Of a stretch of DNA of 64,000 bases, positions 1 to 64,000 are shown piece by piece. Source of the DNA: Blattamonas nauphoetae. Lineage: Eukaryota; Preaxostyla; Oxymonadida. Where the stretch lies: NCBI GenBank assembly GCA_033064195.1, contig JARBJD010000090.1, forward strand, positions 181,629 to 245,628. Reading direction: 5' to 3'. How positions within the stretch are numbered: position 1 is the first letter of the stretch; each line of letters begins with the position of its first letter. The position numbers and the translations under genes were made by a program. The notes under the pieces were generated by a model, which worked only from the letters and a program-made list of their open reading frames with translations, did no database searches and had not been told where the DNA came from.

Positions 1-1091
1 CCTGCTCCATCTGAGGAAGGGCGATGAGGAAACATGAAGCAGACCGACGGCTGCGGAGTGAGCTTGACCTTCCAGCAGATGATCCGCCCGTTCATCCCGC
101 CGGAGATGAGCTGCTGCGAGACTGGATCCCACTTGAGGAACGACTGCACGACGTAATCGCTCTGCAGAAAGAGGAGAACGGGAAGAAAGAGCGCAGACTG
201 TCTTTGTGGCGGTGGTTGTGAAGAAGATGCACTCGCATGTGTCATTCTTCCACAGCGATATCGTCCCGTCCATCGAGCTGGTCACGAGAAGGTCAAGTTC
301 GTCGATGAAATCGCAGCTGAGCACGACACCAGTGTGACCTCGAAGTGTTTGGATATGTTCACCGGACTGTGAAAAGGAGAGTATGAGATGGGTGAGAAAA
401 CAGAAGAAGGATGATTGAGGAAAGAAATGTTGTGTGAAATACAGATGCTTCCACCACAATAACATTGTTCGTGTGTTCTTCACAACAATAGAGTTTCTTG
501 GAGGCTGGTGAATATTGAGTACGGATGACCATATCGGTGAGGTGAACGTCCGCAACATGGTTGAACTGAAAGAGATCAGAAATGGGAAGAAGAGAGCTCA
601 TACGATCGGGTGAAATTTTAAAGTTTGTGACACGTTCTCTGTAGATTCTATAATGAAAGCCATTAATTCCTTGGTCGAGAGTGAGAGAAATGGGAGTGAT
701 GACTTGAGAAGAGCAAACATCCCAATCCATTCCACCATCACCATTCACATCAATTTCTTCGAAAAGGTTTACAAGGTTGCGGACGAAAGGAATATCAAAA
801 TAATTGTTTGGAAGGTGTTCTTCCATCAATTCCACAAACTGGAAGATTTTCGGGGCAAAAAAGAAAAAATATGAAGAGTAATCGCAAAAAAACAATTTTA
901 AAGAGGATGAAAAAACCATTAAGCGAATCTGAACTCAGATATCCTCATACATTGTGAACTTCAACTTCTTGAGATTCAAACTGCTCCTGAAGGACTTCCA
1001 TTTGATCATTGTCGAGTTCCATAAGAAGATTCATTGCGAATTGTTGTTGTTCCTGTCCGCATCTTTTGACATCGACAGTTTCATTCTCCAT
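1..1091 (-). CDS. WD40 repeat / EF-hand protein, 5' part (WDR49/EFCAB8-like)
   Basis: Partial gene whose 3' end lies beyond base 1. Exons read on the minus strand are 1091-951, 838-443, 366-199 and 161 to the window edge; introns are 112, 76 and 37 bases, all GT-AG and phase 0. The protein starts MENETVDVKRCG. An EF-hand loop (LFEEIDVNGDGGMDWD) is at about residues 77-92, followed by WD40 blades such as LRGHTGVVLSCDF ending in TISLWK, and a second blade ending in IICWK. An EF-hand of the form F..IDvNGDG..dWd ahead of WD40 repeats is typical of the WDR49/EFCAB8/WDR64 group, often linked to cilia; that role is family knowledge, not shown here. Frame agreement across all three junctions makes the structure fairly safe. 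The start could be further upstream, because no in-frame stop was confirmed just before the ATG. Confidence 0.78.
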
Positions 1092-1279
1092 CAAGGATCT
1101 TCCTGATGATCTGGAAAAAAATGACGGATGATCGAATTTATTGAAGCTGAAATCAGATGAATCGGGTCCTCTTTCTTTGAAATAATTGTTTTATCACAAT
1201 TCTCTACATCATTTGAGCCTCCACAACCTTTACTTCACAATTATCCCACCATTTTTCCTCAACCTCTTATCTTCTCATC
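1092..1279. promoter_or_regulatory. Divergent intergenic region
   Basis: These 188 bases separate the start codons of two divergent genes and must hold both promoters and 5' leaders. The stretch is A+T-rich and has no long reading frame. No TATA box or initiator could be assigned with confidence. Confidence 0.4.
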
Positions 1280-4200
1280 ATGCAAAATCATGGTCTGCTC
1301 CTCTTTGGGAACAATCTCCATTTTTTACTTGTAGCATTCTATTTATATCCACATCAAACTCCTCCTCATCCTCATCCACAACAAAGCCCTCCTCAAAGCC
1401 ATCCAATTGACGAACTGTCTTTTGTTCGATTCTTATCGCCTTTCAATCCAAGTATTGTTGTTTTCCTATCCTTTGATCGATACAAACAGTTGAATTTATG
1501 AATCATTTCCTGCGGTTCATCAAGGACCTCAAACAAGCCTCCACCACAGACTATATCAACAGATTCTCTCTCCCGTGCCAACATGCTCACTTTTTTTTGA
1601 AGAATATGAGAAAATATCAGTTTTTCTCTCCTTTATTTCACACATTTCCAGACTGCAACGTCTTGAAGAACAACTTCTCTTTGTACAGTTTTCACAAAGC
1701 ATTATTGATTTACTTTCGTCACATATAGACACAACAATCCTTTCTGGACATTATTTATCGCTATTGGCCAGTTTTTTCCCATTCAACCCGACACATTTTT
1801 CGAATTGTCTCCCACACCACGCCAATATCATGTTGCCTCTCCGAGCACCATCTCAAACAATGATTCCATTCGAAAACTTATCTCCAGAGGCCCGTTTGTT
1901 CTACCCTTTGGTGCAGGAAGCGGAGGATAAGAGACTCTTCCACAGTCTCTTCAACTTTCTGTCCAAAACAGGCATCCCTCCTCCGCAAAACAACTTCAAT
2001 TCCTACTTTTCTCATCTTTACTACCTGCTGAAGCCACTCTTCTTTGTTTGCCCTTTTTTCTTCACTCTTCCCAGTACCTGAGGTATCTCCCTCGCACCCA
2101 GACTGAATTCTCGTTTTCTGAGGTTGTCCAAGTTGCCGCTCACTTCCTCATCAACAACCCTGAGTTCTACATCGACAGGGATCGTAAATCACTCAAGCAG
2201 GCAGGGCGACTCGTCCTCATCTGGGAGAGACTCTCATTTTGCTTGCCACAGGCAGACTACAACACCATCATCTCCTCCGTTCTGAAGTCATTCTTCACTG
2301 TCCTCAGGCGCCTTTCATCACGCCCCCTCTCACAACTGACTGATTCCCACACATTCATCCTCGATCATCTCCAGCCGTTCTTCACGTCACTCCGCAGTCC
2401 TCCCACACCTTCACGGTACCACATCCCAAATTACGCCTCCTGCTTTGCCATGCCCTTCCCGTCCATCCTAATCAGTCCGATGCTTAGCGCTGCGATGGTG
2501 AAACAGTGGATCTCTACAGACGACATCATCCAGACCGTCTCTCCCTGGCTCTCATGGACTGAGACGGGTGGGAATAACAGCTTCAACATCTCTGTCATAA
2601 TCACCGTGTCCATCCACTGGCTCGATCCCTCCCCTTACATTCGTGGCATGTATAAAGATTGGGACGACTTTGATCCTGGAAACCGCACCCCTTCGTCGAT
2701 TATCCCTTCGATGAACAAACTCCCAGATCCTCCTCCATTCCCTCCTGTGGACGTATTTCTCGGTGAACTTGGTTACGAACGAGCCGCACGATTCGAAGCG
2801 GCGAACAGTCCAGCCACTCGCGAGGCCTTCAGATATGTCTGTGACATCTGCAAAACCAATCAGTACCAGCAAATGTCACAGCAGACATGCTCAACCTTCG
2901 CTGCCTTTCTCCGCAAAACGCTCCGCAACAACCATGACGAGTCCTTCTTCGACGATTACGCTCAAATTCGACCAAGCAATCTCACTCTGGCGGAGGTACA
3001 AGACACGGTGGATCTCCTAACTGACTGCAAAAGTTTTAACAAATCTCTCAATTTCAAAGTCTCTAAATATGTACAAGATAACCAGCTGGTCCAAAGTTTC
3101 ATCAGCCGAGATCTGGATCCCACACTCCAAACCAAGATCATGCTTCTTCCTTCTTCTGGCAACAATTCTGCAGATGGTCATTTGGATGACATGTGGACAA
3201 GGTTCGGGCCACACACACTATCTGAGATGCCTATCCGAATCTCTGTCTTTGTTCAACTTGCCACCAATCTTTTTGGATCCAAATCTCAACTCTCTCCCAC
3301 TGGAGTTGCCAAACTGTCACAGTGCTTTATCAAATCAATCAAAACCTATCGCAACTCGCTAGCTCATCTCGTTTCTTTGCTGAGCAGCTTCATGGACTTC
3401 ACCAATTATTTGGAGATTGAGCAAGTGCAGAACCTGCCGTGCGTCGCAAACGTCATCCTTTCATTTCTGCTCAACTGGCCACAGCCAAGCATGGATGACA
3501 CCATCCCAATCGACGCTCTTCCCCCGTTCACTCTGTACCAGCAATACTCTCATGTAGAATCGCTCCAGCCGCGCAGTATTCTCGTCGCCGTCCAACCTTT
3601 CATTGACGAGCTTGATCAAAATGGAGGAGTCAATCTCCACACAACACTGATCAATTTAGTCAATCTCCTCGTCTTTGTGAGGTCACTAACAAACTCCACC
3701 AATCTGCCATTCCCACTTTCCAATAAACTTTTCACTCAGGACAGCACACAGAAAGCAGTCGTTTCTTCGCGTCACAAGTACGCTCTCCTTGTGGAGAAGA
3801 ATGACAACCTCCAAGCCCAGCTGTCCACACCAACGACTGTCGACTGGGGTGTTTTCTTCAATATCCAACTTCATCCATACGTTGTGGACTCCATCCTCAG
3901 ACACCACCCGCCCAACACCTCCCACGACTGGTGGGGAGGATTCTACAGCACGCTGGGACCAAAGTACCTTCTCAAGCTTCTCTTTTCTGTCGTCCGAAAC
4001 ACATCTCTCGATTGGACGAAAGCGTCGCCATTGAGCGGAATCCTCACACTCCTTTCAAAGACTCTCTTCACCGGGGGGAGTTTCAACAAGACGCGTCTTT
4101 CCACGTTCGGCAAAGTTAACGTGCTGATTGGACAGGACGAGACACTCCAACCAAACCAACGTACGAATGCATTTAACAAGGCCAAGAAGACACTGAATCC

Positions 4201-7200
4201 AACTGTTGAACAGCTTTTCTGTTTCCTCCTGTCGTTGATTGGAATGATCGACATCTGCTCCATTTCAGCCGGAAGACTCATCATCGCACTGGATGTTGGT
4301 TTCAAAATGGAACCAGAGATCACTATCACTCTCCCCCATTCCTTCTTCAGTACAGCCTTCAATCTTGCACCCTTTCCACGCACCCCCGACTACTCCGTCT
4401 TCGTCGCATTGGATTCCATTAGCAAAGAGAGATCCGACAGACTCTTAAGATCCGATCAGTTTGCAGAGTTTGCATCGATGTTCCTCGTTCCACACTCATT
4501 CCTTCCTCCCAACATGCGACCCAAAATGAGTTCGTTTTACACAACTTACACAAAAATGTTCCTCTCTTTCCTACATTCATCCTCACTGAGTCAACAGAAG
4601 GCTAACCTCTTGCAAGACACGTTTGCATCGCTGCGGACTTTCCTACATGAATTGTCCAGTCCGGAACTCAAAAATCAACAACTGTTTCAACAGATCACTT
4701 CTCTTTCATTACTTGCCTTTCTCCTCCACAGATCTGATGGTTCTGAAGAGGCATTCCTCTCTGACATCCTCTCCCCAGAATACCTCCTCGCTGTCTCCAA
4801 CTTTGTTTTGATATCGCCGCCAAGCATCCGTTCTCTGCAGCCTGCATCAGTTCGTTCTCTATCAACTCGGCTGCCTAAAGACCAATTGACACCGTTCCTC
4901 ATTCACATTCTCATCGAGAAGGACCGCATCTTTCTCCCCCACATTTCACTCACAGGCGTTCACCACATTTCCTCAAATCGGAAGACACTCGGATTCACAC
5001 CTCTCCCATTGAACCGAATCGTCTGGTTCATCGCTTCTCTCTCTGAAGGTGCACAACACCTCGACACCGGCAATCTTGATCTATTTGTCACAGCTGCCCA
5101 CTCCATTCTACTCTCGACCAAATCACACACAACATCCACTGCTCTCGACGATTACACACGCACACAACTCTTCAACCTCGTCCTCAAGACCATCACACCC
5201 ACTCATGTCCCCAAACCGCTGGTGGACATGATTGACGAAGCTCATGAAGCAAGTTCGGGAATTATTCTTCCATTCGGAGACTCCCCTCAACTGGAAACGA
5301 AAAGAAACGAGTGTTGCCTCCCACCGACCCTTCGCCAAGGTAGGAAAATGACTGAAATGACTGCGATCGTTCTCCAACTCTTCTACCACCTCCAGTTCCG
5401 AAACATCATTCTGAACATGAATCTCTCGGAAAAATCCGAAACATCGTTTCTGTCATCCATTCTCGACACAGAACGAACGAAACGAGTAAAGTTGGAACTC
5501 AAACAACTTGATTCACAGAACTGTTCGCCATCGAACACAACTCCAATCAGCTTCCTCGAAAATCTACAGTCGACCTTTTCACGCCTGAGCAAAGCTAAAG
5601 GCGGATCGGTTGAAGCCTTTCAGGACTCTCAAACCCAAGCGGATTCACCCCCATCGAACAGACTCCATCAGCTTCTGGCCTTCGTCGATTCTTTCTGTGC
5701 TTCACATCGTGCTCCACTTCTCTCATCGAGACTGTTTGGCGTCCCCATCAATTCCACGTTGAACACTGCTCAGTTCAACGAGAACGACGATTCATTCAAC
5801 CTCCACTACACCGTCCAGTATAACCCGTCCCAAGGCTTATCACTTGAATCAGACCTTCGAAGGCAATTGTGTGTTCAGACCACACAACCGGACTCTTCTT
5901 CTGATCTTCCGAATACCATCTTCGTCCATCTCAGGCAGACACAGTCGACATGGTCAGGTCATATTCATTCTCAATTGCTTCACCTAAACCTTTCCGCAGA
6001 TTCAAACAAGCATCACCTCAAATACGCCCTCTCTGGCGTCGTTGTTCGCACCAAAACCGGCACGCCATTGTACCAATCCATCGTCTCAGATCGCATCACT
6101 GGCGATTGGTGGCTCCACTCGGATGGCAAACCAGTGAGATTTTTTATCAACAACCTCTCCAGCTGTTTGGGAGAGAATGCACCAATCGTTCCTACGCTCC
6201 TTGTGTATGAGCGCATTCTCCCGAGTGACGAATGGATTCTCGAACGACAATATGTTGACAAGTGCCGGTTACAGAACAAACCGTGCTCGAACATTCCACC
6301 ATCTTTTCAACTTCTCAGACTGAGAGATGTTCTAGAATCGGACATCACTCCCGACTTCATAAAGACAGCCATCGAACAACCCATCCACAAAGTATTCTCA
6401 CCATCATTTCTGAACTTTGTCGCCGATCTTCTCTCAAAAGTAGCAGATCTCCCACCCCAAAGAGACGAGAGCTTGATCCAACTTCAGCTCAAGACCATCA
6501 TGCTGTTCCTCCACGGACCTTGCCACATCGTAAAGCCGGTTGTTGGTGCCCATGAGACTTTGATCTCCAATGAAGCCCTCACCACTCTTTCTGCGTCGCC
6601 AGAATTAAGTTGCCTCGTCTTAAAGTCTCTCTCAGCTCAGCTGAAAGCTGACGAGGAAGCAATCATTCAGACACCAGTGTCCTCCCTAACGGACGGAGCT
6701 CAAAATGTGTTTTGTCAAACGACATCAGCCCTCATTGTCTCGTACGTCTTCTACTGTCCAAAGCCTGATGTCAAAAACCTGTTTTTGTCGTTTCTCAAGA
6801 AGTGCGTTATGTCTATTGGCAATTACATCTCAAAGAACTTCACAAAGAAAGCTGACTTCAAGACAATCTTCAAAGACCCGATCTGTAAAGAACAGTTTCT
6901 GGTTCTCATCCACTTTTTCTCTCTCTTTCTCGATTCTTTTCTCCTTCATGGTTGGATTCCTCACGATTCTCAAAGTGAAAAACAATCACCTGATCCATTC
7001 CAAGCACTGATCTATTTCTTGTCTGTTCTGCAATCTCCGATCGTGTCCTCAGCATTCTTTGTCTCTGGCGGTCCACAGCGGATTCTTGAGCTCACACAAG
7101 ACGCTGCATCACCTCTTTGCTTCACAAGAACGCATCAAACTCAATTCTCACTTTCTCGCGGGTGGCTGGGTTCCTCTTTACAGATTCCTCTCATCAGGGA

Positions 7201-10012
7201 GAGGATAGCCAAGATCCCCGAGTCCCTCTTTCCCAACAGGGACGTGACAAAAGTCAATCTCATCACTTCAGCGATGGACGCACTCTCATGTCGTCTCGTT
7301 TCTGACTTCAGTTTTTCACAGTTCACAGAACAGACTGGCCGTTCAAATGGCACAACAATCTCCTTTCTAACGCCACTTCTCTCTGATCCTTCCACCTTCG
7401 ACACACTCACTCTTGAGGCTTTTTTTGCTGTCTACCCAAACGTCATCACCTCTTTCCCTGCTGAGCATCGCTACCGGTATTTCAATACACTTGTCGCATT
7501 TGAGAACGAAAAGAAAGATCTAACCCAGTCGACAATCACCTCGCACATCGTCACATCTCTCAGCAATTCATTGACGATCCTCCCACACTACTCCCACAAA
7601 ACACGCCTCGACCTTCTTTCTCAACTCTTCTTCGTCCTCGCCATCGATTCTCGGGCTGACTTTGAACCAAAACTGGCACAACCATCTCTCCGCTTCTCCG
7701 GATGTCTGTCCAAAGTCTTCTTCCACCTTTTTCCGCAAGACCAAGTCTTCCCGTATCCCTCAGAGCTCTGTAGTGCACTCTATCTTCTTGCACACTATGC
7801 TCGCCACAGCAGGATTTTCTCAATGCATATTATCAACGAACTCTGTGATTACCTTTTCGATGTTGCTGGAAAGTACTCATTCGTCCCTCTCGTGGCTAAT
7901 ATTCTTCTTTCGTGCTTCTATAAGAAATGTGAGCCCGTAAAATCCAGCGACAATAATGAAGCAACTCCATGGATTGAGACACTGGTCTTAGGAAACCATC
8001 TCAATCGTTGTTCTGTCTTCTCGCCCTTTGATACTACGCCATGCATCGAGGATGCCAAAGCTCATGATCAATCTCATCTTCTCAAAGATGTTCCTTTGTC
8101 TCAAGTCCTCCTCCCTACAGACTCACCACCGAATGTGAGCATCTCCTTCGACGGAAGCCCGGCTTCCATGACATTCTTCCGTCCAAAGATTTGCAAAGCC
8201 ATTGCATCTCATTTTCCGAAGGAGAACACACAATTACAACATGAATACCTCGACTATTTCGGGCCGATGTTTGATTGGGTTCGTGAACTCGTGCAAGCAA
8301 ACGTAGAGCAGGACACTGTTCAGATGCGGGATCTTCTACAGAAGGACATGAAAACAAGAGAACGCGAACTTAATGCTGAAAGAGAACGACAGGAAGCAGA
8401 AAGACAAAGAGAAGAAGCGGAGAAACAGAGGATACAAAGTTTGAAACAGCGAGAGGAAGATGTACTCAAAAGAGAAAATGAGTTAAGAATGACAGCTGAA
8501 GAGCAGTTCAGAAAGGAAGAAAGGATGAACACGAAAATGAGGGAGATGGAAAAAGAAAGAGAGAGGATGGCAATGAAACGAGAAGAGCTGTCAAAACAAG
8601 AACAACGATTAAACATGAGAAAAACAGAACTATCGACGAAAGAAGAGGGATTGAAAACGAAAGAAGCCGAACTGTCGACGAAAGAAGAGGGATTGAAAAC
8701 GAAAGAAGCCGAACTGTCGACGAAAGAAGAGGGATTGAAAACGAAAGAAGCCGAACTGTCGACGAAAGAAGAGGGATTGAAAACGAAAGAAGCCGAACTG
8801 TCGACGAAAGAAGAGGGATTGAAAACGAAAGAAGCCGAACTGTCGACGAAAGAAGAGGGATTGAAAACGAAAGAAGCCGAACTGTCGACGAAAGAAGAGG
8901 GATTGAAAACGAAAGAAGCCGAACTGTCGACGAAAGAAGAGGGATTGAAAACGAAAGAAGCCGAACTGTCGACGAAAGAAGAGGGATTGAAAACGAAAGA
9001 AGCCGAACTGTCGACGAAAGAAGAGGGATTGAAAACGAAAGAAGCCGAACTGTCGACGAAAGAAGAGGGATTGAAAACGAAAGAAGCCGAACTGTCGACG
9101 AAAGAAGAGGGATTGAAAACGAAAGAAGCCGAACTGTCGACGAAAGAAGAGGGATTGAAAACGAAAGAAGCCGAACTGTCGACGAAAGAAGAGGGATTGA
9201 AAACGAAAGAAGCCGAACTGTCGACGAAAGAAGAGGGATTGAAAACGAAAGAAGCCGAACTGTCGACGAAAGAAGAGGGATTGAAAACGAAAGAAGCCGA
9301 ACTGTCGACGAAAGAAGAGGGATTGAAAACGAAAGAAGCCGAACTGTCGACGAAAGAAGAGGGATTGAAAACGAAAGAAGCCGAACTGTCGACGAAAGAA
9401 GAGGGATTGAAAACGAAAGAAGCCGAACTGTCGACGAAAGAAGAGGGATTGAAAACGAAAGAAGCCGAACTGTCGACGAAAGAAGAGGGATTGAAAACGA
9501 AAGAAGCCGAACTGTCGACGAAAGAAGAGGGATTGAAAACGAAAGAAGCCGAACTGTCGACGAAAGAAGAGGGATTGAAAACGAAAGAAGCCGAACTGTC
9601 GACGAAAGAAGAGGGATTGAAAACGAAAGAAGCCGAACTGTCGACGAAAGAAGAGGGATTGAAAACGAAAGAAGCCGAACTGTCGACGAAAGAAGAGGGA
9701 TTGAAAACGAAAGAAGCCGAACTGTCGACGAAAGAAGAGGGATTGAAAACGAAAGAAGCCGAACTGTCGACGAAAGAAGAGGGATTGAAAACGAAAGAAG
9801 CAGAACCGTTAATGGTGAAGCAGGGGATGATGATGCAGGAAGCTCTGTCGACTTCCGACGACCCTATTGACCTATCACATCCCCAAACTCGTTCAGCTGA
9901 ACCAAAATCTTTCAAAACGATGAAGACTCTCTCTCCTGCACCGAAATCACAAAAGAAGAGCCTGAGTCCTCCTCAAAAGACTAAGCCAAAGAGGAAGAAG
10001 GGAGGGTCCTGA
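1280..10012 (+). CDS. Giant unrecognised protein with C-terminal 14-residue coiled-coil repeats
   Basis: Proposed exons 1280-1451, 1490-1619, 1652-2045 and 2075-10012 give 2877 residues. The introns are 38, 32 and 29 bases and the frame is kept at every junction (for example phase 1 at 1451/1490). The first ATG is uncertain; 1498 is the next in-frame alternative. Residues up to about 2300 look like a helical, leucine-rich solenoid with no family I recognise. A charged segment rich in E, R, K and Q follows (about 8340-8630), then 28 copies of a 14-residue unit (TKEEGLKTKEAELS) and a basic tail ending KPKRKKGGS. The tail predicts a long single coiled coil or a stable charged helix plus a possible nuclear or nucleic-acid-binding end. 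All introns sit in the first 800 bases, with one 7.9 kb terminal exon. The gene diverges from the WD40 gene upstream. Confidence 0.75.
8630..9805 (+). repeat. 28 tandem copies of a 42-bp coding repeat
   Basis: Exactly 1176 bases, 28 x 42, run in phase with the reading frame. Internal copies look identical base for base. Only the first copy (CTATCG instead of CTGTCG) and the last (GCAGAA instead of GCCGAA) differ. Such uniformity, including at silent sites, points to recent expansion or ongoing gene conversion. The repeat also keeps the opposite strand open from 9915 to 8320, which creates a spurious 531-residue frame. Confidence 0.97.
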
Positions 10013-10283
10013 AACCAATCAAATATCACTCTGTTCAGAACACATAGAATCTTCTGCTCATTCTGGAGTAAGAAACAGCTTGCTTGTAGTTGTGTGAAGA
10101 GTGAAGGAGACATTTCGCTGGACTATACGCGCAAATTAATATCTTTTTGTGAAATGAGACAAAAGACGAGAGTGAAGTCGAATGACTTCCTGCGTTGAAA
10201 AACCCGTGTCGGAGGTGAGGAACCTTCCAAACGAAGAAAAATGAAAAATCGAAGAAAGACTCGAGCCAGGCGGAGGAGAGAAT

Positions 10284-11955
10284 TCACGACGGCCTGTTCT
10301 GGAGATGCAAGGCGTAGTTTGGGGCGTGTGTGATGATGGTGTCGTCAGGGTCATCTCGAGCGGAGTTCACTGCTGACATAGTCTGCTCGTTCCCGGGAAT
10401 GTGGGCCTGGCCAGGAAGGAGGATAGTGGAGAGCGGCTGCTGGTACGAGAGCTGTTGGAGCTCGGCGTTTTGGTAGTGCTGCGAAAAGTCGAATCCCTTC
10501 TCCGCATCGTCCAGCGCCCCTTCCTGGCTCCCCTGCGTGAGCATCAGGCACTCCCTGTCCGCAAGGTAGTAACCCTGCTCCAGCTCCTCCACACTCACCC
10601 CGCTTGTGATGAGCTGCCTCTGCCTCTGATCGATGGCCCAATCTGTCAGCAGGGGAAACGTGAGTGGCTGCTCAAAAAGAAGAAAGGGTCTCGGCTCTTG
10701 CGGCGGAGGGGTGTCCTGGTCGCTCGGGTACAGTTTGATGTGAGGAGGCTCAAACCACGGGGGGAAGAGCGGGGGGAGCCAACGAGGGTCAATCCAGACA
10801 CGGTTTACTGAAAATAAAAAGAAAAACAGATTGAGACAAAGAAGGGCGAATCTTTATGAGGAGAGGACGGGCAGACATCGAAGGAATTGGTCGACTGGAA
10901 GATCAGAAGCAGCCATTCTTTCGAAAAAGGGGATTAAATCTTTCAATTCTCGATCGTCTTCCTCACCCACCCACGTGCCACAAACAACAGTGAGCTGAGG
11001 CTGATATTTTCCACAAGTTATTGTGTTGTCCAGCAGGCAAATACTGTCTTGCATGCGGCCGAGTTTAGAGAGATCTTTGACAAGAGTTCTTGCTGAGTTG
11101 CCACGGGCATCTGTATAAAGAGGATCTATTTCGACTGTACAGTGTTTTCGGTGTAGAATATGTCGGATGAGAGTTCCTGTTGGTTGCTGATATTGACGAT
11201 TCCTGGAATGAGTTCCAACCTGGTGTGGGCGAGGTTGGTGTGGACGGGAACCACTTGCTTGCGATGAATGGTTGCCGATAGTCTGTTCAAAGTATGTGAA
11301 GAGCTGTTCGGCATATGCACTGACTGACGCAGTAAATATGACAAGTTCGTATAATTGACTCATTCTTTCCAAAAATCGATCAAGACCAGGCCTTTTTTGG
11401 ACATAGACCACTTGAATTGCGTCTTCAATTTGGATTGGGAGCATGTAAGAGGCATTTTGGATCGGCTAGGAAAAATAAGGAGGAAATAACATAGGAAATA
11501 TCCAAAAAAAGGAAATTTGACGAGGGGAATACAACAAAAAAACAAAATGAAGACCTGGAGGTTTGAATGAACGAGTGTTTCGTCAATATCTAGAACAAGA
11601 GTTTTTTTCCCGACATCTTCTGGCAATTGGGGAGGAAGGAGAAACTTGTAAGGAAGGTGATGAAGAGATTTTGGGATAGGGTTTGGAGGTGGCGTGTGTG
11701 TCGAGATCGGATGTTGAGGGAGTGGATCTGGCTTGGTTGTTGGAGTTCGAGGTGGAATCTGAACGAAATCAACAAAAAGAAGAATTTGAGCAAAATATGT
11801 CATAGAAAGAAGAGTTGTCGCGATACAATAAAGAGAAAAACTTGAATAACGAAAGGGCGTACATGTTCAGGCGGATGCTCTCTTGGGGGAACATACGGCC
11901 TGTCCTCCTGATAGTCTGCGTCGGAGCATGAGAGGCAGGATGACCTACTCCCCAT
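10284..11955 (-). CDS. FCP1/SCP-like (NLI-interacting factor) phosphatase
   Basis: Exons on the minus strand are 11955-11863, 11758-11555, 11465-10877 and 10807-10284 (introns 104, 89 and 69 bases), giving 469 residues. The catalytic signature TLVLDIDETLVHS places the two aspartates at residues 88 and 90. It is followed by VYVQKRPGLDRFLERM, ELVIFTASVSAYAE, LVKDLSKLGR, LLDN and LIPFFERM, matching the small CTD phosphatase fold in order. These enzymes use the first aspartate to dephosphorylate phosphoserine, classically on the RNA polymerase II tail. About 35 extra residues are inserted between YAEQLFTYFEQT and LIRHILHRKHC. If the last intron is retained, translation stops at 10854 and gives 302 residues. 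The extra exon is GC-rich, open and lacks its own ATG, so I join it here; its roughly 175 residues are not recognised. Confidence 0.8.
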
Positions 11956-12631
11956 AAAAGTAAGATGAGTTGGAGGAGAGGCATCCCATAAGTCATTTTA
12001 ACTTGATGATTCAAAATAGTAACACGGGGACACATAAGATGTCTCACTCCCTCTCATCTCCCTTTTGTCTATGCAGTATTCATGAAGGCTTGTCTGACCG
12101 GCTTTATTCTCTGATCAGAATTGGATTTCATTTTTTATGGTCTTGATCTTGTCTGATCCAGTACTTCTTCTCAAAAGTGATTTCCAGTTGAATATTTTGG
12201 ATGAAAACCGATCAAAATGTTGCAATAGATATATCTGTACCTGCGTTACCAGCCAAAAATGTGTAGCCCCTGGTGGTTTGGGAGAAGACGGATGTGAGTT
12301 ATGATCTTGTTTTTTGATCTGCCAACTTCATAAATACTACATATATTGGCGTCAACAATCCACGAAAATCTTTAATTCACTCTCAGGAACAAATTTAGAT
12401 CAAATTGTGAGCAGAAACAGTTTTTTGACGAAATGAAACTTAGTGTATCAATTTTCAACAAATGAGAATCGGTAGATGAGAGTTGACGGAACTTGCCCAA
12501 CCCTCTCAATTGTTCAATCGGGTGCACTCGATTTACTTTCAGAAGAAGATACAGATCTTGAGATTGCTGGGGACTTCCAGTTTATGACTCAAAGGCGGTA
12601 GTCGACTCTAAGTTCGTCAGCCATTCACCGA
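11956..12631. other. Intergenic, no gene seen
   Basis: A+T-rich sequence upstream of the phosphatase gene, which must include its promoter. Only short reading frames with no protein-like composition are present, and no repeat was recognised. Confidence 0.4.
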
Positions 12632-13217
12632 ATGCTCTATTTCAGGCTTCCTTTCCATAAAATGTGTAGGTCAACATTCTTCCAAAAAACTCAGACGCTT
12701 TCTCCGGCTAAAAACCGAACTGACCATTGCGCAACTTTTCAATTCGGAAGACTGATCGAAATCAGACAGAATCAATTATCTCATGAATTATTAGATCGAT
12801 TCGCGATCACTGTCCTGTCCTTTATCGTTCATTCTGTTGATTGTGATGGGAAAAGGATGAAGCACACATGGTCATTCTTCGGGGAAGGCCTCCCACACAA
12901 TACAACATTTATCCTTTCCGATCTCAACAACATTGTCACCTCACCTCTGTACCAACAAAATAAGGAATTTGATATGGTTTAGTGATGGTGGCCTTCACTT
13001 TAAGAATAAAACGATAACAATTCAATTCGTTCCTCCGTCGCACGGGAAATCGGAGGTCGATGGATTCTTAGGAATCCTCTCCAACTGCCTCACACACCAT
13101 CGTGTATACTACTTTCGGATGTATACATATCTCTTTTCTCAATTCTTCGTCTTCAGTCATCCGGGCTTGGTGTATCCCGTCGTATACACAACAGGGTTTC
13201 GTATTTGCCCCGATTAG
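12632..13217 (+). pseudogene. Decayed DDE-type transposase fragment
   Basis: Two overlapping frames together carry IWFSDGGLHFKNKT and, almost at once, IQFVPPSHGKSEVDGFLG. The pairing SDG..hFKN and f.p.sHGKs..DG.fG is familiar from RNase H-fold (DDE) transposases of several eukaryotic DNA transposons. The spacing between the two motifs is far too short and the frame shifts near 12940-12980, so this is a deleted, dead copy. Upstream residues (ILSDLNNIVTSPLYQQ) read like the preceding region of the same protein. The family is not assigned. Confidence 0.4.
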
Positions 13218-14257
13218 ATTCTATCATCCAAACCGTTTTCAATTCATAAAAAAAGGATAAAAAATATTTTGTTTTATAAACTGTGAATGAAAAAAAGAAA
13301 AATCGTTAAAATTCAGAGTGAAAAAAGACACCCTAAGTGAAACCTGTCTGGTTCTGATAAATATGGATCAATTGAAAGAAAAAAACATCATATCTTAATA
13401 ATGGCTTCGTAATGACGGATTCAAGTAGGCTTTGTCCTATTTTTGTCGTGAGATCCTTTCTCCTGCCGATCTGTTTTGGATCGGCTGTCCGGGTTTCTTC
13501 AGACACTTTTGTCACCATGTTTTAGAAGAAACAGTGAAAAAGAGAGAGAGAGAACAGTCTCTGAAAGTCGTTCATCTCTCTTATCACTCCTTATTCTACT
13601 TCACACCCAACAAAAAAACAGAGCAGACTTTATCGATGAATATCATTCTATGAATTGAATAAGAGAAAGTCTGAATTATTTTGTACGATATCATCGATTT
13701 GGTCAGCTTATTACATTTCGTGAAAACTCTTGATAAAATGATCCTTGAGAGAAACTGTCTGAGAAAGAAAGATATGACATGTAGAGAAAGAAATGACATG
13801 AAATTCAGAATGAGAAAACAAGATGGTGCACATGCTCCCACGAGCCCCCGAATCACCAACCCCGCGTCCCCGACTCAAATCGCGAGTCGGGGCAAATTTG
13901 AATCCCTGATACACAACCACAACAATTGCACACATTAAAATTTACGTCAATTTTACATATGTAGATGAAAAGATACAGTGTAAATTCAATGCTGAGTGCA
14001 TTCCTCCAGATCTCGAATTCGCGAGTATGTTGGGCTCACACAAATATCTGGGCGACGAATCAAAACTTAAAGAAGGTTCTAAGAATGACAGTCCATACTT
14101 TTCACTTTTAGTGAACGAGATGTTAAAATTTCTCAAGCAGGTCGGCGAGGAAGTTGAACAAACGATGAAGATGTAAACCCTTGCATTTTTATCGCAATTT
14201 TGCCAAAATGAGTCGTGAAAAGTGGCCCTTCTCATGGACAAGGCGGTTTTCTCAATG
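13218..14257. other. Non-coding, degenerate sequence
   Basis: No convincing gene. Near 13875-13900 a perfect hairpin forms from CCCCGACTC and GAGTCGGGG around a 7-base loop, inside a locally GC-rich patch (13830-13930). A minus-strand open frame lies at 13942-14316, but it overlaps a repeat copy and has no recognisable domain. Confidence 0.35.
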
Positions 14258-14500
14258 ATTGTGGTGTCACCGTTTAGTTCCATGACAACCATGAGTGTTT
14301 TTTCTGGAAAAGACAATATTGGTCATACTTAGAAAAACAAAATATTTCGAATGATACTCTCGCGCGATCCCGAAAAATCCTCAAAATACCTCGTTTTGAC
14401 AGCTTTTTTTATGGATTCTTGTCATATCTTCACAAGCTGTGAACCGAATTTAAAGAAATTTGCTACAGAAACGTTTTTTTCATGAGAACCAAATTTTTTC
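14258..14500 (-). repeat. Diverged copy of the GTGTCACC inverted-repeat family
   Basis: Starts TTGTGGTGTCACC and continues through GCGATCCCGAAAAATCCTC and CAGAAACGTTTTTTT in the same order as the reverse complement of the arm at about 51590-51878. This is therefore a second, diverged copy of the 600-bp element described there, 37 kb away. Only one end is clear; the other end fades after about 14500. Confidence 0.6.
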
Positions 14501-14964
14501 TTTTTTTGAATAACTTTAATCGATATATTTTCGACATAATGCTCTTTATTCGGACTCAAACGGATGTCTGGTTATGGAAAAATGATCGTCAAAGACTGGA
14601 AAGTGTGTGGCGTTTCGCTGTAAAACGTATTGTGACGCCACAACGAGTTGCAGGAGTCGTTCTTCAAAATTGAACTGTTTTCGTTGTATGATCATCTTCT
14701 GGACTTTCTGGCAAAATCTCGAACTATGGCGGTGAATTGATTTTCTGCGTCTTTCTTGACAAAAAATACTTTGGAATTAGTCCGATTAAGGATTTGACAT
14801 TCTTCGATGACAGAAAGGTCTCTTTCTTCCCTTGCTAACCACCGAGCATGTGGGAAATTTCCAAAGAGCATCTGATCGATGAAATCGATGCTAGACGAAG
14901 AAGTATGAATCTTCCCGCCGAGAAAGCGATTCAAAAGACACATCTACCGATAAAACCAACTATG

Positions 14965-15070
14965 CAGCCATGGATAAAAGTTTACGGTCACCCTTGACCG
15001 CGTTTATCAGCACATGAATTTTTCTAGTTTTTAAACAAACACTTCACAACAATGAATGAATGTTATTTCT
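14965..15070 (+). repeat. Left 106-bp inverted repeat arm
   Basis: Pairs with 19219-19324; the only difference noticed is in the run TTTTTAAAC versus TTTTTTAAC. It contains the internal near-palindrome CGGTCACCCTTGACCG. Confidence 0.85.
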
Positions 15071-15147
15071 CTAATATATTTCACTTCAATCTCTCACCAT
15101 GTTTTTCACTTCAACAGACTGTTATTGAAATATATTAGAGAAATAAC
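15062..15147. repeat. Perfect 22-bp-stem hairpin inserted in the left arm
   Basis: Bases 15062-15083 (GTTATTTCTCTAATATATTT plus CA) are the exact reverse complement of 15126-15147, with a 42-base loop. The right arm of the 4.36-kb unit runs straight from its 106-bp arm into AGGCATGGGC and lacks this hairpin, so it was added to, or lost from, one side only. Confidence 0.75.
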
Positions 15148-15538
15148 TAGGCATGGGCACCAGTCACCGGACTCAAACTTTTCGGACTGACTCGATTTGG
15201 CCCTTTTTTTGTGGTTCTTTGAGAGGAATCGTGATTTTGTCGTTGTTGGTGTATTCAAAGTGATTATAATGTCTGAATTACATCAATATTTGTGGCAAAT
15301 GCTTCTCTAATCATTGGATCGGTATGTGAGTTGATCAGCGCATAATCACTACTTGTGACACTGATATCAAGAAATCATGGATGTACTGTGACCTTAATTG
15401 CTCGCCGACAAAAGAAAACATCATTAAAACTGATTTTGAAAGAAAGTGATGAGAAACGAACATCAGGCATTGCGAAAGAAGCCGAACAAAGAACGAAGCC
15501 GTGAAGTGCTGTCGTGTCGGCGGGTACAGACGAATCAC

Positions 15539-16184
15539 TCACGCCAGCAGATGACACAACAGAGAGCACACATACAGCGAATTCATCTCCTGCTTCAGCT
15601 TCTCGCTCTGCCCCTCTTCTTCAATTTTGAACGGCAGGAGAGGGGACGAGTAGATATCTGTGTGGTCGATGAAGACGATTGAAGACAAGGTTCTTCGTCC
15701 ACAAACTCGCCTGTCACCAACATCTCGTGGAGAGATTTCAGTGCAGACGACGGATCGTCGAACGGATGAAAACGATTGCCCTCTTCCTGCTCCTCTTTCT
15801 GCCCGCCAAAACCGACACACGCTTCGCTGGAAGCGTTGACGGTCTCTTCGTCTCATCCCTCCTCTTCTTGCTGTTCTTCGACGTGTTCGTTGACAGATAC
15901 AGCGCTGGTTGGTATTCGATGAAGAGATGGTCGGCGTAGATGTCGTCCACCTTCTTAAACAGCAGGCTGTGCAGAGCTGATGGCAGGAACGACGAAGGAA
16001 GTCCTTTCGTTGCGGATGTCGCTGGGATCGTCAGCTGGTGATGTCCACGCAGTGTTGCCAATGCTATTGGCGTTGACACAGGCGGTGTCAGGAAGAACAG
16101 CACTGCATCGTTCGTTTCCTGTTGTCGTTGAAATCCCCCTGCTGCTCCCTTCCCTCCCAATGTTCCCGAATGAAGTGTCGACAT
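15539..16184 (-). CDS. Possible small gene or 3' exons inside the inverted-repeat unit
   Basis: GC-rich sequence is open in overlapping frames. One frame starts MSTLHSGTLGG at 16184 and runs 148 residues to 15738 through LFKKVDDIYADHLFIEYQPALY. A second frame continues to 15539 through IVFIDHTDIYSSPLLPFKIE. The composition looks coding rather than spacer-like, but I could not join the frames with confidence and recognise no domain. It follows the stop codon of the 370-residue gene by only 9 bases, so it could be the continuation of that gene through an unrecognised intron. Confidence 0.3.
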
Positions 16185-16193
16185 TTTCTGTCA

Positions 16194-17422
16194 CTAATCC
16201 GCCGTCACATTCGTCGCAATCACAACCAACTTCGCCGACACCATCGCGAACAATGTCCGAGTCAGTGGCGATGGATAGAAGAACTGGCGTGTCTTCACTG
16301 TCGAACGTGAAGGGAGTGCGACCAGACGGTGTGGATTCTCGAACGACACAGCCGCACTCGTCGACGCACCGGACGGCATGATCATCGTCGTGATCACCGA
16401 AGGCGAGTTGGCTGCCCTGAACGGCGTGGTCTGTCGTGCTCTTCTCTCCGACAGCGGAGATGTCAGAGGACTTTGCGGTGGCGGTGTTAGTTTAAATGAA
16501 TGGTGCGTCTTCTTGTTTGATTTATCGCGATCGGCTTGTTCTTCGTTTCTTCGGCGTTCTCTCCAGCTCCAGAACGCTTGTTTCGCTTCTTTCCGAACCT
16601 CTTCGCGATCTGTCTCGCCCAAGATCAGTCGAGGCGTCACAAACGACGAATCATACAAACACCAAAACGCACCCACGTTGATCGGCAGGAATGGCGATTG
16701 TTGGATCGTGCTGCTTGAACTGTCCTGAAAGTCCATCATGTTTCCCGAGTTCTTCAAAGATGCGTCGCTTCTGCCTTTGTGTTTGTTTTCTTTTTCGAGT
16801 GAGGTGTGTTCGCGCGGTCGGAAGATCGATTGCATGATGTCTTCCGACTTTCCACTCCCAACCTTCGCAAGCACGTGCTGGCCTGTCTTGTCCTTCAACA
16901 CGGTGAGCAGAGCGTCTTCTTCATAGCGGCCTGGAGGGAAGAGATGGATGCGAGAGTCATGAGAACGAAAGCGAGAAAACGATTGGAAAGGAGAAAAGAG
17001 CAAAAGTGGTGAAAAACTAAAAAAGAGAACATGAACACAATCAGACCTCCAGTCAACGCCAGAAACTCGAGCAGGTTGTCGACATCGTCGTCCTCCTCGC
17101 CAATCTTCTTCGCCACCCCGTGCTGATACGCCTGTGCATCTCGCTCCCTCCGCAGTCTGTCCAGCACAGCTTCGGCGATCTCGTCCAGTTGTATCGATCC
17201 GAAAGAGTGATTCCGAGCTTGCGTCGTTTCGATTACCGCCTTCTTCACAAGAGACGGCTTCAGTTTCATCTCTTTCAACACAATCAGCCAGTCCACAAGG
17301 TTCGACTCATCACTCAAATCTTGCCCACTCCCATTCAGCGAGATGGAGGGTGGTTTAGTGCAGAAAGGGATGGTTGCGTCGAGTTTGTTCGCTGACATTG
17401 ACATCTTTGGTTTTTGAGGCAT
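16194..17422 (-). CDS. Unrecognised 370-residue protein carried within the inverted-repeat unit
   Basis: Exons 17422-17047 and 16930-16194 flank a 116-base GT-AG intron; splicing is needed to keep the frame (phase 1). The protein starts MPQKPKMSMSANKLD. It has a helical N-terminal third (LVDWLIVLKEMKLKPSLVKK, then IAEAVLDRLRRERDAQAY) and an acidic patch EEDDDVDN. The middle (GAFWCLYDSSFVTPRLIL, then KEAKQAFWSWRERRR) is followed by a Ser/Thr/Pro-rich C-terminus. I do not recognise the family. It has none of the DDE, tyrosine recombinase, helicase or reverse transcriptase motifs expected of a mobile-element enzyme. Upstream coding-like sequence (17423-17940) may add N-terminal exons, so the start is provisional. 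Confidence 0.5.
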
Positions 17423-18402
17423 TTAAAAGGCGCTTTGAGAAGAGGAACTGTATTTGAATGTAGGAGTCTGTGTGACGGTGTCTGGACGTTGGGAGGGGAT
17501 GCTTGAGGCGCGCCGTCACCAGTTGCTCCAAGAAGTTCCGAGTTTAGGGCTCTTGGAATTGGAGAGCATACCGACGTTTCAGTTCTCGCACTCCGAAACT
17601 CGCCACAGCTTCTCTCACGTGCTATCTGCTCCTTGTCTGTCAGAACCCATGGTTTGATCGGAAGACCTCCCAAAATCGTTTTTGCTTTCTGTTTTGTGTT
17701 CGAGTTCGGTGCTTTTGTCGTGTTGTGGCGGAATTGTGGCATGAAGTGGATAGAGGACGATGCAGAGGGAGACATGTTAATGTAGAAGAAGTAAGGCGAT
17801 GAAAGAGAGTAAAGTGATGCCGGCGACAGAAAAAACGGCGAAAGAAGATATTTCGGTTCATGCCAAAGTTGCGATGGCGTCAGCTTGGGATGTGGTTTCT
17901 GCGGAGTAGATAGCGGTTGCGTATATTGGATAGGATTCAAAAACAGAAACGCTAGAGGGAATCACGTTGGATTATTGTTGAAGAAAGGGTGTTTTGCGGA
18001 CATCATAAGTTGGAGAGTCGCTGCCGATGGTTGGCGAGGTTTTAGGCATCAGAGAGATAGGGGAGATAAATATACATCCGATTTAGTTGGGCTGGATGAG
18101 CCAGAGCGGGGAGTGAACATGGCGCGAGAAGCGACTCAGGAATCGATTTGAGGAGATCAGAAACAAAAGAATGGTGAGTCAACAGGAAGCAGATATCACG
18201 ATAACAATCGTGCAAGTGCACTTCGGATGACTGTCGTGGTTCTGGAATGGGCGAAAAGGCCTCGATATAGAACAACAGGAGAATCCCACTGAAAGACGCC
18301 ATTTTCTTCAGTTTTTGCATATTCTGAGGTGTTTGGAAAGAAGAAGATGACGTAAAAGAGACAGAAAAGCATAGGTGAACCACAAAAGGAAAAAGATTTC
18401 AC
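17423..18402 (-). other. Possible upstream exons of the cargo gene
   Basis: Open minus-strand frames include 17940-17335 (LGGLPIKPWVLTDKEQIARE is its most protein-like stretch) and 18402-18196 (ENGVFQWDSPVVLYR), each preceded by plausible CAG acceptors. I could not chain them into one model. This may be the 5' part of the 370-residue gene or a separate small gene. Confidence 0.25.
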
Positions 18403-19876
18403 AAAACACCATTTATTGTTGGGATACGAGGAACGATGTGATTAACTGTCAAAATTGAGTGAGATACGTTTCCTGGACAAAAAATTATGACAATATATAA
18501 ATAAATATGCATCGTTGAGTAGACTTGAAATGGTTTAGGACACTATACTGTCAATAGTCACGAGTGAGACGGTGCTCTGTGTTGTTGGTCCAGAAGAGAG
18601 ACTGGAGATGTTCTGAGAATCAAACATGACTATAGCAGATCAAGATTGCAAACAGATGTGCCAAACGATGGTTTTGCCCTTATTTTCTCCATAGATAATT
18701 TGCGGGGGTGAGTTGATCCTGAAGGTCAAAATCAGTTTCCTTTTGTCAAATAGAGAGGAAATGAAAGGAAAATCAAAATTCAAACATTGTCGATTCACGC
18801 GCTGAGTTTCAGTTGAAAAGGAGATCGGACAGTCCAGTCAGTCCGGTGACTATTTGCATGATTGCATGGGCGGATCAGTGACTCAAAGTGACTCGAGACA
18901 AAAGTATGGGGTCTGATGATGACCTGAGTCTAAATTGGTTTGATTTATCTGAAAATGAGTTGAATTCTAAAAAATAGTGTGAAATGTGAAAGAAACACTA
19001 CGAAAAGCGATTGAAAGAGGATGGAGATTGTGAATGTGTTTTTGAGAGGAATAAACCAGGATATTGAGGTGATTATCTATACTGCTGCGATGTTCGATTG
19101 GAAGTGAGACATTTTGGGTCTGGATTCCTCTTGTTTTGGACATATGGGGGTGAGTCACTGACTCGATTTTTTTAGGTGACTGGACTCGGTCATTATTGAC
19201 TGACTGTTGCCCATGCCTAGAAATAACATTCATTCATTGTTGTGAAGTGTTTGTTAAAAAACTAGAAAAATTCATGTGCTGATAAACGCGGTCAAGGGTG
19301 ACCGTAAACTTTTATCCATGGCTGATAGACAGGGAATATATGTACGAGAGAATTGTCATTAATATCACCTTTTCAAAAATGAAAAAATACCTTAGAGCGA
19401 ACCGTTGATTTTATTCAGGTTTTGAGAGCTTACCGAGTTTTGAAGAGCACTTTCATGACTGTGCCCGGGAATGTTCAAGCTTGATTCAAACAACATTTGT
19501 ATTTCGTTTGATGTGTATTCAGTTTTGAAAATAGAGTTAACTAAATTGACAATGTGGAGAAACCTCAAATGAACGAGCTTCCCATTCATGACCCAGAACT
19601 GGATTTTGACCGGGCACTTTCGTCATTGTTTCAATAGATCCGTGGAGATCCTCAATCTAAACAGACTCCATTCTATCAATTCACACTGATATGTAATTTA
19701 TCTCGTTGATTTCACTTCATAACTTCTGTGATCTGTGTTTTGTCAACCATTTTTTTCAATCAACTTTTTCGACCACTGGAAAGACTAGCTCTATCCTTTT
19801 CAGACTATTGACTTGACCTCGTGTGGTATCAGCTTGGTGTTATCTCTTCCATCCTCTAATTCCGTGGATATCAATC
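18403..19876. other. Non-coding sequence and end of the inverted-repeat unit
   Basis: No gene is supported. From 18830 to 19215 there are repeated GTGACT, GACTC and TCAGTCCGGTGAC motifs in both orientations, echoing 15150-15200. These look like subterminal repeats of the unit that ends at 19324. Sequence after 19325 is A+T-rich and leads to the next gene. Confidence 0.4.
19219..19324 (-). repeat. Right 106-bp inverted repeat arm
   Basis: Reverse complement of 14965-15070 with about one mismatch. It is followed by ATAGAC; the first TA beyond the end lies at 19326-19327. Confidence 0.85.
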
Positions 19877-22800
19877 ATGACAGAAACATCTTTCCTTCAA
19901 CAAAAACTCAACTCTGTGATTCATTTTTTAGAAATGAGACTTGAATCTATCAAAACCATGCTATTTTTCTTCCAAGTATGGTAATACATCTCTATAAATT
20001 CCTTATTATGTTTGTTGTATTCAATTTTCATCAGAGACTCAAACAGAATCCAGAATCACTCATAATTCAAGACGAAACCAAAAAACTAAGGAACATTTTG
20101 GTTAATGATCATCAACAACGAGGCTTGCTCCATTTTTCATCATCATACAATCTTAGATGGTTCTTTATCACTCGACCAGTCTCTTAAGGACGTCTCAACG
20201 ATAATATCCTTGTCCAATGATCACAATGTCTCCAACTTTGTCCGAAAACTGGTACAGTTCTCTCTTTTGTGATCATCCTTTTTCTTTACATCTCTTTGGA
20301 TACAGCACCAACTCATGGAATCTTTGCAAGCGGTTCCACAAGTGACGTCAACGCCCTTTGACGAAATTCTGTCTGAGATTGATTCTCAGATCGCAAAGCC
20401 CTCTCGTCAATCTGTGGGAGCGTCGACACACTTGACTGAGCCGTCCAACAATGATCTCCATCTTCTCGTCCCGCCGTCGCTGGAGCCTTTCTTCCGCCAG
20501 TCGTACTTTCTGAGCTTTGACAACCTCAAATCATTCCAGACTCTCGTTGAAACAACCCTCTCTCTCTCCGAAACATCAGCAACAAAAGCACACGAACCAC
20601 CACACCGCAACCCACTCAACCAATCTGCCATGAAGATGTCTCTCACTGCCTCTGTCGCTCTGAAAAGCATGTCGTACCGGAGAGACGACACTGCCCGCCT
20701 TGCCACAACCCTCGACACTGTCAAAGCACACGTGAATTGCTCCACACAAGTCTTCGACAATCTCAACCAGACCGCACAGACTGCCCTCTCTCGCCTCGAC
20801 GCTTTGAGGCGGAAGCAATCATCCAAACCGACGCACAAACGAAGTCGAGCCGCACAGAAACTCCAAACCCCACTCGCACTCAGCCAGGTGCTCCCGTTGG
20901 GCCGTGACCTTCCACGGAATTCCCGCATCCCATCGACACCGATGGGACCAGTGTCTCCGCATTCGAGAGGGGAGACGCACACAGTCACAGGTGGAAAGAT
21001 ACGAAGCCAGCGAAAAGACACCACCCACACAGCGATGAAGGAGGCGATGAAGATCCTTACCCAGACCAGGAGTGTCTCATCCGGCCATTATCGTCACACC
21101 AATCCCCCATGCCACACTGCAGTGCTGAGGACTGAGCAAATGGAGTCGGCCTTCTTCAATCGAACACTCCCTCCCCTTTCGATAAATGACTTGGAGATTC
21201 AGTCTCTGATTGACATCAAAACCATCTCGACTATCCTCACCAACACCTCCCGCCCTTGTCGAATCTGCCGATCTCCGAGACATCGCAGAGCTCGCTCTTT
21301 GCCTCCGCTACGCCTTTCACCACCCGCTTCTCAGATTTCACAAGACGCCTTCGAAACAAGCTCCTCTTCACTTTCGTGGCACGTTGTGTCCATTCTTGTG
21401 GAGCAGTACCTGTCCGACATTTTGACCTCGATCCATAAAATCACACGGACAAGCAGACTCCATCCGGAGACAAGAAAAACATTGCCGTCTTCATTCTCGC
21501 TGAAGATGCACCCTCGAAGACCACTTTCCATCCGCAAGCACGACCTCACCACTCAAGCGCTATTTCAGCCAGTGCAGGCGACGGTGTCCAATCAACGCGC
21601 TCTGACTGAATACGCAAACAGGTTCGAAATGACACAGAATCATTGGCGCCCTCATCTCCCTCGCGAAATCCTGACAGCAACTGGAATCATCTCTTTCCCG
21701 ACCAGGCTTGCCACAGATAACACCACGACTCTCACATCCCTCCCTCCAATTCTTTCCAATTTTCTGCACGCCATACACTCGTTGCCAGTGAATCCAGAAG
21801 CACGTCTTGATCCGGTTCATCAGCATTCGCTAGACGAAGTCGAAATCACAATCCTATCTGTCCTTTCACTTTTCCTCACAAATGGATTTTTCACAAACAC
21901 ACGTCTCCCACTTCCCACTGCCACATCGTATGCGTCTCTTCAGCGTGCACTCCAACTCACTCTTCACATCCTCCATTGCTTCCGAAAGGCACAGTCCCAT
22001 CCTTCCCCACGACGACGAAAACGAAGACAGTATTCCAGCGACCCATTCCACCTTTTTCTCTCCTCGATGACAGATGACGGTGTCAAACTTCCTCTTACAA
22101 CACACATCTCGCTTGGCGACTTCGACCAAGTCCTCACAAAAGCCCAGCGCCAACTTCGAATCATTCTGCGGAAGTACCCACACGCTCTCGTGCGAGCCGG
22201 ACAGCCTGCGGTTGGTGCCTCGTACTCGGTCGAGTCCCTCCCCCCTTCTTCTCTTGCCTCGCCTGCGTTTCTGGAGCAAGTCCTCCACGTGATCTCTCTG
22301 GAATCACAAATCGTCCCAAACTCCATTCTCACATTCCCGTCGACTGGGTCCCCTCTCCACCAACGTCCTGGCTCAACCCTCCCTCGTGCTAAAGCTGTCA
22401 CAGCCTTCACCCTCCTTCTTCATCCACTCTTCTGGCGACTCCATCCGTCTCTCATCACCCAGTCTGGCGGGATGCACACTCTCAGAAACCTGGTGGACCG
22501 CTCGTTTTCTTCCTTCTCTCTCTTCCTACAACCACAAACCGATTCCGACAATAAACAATTTACGGGTGGATCCACATCATCACCACGCCAGATCCAGGCA
22601 GACCTGTTCAAGCAATCCAACACGACGCATCAGACCACAAAAGAACTCCTGTTCCAGATTCCTCGCAGCACCGAGAAGGAAATCCTGCCCACAGACAGAC
22701 CGCTCAGCAGTGAGCCAACTGATGCAGACCATTCCACTTTATTCCATCCACAATCCACCAAACCCACACCCATTCGGAGTATCGACCACCACATCGCAAC

Positions 22801-24385
22801 TCCAGCTGCGTATTCTTCGCTCAGCCCACTCGCTATCCTCACCCTCGCCCGGATTAGAGCGTCTCTCGCGGCCAGAACCATTTCACGAGCATACCTTCGT
22901 CTCCGCCGTCGTCGACAGGGTGAAGAGAACGAAGAGATTGCTGAGTTTGTGGAGAAGGCGGACCAATTTGTGAAATCAGTACTGCTCAATGCTCGTCCAT
23001 CTCCAGCGATCGAAATCAAGCTCGCTGTCTCAAAAGGAACAACGGATCGAATCCTTGACAAGACACAGTGGATGGCTCGCATCATCTTCATTCAAGCCTG
23101 CATCCGACGCCATCTCGTCCAACGGCGGATCCACCACCAAAAGCAGGCCGCAGGTGTGATCCAACGTGCCCTCCAACGGAACGTCGCTCAGCGCAAGCTT
23201 CGAAAAGTCAAATCAAGACAGATGTTTCAGAACAGGCAGGAACAGAAACACAAACATGGCCTGTTCTTCTCCCTTCACTCCCAGTTTCTCGTTATGTACG
23301 AGCGCAAAACGTTGGACCATCTCTCGTTCGACAGGATGAACCAGATAACTCACGCCATCTACAAACTCCTCGCTTCCTTCTCAAACATCCCTCTCGACCG
23401 GCATCACCCAAGACAAACCGAGCATGTTCATTTTCCAATCGCCAATCCCTCCGCACACCACGCCAACCGTCTCATGTACGCTGTGGCATCGTTCTCACAC
23501 AAAGCATCGCTGGAGCAGGAAAAAAGCTGGGCCCAACTTCACGACTCCCTCCTCTCCCAGTTTCTGCCTCTTTTCGTCCAACACCTCAATGCGAGTGCTC
23601 GTCAGCCCCAACAGACACCCCTTTTCACAGCTGAAACCGAACTTCGTCACTTCTCCAACACTCAAGATGGATCTCCGACGGGTCGCCCAAACACAAACAC
23701 TGATGACTGGGAAGCGTGGATGGAAACCAACAATCTACTCGACGATTCGAGTCCAGACATCACACTACTCCGCCCCTCGAGGCCAAAAACACAACTTACA
23801 GCATTCCAAGACGCTCTTCTCCAGTGCCCTCGCCTAGACCAGCCTTATCTTCATTCCCAGAGTGCCAGTTTTGATGGCATGTCTTCGTTCGACCCATACA
23901 ACGCACTCCTTCCGACAGATTCGGGGATCTTCGGAATGTCCGCCTATCTCAACCACAGCTCGTTTGGGAAGGGGAAGGCCGTCGGAGGCGACAGCACCGA
24001 TCACATCCGTTCAAATCACAGCCACGCCACAGGTCCCGTCAAGTTCTCAATGGACATCGATCCCACAGCATCGTCTCCACTCTTCATCATCGCTGATGAC
24101 GAAAACGATGACTTCTCTTCTTCCCTTCACTCCACCTCACCACACTCACATAATTCTCACCCTTCCGAGCATGATTCACCCTCTTCTCATTCACAGACCG
24201 ACAGCGACGCTGACAGATCGTCATGCAGTTCAGAATCGTTTTACGATGATTTGTCACAAGACGATTCCGACCTAACCTTGTTCCTAGACGAATCCAATTT
24301 TGTTAAATCCCAACCACGGTATAACCAGAAACCCAATTTCGAGTCAACTTTTCATCAGATCTCCAGACCCAACATTATTCAATAG
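19877..24385 (+). CDS. IQ-motif protein of unknown function
   Basis: Exons 19877-19975, 20037-20100, 20157-20251 and 20306-24385 (introns 61, 56 and 54 bases) give 1445 residues starting MTETSFLQQKLNSVIHFLEM. The N-terminus is helical. The middle is Ser/Pro/Arg-rich and probably disordered. Near residues 930-980 there are IQ-type segments, IQACIRRHLVQRR and VIQRALQRNVAQRK, which in known proteins bind calmodulin or EF-hand light chains. The C-terminus is acidic and serine-rich (SSHSQTDSDADRSS). The first intron uses the second AG of a CAGAG acceptor, because only that keeps the frame. No motor, kinase or GAP domain is seen, so IQ binding is the only functional hint. The stop codon lies 11 bases before the next gene's ATG. 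Confidence 0.7.
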
Positions 24386-24396
24386 CTGTCCATTCA

Positions 24397-24910
24397 ATGA
24401 GCTATCTTGGCTTTTCAAGACTCCCCAGAAATGCACTCCCTGAAGATTTTGATACGGTTTCATTTTTTTTCCTCTAGCATTCATTTTAGAGCCAACTTCC
24501 TGTCATTTCAGCCGACGAATTGGCCAAACACAATACTGCCGAAGATCTCTGGTATTGTTCCCGGTTTATTCATCAGGATGATATACACAATATATTTTTT
24601 CTATTAGGGTCGCCATTGGAGGGGTAGTGTATGACTGTACAAATTTCAAACATCGAGTTGGAATGGCTCCAATTATCAGGGCTGCTGGAACAGATATCAC
24701 AGATACATTCAGTATATTGTTTTTCTCTTCATGAATCTGATATTGTCTTTGGAATATATTCATTTTTTCTCAGACAGAATCCACTCAAATTTTGTAAAGC
24801 CTGCCACTCTCCCAGGTGTTAAAGTCATGGGATTCTTCCGAGAAAAGCCAACGAAACCCGTTGATGTTGAACCTTTGCCAGAGATGAATGAGGATGAAGA
24901 CGTGTTTTGA
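24397..24910 (+). CDS. Cytochrome b5-like heme-binding protein
   Basis: Four short exons (24397-24456, 24490-24551, 24608-24711, 24774-24910; introns 33, 56 and 62 bases) encode 120 residues. The segment ISADELAKHNTAEDLWVAIG, followed by GVVYDCTNF, is the classic N-terminal half of the cytochrome b5 fold. KHRVG stands where most members have HPGG; the histidine (H56) is kept. H79 in NRIHSNF matches the second axial ligand, 23 residues on (24 in bovine b5). The protein ends with an acidic tail and has no membrane anchor, so it should be soluble. Such proteins pass electrons to desaturases, reductases and similar enzymes; the partner is unknown. Because every exon is short, a simple reading-frame scan misses this gene. 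It starts 11 bases after the upstream stop codon. Confidence 0.82.
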
Positions 24911-25056
24911 CTCGGCTTTTTGCATTTTCAGATAGAAATTATTTTCTCTCAAGTTCGTCTCCAAAGAACAAACGTCGAAACAAGAAACCAACAGGATTTA
25001 ATAAAGACACGCCGATCTCTTTGGGCAAGAAAATAATGATTTGGTGGTGAAACCGT

Positions 25057-28000
25057 TCAGGTTTTTTCACCTCCAGTGAGTTTTTCAGAGGATGTTTGCT
25101 TGGGAGCAGACACGAGAGGCAATGGCTTGATGCCAGTCAGTTGTTCGCCCGTTGTTGAGAGCAACAGTGGAAGTGGTTTGATTGAGCGTTGAACCCCTCC
25201 CTCTTGTCCAGGCACGACTCCCTTGACGGAGCCTGTGGTGTTGATGGTGACCGGCGTGAAGTTTGACGGCACAGAGAATATGGTTGGCTTTGGGTTTGCC
25301 TTCGAAGAGGCCGACTGAGCTGGAGGTTGCCCAGTCTTCAACGAGGGTGATGTGGACATCTGTTCCGGAGTCTTCTGGTTCGACTGAGCTGTGCTGTCCG
25401 TCCTCTTGGGCGGAGACTTCTTCGACGGGCTGTCTGGAGGGAGTGGAGTGACAGGCGAAGATGCCTGAGATCCCGCTTTCGGAGTAGGGAGAGGTTGCGT
25501 GACAGGTGATGAAGACTGAGTTCCGACTTTCGGAGTCGATTGAAGTTGTGGGATTGGCGATGCTGTTTGTGTTCCTGTCGACGCGGGGATGATGGGAATC
25601 GTTGTAAGTGCATGTGAAGATGGGGGCGGCGTGATTTGGAGGGGAGTGGACAGTTGAGGAGTGGTGTGAGGGGGTGGGTGAGTGGAAATGTGAGTAGACG
25701 GCTGAGCAGGGATGTGTGTGAATGGAGGGTGAGTGGTTGGGAGGGGTGTTAGAGGCGAAATGGATGTTGGGACCGAATTTGGGATGGGGGCTGTAAGGGC
25801 GGGATGAGGGGATGGGCCTTGGATGCCGAGAAGTGGAGGTGTTTGTGGGGTGGAGTCGACTAGTGGTATTCGTGTTGTCTTGTTGAATGCGAAGTGGGTC
25901 GTTTGCTTCGTCTGTGTCTGTGGGAATTTGATTTCGGAGCCAGAGGCAGGTTGGCCAAGGAGCGAGGGAGAAGACGGAGCTTGGAGGATTCGGAGTTGAG
26001 GCCAAATTTGTTGTGGAGTGGTCTGCTGTGGATAGAGTGGTGCAGTTGGCTGTTGGGCAGCAGACTTGACAGGGAAGGTGTTGATCGAGGGAGAGCTCGC
26101 GAAGGAACTGGGGTTCTGAGGTTGAGATTGAATTGAAGTTGTCTCAGCTGCGTTGATGATTTGTGTTTCATCCCTTTCGGTGATTTCTTTCTCTGCGGCT
26201 GGCTCTTCCGTCTCTCGTGATCGCTTTTTGCGTTTCCTTTCATCTTTCCGTTTGTACGATTGGATGTAAGCGGGCGGGATGGAATAGCGCGGAGAGCGAA
26301 CATCGAATTCATCCAAGTTTTCGTCCATCTGCTCAAACAAGTCTCTGAAGAAAGGATCCAGCGAGAACGACCCACGCAGCGTTGTCTCCTGTGCGAAGAT
26401 CCTTGGTGCCAGCTGTTTGGTCAGAAGCTGATGGACGAGTTGCGGCTGAGAAAAGACGGTTTGTTCTTCAGCAGCCTCAAAGTCGCCCCCAAGCCACGTC
26501 TCGTTGATGTCGAAGTCATCCACATCATCGCCCAGCTCGGCCGCAGACTCGGAGTCGGAGTAGAACGAGAAGAGCGACTCGGCGTCATAGTCCAGCACAA
26601 CCAGGTTGTTCTCGAGGAGGTTTCCCTCCTCTGCAGTCTCCACTGGTGTCCCGTCTTCGTTCCAGACCTGCAGACGCTGAGCCTTCGGAGCACCTGAAGA
26701 AACGCTGAGAGGAGCAACAGTGGGGCGGACTGTGCGGACCTGGTCGCCGACGAGTTGGTTGTTGCCGAAGACAATCCAACGCATCTGCTCAGCAAGCTCG
26801 ATGTACGGAAAGAGGATGTCGTCAGAAGGGTTGGGAAGGAAGTGCTCCGACTCGACAGAGTTGATCGGGACCGTCAGCATCCCCCACAGCGCGTCTCGTT
26901 CGAAGAGGTTGCTGTTGTCGTTCTTCTCACGCAGCTGGTAAACCTTCTTTATGATCCTCCGGTCGCGCGCCTCCTCGTCTTCCTCCTCCTCGTCCTCCCT
27001 CTTCTTCCGGTGTGTCCGCCTCTTCTCCAGCTGTTGCTGCATGTTTTGGTGGATGTGGATTCGGCGCAGTTTTCCATAGTCGTCCCTCACGCAGAACCTC
27101 CCTTTCCCGTCCAGCTCACACTTGATTGGTTCGGGGGCGGACCCAGAGTAGCCGCCGGGGGGGATGGAAGGGACGAGGTAGTATTCCTCGTCGATCACCT
27201 TCAGCCGATAGTGGAAGCGCTTGTACATGCTCATCGTCCTCCCGAAGTTCGGCTGGTCCTCGTCTTTCAAGCCCTTCTCCAACGGTGTGGAGTCTGCAGC
27301 GCCGTCTGCTGTTTCTTTGGCAGAGGGTTCCTCCTTCACAGGATCTGTTTGTGTCGGCTCGGGTTGGATCGCCTGTTCCTGGACGACAGGCGATTGTGCC
27401 GGCTCTGTTCGTTCCGGAGGGATGGCGGTTGGAGTGGCTTCTGGGATTTGCTGAGCGGCTGTTTCAGCAGGAGAGGGACGTGCGATTGGCGACAGCTGCA
27501 CGTTGACAGATGGCGGTGTGGACTGCCCTGATGCGGTCGAGCTGAGAATGGGGGTTTGGGGAATCGATGTGCTGCTCGGCAAAGAAAGAACGGACTCCGG
27601 CATCCGTGGAGAAGGAGCACCAGATGGATGCGGTAATGAGGCTGGAGTCATCACAGTTGGAGTTGGGTTCGGTGATGGTGCGTTCTGCGCAGTGGGAGCA
27701 GCTTGTTCCGATGAAGTCTCAGTCTTGGTTTCCTCTTGCTGCTTTTGGGCCATATCGTTCTTTATTCGTTGGAAACGTGACGCAAGATCAAAGACACGTT
27801 GCTTGTACCCTTGGATCATCCACTGAGCGTCAACTCTTCGGACAGACATCGACATGAGAAAAGCTTGCTCAATTGGGAGTATTGACCGAACCTCCAAATC
27901 TTGTGATGATCCGGGCGGTTGCGGAAGTGATGGGTCTCCGGACTGCGGTTGACCAGCGCCATCCAAGGCGTTTTTGTTGAGGATGATTGAAAGGCTTGAA

Positions 28001-29053
28001 TCAGCACATCTGAGCTGATTGGATGTAAAATGAAGAGGAGCCATGTACCCAAAGTCAAAATGAAATGTAGGATATTTCCTGGCCTCCTTGAGTGCCTGGA
28101 TGTACTCAGGAGTTGGAGGGTCTGGTTGTTGTGGGTATTTGGTGGTATCTGTAACCATCATAAATGGGACGAGTTCAGAAGGACGACCATTGATCCTGCT
28201 TTTCGAATTGCGAAAAGATTCCTTAAACCGTTTGAGGACTTCTTCGGCGGCGGTGTGCTGGAGATAGTTTGAAAGAGAAGGAGGGCGATCGGTCGGAGGT
28301 GACTCCTCCAACTTCCCAAAAAGTTTCGTTTCCCTCCGTTGAACATTTACCATGAGAGAACTACGCCTAATAAACCTGAAAGATGGCATACTTCAGAACA
28401 CGTTTTGGATCACGGATGAATAATTGGAGGGGAAAAGAATTTGGGAAGATAGTTGGGAGATCTGAACTGGCAAAGTGAAATTGTTCTGGAAAATGACTTA
28501 GCAGGGAGATTTTCTGCTTCTGAAGGACATCGTTCAGATGGTCGACAGGAACAAACTCCAGAAATGTCCATTCATCATCATCATCTGATAATCGATTCAA
28601 GCTGATATAATATACACACCACGTCGTAGTAGAAAGTACATAACCTTCGAAGTTGGTTGATAGACGAGAGATGTGTTGAAGAGGATGTGTGTTGGCACAT
28701 CTTGGCCATCAGGAACGTACATTTGGAGGAAGTGATGTGAATAGGCAAGTTTAAGTTGTGTATCAATAAATTGCCGGATTAACTGAGAGAAACAACAGAG
28801 AGAAAGAGTTTAAATCGATGCGATGATAAATGTGGAGAAACGGGAACAATTAGAGAAATAAATCGCTATATGAAATCAACATTGATCATACATCGTATTC
28901 ACAGCCAGGATGAATAGATTGTCCACCAGTGTTAAAGATATCTATGCTTGGTCCGATGATGGCTTGAATTTGGCTCAGTTGGAGAGATTTCCATTTTAAT
29001 TGTGGGAAAAATGGACAGGGTTTCCAGTGTAGTGTAGTTGGCTCTTCGGTCAT
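25057..29053 (-). CDS. Large unrecognised protein with Pro/Ser/Thr-rich C-terminus
   Basis: Minus-strand exons 29053-28892, 28782-28620, 28584-28392 and 28360-25057 give about 1273 residues. Introns are 109, 35 and 31 bases; the last could be 25 if the acceptor TTATTAG is used instead. The N-terminal 170 residues look globular (LHWKPCPFFPQLKWKSLQL, ILFNTSLVYQPTSKVMYFLL, DDDDEWTFLEFVPVDHLN). The middle has a basic stretch KRRTHRKKREDEEEEDEE, then FERDALWGMLTVPINSV, an acidic run ELGDDVDDFDINE and a nuclear-localisation-like RKDERKRKKRSRE. The last 350 residues are low-complexity T/P/S/Q. This layout suggests a nuclear scaffold or transcription-related factor, but I recognise no family and assign no function. 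The gene converges on the cytochrome b5 gene, 146 bases apart. Confidence 0.65.
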
Positions 29054-29833
29054 GGTTGTAATGTCCGCAATATTCTTCACGACTCGAGGCAACCATAATA
29101 TCATTATCTCAAATGCATTTCAAACCATATCTAAAATAAATCCTGATATTCGTGAGAATATCTCAATGAAATGATATAGACGGTATCTACAGTTCTCAAT
29201 TCGTCAAGAAGATGGATTTGGTCAGTTCTCTTGCGAACGGAGTGTTTCCAAGGAATTTAACAAAGATAATGTCACGACATTATCAACTGTCTGTTTCATG
29301 AGTAGAAAGCGGCGGATTCACGATGCAATGTTGGAATGAGACAGAATTGTCACTGTCGGTAATTGCGAGGGAAAATGAAGTGGATTCAAGATTTTGAGCA
29401 ATTAACATCATCCTGCGAAAGAAGTGAGAGAGTATTGGTCAAACAATTCCATTGATAGTGATTGAGTGTCTGCATGTATTGGGATGATGTACGATCTCTT
29501 GAGATGAAAAGTGAAAAGTAATTAAGGAAATAAATGTCACTTCTTCCTGAGATTCAACTTTAAAAAAAGATATCTCGGGATTTTCTAAGGATATTTCTGA
29601 GATTTTGGATGATTTCTATGAGTTGAGAGAGGAGAATAAAAAGGCAACTGTTTTGTTTTGGATTTGAAGGGTATTCAGTACAATTGACATTACTCGAGGA
29701 GTCTGAAGGAGATGTGGTTTTATGATTGGCGTAGGAAGAGACATCAGAAGAAGGTCACAAAAGACCCTTCATTTTTTTCTCCTCCAGTTCGTTCTTAAAT
29801 CGTCTCTTCTGTTCTAAAAAGTTTTGTGCATGC
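29054..29833. other. 780-base divergent intergenic region
   Basis: Separates two divergent large genes. A+T-rich, no credible reading frame, no repeat recognised. It must contain both promoters. Confidence 0.4.
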
Positions 29834-32800
29834 ATGACTCTTAATGATTCAAAAGCACTTAGAGATATTTTCCCTTCACTTTCAAATGATACGACAGATG
29901 CAACTTGTCTCGCTCATAATCACACTACTAAGATGAACTATGCATTACTTAAAGTTGAACTTGTTCATATTGAACTCTCTGTGTGCGAATCACTCATTTT
30001 TTTCATTCTTATAGTCCTCCTGCTCATCTCAAGTCTTCATCCAACTAAATCAAGGGTTTCCGACACACAAACTCATGAAAACTGAAATATGTCGTGATTC
30101 CGATGTTCCACACTATCGTCGGAATACTTTTGATTTCGGTATGATGAATTTACTATCATCGTTTCAGTTATTTCTCCAAAAACAAAGACAATGAACCCTT
30201 TTCTCAGCATCGCAATAGACAGCGTCAAAAAGAAAATCCAACTTGGACAGAAACAGGTTGCTATTGTTGCAAACGCCACTGAACCTCCAAAACAACAAGA
30301 AGATGACCACACGATTGTACGACAAAGAATATCGATGTGTCGACTCGGAATTGGCACTGTCCTCGATGAAATATCGAAATTTTCTGTTTCATTTGTGATT
30401 CCAGGTTCTCTGGAACAGCGATTTCGGGGAAAAAATCTACCCCGCATTGTGGATTTCTGGAAATTCGGGGGAGTGAAGGAAATCCAGAGCTACGGAGAGT
30501 GTTTGGAGAAGGCCATGGTCCGCGACGGACTCCTCAACAAGCGCCAGAAGAATGCTGGCTCGGACAATGCGTCTCAGATCTCTTCCCCGTCCGTCCGAAG
30601 CGACCAAATGTCTGACGTCGGCCTCACAGTGCCCGACCACCAGGCCCGCAAGTCTTTCTACACGCGGATCGAATACCGCACGAGCATCCCTCCTGTCTCC
30701 GCCCCCGACACTCCATCTCCACTCCGATTTGGCGAGAAGCTCCTCAGCTTGGAGGGATACCAGCAGAGCAACCTGACCAAGACCACCCATCTCAGCCACT
30801 GGGTGGGGACCAGCGCCGTCACAGCCGTCATCGTGGTCCGCCTGTCTGTCCTCCCGTTGGCGCTGTCACTCTGCTCGATTCCTCTCCAAACACGCTTCAT
30901 CGAGACTGTCCCATCCAAGTTTGCCTCATCTGATCCAAAATTTAAATTGGACGGGACGTTCGACTACCTCGCACAGTCCACCCTCCAACAGCTCCTGCCT
31001 GGCATCCTCCGCCCAGACACTCCCCCTTTGCCCACCCCCCAACCTGTAGCGATCCCAAAAGAACCTTCTCTGCCGCCGCAGAGTGTTGTGGAAGGCGGAG
31101 AAGCTCCAGTTCAACTCGACGGAGAGCAGCCCCCACAGCAACAAGTCGAGGAGAGTGTCGTCAGACAACTTGTCACTGTCCCGCGTATCCCGCGTCCGGT
31201 CCTGATCCGCCTGACGCTGTTTTGGGCCGAGGCAAAGACAACCAAAGATGATTTGGAGCACGTGGATGATCCGCAAAAACAAGGACAGCGTGTGCCAACG
31301 AACATGGAATCGCTTCCTTCGCACACGTTTGTCATCATCCGCTCGACAGACCCGAAGGGCGATGTTACGATGTCTGAAGATGCTGTGTTTGAGACAGTCT
31401 CCACAAAGCAGAAGGGAGTAGAATTCACCGAACTGCACGACAGAGGGTGTGTTCTCTCAGCACATCATTCTTTATGCTCTCTCTTCTCAGATTCTTCTAC
31501 CAGACATTCTCCGTCACGACGGACATTCGATGCCCGCTCGTCATCGCCCTCTGCCGACGCCAGGTCCAGACAGAGTCGAATCCATGGGAGGAGAAAAAGA
31601 AAACAGTGCTGATGTCGTTCTGCTTGTCACTCCTCGACTTCCACCACATCTCTCCCACTCCTCGCTTTCTGCGAGTTATCGACCCTGACACGGGATACGC
31701 CCTCTCTTTCTCTATCTCCCTGCAATCCCAGCAGCGAATTCGGCAGCATTTTGCCACAGATGTCGTGTCAACGTCGTGCAACGTGGTTGTCCCCGCTCTC
31801 TTCGAAGAGGCCCTCCCCTTCCCGCCTGTCATTGTCTGCCGGTTCGTCCAGGACTGGAAGCGAAACTGGGGTTCGATGTGCGAGCACTTGTACCGTGGCG
31901 AGAGCGAGCCCCAGTTCTACGAGGAAGGGTACCCAGCCAGCCTCCTCCCGTTCGACGACGTGATCATCTCCGATAAGCAGCAGGCCAAGGTGAAGATTGG
32001 GAAGAAGCAGCGAAAAAAGATTCGGATGGCACTGGCTCAGGAAGACAACGACAACTCGTCAGAGATCGAAGAGCTCGCCGCGCTGTACGACTTCAACCCA
32101 GCTTCTCTGCCGCCGCTTTCCACTTTTGACTTCTGCTCACCGACTGATATCCAGTTTGGGCAGATCAACAACAGGAACATACACCGCAGGTTCAGCAGTG
32201 AAGAAGGAGGCAACTCACTCCCTCCTCCGCCAGTCCTTCTTCTAGCCTATTCTCTGACACTCCCAGAGCCGAACACGGAGAAGGAGAAGAGAGGGGACAT
32301 TGTCGGGGTCGACATCATCTCCCATCCTGTCTGGAGCAGACTCTTCCAATCATTCATTCCTGTCCTCTTCGCAAAGGCTGAAGATGCCGGACTTGTGCTG
32401 GAATTCTACGCTCCACTCATTCGTCATGAAACGCGATTCTCTGTCAAAGAGAGGGAGAAGATGGGGCTCCGTGGGACTCTGAAGAAGAGACAGAAAGCAA
32501 CCAGCGCACACCACTCTCACACCTTCCTCACTCTTCGAGCCATCTCTTGCCTCCCTGTTGGGAATTCGTTCAACCGCGAGTACATCTTTTGGCGAAAACA
32601 GAAGACGGTCCAACCATTCCGAATTTCAAATCCGTACCTCCCTCTCACAACTGGTGATTCCAACATCTTCCCCTCTATTCGAGTGGACTGTATCCTCTTC
32701 CGGATCTCTTCTGACGTCACCAAAGACGAGCTGGATGCGTACAAGGAGAATCTCCAAAAGAAAGTCGTCTCCGTCCGCCCGTACGTGTTTGACGTAGACC

Positions 32801-33978
32801 AGTTTGGGAAAAGGGGTCTCTGGCAGGACGAGAAGGGTGACGTGGAGAAACCGGAAGGAGCAGATGAGATCACCGATCTGTACTTGGAAAGGAGAGACTT
32901 AATCACAGAAGGGCAGAGTGAGAACACCACAAATCTCTCCAACCTCAAAGGCGTGGACGAGACCGAGTTTGAGGGTGCAGTGAGCATGTTTACGGAAGAG
33001 GAGAAGAAGCAACTGGAAGATTTGGTTGAGAAAGAAGAGCAGGACGAGGCACGGCGAACGAAGACAGTTGCTGCTGCAGCAAAGCGTCTCGACCGAATCA
33101 ACGAACAGGAGCAAATGGAGAAAGAGCGAAGAAATGCAGAGCAACAACTCCGGAACGATGGGGAGGACCTTGAGCAGCTTCAACGAGCCATGGAAGATGA
33201 AGCTCTCCAACAGGATGCATTCCTCCGATTGGGGAAGTCGAGTGTGCGAGAACAGCAAAAGGAAGCTCTGATGGCAATGACGAACGAGGAGCGGGCAGAG
33301 TTTGAGAGAAAGAAAAAGGAAGACGAGGACTTCTTGCGTCAGCTGGAGGAAGAGCATGGCGAGGCCGAGCGACTCAAAAAAGAAGAAGAACTTCGACGGA
33401 AGGCCAAACACGACGAGTTCAAGAACAAACTCTTGCGCCGATCTAACCTCGAGAGGATGCGTCGGAAGAAGCAGAACGAGCAGATGAAAGAGTTGTATCT
33501 TCAGAAAAAGGCGGAAATGCAACAACAAAACCAGAATCAGAATTTCGGGATTGACGACGAGGCCCAGGAGACACTGATCGACGAAAAACTCCTTCATCAG
33601 ATCGAAGAAGCAGAACAGCAACAGAAACTCCGAGAAAACGAGGACCGACAACGAAGGAAGGATCGGCTCAACAAAAGGTTTGCACTGGAAGGGATTCAGG
33701 AAGCACCGGATGAGGACGAGATGGAAGACCTCCTCGACGACGAGTTCGACGAGGCTGAAGAAGCCACCTTCATGACTGGCGCCGAGCGGAGAGAAAAGGA
33801 GAGGCAGCTGCTTGTGCAAGAAGAAGAGAAGGAAAGACAGATCTCAGCTGTCCGAATGTCCATCTCCATCGGACAGAAAATGCGAGAGATGGAAGCCGAA
33901 CTCGAACGAAGGAGGGAGGAGATGGAGCTGTTGCGGGAGCAAGTCTCACAAAAAAGAGCAAAAAAGGCAAGTCAGTGA
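29834..33978 (+). CDS. Large protein with C-terminal coiled coil, function unknown
   Basis: Exons 29834-29980, 30015-30138, 30168-31446 and 31491-33978 (introns 34, 29 and 44 bases) keep a single frame of 1345 residues, starting MTLNDSKALRDIF. The first two thirds alternate beta-rich, globular-looking blocks (VLIRLTLFWAE, SHTFVIIRSTDPKGD, PPVIVCRFVQDWKRNWGSM, IRVDCILFRISSDVT, VRPYVFDVDQFGKRGLW) with disordered spacers. From about residue 1010 it becomes a continuous E/K/Q/R-rich coiled coil of over 300 residues, ending KRAKKASQ. Repeated beta blocks followed by a coiled coil resemble C2-type scaffold proteins, but no C2 or B9 signature can be proven by eye. It converges on the ubiquitin protease gene, 168 bases apart. 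Confidence 0.68.
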
Positions 33979-34146
33979 AGCGTCTCAGCTCTTCATTTGG
34001 TTCCTCTTCATTAGTCTCTTCATTTGTCTCTCCATTGTGTTCTTCATGATCTCTCTTCCTGTTCAGCACTGGAGGGTGTTACGTCTTTCTTTCACTTTTT
34101 GCTTGCACTTTGCCATGAAAGCCATTGATTGTTTTGGGGAATCTGA

Positions 34147-37100
34147 TCAGAGTGAGTCTTGATGAACATAAAATAGGAGGTAGCAGTTCTTCTGAACTTC
34201 AGGCTTCGCCAGTACCTCGTCACGATTCATCTGGACGAATGACAAAAAGGCATGCATACCGTCTGTGTCCTTGCGTCGTTGCAGTGGATCCACTGATGAG
34301 AGTTGGGCAGCTGAGAGTACGCTTCGTAATGGCCGTGCGAGACAGAGTCGCCTGGAGACTGAAGAAGAAGAGAGACAAACCTTTGTGGACGATGAGGCTG
34401 CGGAGATAATACTTGTGCTTTGCTTCCTCGACACCGAATGCCAGTTGTTTGCTTGTGATCACGAAACGCTCAAATTGGACCTGGTCTGGTTCTCGAGGAG
34501 AACCATCGCCGGAGGACTGTGGCTCATCAAGCAGTGAGATGGGTGGGGGCGACGAGTGTGGCGAAGGATGGCTTCTTTGTAAGTCGAAGAGAGATTGAGA
34601 GAGATCCTCGTCTTCTTCGTCTGGGAGACTCATCTTGCTGGTCCCACCGGAACCGCCCTGCAGTTTATTGTTCAGTTTTCTTATTCTTTCATTCACCTTC
34701 ATCGAGAATGCGAGTGGCGGTGAATCATCCTGCGATTGTTCTGCGACCCGAGGTGGAGTCAGCTGGGTTGACGATTCTCGTTTCTGCTTGTGAATGGGCA
34801 GCAGATCGTTATTTTTCGGGGTGACCTCTTGATTGTCCTCCCGTGTGGTTCGTGACAAGTAATTCTGTTGTCGGTGAAAAGTATGTGGATGGTTGGCATG
34901 GATGTGTCGATTCTGACTGCCGTAGTGGAGGGCATGCTCTGCGCGGGGGTCATGAGCACGCCAGTTTCTGAGGGAGGGACTGCTGTCAGTGTAGAAAGTA
35001 TCGATGTCTGCTCGGCTGGCTTTGATCAATTCATGATTCCAGTTGGATGTGTTGGCTTCTTCATCATCTATGAACTCCTCCAGATCGTGATCGTTCGTGA
35101 TTCTGATCGAAGAGGGGCTCTTCGTGCGGAACAGCGGGCTGTCTGGCGATTTCGTTTCCCAATCCGCACCATACGTGCTGTAGATTTCTTTCCGGGCTGC
35201 CCATTCTGGGATCGGTGCGTTTCCCTCGCGAAATGGAGACTTTCCTCGGAGATACTTGAGAAATTCGGTATCTCTTTGTGGATTCATCCCAAAGTAGTGG
35301 TGGTCTTCTTTGAAGGCCATGAAATGCTCTCCAAAAAGGGTGATAATCTCGTTGTTCGCTTCGATGTCTGCCTGTCCGACTGCGGCTTCAAATGCTCGCT
35401 CAAGGGCAGCCTGCTCTGCGTCTTCTTTTTGGAGTTTCTCAATCAAGATGCGTGTTTGCGTGTCTGGTGAGGTTGACTGCCCCTTCACTCGAGGGCAAGA
35501 CGAGAAACCCAGAGCGTGCGTGTATTGTACGAGCTGTCCTAGCGAGAGTGTGAGGATGGGCTCGTCTGTCGCCACCTCGCCGTTAAGTGAGAGGGTGGGG
35601 AGGACGTCGGTTGTGTGTGTCCGCAGAAAGTCTTGGCCCAAATCACGCAGCGTTCTGAAATCCGAATGCCGCTCCGACAGACCGCGCTTCCACGCTGTGG
35701 ATAAGAGTCCGGGGAGTTGGGGGAGAGACAACGAGGCAGTGGGGGTGAGTGTGCTGGGTCTGGCGTATGGAGAGAAGTTGAGCTCCGACGGAATCACAAC
35801 TGGGATCATGATCTTCTTCGTCCTGTCATCCTCAAACTTAAATCGGTTGACACTGAGAACGATGACACGAGGAAGGACAGCGAGACTCGTCGACGAGACA
35901 CCCTTCATGTACGAGCACCTTTCACATTTGAACTCTGCTTGGGACGGGCGGAACGAGTCACTCAAGAGAGACTCCAGCTGAACTGGGGGGAGGTCGCTCT
36001 CCGAACGGAAGAGTGTCTGTGAAAGCGAGAGAGGCAGTGGTTCCGGAGAAGATGTCGGCGATGGAGGACTCGAAATCAGCTGTGTCTCGGTGACATCGGA
36101 GATCAGGTCACCAACGAGGGGCTTTTCGCTTGGAAGCGGCTTGTCGTCGTCCTTGAAATGGATGTTTATGACTCTGCTGATGTCCGAGCGGGTGAGGATG
36201 TGTCCACAGTGTCCGCATTGGTGTTCTCGCACGATGACTCCATTGAAAGTCTGTTGGACGGGATTGAGAAGCTCGAACGTGCGAGTGGGACGAAATGGTC
36301 GGAAGGTGGGTGAGGGGCTTTCAGAATCAAAACAGAGAAGGTGATCGGATTGGATGGCACGCTGTACAGAAAACGGATACGTACGAATGGCGAGATCTGA
36401 ACGGTGCTCGTTCTTCAGGAACTTTGGGGAGAAATATTTTAGGAATCGGGAAGTTGTTTCCGTGTTCGACCCCCAAGTCAGTTGGCGAGATAGAAGAGGA
36501 GGCGTTGTTGATTCTGAGCTCTCCGCTTCGGTGATGTGAGAGATGAACGCAGCTTCGATGAGGTCACGTGCCCTTTCGACGTACGAGTTGTACGTCTCGC
36601 TGGTTAAGAAGCAGCGGAGTTCTTCGTCGATCTGCGAGAGGAGGAAGGTGAACAGCTCCTCTGCATCAGACATTCGTCCAAGAGTGAACACACCCTTGGA
36701 AAGCCGCGAAACAACCTCAAACAATGGCGACGGATTGACAGAATGCGGGTGGGGGTGGGCGAGACAGAAGAGGGCACAAGTTAGTTGGTACGTCACGGAG
36801 AATTGAGTTGTGAAGAATGTTTCTGACAAATTGTGAGCGAATTCCGCCTCACTTTTGCCATCAGAGAGAGCTGAATGATGTGTTGTCTGAGGTGGAAGAA
36901 AGGACAGGTCCTGTCTGAGTGTGAAAAGTTCTTTCCAGAGTGATTTCGATAATAGGATCGAAGTAAATGGTGGCAGATTTGACAAAATGGTGAGTAATGA
37001 TGAAAGATAGCAAGTATTTCCGATATTCTCCACTCCATCAGTTCGAAATGCTGGTGTTGGATGGTGTGGAGAATCCGGCTGCGCCTGATGAATATTCATG

Positions 37101-37576
37101 CTTCTGTGATGTTGTGAGTGACTTCGATCATTTTTTCTGCAATTATCGAATAATAAATCGAATTCCTTGTCGTAGGAATCGTCATCAATCCGTGGTGTGT
37201 CAAGATCTGTGATGTGAAAAGTGTTCGTTCTCGAGATGTTTTTTCCAATATTATGAATCCTATTACTTTGAATCTGTGATGAGATGGGAGATACGCCTGA
37301 TGGAGATCCGATTATCGTTTGTCTTGTTCTGTGAGGTGTTGATTCTGCTTCATCTCTCATTCTCGCGAAATCTTCCACAGAATCAAAAGAGAAACCAGAA
37401 GTAGTTGGTCTTTCAGTTACTTGAGAGGATGTGTTCCTTTGTTGTGAGATTTCGGCCAGATATTCCGCTTTAGTCGAGGATGTCTTTTGAGTTGTGAAAG
37501 AATAGGGAGAAAGAATGGAAAATGAAGACTTGAAAAGAAAAAAAACCACTGGCACCCCATTTTTGTCAGGAAGCAT
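34147..37576 (-). CDS. Ubiquitin-specific protease (USP/UCH family, C19)
   Basis: Exons 37576-34381, 34351-34260 and 34230-34147 give 1123 residues; both introns are exactly 29 bases. The Cys box GVENIGNTCYLSSLLTIL puts the nucleophile at about C189. A zinc finger is suggested by CGHCGH and, later, CERC. The His box appears only after splicing: LIVHKGDSVSHGHYEAYS (His near 1075), followed by WIHCNDAR and a typical end YLLFYVHQDSL. These enzymes cleave ubiquitin from proteins; the substrate is unknown. A 300-residue insert between the zinc finger and the His box makes it longer than the minimal domain. If the first 29-base intron is retained, the frame stays open to 34220 but the His box is lost. 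The first 30 residues may include an unspliced intron, so the start is provisional. Confidence 0.88.
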
Positions 37577-37704
37577 TCAAATTTGCAGGAAATGGAGCCG
37601 AATCGATGACGTGATAAAGTTATGATGGGATTTTTGATTTGAGCTTTTTCTGTCAGAGAGACATTTTTTACAAACTTCATCAATCTCTTTACTTCGAACA
37701 GTGA
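37577..37704. promoter_or_regulatory. Divergent promoter region between protease and LRR genes
   Basis: Only 128 bases separate the two ATG codons, so both promoters and leaders are packed here or overlap coding sequence. No motif could be assigned. An alternative upstream minus-strand ATG at 37725 would overlap the start of the LRR gene. Confidence 0.4.
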
Positions 37705-40700
37705 ATGACCATTCCCTGTGATCATAGTTCAGAGACCATTTTTTCTCCCACATACACACAACGCTCCAACAACCTCGTACTCAGTAAACAGTCGTGGCTC
37801 ACATGCATTGATCTTCGATGTTCATCATTAACCGATGAGTTAGCATGTGAACTTTCAAGGAGCCTTTTTGGACTGAACACATTGCGAATACTCCTCTTGA
37901 ACAACCCAATTTCACACTTATCGCCAGTCAGAGCACAGCAACATCCAATCTCATCAGCCAACTCATTACTGCGGATTATTACAGAGATGTCATCTTTTTT
38001 GATTCAAGATGTCGAACAAAGTCAAACAAAATGGAGAAATCCGCAAAGAACAACCTCAAATCGAATCATATCCACAATTTCTGCATCAACTGATCATAAC
38101 CGTTGTTTAGATCTAATAAAAATCAAGGCACAAATGAACTGGAACTTAGCATTTCGTTCTGCAACTCCTATTTCTTGCGATATCACTGACCACCTTTTGG
38201 AGCAGGAGAACATTGATCCAATACCTTACAACGTCTTTAACTCATCGTCTCTCAACACAATCACAGAAAGAGGTGCCAGAATGATCACTCAATCCATCAT
38301 TCATTGCCCATCTCTGGAGTTCGTGGATTTCTCTGGAAACCCCATCCCCCAAACCGGTGTTTCTGCAATCTTCTCGATTCTGTCTTCGCCCTCCACATCA
38401 GGCCTCTCCAACCTCCGATATCTGTCAGTCTCTGTCGCCACACAAGACGGATGGCCGCTTCTCCGACACTCCGATCTCCACGATGTCCGCTCGCTCGTTC
38501 GGAAGCATCGCAAAATGCTCCTCGACTTCGGCTTCTTCCGAGTTGTGCCTTGCTTGGAGTCGCCAGCTGGAACATCTCCATCGCCATCGATCCCTCCTTC
38601 GAAGCGAGAAACCACTCCACAGCACGTGAACTCCGCCACAACTCTTCGCTCGTCCCATCGCGAAGACCAACCCCGATCGAATTCTCCGCAACCGTTCGGC
38701 GATTCGATTGGTATGATCGATGCAATGATAAAGCGGACCCAACAGAGGATTGCTCCGAAGGAGGTCGCTCCTCTTCAGCCCCCCAAAGGAAAACCACCAT
38801 CTCTCTCGTTCGCTTTCGTCCAATCCGATCAGTCCCCGCCTCCTCAGTCTCATCAACACAAACCACTCGCATTCCACTCTCTCCCAAAACGAGACCGTCC
38901 GCCTCAGGAAAGTCTGGACTCTGCTTCACTGAATGAAGATGGATGGGAGCTGGTTGTGCAAAAAGCAGAGACCACTCCGCAAAGAGTGCCACTTTCACAG
39001 ACACCGCTGCAGCCTCATCCGTCTCCTCAAGTCGACGGTGTGGATGCAGATCAGATTGTTGACATCCTCTCGTCGGCACTCTCCAGCTGGATTCAGGAGA
39101 GATCGTCGAAAACCCAGCAAAGAACAAGACAGACCCCTGTCTTGTCCCCAGCGTCATCTCGCTCAAAATCTCCTCCAAGTTCAGATGAACATTCTCTCCT
39201 CTCATCAATCCGGGTCGTTGACAAAGCGACATCAACCACACCACTTGAACCAACCACGCCCAGCCAGCTCTCTCTCAGCCGGTGGCTCCGTCACACGTCG
39301 AAAGGAAAGTCGTATTTTGAAGACGTTCCGGAGAGAGGCAACCCGTATGCAGATCGATCAGACCCCAAACAGACCACTCCTCGCCACCAAAACCCAGGCA
39401 GGACACAACCAGAGACAATCCCATCCCCAGAGCTTGATCAGACCAGAGAAAGTTCCCTGGCATCAGGTCCTTGGGAAGATCGACAACCTTCAAAATGGCC
39501 GCTCTGGGATGACGACCATCCGAAGGACATTCCTTTCTCAGCCCTCGGCAGAGAAGGCGAGCAAGACACGGCTCCGTCGGTGTGGGTCCGCGAGACGGAA
39601 TCTGCGAGAGAACAGGTACAAATGGATGCTTACTCATCTGCGCATAGTCAACCGGAATCCCTCCCTCGAGCCCATTCTGCAAGTCTGCCGGAGATCGTCC
39701 ACACAGCGTCACTCAAATCTGAACAGCCCATCCCCCGTCTGCAGCTCGAGTCTCCAGATTCCTTCCGTCGTTCTGAACGAAATCTCACTTCGGTTCGATC
39801 TTCTCCTCAGCCGTTCTCGTCAACGAGCCCCATCCGAGATGTCACTTCCTCTTTCTCTGCCAGGCCTCTCAAACACTCACCGACGTCGCCGCTTCTCCTT
39901 CGCTCCAAAACATTCGTCCACAGCTCTCACTCACTCGACCATGACTCGTCGTCAGCAAACTCCGTCTCTCCCGCCCAAGACGCCTCACCAATAAAAGCCC
40001 CTCCCTTCACGCCAACTGCGGACACACGTCCAGAAATGGCATTTGAACGCCCCGCACACCAGACCACCCCAAAGGCCACGCGAGGGATAGACACCGCACC
40101 TCGACCAAAGTACTCCATGTCGATGGCGACGTACTCACACATCTCGCACGGCGGGTTCCAAAACAGTCGCGTTGCGCGTGGTCTGTTTGAGAACGCTGTC
40201 CCTCGCTTGGATCGGTGGAACCCAAACACGGGCGAGCTCCAGGCTTCGTTCAATCCCATCCGCATCATCCCTCGTTCGAAGTCGCACACTGTAGCTCAGC
40301 CAACCAATCCTGTGGTTCGGGTCAAGTCCCGCCCAGTTCCGATGGGGACATGGAATCCCGAAGTAGAGTCGCCAAAACGCGCCCTGCATCATCTCAGTCA
40401 GACGTCCCCCACGCTCTTCGGCTCTCCGAATGATTCCTCTGCCCAGCACACTTCTGTCACCTCGGAAAGTCTGTCCAAAAGCCCAAGTTTACCCGCAAGC
40501 GTCCTCATGGATGCAGATCCACTCTGCTTCTTCGATCCTGCCGACCCCCAAAATGCACTCACTCGTACGTTGTTCACTCGGGAGATGTTGGAAAGAGGGA
40601 TCACCCCGCCAGCCATCGCCGCCTCGACTGTGGACGAGGCCTTCTCTCGCCCAGCTGTGACTGAAGAATCCAGCCTCGTGCTGTTCACAGATTCGCTGGA

Positions 40701-41529
40701 AGGCACAGACGTTACAGAAGATGTTTCACTTGATCAGCCAAGTGAGGGGTACGACGAGAAGTCACTGTCGCTGTTAAGCAAAGAATTGGACAACCAGACA
40801 ATCATGCAGCAGCTCGGCGTCACTCTCTCTGCTGGGCGGTTTGTGGACGACCCAGTCAAATCCAGTGCGATCGGCCAAGTTGCCGGGGCGATGGTGCTGC
40901 AGTTGATGCGATTCGGCATGGCTGCCTTCGACTGCAGAGAGAAGGCAACTCCGCTGCTGATTGTGAAGGTTGTGCGAGTGAGCATGCTGAAGCAGGTCGA
41001 ACGGTTGCAGAAACATCCGGGCCAGGACAGGAAGAAGATGGAGGCGTTGCTCAAACGCGGCGACGGCGTGGAGTTTGGGCGGCTGGATGTCAAAAAGTCG
41101 GAAAACGCGTTTCTCGGGTCGTCGATTGGCGATGTTGTGTTCAATGGCGTCACTCCACCTCACGCCCGCTTCGAGTATCGCTCCTCGCCGTCCTTCATCC
41201 CAATCACTCACATCCGCCACATCTCACTTGGAATCGAGACCGAGTCGTTCAGGAAAATCTGTTCAATTCTGCCTCCAAAACCCTCTCCTCTCCAAACTGT
41301 CCCGTCTCTGTCATTCTCTCTCGACGCCAAGCTCTGTGTGACAATCACGTATGCTCCCCCAGGCATGACAAATCCAAAAAAGTTCAAAGAGCTGAATGTG
41401 CAGTGCCGGACGAAGTTGGACCGTGCAGTGTTGGTGGACGGGATACAATCTCTCCGAGGTCTCACTTTCTTGTGTGAGGAAACCGAAGGGGCCATTGACT
41501 ATCTGTCCCAGCAACTGTTTTCGTCTTGA
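37705..41529 (+). CDS. Leucine-rich-repeat protein with long disordered middle
   Basis: A single open frame of 1274 residues. The N-terminal 230 residues carry leucine-rich repeats of the ribonuclease-inhibitor type (LTCIDLRCSSLTDELACEL, LNTLRILLLNNPIS, LEFVDFSGNPIPQTGVSAI, LSNLRYLSVS). Residues about 280-960 are Ser/Pro/Thr/Gln-rich and probably disordered. The last 200 residues look globular again (MVLQLMRFGMAAFDCREK, LSFSLDAKLCVTITYAPPGM) and match nothing I recognise. Unlike its long neighbours it shows no obvious 5' introns. A small in-frame intron in the weakly repetitive part (about 37920-38200) cannot be excluded, because the second LRR block starts only after it. LRRs usually mediate protein binding; the partner is unknown. 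Confidence 0.75.
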   Translation: MTIPCDHSSETIFSPTYTQRSNNLVLSKQSWLTCIDLRCSSLTDELACELSRSLFGLNTLRILLLNNPISHLSPVRAQQHPISSANSLLRIITEMSSFLIQDVEQSQTKWRNPQRTTSNRIISTISASTDHNRCLDLIKIKAQMNWNLAFRSATPISCDITDHLLEQENIDPIPYNVFNSSSLNTITERGARMITQSIIHCPSLEFVDFSGNPIPQTGVSAIFSILSSPSTSGLSNLRYLSVSVATQDGWPLLRHSDLHDVRSLVRKHRKMLLDFGFFRVVPCLESPAGTSPSPSIPPSKRETTPQHVNSATTLRSSHREDQPRSNSPQPFGDSIGMIDAMIKRTQQRIAPKEVAPLQPPKGKPPSLSFAFVQSDQSPPPQSHQHKPLAFHSLPKRDRPPQESLDSASLNEDGWELVVQKAETTPQRVPLSQTPLQPHPSPQVDGVDADQIVDILSSALSSWIQERSSKTQQRTRQTPVLSPASSRSKSPPSSDEHSLLSSIRVVDKATSTTPLEPTTPSQLSLSRWLRHTSKGKSYFEDVPERGNPYADRSDPKQTTPRHQNPGRTQPETIPSPELDQTRESSLASGPWEDRQPSKWPLWDDDHPKDIPFSALGREGEQDTAPSVWVRETESAREQVQMDAYSSAHSQPESLPRAHSASLPEIVHTASLKSEQPIPRLQLESPDSFRRSERNLTSVRSSPQPFSSTSPIRDVTSSFSARPLKHSPTSPLLLRSKTFVHSSHSLDHDSSSANSVSPAQDASPIKAPPFTPTADTRPEMAFERPAHQTTPKATRGIDTAPRPKYSMSMATYSHISHGGFQNSRVARGLFENAVPRLDRWNPNTGELQASFNPIRIIPRSKSHTVAQPTNPVVRVKSRPVPMGTWNPEVESPKRALHHLSQTSPTLFGSPNDSSAQHTSVTSESLSKSPSLPASVLMDADPLCFFDPADPQNALTRTLFTREMLERGITPPAIAASTVDEAFSRPAVTEESSLVLFTDSLEGTDVTEDVSLDQPSEGYDEKSLSLLSKELDNQTIMQQLGVTLSAGRFVDDPVKSSAIGQVAGAMVLQLMRFGMAAFDCREKATPLLIVKVVRVSMLKQVERLQKHPGQDRKKMEALLKRGDGVEFGRLDVKKSENAFLGSSIGDVVFNGVTPPHARFEYRSSPSFIPITHIRHISLGIETESFRKICSILPPKPSPLQTVPSLSFSLDAKLCVTITYAPPGMTNPKKFKELNVQCRTKLDRAVLVDGIQSLRGLTFLCEETEGAIDYLSQQLFSS

Positions 41530-41675
41530 CGCTACCTGTCATTTATTTCATGTTTTGTCGCTTTACGATGAAACGCGGGATTATATGGTCTTCAACAAAG
41601 AAGGATAACCTTGAAATGAAATGAGTTACAGTGCAAGAAGAAAAAATAAAAACGAATGAAGAGCGACCAGGTGAT

Positions 41676-42777
41676 TCAAACTCCTCCCAGAACTCGTGAC
41701 AGTTGGCTTTTTTGGTCAGCCGACAGCGAGGAAGGAAGCTTGACCTGGAAGGTAATGACAAGATTACCGTACGTCCCCGGTTGTTTGGAGATGGGCATGC
41801 CCTGGCCAGGAATAGTCTGTGTGGTGTCTGGCTGGATGATACTCGTCGAGCGATAGCGATAGGATCGTCCTCCAAGAAGGGCAATGTTCATATCAAAGCC
41901 ACAAAGCGCTTGTTGCAGGCTAATTTCGAGTGTGTAGTGAAGGTCGTTCCCTTTTCGTCGCAGTGTGGGATGTGGTTTTTGTTTGATCACAAAGACGATA
42001 TCCGATGGGATAGTATTTGGTTTTTCGTCGCCACTTCGCTCAAAGGTGATTTTAGTTCCCTCCTTGTATCCAGGTTTGATGTCGATCTGGAGGACAGTTG
42101 ATTCTTGTTGTGGGTGCCCCTCCTTCAAGACAGTTCGCTCAATCTTCATTTTCTTTGTGCATCCCGTGTATAGTTCATCGAGGGATAGATTTAGGTCGTG
42201 ATGAATTGGAGGATCTTGAACAATTCGTTGCGTTTGTTGGGATGGCCCTTTTCGACTTCTTCGACCTGATCCCCCAAAGAACGAGTCGAAATGACCGAAG
42301 TCATCATCCCCAGCACCCATTCCTCCAAATCCAGAACCAAATACTTGTGAAAAGATCTCAAAGGGATCATGGAACGACATTCTCGAACCACCTGGCATCC
42401 CAGATGAAGTAAATGTGAAAAACTGTGGCCCTTCAGCACCCCCTGAGAAATTTTCTGCTCCTCCCGCTGAGCCCTTCAGACCTTCTTCACCGTATCGATC
42501 ATAAATCTTCCGTTTTTCTTGATCAGAAAGAACTTCATATGCTTCTCCTATCTTTTTGAATTCCTCTGTCGCTTTTTCTTTATTATCTGGATTTCGATCT
42601 ATGAAATCAATCAACGACAAGTGCGAACATGATGTGTTTCAGTCCGGAAAGATGAGGAAAATAATTGAAAGACTGACCTGGGTGCCATTTCAGTGCCAAT
42701 TTTTTATAGGCTTTTTTAATTTCATCTTCTGTTGCATTTCGTTGGACTCCCAAGACTTGGTAATAATCGGCTCCCAT
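41676..42777 (-). CDS. Type II DnaJ (Hsp40, DNAJB1-like) co-chaperone
   Basis: Exons 42777-42678 and 42598-41676 with a 79-base intron give 340 residues. The J domain starts [19 protein letters not shown], and the HPD tripeptide that stimulates Hsp70 ATPase is at residues 32-34; the intron interrupts the Asp codon of HPD. It is followed by [11 protein letters not shown], a Gly/Phe-rich linker ([19 protein letters not shown]) and two C-terminal substrate-binding beta domains ([51 protein letters not shown]). There is no zinc finger, so it is type II. It lacks a signal peptide and a C-terminal EEVD or HDEL, so cytosolic or nuclear action with Hsp70 is expected. The length matches the family. 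It converges on the LRR gene. Confidence 0.93.
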
Positions 42778-42850
42778 GAAAACTTGGATATGTTGATCGG
42801 AGCATACTTTTATTCATTCTGAAAGTTGTCAAATTAAAAACATCAAAATA

Positions 42851-43934
42851 TCATTGATCATCAACGGCTCGCCCCATACTCATTACAAACTCTTTTTTCT
42901 CCGCCTCACTCATAATCCAATTGCTCTCCTTCAGTTGATTTCCATCGTCATCACAATCGTCCTCCTCACCATCTGGAAAATCCTCTTCATCCTCAAATTT
43001 AACGTGGTGGACCTCCCACTCGGTTGAAATCACTTCTGTTCGCACACGTTGCATGTACCGTCTGTTTGTGACGATATCTCTAAGTTGGCGACGTTCTTTC
43101 TTCTTCTCATCTGGAAAATGAAAATAACAATAGCACACCCAATACTTGTTCTGAATGAGCATGAAACGAAGCGTACGCTGCAACTGAACCAGCTTTGATC
43201 AGCTCAACGACATCGACACTCTCAAGCTCTTCAAAGCCCTCCCAGGTGAACAAACTCAACGAACGGTCACTATGAGCAACGGCAATAAAGAGCAAGAAGA
43301 GATACTCAATCACTTTACGTTCTTTGTCTGTTCCAAGGATGCGGTGTTCTGTTGGTGAAGGGAACAGCGAAGAGAGGAGAGGCGACTTGCATTGAGATAT
43401 ATGGAGGAGTGAGGGTGTTGTAAGGTTCCGAGACATCTGTCTGAACTGCTGTGTTGTGGATGAGATCCCTGGAGACGTGAAGAAGGAAGGAGGCAACCAA
43501 GCAGAGCAGAGACCGATTGGAAGGTGGCGCTGTGTGTGGCAGGGTTGAAAGAGGGGGACGACATAAGGTTGCCCAGCTCTGTCTCGAGTGCGGGGCGCGA
43601 CGAATGGGGAAGGGCGAGAAGGAGAAGATGAACGGTGAAGAGAAAGAGGGTCTGGGCGCTGAAGGAGGACGGGGGATACCTCGAAGAAGGAATCTTGGAT
43701 GGAGGAAGGAATTCGAGTGCTGTGATTTTCATGTCTATGGAAAGCATTCTGACGGAGAAGGGACAAACACAACGTTTGTGTGAGTGAGAAGGGTCTGGAA
43801 GGAGTGGGCGAGCATGGTGAACGATTGTTGGAGCTCCTCCTGACATTCCCTTTCCCGACGATCGGAATTGCTAGAGGCATGACAATAAGAAGTGAGAACT
43901 TTGTTTCGGACTGAGTCAATGGGAGGGAAGACAT
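42851..43934 (-). CDS. Unrecognised spliced gene with acidic C-terminus
   Basis: Starts MSSLPLTQSET at 43934. The first exon (43934-43900) joins 43870-43774 across a 29-base intron, then a 25-base intron (43773-43749) follows, giving RECQEELQQSFTMLAHSFQT. The last intron is 43138-43111 (28 bases), and the final exon 43110-42851 ends MSEAEKKEFVMSMGRAVDDQ. Middle junctions are unresolved; exons ending near RILGTDKERKVIEYLFLLF and TWEGFEELESVDVVELIKAG are clearly coding. The protein is helical, then basic (DEKKKERRQLRDIVTNRRY) and acidic (GEEDDCDDDG). I recognise no family. The stop lies 73 bases from the DnaJ start on the same strand. Confidence 0.5.
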
Positions 43935-44041
43935 TTTATGCTGACGTTCAGCTACGATCGCTTCTAACTTGAACCAGTTCAGGAAATAGAGAAGCGCTGA
44001 ATAAAAATTGGAGGAAATATTGCATTATTGAAATCATAGCG

Positions 44042-44648
44042 TCAGAAAAAAGTTCGTTGAAGCAGACCAGAGAGGAGAAATTTATCCATCACGTCTCTTT
44101 TCTCTCCTTCGACCCAAAATTCTCGAAATAGGCTTCCGATTGGGATGTCAGATTCATTGAGCATCTGTGATCGAGCTCGTTCTTTGTAAGCTGCTAAACT
44201 TGTGTCTTCATGTGGTTCTTGTTGAAAATCCAAAACATGATCTAGACGTGGTTATTGATTGTTGGTTATGGAGAAAAAGATAGAAATGATGAAAAGGTGT
44301 TCAACATTTGAGGATAGGAGGAGGTGGGAGTTCTACAAGCCTTGCTCGATGATACGAACGTGTCGAATCATTAGATTGAATGGAAACAAGGCTATTGCTG
44401 TGTAATCTCGGTGAGGAAATACCATGAGTTAATGGTGAACGAAATGACATATATTCGACAACCCTAAATCGGTCTGTATTGGTGAAACTGTCAGAGAAAA
44501 AAAAGTATGTGGAGTAAAGAACAGAGTGAGAATAAGATGGACACCTTGAGAGTGATTAAGTATTTTTTTGACAAGTGAATTGGTCAGTAATGTCACACGG
44601 AATTCCTTGATATTCGAATGAATGTGATCAAACCAGAGTCGAAGCCAT
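44042..44648 (-). CDS. Unrecognised four-exon gene, 147 residues
   Basis: Exons 44648-44634, 44605-44545, 44473-44306 and 44241-44042 (introns 28, 71 and 64 bases) give a consistent frame starting MASTLEFRVTLLTNSLVKK and ending LLSGLLQRTFF. The middle is Ser/Arg/Pro-rich with LVELPPPPILK; the last 60 residues are helical (LAAYKERARSQMLNESDIP, FREFWVEGEKRDVMDKF). I recognise no domain. Its ATG overlaps the ATG of the divergent Arf exchange-factor gene (both lie in CATG at 44646-44649). If that is wrong, the start could be at a later Met in exon 3. Small size and four exons make it easy to miss. Confidence 0.5.
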
Positions 44649-47600
44649 GAATGCTCAAGACATCGCTAAAGCATTCAAAGGAGTCCAAGATTCCCTCCCC
44701 CTTCTTCGACACAAAGAGTTAAAACAGAGTTTTGAAAGTGTTCACGGTTTTTCTCTCTTCTGTCCTCATTGTAGTCTTTGCTCACTATCAGACTCAATTC
44801 TTAAAGAAAGGCCACAACAATGGTGTGTTCATCACATCCTTCACTCTTTTTCGACTATCATTTCTTTTTCAAAACCAAAATCTTACCTTTCCTCCTCAGT
44901 ACGGAAAAACATTTCACTCCCATCAAAACTTCTTTTGAACTCGACAGCACAAAAGTAATTGAAGCATCACTCTTCTGTATTCATCAATGGATCAAGTGGG
45001 GCTTCCTTCAAGGTCATTCATCTTGGACACCAGATCCTGAGAATAGGCCCCTCATCGATGACGTCCTTGATATGCTCCAGACTTGCACTCTAAAGAATAA
45101 AGGCGAAATACCATATCATGTGATTCATGTTTGTACATTTTCGTTCTTTCTGAGGCATTTTAGGTTCTTGATGCTCTCTTTTCGTCCGAAAACATTTTTA
45201 TCCACCATCCACAAATTGAGCGAGCAATCATCGCTGGACTTGTATGCTATACACATGTCCCTGCAGGTGAAGAGCAAAGTAAAGCACTTAAAGTGTTGAT
45301 GAAATTGTTTAAGGCACCATTTCTGCGATTCATTCCAAAAGAAAACGAACTGATTTCGATACCAGAACAGAAAAACGATATTACACCCTCGCAATCTCCT
45401 CTGATCATACGATCTACGGTCGCTGATACACAAAGTGAAGACATCGAACAACAAATTCAGTCACATCAAGAAGAATCGAGTAACGCCACTGCAGAAGATG
45501 AACAAACAACTGTTCCGATGACTCCAACTCTCAATCCAATGTCACCATCACCCCAACCTTCACCTGTCGATCTCTCAGAACCACCTTCCATTCTTGACGA
45601 TCTCTCACGCATCATTTCATATTTATGCCGCTTAGGAATCAAGGAAACAACAGAACATAAACAATACTATACCAACGTCAACAATCCTATGATTACGTCT
45701 GAATTAACAGCTGCATGCGAGACGATTAAGCTGCTCTGCTTGTCATGCACACATGCACTCCTTTCCTCTCAGACTGACATATTCAAAACCCAAAAAATGA
45801 TGATGACTGTTAAGCGAGAAGTTATTGAGTTAATTCTTCACAATTTGGGCATTATTGACCTTCAAGTCTTCCGATTCTCAGTAGCCATAACCTCGCAGGT
45901 GATTCTTCTGTACGAACTGAAATTCAAAGATGAGATCTCACACATTTTGCGAGTTCTTATGAGCATTGCTGACTTGGGGGCCGATAAACAGGAAGGAAAC
46001 ACAGGGATAACAGGCATCAGCCAGATTCCCGAAAAAGTCAGCATTGTCGAACTTCTCATCCCCGCTTTCAAATCAGAAACATTCCTCGTGAACCTCTTCT
46101 TTTCTTTTGACTGTGACATCACACAGGGATGTGTTTTTGAAGGCCTTGTCACAGCAATCTGCGATCTCGCTGGCTTTCGTGGTCGAAAAGCTGGCGAACG
46201 GATCTCAACAGGCGAAGGCGAATACACCATCCAAAAGTTGGAGTTGGTGAGTCTCAAAGCACTAGCCACGATTGTCAACACAATCTCAAAGTGGTCGAGT
46301 GAGCATGCAGTCCCCAAACAGGTTCCGGGCCGGAAAGACAGCCGAGCATTCAAAGAGAAGCCAGCCGACCAGCCCTCATCTGGGACAGCGAAGACTTTCG
46401 ATGAGACGCGGCAGCAGCGACACAAAATGGACCGCGGAATTGAGTTATTCAACAAGTCGTTCAAGAAAGGGATCGAGTACCTCACAAAAGAGGGAATGAT
46501 GGAGAACACACCAGAAAACATCGCCAAGTTCATTTTTGACAACGAGACTCTGTCCCGCTCACAGATAGGCGAGTTCTTCGGGCAAGCAGGAGAATTCTAC
46601 ATCGAAACCACCCGCTGCTATCTGAAGCTCTTCAACATGGAGGGCATCACCATCGATCAAGCTCTCAGCAAGTTCCTGTCAACCTTCCGTATTTCGGGGG
46701 AGTCGCAGAAGATCTATCGCATCATGGAGTGCTTCGGCGACGAATACTTCGAACAGAACCCCGACTCGTTCCCGTCTGCAGAGTGTGCGTTCATGATTGC
46801 CTACCAGTGCCTCATCCTTCACTCTGTCGCCCACACCGGCATGCTTGCCCAACTTCCAAAACATGTCTTTGTTGAACAAGGACAAGGCCAAGGTGTGTCA
46901 GATGACTATCTTAGAGAGGCGTACGACCGCGTCATCTCAAACGAGATCAAAGTGTTCAACGATGATGATGAGCGGACCAAGGCAGCTCTCGCAGATCAGA
47001 AGGCTAAAGTGAAGAACAAGCGACAGCTGGAGCGCCAAATGAAGGAGCAAACAGATGAACAGAGGCGACTCCACGCCAAGTTGATGTGGCAGAAGGTTAG
47101 TGACCTTCAGAGGACGCAGGAGAGTGGCGGTGTTGTTCTCAGATCGGTCGCACTTGTCAACGGGAATCTCGCCCAGGTGCTGCACTCGTCAACATTGGGA
47201 GAGCAGACGCGCGGAATGTTTGGAGTGATTGGCGAGCCGATTCTGAAGGCAGTGATTGCTGTTCTCAAAAGCACAAAAAATGACGAGGCAGTTAAGCTGT
47301 GCATGGACATCGCGAGGACGTTCATTGACATGGCGTGTGTGTTCGATTTGTCGGATCACATTGGCATGTATGTGGAGTCTCTTTGTTTGGTGGTGAGTGG
47401 GTGGGGATATGACCTGTGGGAAAAGAAGCACTTTGAAGTCTGCCGCCTCCTTCTCTCGCTGGGACACACAAGGAACCTCGAGGATGGGACGAGTGGAAAC
47501 GGAAACATGATGAGAAGCAACTTCATCCTCATTTTGGGGTTGAGCGGAGTTCTCAACGAACTTCTGACGATTGGCGAGAGATGGAAAGGTAAGGACGAAG

Positions 47601-50600
47601 AATTGAAACAACTTGTCGCCAGAACGAAAGGCGCAACGAAGGAGGACAGGAAAGATAAAGAAACTCCAAACTCAAACGAAGAAATCCTGGCTGAACTGTT
47701 CTCTGGCTTCTCCTTCCCTCTCTCACTACAGAAACAAGTCGCCATCATCACCAATGCAACGGAACTGGTATCATCCAAAGTGATTGGGTTCCAGGATGTC
47801 GACAGCATCTTCGCAGCCAGCTCGGATCTGACTGCCTCTGCCTTCGTTGATTTTGTGGAAGGACTCTCCATCGCTGCAGAGCGAGTGGTGGGGTTCCTCG
47901 CCGAAGGTGTGGAGGCTGAGGCGGAGATTGGATCGAGCCAAAATGGGGCAAGTACACTGTCGGGTGTGTCGTGCTGTTTCAACGTGACCCTCTTCTTCAT
48001 CTCCAAACTGATCTACATCTGCACCTCCAACAACGAGACGAGGGGTGTTGGTGTATGGGACCGTGTCTGGCCCATCCTCTCCTCTCATCTCCTCCGAATC
48101 ATGGTCTCCATCGTCTGCATCCAGAAAAGCGAAGACGCTCGAAAGTCGCAGCTGGAACAGATCGAAGCGATGATTGTCGCGACGTTCCGAAATGTGGTCC
48201 TCTCCATGTTCGCACGAAGCGACATACGTTGCCCGCCTCCGATTCCATTCTTCTCCGCTCAGAGCCAGTCGACATCCACAAGCGATCCTCTTTCACAGTC
48301 AACCGCTCTATCTGAGCAGCTTCCGTGGCACGAGCTCAAAGGAGGAGCAGACCAACGCCATCGGATGGGATCGTCATCTCGACAGGAAATCTTTCTCCGA
48401 CCATTCGAGTCTCTGTCGTCGAGCGGTGTGACTGGGAATGTCCGTCATCTCATCCTGGATTGCGTCACGCTACTCGCCGAGACGTATAGCCCTCGTCTTT
48501 TATCAGGATGGAACACTGTGTTTGGGGTGCTCAAGTCGACTGCAGGAAGCCTCGACACGATGAACGCTGGATTTGGACTCATTGTTTGGATCATTGGACA
48601 CAAAATGCACTGCTGGCTTCCGTTTGGGATGGCATCGGCGGTTTCTGCAGTCGTTGCCTTCATCCGGAACAAGTTTGATGGGAATGTTACACGCCATGGA
48701 CTGCTCCTGTTGGAATACATGTTCAAAGTTGTCAGTGGGAAGGAAGACCTCGGGCAGGGCAGTCTCCAGCGAATCGAAGAGGATCGTGAAGCTGCTGCTG
48801 TATCCGTCGGTGTGCAGGAGAAAGATCGAAACATGGAGATCAGCACTGACACTGAGAAGGCTCTTCTGAAATGCCTCCATCAGCATTTGGGTGTGTATGA
48901 CTTCGACCATCTGGCAGAGTTTGTGTATCCAATTCTTCTTGGCCTCTTCGACGCGGCAAGCGACATCCGGCGAGAAGTTCAGAAGGCCAGTTACGAGCTC
49001 CTCTTCCGTCTGCTCGCTGAAATGCACGAGGATGTCCCTGGGTCCTTCTTCAGGTTCATCTGGCGTGGAGTTGGCCGCCCGATTTTGGAAGACATGCGCA
49101 TGCAATTGATGGAGATGCAGTTTGAACTTGGTGAGGAGGAGAAGCGGAAAACGCAGGAAGAGGAAGGCCTTCTGAACCAACGGCAGGATGCTGAGAAAGC
49201 GAACAGTCTCCAAACAGGCTCGCTCACACAGAAAGGAACGCGAGGATCACCAATGAGTGTGGAATCCACCAAACTTTTGGACGGATCTGGGAAAAGTGCT
49301 CAGAAGCGAGGGCTGGGGTCAGGGTGGGTGGAGACCATATTCGTTCCTGTGATGTCTGCCCTGATCGGATTTGTTGGCAAACACTACATCGATCTCATCA
49401 ACGCTGAAGGTGAGTCTCCCAACAGGTTAGGAAAATCTCATAACGAGTCAGAGATGGAGGAGAAGGCAGAAGCCGTTCAACCACAATCGGAACCTGTGCA
49501 TCACCCTCTCCTCGACCTTGCGACACTGCTGTCGAGCTTTGTCATTCTCGGTGATATCAAAGGCGAAGTGGGAGTGGCTCTTCTCGGGCAGCTCCTCATC
49601 CAAACGAGTCGCTACTTGGGAAAAGCAGAATGGGACGGAATCTTGGCCATTCTGGAGCAGATTACAAACAACATCATTCCAATCCAGTTCGACACAAACG
49701 GGATGGTGGCAACGACGAGCCATTCAACCCCAATCCTTCCTCAGCAGGCGAAAGACAGGAAGAAGGAGACCAGCCCACAGGACGACACGAAAGGCACACT
49801 GTACGTCAGCCTCAACCGACAGACAGTCGCCCGCCGCTGTGTGCTCCAAACAGAAATGATGGGAATGCTAGAGAAGATGGTGCTGCATCTCATCAGCGAT
49901 TCACCGCCCAAATCCGATCACGTTGTTAACTCAGGTCCACGCTTGGAGACACTGAAACAGCTAATCTGGTGCATGCGGAAGGTTGTGTGGTACACACGAG
50001 GCCTCGACCGGGACATGCCAGTCAGGACACACATCGCCATCTCCGGTATCAAGCAGCCGCATGACCCGTACTCGCTCAAAAGTTTAGAAGGCACAGCCAC
50101 AGCCATCCTCATCAACACTCTCTTCCGAATCTCTGAAGGCGGAGAGAGCATCCCAGCTGAGTTCGCCCAAAGAGCGAAGGCTATGCTCATGTACGAAATG
50201 TTCGATATTCTAAGCTTCCACGCAGTGCTGATCTCCATCCGCACTCGACTTGCCGAGCCAGCCCTCTTTGGGCAATGCCTTCACCGTGCCTTTGTCTCTG
50301 CAGACTTGGCTGGGTGGCGAAAGCGGATCGACAAGTGGCAATCAGAAGCAACGGCAGAAATCGGCTCACATGAGATTGCTACGCTCGTGTATCTTTGCCT
50401 TGTGTCATCTTTGAATGTGGAGAAGGAAATGAAGACGATTCTACCAGCTGTCGGTCACGAATCGGAGCAGGACATCAAAGAAACAACAGCAGCGTCGATT
50501 GTCCAACGCCATGTCGGGTTTTTGGACAAGCTGTCACAGAAACACGCCCAGCAATCGTCAACAGCTGCTCCTCTCATCACACAAAACGACATCTCAAACG

Positions 50601-50917
50601 ACACTATCAACTTTGAGCTGATCTCGTGCTTGGACGGACTGAAGCAGACCCAAACTGTCGCTTGCTGCCTCCACACACTCCATCGGATGAAACGCGAGGA
50701 GCTCATCGATCTGTCGTCTCTCCTTGTCCCCATTGTGACAACTCTGACTGATTCGGGCTCTGTCGAGTGTCGACGTCTCTCTGCGTCTCTCCTTCAGCGC
50801 CTTACTGTTCGAGAGAAGGATGCAGGAAACCTTTCAAGCAATCCATTCTTTGGTCCTGCTGTGATGGTTTTAGGCGGGCCGTATGAAATCAACAAGAGCA
50901 GCATATACGGATCGTAG
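44647..50917 (+). CDS. BIG-type Arf guanine nucleotide exchange factor (Sec7 protein), degenerate active site
   Basis: Exons 44647-44737, 44775-44826, 44900-45128 and 45164-50917 (introns 37, 73 and 35 bases) encode 2041 residues. The N-terminal DCB region reads FELDSTKVIEASLFCIHQW then LIDDVLDMLQTC. A HUS-type box FSFDCDITQGCVFEGLV lies near residue 440. A Sec7 domain occupies about 548-740 (RGIELFNKSFKKGIEYL, FRISGESQKIYRIMECFGDE). Long helical HDS-like repeats follow. BIG/ARFGEF proteins load GTP on Arf at the trans-Golgi. Two conserved catalytic elements are altered: the glutamate finger in the usual YLGE is FFGQ (Q598), and the usual MLNTDLHNP is replaced by LILHSVAHTGM. Exchange activity may therefore be lost or unusual. 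Length and domain order fit the BIG family well. Confidence 0.88.
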
Positions 50918-51278
50918 ATTCTCTGAGATGTAGTGACTGTTGAATGTCTTTTTTATTCAATTCTTTCTTTTCGATAAAACTCATTTCACTGTGTAATTTG
51001 AGTGTTCTAAAGTTTATATCCGTTCTATATGGATTGTACATTCTCAACCGTTGTGGCTGATCATTTTCAGAGAGCGGAATCTTCAGGTGGCCTTTTTTTA
51101 GTCCATTTACATTTATATGGGTTGATCATGATGTAATCACATCAGTAGGGTTTGATCCCCTGGCAATGGCAACTTTTCTCATATAAAGGGAAGATCTGAG
51201 AGAATCTTTCTTTTCTTCACATTATTTCACCTTCTTTGTTCTACATGCCATATTTCCATCAGAAAATGAGACACACTT

Positions 51279-51878
51279 ATAGTGGTGTCACCAAACCGTC
51301 CGGTGTCACCAATCCGGCCTTTATTCCGTGAGGGACTATTTTGGTCAAACTAAGACAAAATTAAAATTTTAGAATTATCCTCCCACCCGATCCCGAGAAA
51401 ACCTCAAAATACGTTTAACGTTACGTATGCACACATTTTTTTCAACTTTTTGCCCTCATTTCTCCACAACCAGCCATCCGTTTTAAATCAAATAAAAGGC
51501 ATTATAGTCGGATAGATCTCGACAAAAGATGAACAAAAAATGAAAGGATTTTTTTCCTAAGAATTTTTTATGGAGAAAAATATGGGTTTTTTCCGATCTT
51601 CCCAAATACCCAGAATTTTTTCTCCAAATTTTTTCCAAAATGTTCGTTTCACCAAAAAAACGTTTCTGTGAAAAATTTCATCGAAATCGATTCACTGGTT
51701 GTTGAGATATTGCCAAAACGATTTTTTTCATCGGGCAAAAGGGGGTATTTTGAGGTTTTCTCGGGATCGCGTGGGAGTATAATTCTTAAATTTCAGATTT
51801 TTCTTAGTTTGACCGATATTGATTTTTCCAGAAAAAAGGCCGGATTGGTGACATGGGACATATTGGTGACACAACTAT
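51279..51878. mobile_element. 600-bp MITE-like element with 134-bp imperfect inverted repeats
   Basis: Left arm 51279-51412 begins ATAGTGGTGTCACC and passes GTGTCACCAATCCGGCC, TTGGTCAAACTAAGA, GATCCCGAGAAAACCTC. The right arm 51745-51878 repeats these in inverse order. The core is A+T-rich and non-coding. A diverged relative lies at 14258-14500. No transposase is inside, so it is non-autonomous. Confidence 0.7.
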
Positions 51879-52160
51879 TAACCAGAAATGACATTAGAAG
51901 ATACGAAAGTTAATAATTGAAGTTATTTCAAGAATTTTCTTGTCACAGTCCGCCTCGAGAGATTAATAAGACCAAAATCGGTCGACTTGGTACGTTTGAC
52001 AGGATTGACGGTGCCACTTGCCTGTGTATTGGTTTCGACGGCTTTCGCCAAAATTTTAAGGAAACCTGGCTTGATCCACAATGGGTGAATATCAGTTCCA
52101 AATATTCCCAGAGATATTCCACCAGTTTCAAACGCATTTTTGACCTAGATAGGTGTTGTA

Positions 52161-52961
52161 CAGTCTGAATAGTTCAAAGTCGAAATGAAATGATTCAAAG
52201 TCGAAGTAAATAATTCAAAGTCGAAGTGAAATAATTCAAAGTCGAAGTGAAATAATTCAAAGTCGAACGACCAAATTTTTGGACAAACTTGTTCTTGTGA
52301 ACCTCACACACCACTCTTTCAAACTCACAAAAACAGAATCAATGATCATGGTGCTGGCTAGTCAAGTGTCATCCGACATCATTCAACACTTTCTCGGCTA
52401 TAGTTCACATTTTAAAACTCATTTCACAGTAATTCTTCGTCTAAGCCCAGAAAAACCAACAAATCAGATCCAGGACAAGATGATCAAGGCAAAAAGTCTC
52501 CATAATTTGTCACACCGATGACTCCTTCACGCCTCTCAAACAGCAGTCCAATCCTACAACCATTTGTGTATCACAGAATGTTTTTTCTCAGACCAATGAA
52601 GTGACTTTTTTCATCTAAAAAGCTCAAAATCACTTCAGAAAGCATGAATGGATTGTTTACAATCCTGAAAAACGTATTCACCCGATTAAACACATGGGTA
52701 CAAAATGGTCACAGTAGAAATAGATGGAATTATGTGCTGCTTTCGGAGGCTAAAGGAAAAAAAACTGTGTTTCGACTTTGAATTATTTCATTTCGACTTT
52801 GAATTATTTCATTTCGACTTTGAATTATTTCATTTCGACTTTGAATTATTTCACTTCGACTTTGAATTATTTCATTTCGACTTTGAATTATTTACTTCGA
52901 CTTTGAATTATTTCACTTCGACTTTGAATTATTTTTGTTCGACTTTGAACTATTCAGACTG
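52161..52961. mobile_element. 801-bp element whose inverted repeats are built from a 21-bp minisatellite
   Basis: The ends are CAGTCTGAATAG and CTATTCAGACTG, each flanked directly by TA (52159-60 and 52962-63), the signature of Tc1/mariner-type insertion. Each arm consists of tandem units of about 21 bp around TTCAAAGTCGAA: about five in the left arm (to 52266) and about nine in the right (from 52767). The core (52267-52766) is unique and has no recognised domain, so this is probably non-autonomous. Confidence 0.75.
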
Positions 52962-53631
52962 TAGTATGTTTAATGGCACAGACGGCCTTGGCAACAATCA
53001 AGATGATCGTTTCGGATTGCGAGTCTCTTGCAGCTCTTTCTTGAAGATTCTGTATGGTCCATGGCGTGTTACCCATATAGCTTGCTACACTATCATCAAC
53101 AATCTTTTCTTCTTGGAATTCGGTGACATGATCTTCTAGTTCCAACTATTTCCGCATATACGAAACCTGTTGGGTTTTAAAACCTGGAGCGGCAGAGATT
53201 GTTCTTGAGCTAAGAGATAAGATACCCTTAGTGCGCATGATGAACCAGCGTATGAGTACTGCTCTCGAAACTCGTCCGATGCCGTTCTTCTCCTCAACGA
53301 TGTATTCGATGGTCCGGTGTGGCAAGTGAGAAGATAACGTGCTTCTACAGAGTTCAAGATCGATGTGGTGAGGCCATGGATTCATTTTTTATGAATGATG
53401 TAATTCTGCCCATTCTTCGTGAAAAGTTGCCATTGCCCGGGGATCAAACCCTACTGATACAGTCAGTTCCAAAATGTTGGTGATCTGTAGGTTTACTCAA
53501 AACATGGGTCATGATCTCGTTTCTCGATCTGCCAAATGCACATTCAAAAACGATTCAGGAGATGAAAAACAGGCGAGATGGATCGAATGGGATAAAAACA
53601 AGATGATTTTGGTGATTGCAAAGTTCAAGAT

Positions 53632-53965
53632 TGGGTCTGGCCACTGGCCACCACCTGGCCAGACGGCCAAGAAGTCCCGAAATCTCGAGAAGGTGAGGGT
53701 GATTAGAAAAAGTTCAACGTGGCCATCGAACATCAGAATGCCGCCCCCCACTATTATAAAAATTGAGAAGAAAAACTGCAATTCGAAAGAGAAAAAGGCG
53801 ATGGACAGTAAAAAATGTCACAAAAATAGAATGGCCGATCAAACCACTTTTTTCAGTGTTTGCACGAGTATGCTCTAATTTGTTGAGAAATGACAAAAAC
53901 AACATGAAAAACCCTCACCCTTATTTTATGATCTTGTGGCCAGTGGGTGGCCAGGAAATATCGTG
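53632..53965. repeat. Short element with GGCCAC-type inverted ends
   Basis: CTGGCCACTGGCCACCACCT at about 53637 and, inverted, GTGGCCAGTGGGTGGCCAGG at about 53937 face each other. Both are followed inward by GTGAGGGT. About 300 bp of A+T-rich sequence with no gene lies between, suggesting another small non-autonomous element. Confidence 0.45.
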
Positions 53966-54108
53966 ATTTCGTCTTTGTCAGGCCAGGCCACTTAGGGATA
54001 GAAAAAAGGGATGAATGAGAAGAGAACCTAATGAATAGAAACTGTATAGAGCGAGTGTTTAACACGCAATTCGAAGGTTGAGAGGTCTTCGTTGTTCAGT
54101 ACATTCGG

Positions 54109-54757
54109 CTATCTCACACTTCTTACATGATGAATAGTTCTTCTGATTTCTCGCTTGTCTAGGTTGTCAAAAGTAGCACTGATTCCATCATTAAAGGCTT
54201 CTTCACCATTCCAAGTTAGGATGTCACTTTCGACTTTGGCTTTCCAAAATCCAAACTCCTGCTCAATTAAGGTCAGGTCTGGGGAGTAGGCGGCAATGAA
54301 TGCCAGAAAATGTGTCAACCTTGGGGAGCGAAGCGAGAAACCGTTTGATGTATGATTCGAAGACGAGATGGTTAACAGGACCACGAACAATCTCAGATTG
54401 GTGAACACCATCATCTGAAATCTCGGAAATAAGACTAAAGGACAAGATCCGAGGAGGTGCATTGAGGACAGCCGGTTTGTTGATCTCGTTCCATCCTTTT
54501 CGTCTGACGTATTTATTCATGAAGGGTGTACTCACCGATTTCGGGCGTCCTCGTGGTACAGGGGGAGTGAAAAGTAACCGCCTCTAAGGGTTGATCAAAG
54601 TCTGATGTGAAAAAGTTGAAAAAAAGCGTTTCAAGAGGTGTCGTGAGAAGAGAATGCTGATTTAACTTCAACAGAATTTCTAGCGCGTTGAAGACACATT
54701 CTGCAGCGTTGGACGACATTTGGGTCAGAATTTTTGACATCATTCAAAAGTCCGAAG
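54109..54757 (-). pseudogene. Tc1-like transposase relic with one terminal repeat
   Basis: Minus-strand fragments in shifted frames end with AAYSPDLTLIEQEFGFWKAK, the conserved sPDLnPIE.vf...K block near the last catalytic acid of Tc1-type DDE transposases (here E in IEQ). Upstream pieces include FSLISEISDDGVHQ. An end repeat (TTCGGACTTTTGAATGATGT and onward to CTGACCC, read on the minus strand) is at 54720-54757. Frames are broken, so the copy is dead. Confidence 0.6.
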
Positions 54758-54904
54758 ACCAACATTCAAAAAAAGCAATTCATCGCTCTTGTCGCAGCTT
54801 GATCAAAGATCTCGAAAAGATTATTTAATCATGTCATCCACCAATTCTCGAGAAAGGTTGATTCATTTCTCAACCATGAGAGGAGAATAGTTTTGATTGT
54901 TTGT

Positions 54905-55380
54905 TTTCGGACTTTTGAATGATGTCAAAAATTCTGACCCATTTCTACCAGCTCGTTGGATTAAGGCACGTGGGATGGTGGTCACGGCTTCTCGAATCTG
55001 TTGTCGAGTTGTGGTAGTGTTCGTGGATTATGGATTTTGACTCGTTCAGTGAGCTCATTCCACAGCCAGAAGTCGCACGGAGTGAGATCCGGACTTCTGG
55101 CTGGCCAATGGTATGTGCCGTTCTTTCCGATCCATTTCCCAGGCAATCTTCGATTGAGAAACGGGACGGTTTTGCGGGCGGTGTATGCATGTGCCCCATC
55201 CTGCATGAACCATGTTGTGTCTCTTGGAGCTAGGCCTCGCCGAGCTTTAAAGATCGATCGCCGAAGCATCTGCCGATATTTTTAGACAGTCATCGACCCC
55301 CTCGTAGAATATTGGGCCCATTAGACCTAGACATGAGATCGCACACCAAACATGCAAACCACATCGAGTGTTCGGGATCT
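54905..55380 (-). pseudogene. Mariner-like transposase relic abutting the 18S rRNA gene
   Basis: On the minus strand VWCAISCLGLMGPIFYEGV is followed, after a 1-base frame change near 55285, by TTWFMQDGAHAYTARKTV and then WPARSPDLTPCDFWLWNEL. WFMQDGA..H and SPDLTP.DF.LW are hallmark blocks of mariner-family DDE transposases. The N-terminal half is missing; the readable part stops at about 55377, where 18S sequence begins. The 3' terminal repeat is at 54905-54942, inverted relative to the one at 54720-54757. Confidence 0.75.
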
Positions 55381-55908
55381 CGACGTGGAAGCAGTGTCAA
55401 AAAAATACAAATGCTGGGTTATCTCAGCAATTTGAATGGTTGTGGTGTAAGTATCCGCAAGAGCAGCGATTAGAGGGCAAGTCTGGTGCCAGCAGCCGCG
55501 GTAATTCCAGCTCTAATAGTGTATACTAAAATTGCTGCAGTTAAAAAGCTCGTAGTTGGATTTTGGAGGAAACGTCGATTTCTGTGTGATGGGATACATT
55601 GTGTTTCATCTTGCAGGAAGTGTTTTTTCCGATATTTTCGAAGACAGGTCTTGCGCTTTATTGAGTGAGGCTATGGATTCGGAGGTTTTACTTTGAAGAA
55701 ATTGGAGTGTTCAAAGCAGGCGTTATGCAACTGAACAGATTAGCATGGAATAATAAAATAGGACACTTGTTTATTGTTTTCTTCGGAAGATGATAAAGTC
55801 CATTTTGTTGGTTTATGGAGCAGGTGTAATGATTAATAGGGACAGTTGGGGGCATATGTATTGCATTGTCAGAGGTGAAATTCTTGGATTTATGCAAGAC
55901 GAACTAAG

Positions 55909-55955
<47 letters not shown>

Positions 55956-56585
55956 AGGGGATCGAAGGCGATCAGAAACCGCCCTAGTCTTAACTATAAA
56001 CGATGCCAACTAGGGATTGGAGGGAGCTTTATGGCCTCGTCAGGACCTTTAGAGAAATCAAAGTCTCTGGGTTCTGGGGGGAGTATGGTCGCAAGTCTGA
56101 AACTTAAAGAAATTGACGGAAGGGCACCACCAGGTGTGGAGCCTGCGGCTTAATTTGACTCAACACGGGGAAACTTACCAGGTCCAGACACGGGAAGGAT
56201 TGACAGATTTTGAAGCTCTTTCTTGATTCCGTGGGTGGTGGTGCATGGTCGTTCTTAGTTGGTGGAGTGATTTGTCTGGTTAATTCCGATAACGAACGAG
56301 ACCTCAACCTGCTAAATAAGTTGGTCGCTTTTTAGTAAGTGATGTAACTTCTTAGAGGGACTACTACAGTTGCATGTAGGGGAAGCTTGAGGCAATAACA
56401 GGTCTGTGATGCCCTTAGATGTCCTGGGCCGCACGCGCGCTACACTGATTGATTCAACGAGTTTGTGCTTGCCCGAAAGGGTTGGCTAATCTTTTGAATG
56501 TCAATCGTGCTGGGGATTGATCTTTGTAATTTTGGATCATGAACGAGGAATACCTAGTAAGTGCAAGTCATCAGCTTGCGCTGAT

Positions 56586-56635
<50 letters not shown>

Positions 56636-56714
56636 ATCAGATGAAATGTTCGGATGATGTGATTGCAGTTGTGCAAGTGACAGCGGTTATGTTAGAAGAA
56701 CAGTGAATCTTATT

Positions 56715-56775
<61 letters not shown>
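55381..56775 (+). rRNA. 18S (SSU) rRNA, 5'-truncated
   Basis: Begins within the region equivalent to GACACAGGGAGGTAGTGACA of other eukaryotes (here CGACGTGGAAGCAGTGTCA). It includes the GTGCCAGCAGCCGCGGTAAT block at 55487-55506, GGTGAAATTCTTGGATTTAT, AAATTGACGGAAGGGCACCA, TTGTACACACCGCCCGTCGC and the 3' end GTAGGTGAACCTGCGGAAGG. Roughly the first 430 bases of a normal gene are absent; instead a mariner relic is directly upstream. The remaining part is co-linear with a normal 18S and has no insertion. The left boundary is accurate to about 15 bases. Confidence 0.93.
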
Positions 56776-56777
<2 letters not shown>

Positions 56778-56895
56778 AAAATATAAATATATTAAACAAT
56801 ATATGATAATAAAATAAAGTCTACATTTAGTGATGTAGATTTTAAGGTGCCTCTATATAAACATTATATGCGTAGCCAATGATATATAAAATGAT
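56776..56895 (+). other. Internal transcribed spacer 1
   Basis: About 120 bases of A+T-rich sequence between the 18S 3' end and the 5.8S start. Confidence 0.8.
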
Positions 56896-57045
56896 AAACT
56901 TTTGGTAGTGGATATCTTGGCTCTTGCATCGATGAAGAACGCAGCAAAGCGCGATAGTTAATGTGAATCGCAAGAATCTGTGAATCATCAAAGTTTTGAA
57001 CGCATCCTGCGGTGTCTTAACTTTTAGTTAAGAGACCATTCTTAT
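56896..57045 (+). rRNA. 5.8S rRNA
   Basis: Contains GATATCTTGGCTCTTGCATC, GATGAAGAACGCAGC and AATCGCAAGAATCTGTGAAT in canonical order, then TTTTGAACGCATCCTGCGG. The 3' end is approximate. Confidence 0.9.
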
Positions 57046-57265
57046 TTCAGAATTGGTAAATATTAAAATATCTTTTTATCCTTACTTGGGATAGAAAGGA
57101 AATGAGATGAACATATTGAGTATATGTCATCTTTAATAATATCGATATATGAATCATTAAGAGATATTGTTGAAATATGATATATAAACAATTTGATATT
57201 TAAATATAAATATTTAATTGTCTTGCATACTTCTGTTTTACCAACTCACTTTATATATATAAAAC
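57046..57265 (+). other. Internal transcribed spacer 2
   Basis: About 220 bases, strongly A+T-rich, between 5.8S and 28S. Confidence 0.8.
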
Positions 57266-58541
57266 AATCTGAAATTAAGAAAGATTACCCGCTGAACTGA
57301 AGCATCTAAATAAGCGGAGGAAAAGAAACTAACTAGGATTCCTATAGTACCGGCGAGGGAAGTAGGAAAAGCCCAAAGCTAAAATCTATGCGGGCTGTTT
57401 TGCATGCATAGAGATGTGCTTTATAGATGTGGGGTTGTGTTGTGAAGAAGATAGAGGCTAAAATACCCTTTCGAACGGGTTATCATAGAGGGTGAAAATC
57501 CCGTTTTTGGCCTTGTTTCACAATGCGCTAAGCTCTGCAATCGTCGAGTCGGGTTGTTTGAGATTGCAACCCTAATTGGGTGGTAAGCTTCATCCAAGGC
57601 TAAATATATGCAAGAGACCGATAGCGAACAAGTACCGTAAGGGAAAGATGAAAAGTATTTTGGAAAAAAGTTGAAATAGGGCTTGAAACTTCCAAAAGGG
57701 AAGCGATACAACTCTATAGAGAAGATTTGTTATATATCGATTGTTGGAAAGATTTTTGAAGATGTGTAATTATAACTGTAAAAGGTTAAACATATTTTCA
57801 AGAGTTTTTCTGATGATTAGATATATAATAGAAATCGGTCAATCGTGTTTTCTGATAATCAAGATTTCAAATTCAGGAAGGTAGAATTGTTCATTCATTT
57901 CGATGGGTGGATGATTTGTTTATAGCCTCGAATTAGACGGATTTGAATATTCTACATAGGAGGAGAACACAAATGAACCTTATTGATTGGGGTTTAAGTT
58001 TATCTTAACGAGAGTATCTTTGCAAGGAAATTTTGATGATATGTGGTTGATATATGATTTACTTTGATTAGTTTCGGCTAGTCAATTGGTAAGTAATAAT
58101 TGATCGTATATTGTTGAATGCAATTAGACGGCTCTGTTCGAAGATAGATTTTAAGATTGACTTTAGTTGGATATGGATTGTATTGCCCCGTCTTGAAACA
58201 CGGACCAAGGAGTCTATCAGACATGCGAGTATTTGGGTAATTTAAACCTAATAATGCGTAATGAAAGTGAAGACAATCGTTTTGGATTGTTGAGATATGA
58301 AATTATGATCTGTCTAGATTATGATGGCAATATCGACCGACTGATTCTAAAGATTAATTTCCAACTCTCGGGTTGGAAGGGATTGGTTCGAGTTATAGCA
58401 TATCTGATAGGACCCGAAAGACGGTGAACTTTGCTTGAGTGTGGGTGAAGCCAGAGGAAACTCTGGTGGAAGCTCGTCGGGGTAATGACGTGCAACTCTT
58501 TCCTTAGACTTGAGTTAAGGGGCGAAAGACTAATCGAACCG

Positions 58542-58587
<46 letters not shown>

Positions 58588-59057
58588 TTGTTATAATGAG
58601 TTTTGTCCGGTAAAGCGAATGATTAGAGGTCTTGGGGGAGGAATTCCCTCAACCTATTCTCAAACTCTAAATGGGCAAAAAGACGTTTGTAAATGATGAT
58701 TGATTCAGGGAAGGGATTGATTTTACTGATGATTGTATGAATGGATGCCTTTTGGGGTAATTGTTTGTATGATTATTAGGGATTTATTCTGGAAATGAGT
58801 TGATTGTTGTTGAAGGTTTAAATTAGATATATGGATTGTCTACCTTTAAAGTGTTGTTTAAGTAAACAGCGTGATAAAAAGATGATCCAATAAAGAATTG
58901 AATCAATAGCTCCAAGTGGGCCATTTTTGGTAAGCAGAACTGGCGATGCGGGATGAACCGAAAGTTGTGTTAAGGTGCCGGAATTTGTGCTCATGAAGAT
59001 ACCATAAAAGGTGTCAATTCATATAGACAGCAGGACGGTGGCCATGGAAGTCGGTAT

Positions 59058-59091
<34 letters not shown>

Positions 59092-60273
59092 TGAATTGGC
59101 CCTGAAAATGGATGGCGCTTCAGCACAATACCTATACACGACCAAAATCATGATGATGATTTTGTGTAGGAGGGCGTGCGGGTTTTTTAGAAGCTATGAT
59201 GTGAATCATGGTGGAAAAGCCTGTAGTGCTGATCTTGGTGGTAGTAGCAAATATTCAAATGAGAAACCTCTCAATGGGGGATAATTTTGAAGACTGAAGA
59301 GAAGAAAGGTTCCATATGAATCTAATTGAGATATGGGTTAGTCGACCCTAATGAATCGGTTAAATACCGTGATATAAAATGGATTTTGTAAAAGCAGGAT
59401 TCATATTCAGAAAGGGAAGAAGGTTAATATTCCTTCACCTTTTACGTGTGGATAATTAAAATGGCAACATAAAGAAGCCTGTACTCATCAGAAAACACAT
59501 CGGGAAGAGTTTTCTTTTCTTCTTAACGACTGATAAAGCTCGTTGTTAATATTATTTGCATGAGCATTGGGCATGGAAGCGGGTTAACCGGAGAAGTGGC
59601 CAATCAGTTGGAAGAGCCCCTCTATTTATATGAGGAAGACATTTATTGTTGATAGCAAGTAAAATGGTCCGATTGTGTTTTATGATCCTTGAAACTACAG
59701 GGGACTGAATGATTTTCACACGAGGTCGTACTGATAACCGCAACAGGTCTTCAAGGTGAGGAGCCTCTAGTCGATAGAAGAAAGTAGGTAAGGGAATTCG
59801 GCAAAATAGATCCGTAACTTTGGGAAAAGGATTGGCTCTAAGGATCGGTCCGTCGGGTTCGATGAAAGCGGGTTACTTATTTAGATGGATTGTGTTGATT
59901 TGTTGGCGGGCTTGGCAACAGGTCTGCTGATGAGTTGATATAGTCTGTTTAAGGGTGGCAGCGCGTGTCGTAAGTGTGCTTGATTGTGTGTCTATATTGA
60001 AGAGGAGACTTTTTGATTGGATGCAAAATTGGGTGCATTTTCTCGAATCGCTTTTTAATCGAAGCGAGTTAGTTTCGGATTGTAGATCTCGATCTGCAGA
60101 CGAGATTAATGGAGTATAAACGATTAACTTAGAACTGGAACGGACAAGGGGAATCCGACTGTTTAATTAAAACAAAGCAATGTGAAGGCTGGAAAACGGT
60201 GTTGACACATTGTGATTTCTGCTCAGTGCTCTGAATGTCAAAGTGAAGAAATTCAATCAAGCGCGGGTAAACA

Positions 60274-60317
<44 letters not shown>

Positions 60318-60416
60318 CTCTAATTAGGGACGCGCATGAATGGATTAACGAGATTCCCACTGTCCCTATCTACCATCTAGCGAACCCACAGCCAAGGGAA
60401 CGGGCTTGGAAGAATC

Positions 60417-60454
<38 letters not shown>

Positions 60455-61344
60455 AGAATCTGTGAAATGATTTAGAGGGTATAGGATAGGTGGGAGAGGG
60501 CAACCTCGACAGTGTAATACCACTACTTTTATTATCATTTTACTTATTTGATTGTTGAGGAGCATTATATGGTGTACTGGTGTGATATGTTTGTAGTCCT
60601 CGGATTATACGCAGATTGCATTTCAGGCCATATTATGATTCTGGAACTAAACGTTAAAGGAGTTGGTTTAATTTATGATGATGGGGTCTAGTTGGGGCGA
60701 CTTGACTAGGTTCTACATTGTATGGCGACTCTGGGGGATAGTAGTCTTCGGGCTATGTGTACCTACGTGATCTCATTCAAAGACATTTTCTGATGGGGAG
60801 TTCGGCTGGGGCGGCACATCTGTTAAACAACAACGCAGGTGTCCTAAGATGAGCTCAGTGAGAACAGAAATCACGTAGAACAGAAGGGTAAAAGCTCATT
60901 TGATTTTGCTTTTCAGTATGAAGACAAACCGTGAAAGCGTGGCCTAACGATCCTTTGAGTTTTACAAGTGTTAAGCCAGAGGTGTCAGAAAAGTTACCAC
61001 AGGGATGAATATATAGAAATATGTTGCGATGTAGTTAGATAGTCCCAGTTAAATATATTATATTTAGCTAGTCACTTATGGAAGTAAGTGGCAACACACC
61101 TGGTTATTGAAATATATACAGAGATGTATATAATCAATAAATCATTTTATAAAGAAATGATTTTGACGGTCGGTAAGGTGTGCACCAAAATGACCATGTA
61201 TGTATGTGTTTTGGTGTATGGTACGACCTATCCCAATTATAAAATAATTATTAAATTGTACGACTTGTATAATTGATAATAGTAATATTGAAGTTGGTAA
61301 ATATGAGAACTGGCTTGTGGCAGCCAAGCGTTCATAGCGACGTT

Positions 61345-61381
<37 letters not shown>

Positions 61382-61424
61382 CGAAGCAGAATTCGCCAAG
61401 TGTTGGATTGTTCACCCACTAACA

Positions 61425-61462
<38 letters not shown>

Positions 61463-62030
61463 TAGTTTTACCCTACTGATGAATTATTGTCGTGATGGTA
61501 ATTCAAGTTAGTACGAGAGGAACCCTTGAATCGCATAATTGGTATTTGTGGTTGGTTGATAGGCCAGTGCCACGAAGCTACCATGCGTGGGATTATGACT
61601 GAACGCCTCTAAGTCAGAATCCTTGCCAGATTAATGCGAGAATGGTGTCTGGTAAATGACCAGATTTGTATGGATTTGTTATTGATATGGATAATAGTGT
61701 GTTTGATGTGTGGATCCGCGGCATGCAAGGCAGAGTGCTCGTGCGGGCAACCGTGGGGCATTTATGTGTGTGTGTTTCTTGGAGCTGCATGTTTTGCACT
61801 TATTGTAGTTGAAATGTAGATCAGCGATAAGGCCAGCCGTCAACATCAGGCAAGTATGGAATGTGTGTGACAGCGCATCTGTGCATGTTTGATGTGGTTG
61901 GTAGACATAATTGCTTGAGAATCCATGCGACGGAGATCCTTTGTAGACGACTTAAAATGAAGTGGGGATTGTAAATGGCAGAGTAGCTCTACGTTACGAT
62001 CCATTGAGATTTAGCCCACTTTCTATGATC
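57266..62030 (+). rRNA. 28S (LSU) rRNA
   Basis: Starts near ATTACCCGCTGAACTGAAGC followed by AATAAGCGGAGG. It contains the universal CTCTTAAGGTAGCCAAATGC block (60291 on), GTTACCACAGGGAT and AACTGGCTTGTGGC on either side of a 301-base insert, the sarcin-ricin loop AGTACGAGAGGAACC (61512 on), and a 3' end like yeast (TACGATCCATTGAGATTTAG). Length is about 4.76 kb including expansion segments and the insert. No frameshift-like damage to conserved blocks was noticed. Confidence 0.93.
61007..61307 (+). other. 301-base insert at LSU position 2449, probable group I intron
   Basis: The conserved string CAGGGATAACTGGCTTG is split exactly between T61006 and A61308, which corresponds to E. coli LSU position 2449, an established group I intron site. 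The exon ends in U and the insert ends in G, as group I splicing requires. An internal GTCCC (61042-61046) can pair with the exon GGGAT, with the required G-U wobble at the splice site (P1). Several strong stems are visible (CACCAAAA with TTTTGGTG; AAATCATTT with AAATGATTT; GGTCG with CGACC). I could not assign P3, P4 and P7, so the class is inferred. It carries no credible homing endonuclease. Confidence 0.55.
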
Positions 62031-62130
62031 GATATAAGTAAATGCAAAATATTTCTTTTGTTTAGTGGATGAATTGTACATTAAAGAAATATCAATTGTT
62101 TAAGTATTTTGACAAAGTATTTTTGACAAA
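62031..62130. other. Start of ribosomal spacer
   Basis: A+T-rich sequence immediately after the 28S gene, with degenerate units of TATTTTGACAAAG that lead into the tandem array. Confidence 0.5.
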
Positions 62131-62400
62131 GTATATTTGACTAAGTATTTTGACTAAGTACAAAATGTATTAAGTCAATTGTACTAAGTACAAAATGTAT
62201 TAAGTCAATAGCACTAAGTACATAATGTATTAAGTCAATTGTACAAAGTACAAAATGTATTAAGTCAATTGTACTAAGTACAAAATGTATTAAGTCAATA
62301 GTACTAAGTACAGAATGTATTAAGTATTTTGACTCAGGACAAATTGTATTAAGTCAATAGTACTAAGTACAGAATGTATTAAGTCAATAGTGCTAAAGTC
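62131..62400 (+). repeat. 30-bp tandem repeats in the ribosomal spacer
   Basis: About nine units of 30 bases of the type CAAAATGTATTAAGTCAATT plus GTACTAAGTA run head to tail with small variations, 3' of the 28S gene. Their place suggests spacer subrepeats such as those linked to transcription termination or enhancer activity in other rDNA. Confidence 0.85.
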
Positions 62401-63110
62401 ATATTGATATTCTCTATGTATAGTTCTCTTAAACAATTTGTTAATATTTGGTACAATGGACATTAACATATTGCTTACTTGTGTTGTTCCTAAGTATGAA
62501 TGTACAAAGGAATGCAGAAGGTAAAAGTGTTAAAGTCAATTTACCATTTGTTAACATATTGTGCAATAGGACATTAACAAAAGAAACACTTGTATGTGTA
62601 TGCAGTGTTGACTTAATGAAATGTTAAGTCAATACTTGATATGTTCTTGTGTAAGGACATTAAGAGTAAAACACTGTATGGATGTACAAGGGCAATTAAT
62701 ATAATGTCAATGTATTTATACACTGGGACATTAATATTTGTGCACTCCAATGTATTTATACACTGGGACACTAAGTAATTAATGTACTCCTATGTATTTG
62801 TACAAGGGCATATATTAGTAAATGCCTATGTATTTGTACACTGGGACATTAACTTCATGGTAATGCCTATGTACTTATACACTGGGACAGTAATACTAAA
62901 GTACTGTATGAATGTACAGGAACATTAAGTGAATATTAATTCCTTAACATTCATACAGTGGAGCCAAACACTAAAGTACTGTATGAGTGTACAGTGGAAT
63001 TACTTTATTAAGAAATTCCTTAACATTTATACAAGGGAGCCAAACACTGATGTATAGTGTAAGTGTATAGGGAAATTCCTTAAGATTTCCTTAACATTTA
63101 TACAGTAAGG
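62401..63110. repeat. Degenerate spacer repeats
   Basis: Irregular copies of ATGTATTTATACACTGGGAC with ATTAA, and of ACTGTATGAATGTACAGG, alternate over 700 bases. The period is variable, about 40-60 bases. No gene is present. Confidence 0.65.
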
Positions 63111-64000
63111 ACAAAATCCTCCTTTTGCCCCTTCATGACCACACTGCTCCCCAACGCGGGGGAGTCAGAACTTCAAACTTGGTTTTGTCTGTGTAGAAAA
63201 TATCGAGGAATAGAGTTTGGGTGGTTTTCTGTTGGTGTGTTGCTTTGCGCGAGTTTGGTTTAACTAGCACAGGGTGAACATTGAGAAAAGGGGTAAAAAA
63301 GGGGTAAAATGGCGCCTTGTGGCATTCACACCTCGCCATCCCGGAATTTCAGAAAAATAAAATTGCCCTTTTCCTTCATCCTAGCCCTGGACCAGTGCCT
63401 CTACAATTTTTTCGAGGTTCATCTTGCGTGTCCGCACTGTGCAATTGGGTGTTTGGGCCAAATCAAAAGTGAACCCACCCTACCTAGGCAAATGCACTGT
63501 ACAAACCACCAAGAATTGGTCTTGTCATGTACTTCTCTCATTTTTCAAGATTTTATTTTCCCTTTTCTCCACAACCAGCCACCCCCAGACCCCACTCCCA
63601 GACTTGTTCAGCCCTTCCAAAACTCTACCATGCCCTTTTCCCCTCCCGTAGCCCTCATCCAGCCCGCGCAGCAGCCTTCACAATTTTTGAAAAAGCGCTC
63701 TTTTTTTGCCCCTTTTTTTTCGCCGTATTCGCCCCACATCTCCGCACATAGACATCGCACAAACACCCCGTTTGTTTGCTGTTGAAGTAGCCCTGGGTGG
63801 CATTGAACTTTTGGAGAAATAAATCCTTATCGAACAAGCAATCCGTCCACGGGCCCTCACGCAAGTTGAAATTCAAAAATGATCGATTTTTTGGAACCAG
63901 AGCCCCACGACCCACGCAGACCCCAAAACCACCCAAACCATATTGGCACCCCTTAAAACATCTCTATTCGTCATTTTCACACTTTTTGAAATCTGATTTT
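63111..64000. other. Distal ribosomal spacer, no gene supported
   Basis: Composition changes to C/T-rich with GGGGTAAAA direct repeats near 63290. Several short frames of up to 158 residues are open, but they lack protein-like composition and overlap each other. This could be the external spacer leading to another rRNA unit beyond the window. Confidence 0.4.

Follow-up and report, generated by a model that had tools for sequence, protein, structure and literature searches.

The window analysed here is a 64,000-nt stretch of contig JARBJD010000090.1 of the oxymonad Blattamonas nauphoetae. It contains two inverted arms of 106 nt (14965–15070 and 19219–19324) that are 99% complementary and 4,148 nt apart, and this pair was the sole inverted repeat of at least 30 nt reported by an inverted-repeat search of positions 14000–20500. 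Between the arms lies a minus-strand open reading frame (ORF) of 370 residues, which by predicted splicing runs from an ATG at 17422 to a stop codon at 16194. No transposase domain was seen in the unit by Pfam, where 10 proteins/ORFs gave zero families at E ≤ 1. The near-identical arms, the spliced ORF with its intron and the lack of a visible transposase had all been described in the original prediction, and in these respects the locus is as described there. The features discussed below are collected in Table 1.

Table 1. Features of the nested locus (positions in the window)
Feature	Position	Strand	Basis or remark
Outer element, left part (119-bp arm 14965–15083, 42-bp loop, first 22 bases of the other arm 15126–15147)	14965..15147	+	Reconstruction without the insert
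Left 8-bp target-site duplication, GAAATAAC	15140..15147	+	
Inner element, 4,072 bp, ends TAGGCATGGGCA / TGCCCATGCCTA	15148..19219	.	Further copies and end motif
Left terminal region of inner element, outside the captured gene	15148..15447	.	No blastn match to L074
Captured host-gene fragment	15448..18352	-	Collinear with C118:69763-73003, with internal deletions
Exon 2 of the 370-residue ORF	16194..16930	-	Terminal stop codon absent at that place in the host gene
Predicted GT-AG intron, 116 nt	16931..17046	-	Sequence alone
Exon 1 of the 370-residue ORF, from within the captured gene	17047..17422	-	
Right terminal region of inner element, ~870 bp	18353..19219	.	
Right 8-bp target-site duplication, GAAATAAC	19220..19227	+	
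Outer element, remainder of right arm, 97 bases	19228..19324	+	Inverted-repeat search and reconstruction

The arm is repetitive in its own genome. A search for it, as the original prediction had proposed, returned 40 scored matches among 83 candidates, many of them arranged as inverted pairs spaced by 889 bp. Fifteen of the 17 relatives measured were 888–890 bp in length, which is too short for the gene and argues that the arms are not the ends of a gene carrier. An exact 3-bp target duplication was likewise present in 15 of these 17; with the window included the count is 15 of 18 pairs, and the window copy, flanked by ATG and ATA, is among the misses. The element ends are CAG...CTG, and the left end reads CAGTC or CAGCC in all 18 pairs. 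CACTA-superfamily elements, by contrast, end in CACTA. Once the inner element is removed from the window copy together with one 8-bp duplication, 280 bp remain, with 119-bp arms that have a single mismatch; the right-hand arm had seemed to begin at 19219 because the inner element is inserted there. The empty-site comparison, also proposed beforehand, showed, in all 20 of the 20 fetched relatives, one or more alignments that run uninterrupted across the insertion point; both ends of L053, for example, align in this way over 164 bp (93.3%). MITEs and fold-back elements are short and have long inverted repeats and target duplications. The outer element resembles them in its shortness, in having no coding capacity that we could see, and in its long inverted repeats and target duplications; it is set apart by its 3-bp duplication and CAG...CTG ends. 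It is a non-autonomous fold-back MITE, of which the window holds a 280-bp short form. One other arm pair (L059) is 3.69 kb apart. Its interpretation as an outer copy that is autonomous or has captured a gene was rejected, as it has the look of an 889-bp element broken up by other sequence; one segment from its interior has 14 nearly identical occurrences, L059 included.

The inner element is located inside one arm of this MITE. Its terminal repeat, TAGGCATGGGCA, is exact over 12 bp, its ends start with TAGG, and the GAAATAAC duplication directly adjoins them, exact on both sides and within the arms of the outer element. This second, inner pair of ends with its 8-bp duplication had been missed by the original prediction. 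The 13-base end motif matched the genome 193 times, as against zero matches for a reversed-pattern control. Twenty further copies with the same ends were read, and a perfect 8-bp duplication was found in 20 of the 21 copies, window included, while the offset control gave 1–6 of 8. The copies read occupy 19 sites, 18 of them with a perfect duplication; L050 and L051 lie at separate sites, where the duplication is of 8 bp or matches in 7 of 8 positions. Identity is 99.6–100% in the subfamily L036–L048, except for the pair L044–L048 (93.8%), and 99.3–100% in the subfamily made up of the window copy, L033–L035 and L049. Since near-identical copies are found at different sites in both main subfamilies, the inner element moved recently. 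The near-identity of the arms, from which recent mobility or maintenance had been argued, is uninformative on the mobility of the cargo. Paired-end intervals of the family measured 3.1–4.15 kb in 35 of 42 cases and 5.6–17 kb in the other seven, among which the three that were read (L044, L048 and L049) hold extra inserted sequence. Members of other size classes lie, for example, at C27:158180-162003, C19:155646-159737, C32:16737-20274 and C266:48497-52036. The left terminal region is common to other copies of the inner element, and part of the right one is also found in end-motif elements in which no interior match to the captured gene was obtained.

Approximately 2.9 kb of the 4.07 kb of the inner element derives, judging from the alignments, from a single host gene on contig C118. 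The captured fragment is collinear with the C118 locus (L074) in three pieces of 87–88% DNA identity (blastn), and the match stops at window position 18352 though the query extended to 18700. At the protein level, matches of 85% and 91% fall within a 3,536-residue open frame. L074 aligns to the captured interior of the inner element only, and the complete motif listing for C118 contains no inner-element end motif. These comparisons identify the parent of the fragment as the C118 gene for a giant protein, which is elsewhere in the genome and, by the motif listing, without element ends. No Pfam family was found over 1,250 residues of the host protein, and a PDB search gave one match at E 0.47, which was not counted. 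Having defined ends and a target duplication, a host-derived interior and, by Pfam, no transposase of its own, the inner element is a multicopy Pack-TIR (Pack-TYPE) element.

The superfamily was assessed from the ends, the size and the 8-bp target duplication, which make hAT the most likely affiliation (Pack-hAT). Elements of this superfamily are described as 2.5–5 kb long, with terminal repeats of 10–25 bp and 8-bp duplications (PMC3942097); the inner family has the 8-bp duplication, short terminal repeats and, in most intervals, the corresponding length, and a new element type, as had been suggested, is not called for. It is unlikely, in our estimation, that the inner element is only hAT-like and belongs to some other superfamily with 8-bp duplications (Merlin, P or one not yet known). 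Such an origin would agree with the abundance of Merlin, which makes 8-bp duplications, in the oxymonad Monocercomonoides (PMC8101967). It would also agree with the result that, when the best-scoring transposase matches were compared, no hAT transposase fell inside the 42 paired-end intervals or, for 135 of the 193 ends, within 10 kb inward of the end motif. The combination of length, short terminal repeats and 8-bp duplications nevertheless matches the hAT description (PMC3942097), and hAT transposase genes are numerous in the genome, with 61 matches to PF05699 among the best candidates scored. Merlin itself was rejected, as its ends are described as starting with GG (PMC8101967) and those of the inner element start with TA, reading TAGG with the duplication directly adjacent. 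A protein query with a resident hAT transposase yielded no autonomous partner among the best 70 of 269 candidates, and the hAT family with a delimitable 3′ end (C124/C431) ends differently from the inner element, near CAACCCTG.

The 370-residue ORF is, by its alignment, a cut-out of the C118 host gene. It shares neither its start nor its stop with the host gene, and the predicted intron aligns with an in-frame, stop-free stretch of that gene which is one base longer. A role as transposase was rejected, the protein having no Pfam match and aligning to the host gene. Comparison of the window copy with L036, without splitting the sequence, gave dN/dS values of 0.54 for the whole and 0.45 for the 370-residue region; with L050 the value was 0.44. 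Outside a mosaic block (L074 1126–1824), the window–L036 comparison gave a pN/pS of 0.83 (Fisher P 0.38) at a pS of 0.051, and the noncoding ends of these two copies differ by ~4%. Inside the block, pN/pS was 0.33 (Fisher P 2.6e-6), where the block was picked after the identity profile had been viewed and the P values are accordingly not independent tests. Because pS is four times as high inside the block as outside it, we read the block as an exchange with a host-like source, with selection as the alternative. These rates support, short of proof, neutral decay for most of what was captured, this one block excepted. A working gene under selection that is spread by the element, whether domesticated or accessory, would account for the intact frame in the window and for the low ratios in the ORF region and the block, and we regard it as quite improbable. 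The full 370 residues, in two uninterrupted exons, can be read in the window copy only; the other 20 copies have the frame broken by shifts, stops, gaps or insertions, and L050 and L051 keep just 224 and 245 of the 370 residues and yet occupy different duplicated sites. The near-neutral rate outside the block and the non-host start and stop also argue against a working gene. The ORF is probably passenger sequence without a useful protein product, and its annotation as a host gene would be unwarranted without RNA evidence.

The reading of the locus as one gene-capturing Pack-TIR element of 4.36 kb that truly ends in the 106-bp arms is almost certainly wrong: near-identical arms do enclose a gene and L059 provides a second long pair, but that pair looks interrupted, 15 of the 17 measured arm-bearing relatives are of the short length given above, the 8-bp duplication falls inside the arms, and the captured gene, whole or in part, recurs in the 20 additional copies, which have the inner ends and are flanked by other sequence. 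The Pack-TIR-like capture envisaged in the original prediction thus stands for the cargo, which has its parent gene on C118, and falls for the arms, which are the ends of another element. The prediction had also stated that the pairing of the arms would be coincidental if they occurred mainly as solo short elements and syntenic strains kept the gene without them; in substance this is borne out by the arms occurring elsewhere as short elements.

The observed nesting, the target duplications of both families, the uninterrupted outer sites, the parent gene and the recent multiplication are very probably to be explained, as a whole, by a hAT-type Pack-TIR element carrying a host-gene fragment and nested in a fold-back MITE. 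The outer MITE would have been resident in the chromosome first. The 4.07-kb non-autonomous hAT-type element would then have been cut and pasted into its right arm, duplicating GAAATAAC, with the transposase presumably supplied in trans. At an earlier stage, an ancestor of the inner element may have copied ~3.2 kb of the C118 host gene between its ends, most likely through gap repair with template switching, and the captured copy would afterwards have lost pieces and then multiplied. The locus illustrates clearly that an ordinary MITE, once another element is nested in it, can be mistaken for the boundary of a new mobile unit.

A relative of the inner element, L052, contains an ABC_tran domain (Pfam, E 1.7e-21), and its ABC transporter part shares 76% identity with a gene of the host at C371; with its C118-type sequence, L052 would join fragments of two genes in one element. 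We raise tentatively, and with more doubt than conviction, the possibility of an active gene-shuffling system in which one hAT-type end set (193 motifs, several size classes) captures different host-gene fragments and even joins them. If this is true, coding DNA is being moved and recombined at scale in an oxymonad, and some of the fused frames might be expressed. Such a scale is known mainly from plant Pack-MULEs.

Transposons that copy genes are known from plants (PMC8903248), animals (PMC8277862) and fungi (PMC6710886), and a limited search of titles and abstract openings of open papers returned no mention of such elements in oxymonads. The present locus adds a metamonad protist, Blattamonas nauphoetae, to the organisms in which hAT-type transposons show multicopy gene capture. 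In the fungus Pseudocercospora fijiensis, a hAT element is described as having amplified histone H3 (PMC6710886). The likeness is that a hAT transposon with 8-bp duplications bears and multiplies captured host sequence; the fungal element measures ~9.5 kb, contains a hAT domain and has terminal repeats of 20 bp, whereas ours is 4.07 kb, had no transposase found in it and carries a fragment of a much larger gene. Plant Pack-TYPE elements, among them Pack-hAT, are described with the same hAT-type ends, 8-bp duplication, captured coding DNA and lack of a transposase (PMC8903248), and differ in belonging to another eukaryotic lineage. Animal Pack-hAT and Pack-TIR elements share the non-autonomous ends around a host-gene fragment, the parent copy elsewhere without such ends, and the several target duplications that indicate repeated transposition (PMC8277862). 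That survey of 100 animal genomes reports only four multicopy cases (1.4%), with a frog capture of 291 bp as an example (PMC8277862); in comparison, the capture described here spans ~2.9 kb, and insertions were read at 19 sites, 18 of them with a perfect duplication.

The genome search covered 88,311,006 bases in 837 contigs, and the window (GC content 46.0%) forms the final 64 kb of contig C828. The original prediction described a gene-carrying unit bounded by a 106-nt inverted repeat, with a spliced 370-residue frame and no recognisable transposase. The repeat (99% complementary) lies exactly where it had been placed and the frame is present on the minus strand; a Pfam search with 10 of the unit's proteins or ORFs gave no family at E<=1. 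What does not hold is the role of the arms as bounds of the unit: they are part of a short outer element, into which an inner, gene-carrying element has been inserted.

Coordinates of features in the window
Feature	Position	Strand	Details
Left reported arm	14965-15070		106 nt
Right reported arm	19219-19324		106 nt
Inner element	15148-19219		4,072 bp
370-residue frame, exon 1	17422-17047	minus	followed by a 116-nt GT-AG intron
370-residue frame, exon 2	16930-16194	minus	
End of homology to host gene	18352		longer query
42-bp repeat	8627-9806		28 copies, 99% match
Purine-rich region around the 42-bp repeat	8001-10000		AT skew 0.50
SSU-5.8S-LSU rRNA genes	55309-62033		complete, close to contig end
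Tandem repeats	62102-63104		after the rRNA genes

The LSU match extends over 4,769 bases against a model of 3,401 positions, and the LSU therefore contains expansions or inserts. Since the 42-bp unit is divisible by three, it possibly encodes a 14-residue repeat in a protein.

A search of the genome with the outer arm showed it to be a repeat that frequently occurs as inverted pairs spaced 889 bp apart. Twenty such loci were fetched, and our script returned a facing pair in 17 (none for L055, L062 and L067); 15 of the 17 measured 888–890 bp, the others being L070 (1,742 bp) and L059 (3,693 bp). With the window copy included, the script found an exact 3-bp duplication in 15 of 18 pairs; the exceptions were the window copy (ATG/ATA), L069 and L060; in L060 the left end had been set 3 bases too far inward, and TTT is seen by eye on both sides. 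Removal of the inner element and one GAAATAAC from the window copy leaves an outer element of 280 bp with 119-bp arms and one mismatch. It is the end of the inner element that sets the start of the reported right arm at 19219: the arm comprises one inner-element base, then the second GAAATAAC, then 97 bases belonging to the true outer arm. All 20 fetched relatives have at least one uninterrupted aligned stretch over the insertion point at 72–93% identity, as exemplified by L053 (93.3% over 164 bases at each of its two ends); judged from these alignments, they are empty sites.

When L059 was compared with L057 and L058, the 889-bp outer elements were judged to have arms of ~369 bp around a middle of ~150 bp, and L059 888–3708 (C35) looked like an element of this type broken up by additional sequence. 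Visual inspection places 28 bp of the outer loop between two inserts, and a 6-bp duplication (TTCAAC) possibly accompanies the larger one. Part of the L059 insert is present at 14 nearly identical genomic places (L059 itself counted) and is 82–87% identical to parts of C126:85667-107020; the extra sequence is perhaps another gene-carrying element.

The inner element ends in TAGGCATGGGCA and TGCCCATGCCTA. Its two end regions gave at least 42 and at least 40 matches, the best 40 candidates being scored per search, and all 20 further copies fetched have these same ends. Counting the window copy, 20 of 21 copies are flanked by 8-bp duplications without a mismatch (in L051, 7 of 8 bases agree), and the control with a 1-bp offset gave 1–6 of 8 matching. 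Because L033, L034 and L035 share one flank, they represent one insertion; the 21 copies thus occupy 19 sites, 18 of which have a perfect duplication. A 13-base end motif occurs genome-wide 96 times forward and 97 times in reverse, and its reversed control is found nowhere in the whole genome. The 135 of these 193 motifs that were listed yielded 42 facing pairs, 33 of them spaced 3.5–4.15 kb.

The window copy, L033–L035 and L049 form one subfamily (99.3–100% identity) and L036–L048 a second (99.6–100%, except for the pair L044–L048 at 93.8%), with 94–95% identity between the two; L050/L051 (88–89%) and L052 (64–66%) are more distant from the rest. Additional inserted sequence is present in L044, L048 and L049. 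The last (C97:96745-105786) measures 8,439 bp and has three such inserts of ~0.7, 2.6 and 1.1 kb, two of which show 10–11 bases repeated at their borders. In both L045 and L046 the final 450 bases hold a second, inner left-end copy 144 bases from the true end; of the two, it is the outer one that has the target duplications.

The 370-residue protein matched C118:70804-72021 at 85% and 91% identity within an open frame of 3,536 residues, and L074, a fetched part of this host locus (3,750 nt), is a single open frame from end to end. Bases 877–3772 of the inner element (reverse strand) are collinear with L074 in three pieces of 87–88% identity, with deletions; therefore, about 2.9 of its 4.07 kb come from one host gene. 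The 300-bp and 870-bp terminal regions had no match to the host locus, and no end motif appears for C118 in the complete part of the contig-ordered motif list; the C118 sequence inspected lies from position 69763 upward. The start and stop of the 370-residue frame differ from those of the host gene, which has distant paralogous frames of 2,288–3,327 residues (30–32% identical), e.g., at C223, C160 and C39.

L052, which shares these ends and is flanked by a perfect 8-bp duplication, contains an ABC_tran match (E 1.7e-21); the best match of its ABC protein elsewhere is 76% identical and lies in a 1,396-residue frame at C371. L052 also carries sequence of the C118-type gene, with 82.7% identity over 271 bp when aligned to the window copy and 85.7% over 252 bp when aligned to the host gene. 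Pieces 70–86% identical to the L052 ABC protein lie within the paired interval C104:14209-17953. By their sequence, elements with these ends carry more than one kind of cargo.

Only the window copy, among 21, has both exons uninterrupted and so encodes all 370 residues; the other 20 have shifts, stops, gaps or insertions in this frame. Some small indels in L033–L035 may be assembly errors, since their contigs are 21–35 kb. Against the window copy, dN/dS over all host-frame codons was 0.54 for L036 and 0.44 for L050; for L036 it came to 0.45 when only the 370-residue region was considered. Divergence along the captured fragment is uneven. Outside a block at L074 positions 1126–1824, comparison of the window copy with L036 gave a pN of 0.043 and a pS of 0.051 (ratio 0.83; Fisher P 0.38) after exclusion of 7 codons because of stops, and their noncoding ends differ by ~4% (33/870 and 11/297 positions); the cargo here looks like sequence in neutral decay. 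The block itself has a pS of 0.20 and a ratio of 0.33, with a P of 2.6e-6 that applies to limits picked after the identity profile was seen. This ratio would also fit selection acting on the block, which is conceivable; the fourfold higher pS suggests that the block came from a different source in one lineage, e.g., from the host gene or one of its paralogues by sequence exchange.

The inner element resembles hAT transposons in its length, in the shortness of its terminal repeats and in making 8-bp duplications (PMC3942097). Merlin elements, found in Monocercomonoides, also make 8-bp duplications and have GG ends (PMC8101967), which the inner element lacks. At least 61 PF05699 matches were present in the genome among the best candidates scored. 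A resident hAT family (L082, L083, L087 and L088) has near-identical transposase copies over the 625 residues compared, and its 3′ end lies near GGGCCCGACAACCCTG, unlike the ends of the inner element. None of 95 transposase places (best-scored candidates, collapsed by hand) fell inside the paired intervals or in the 10 kb leading inward from any of the 135 ends; on C363 there is one just beyond an end. The inner element is likely a member of the hAT superfamily; no transposase with these ends was found among the best-scored candidates.

TIR elements are moved by their transposase through cut and paste, and gain copies by repair or replication-linked transposition. For the inner element, the most likely mechanism is that a hAT transposase encoded at another locus recognises the ends and moves the element in this manner, leaving 8-bp duplications, and that its copy number grows through repair or replication-linked transposition. 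The gene piece was probably captured through gap repair with template switching, a process discussed for Pack-TIRs, chiefly single-copy ones (PMC8277862).

Within the titles and abstract openings of a limited literature search, such elements were not mentioned for oxymonads, and the string "transpos" is absent from the main text of PMC10703272. Comparable elements have been described before, namely multicopy Pack-hATs in animals (PMC8277862), Pack-hATs in plants (PMC8903248) and a hAT carrying a captured histone H3 in fungi (PMC6710886); the inner element probably belongs among these.
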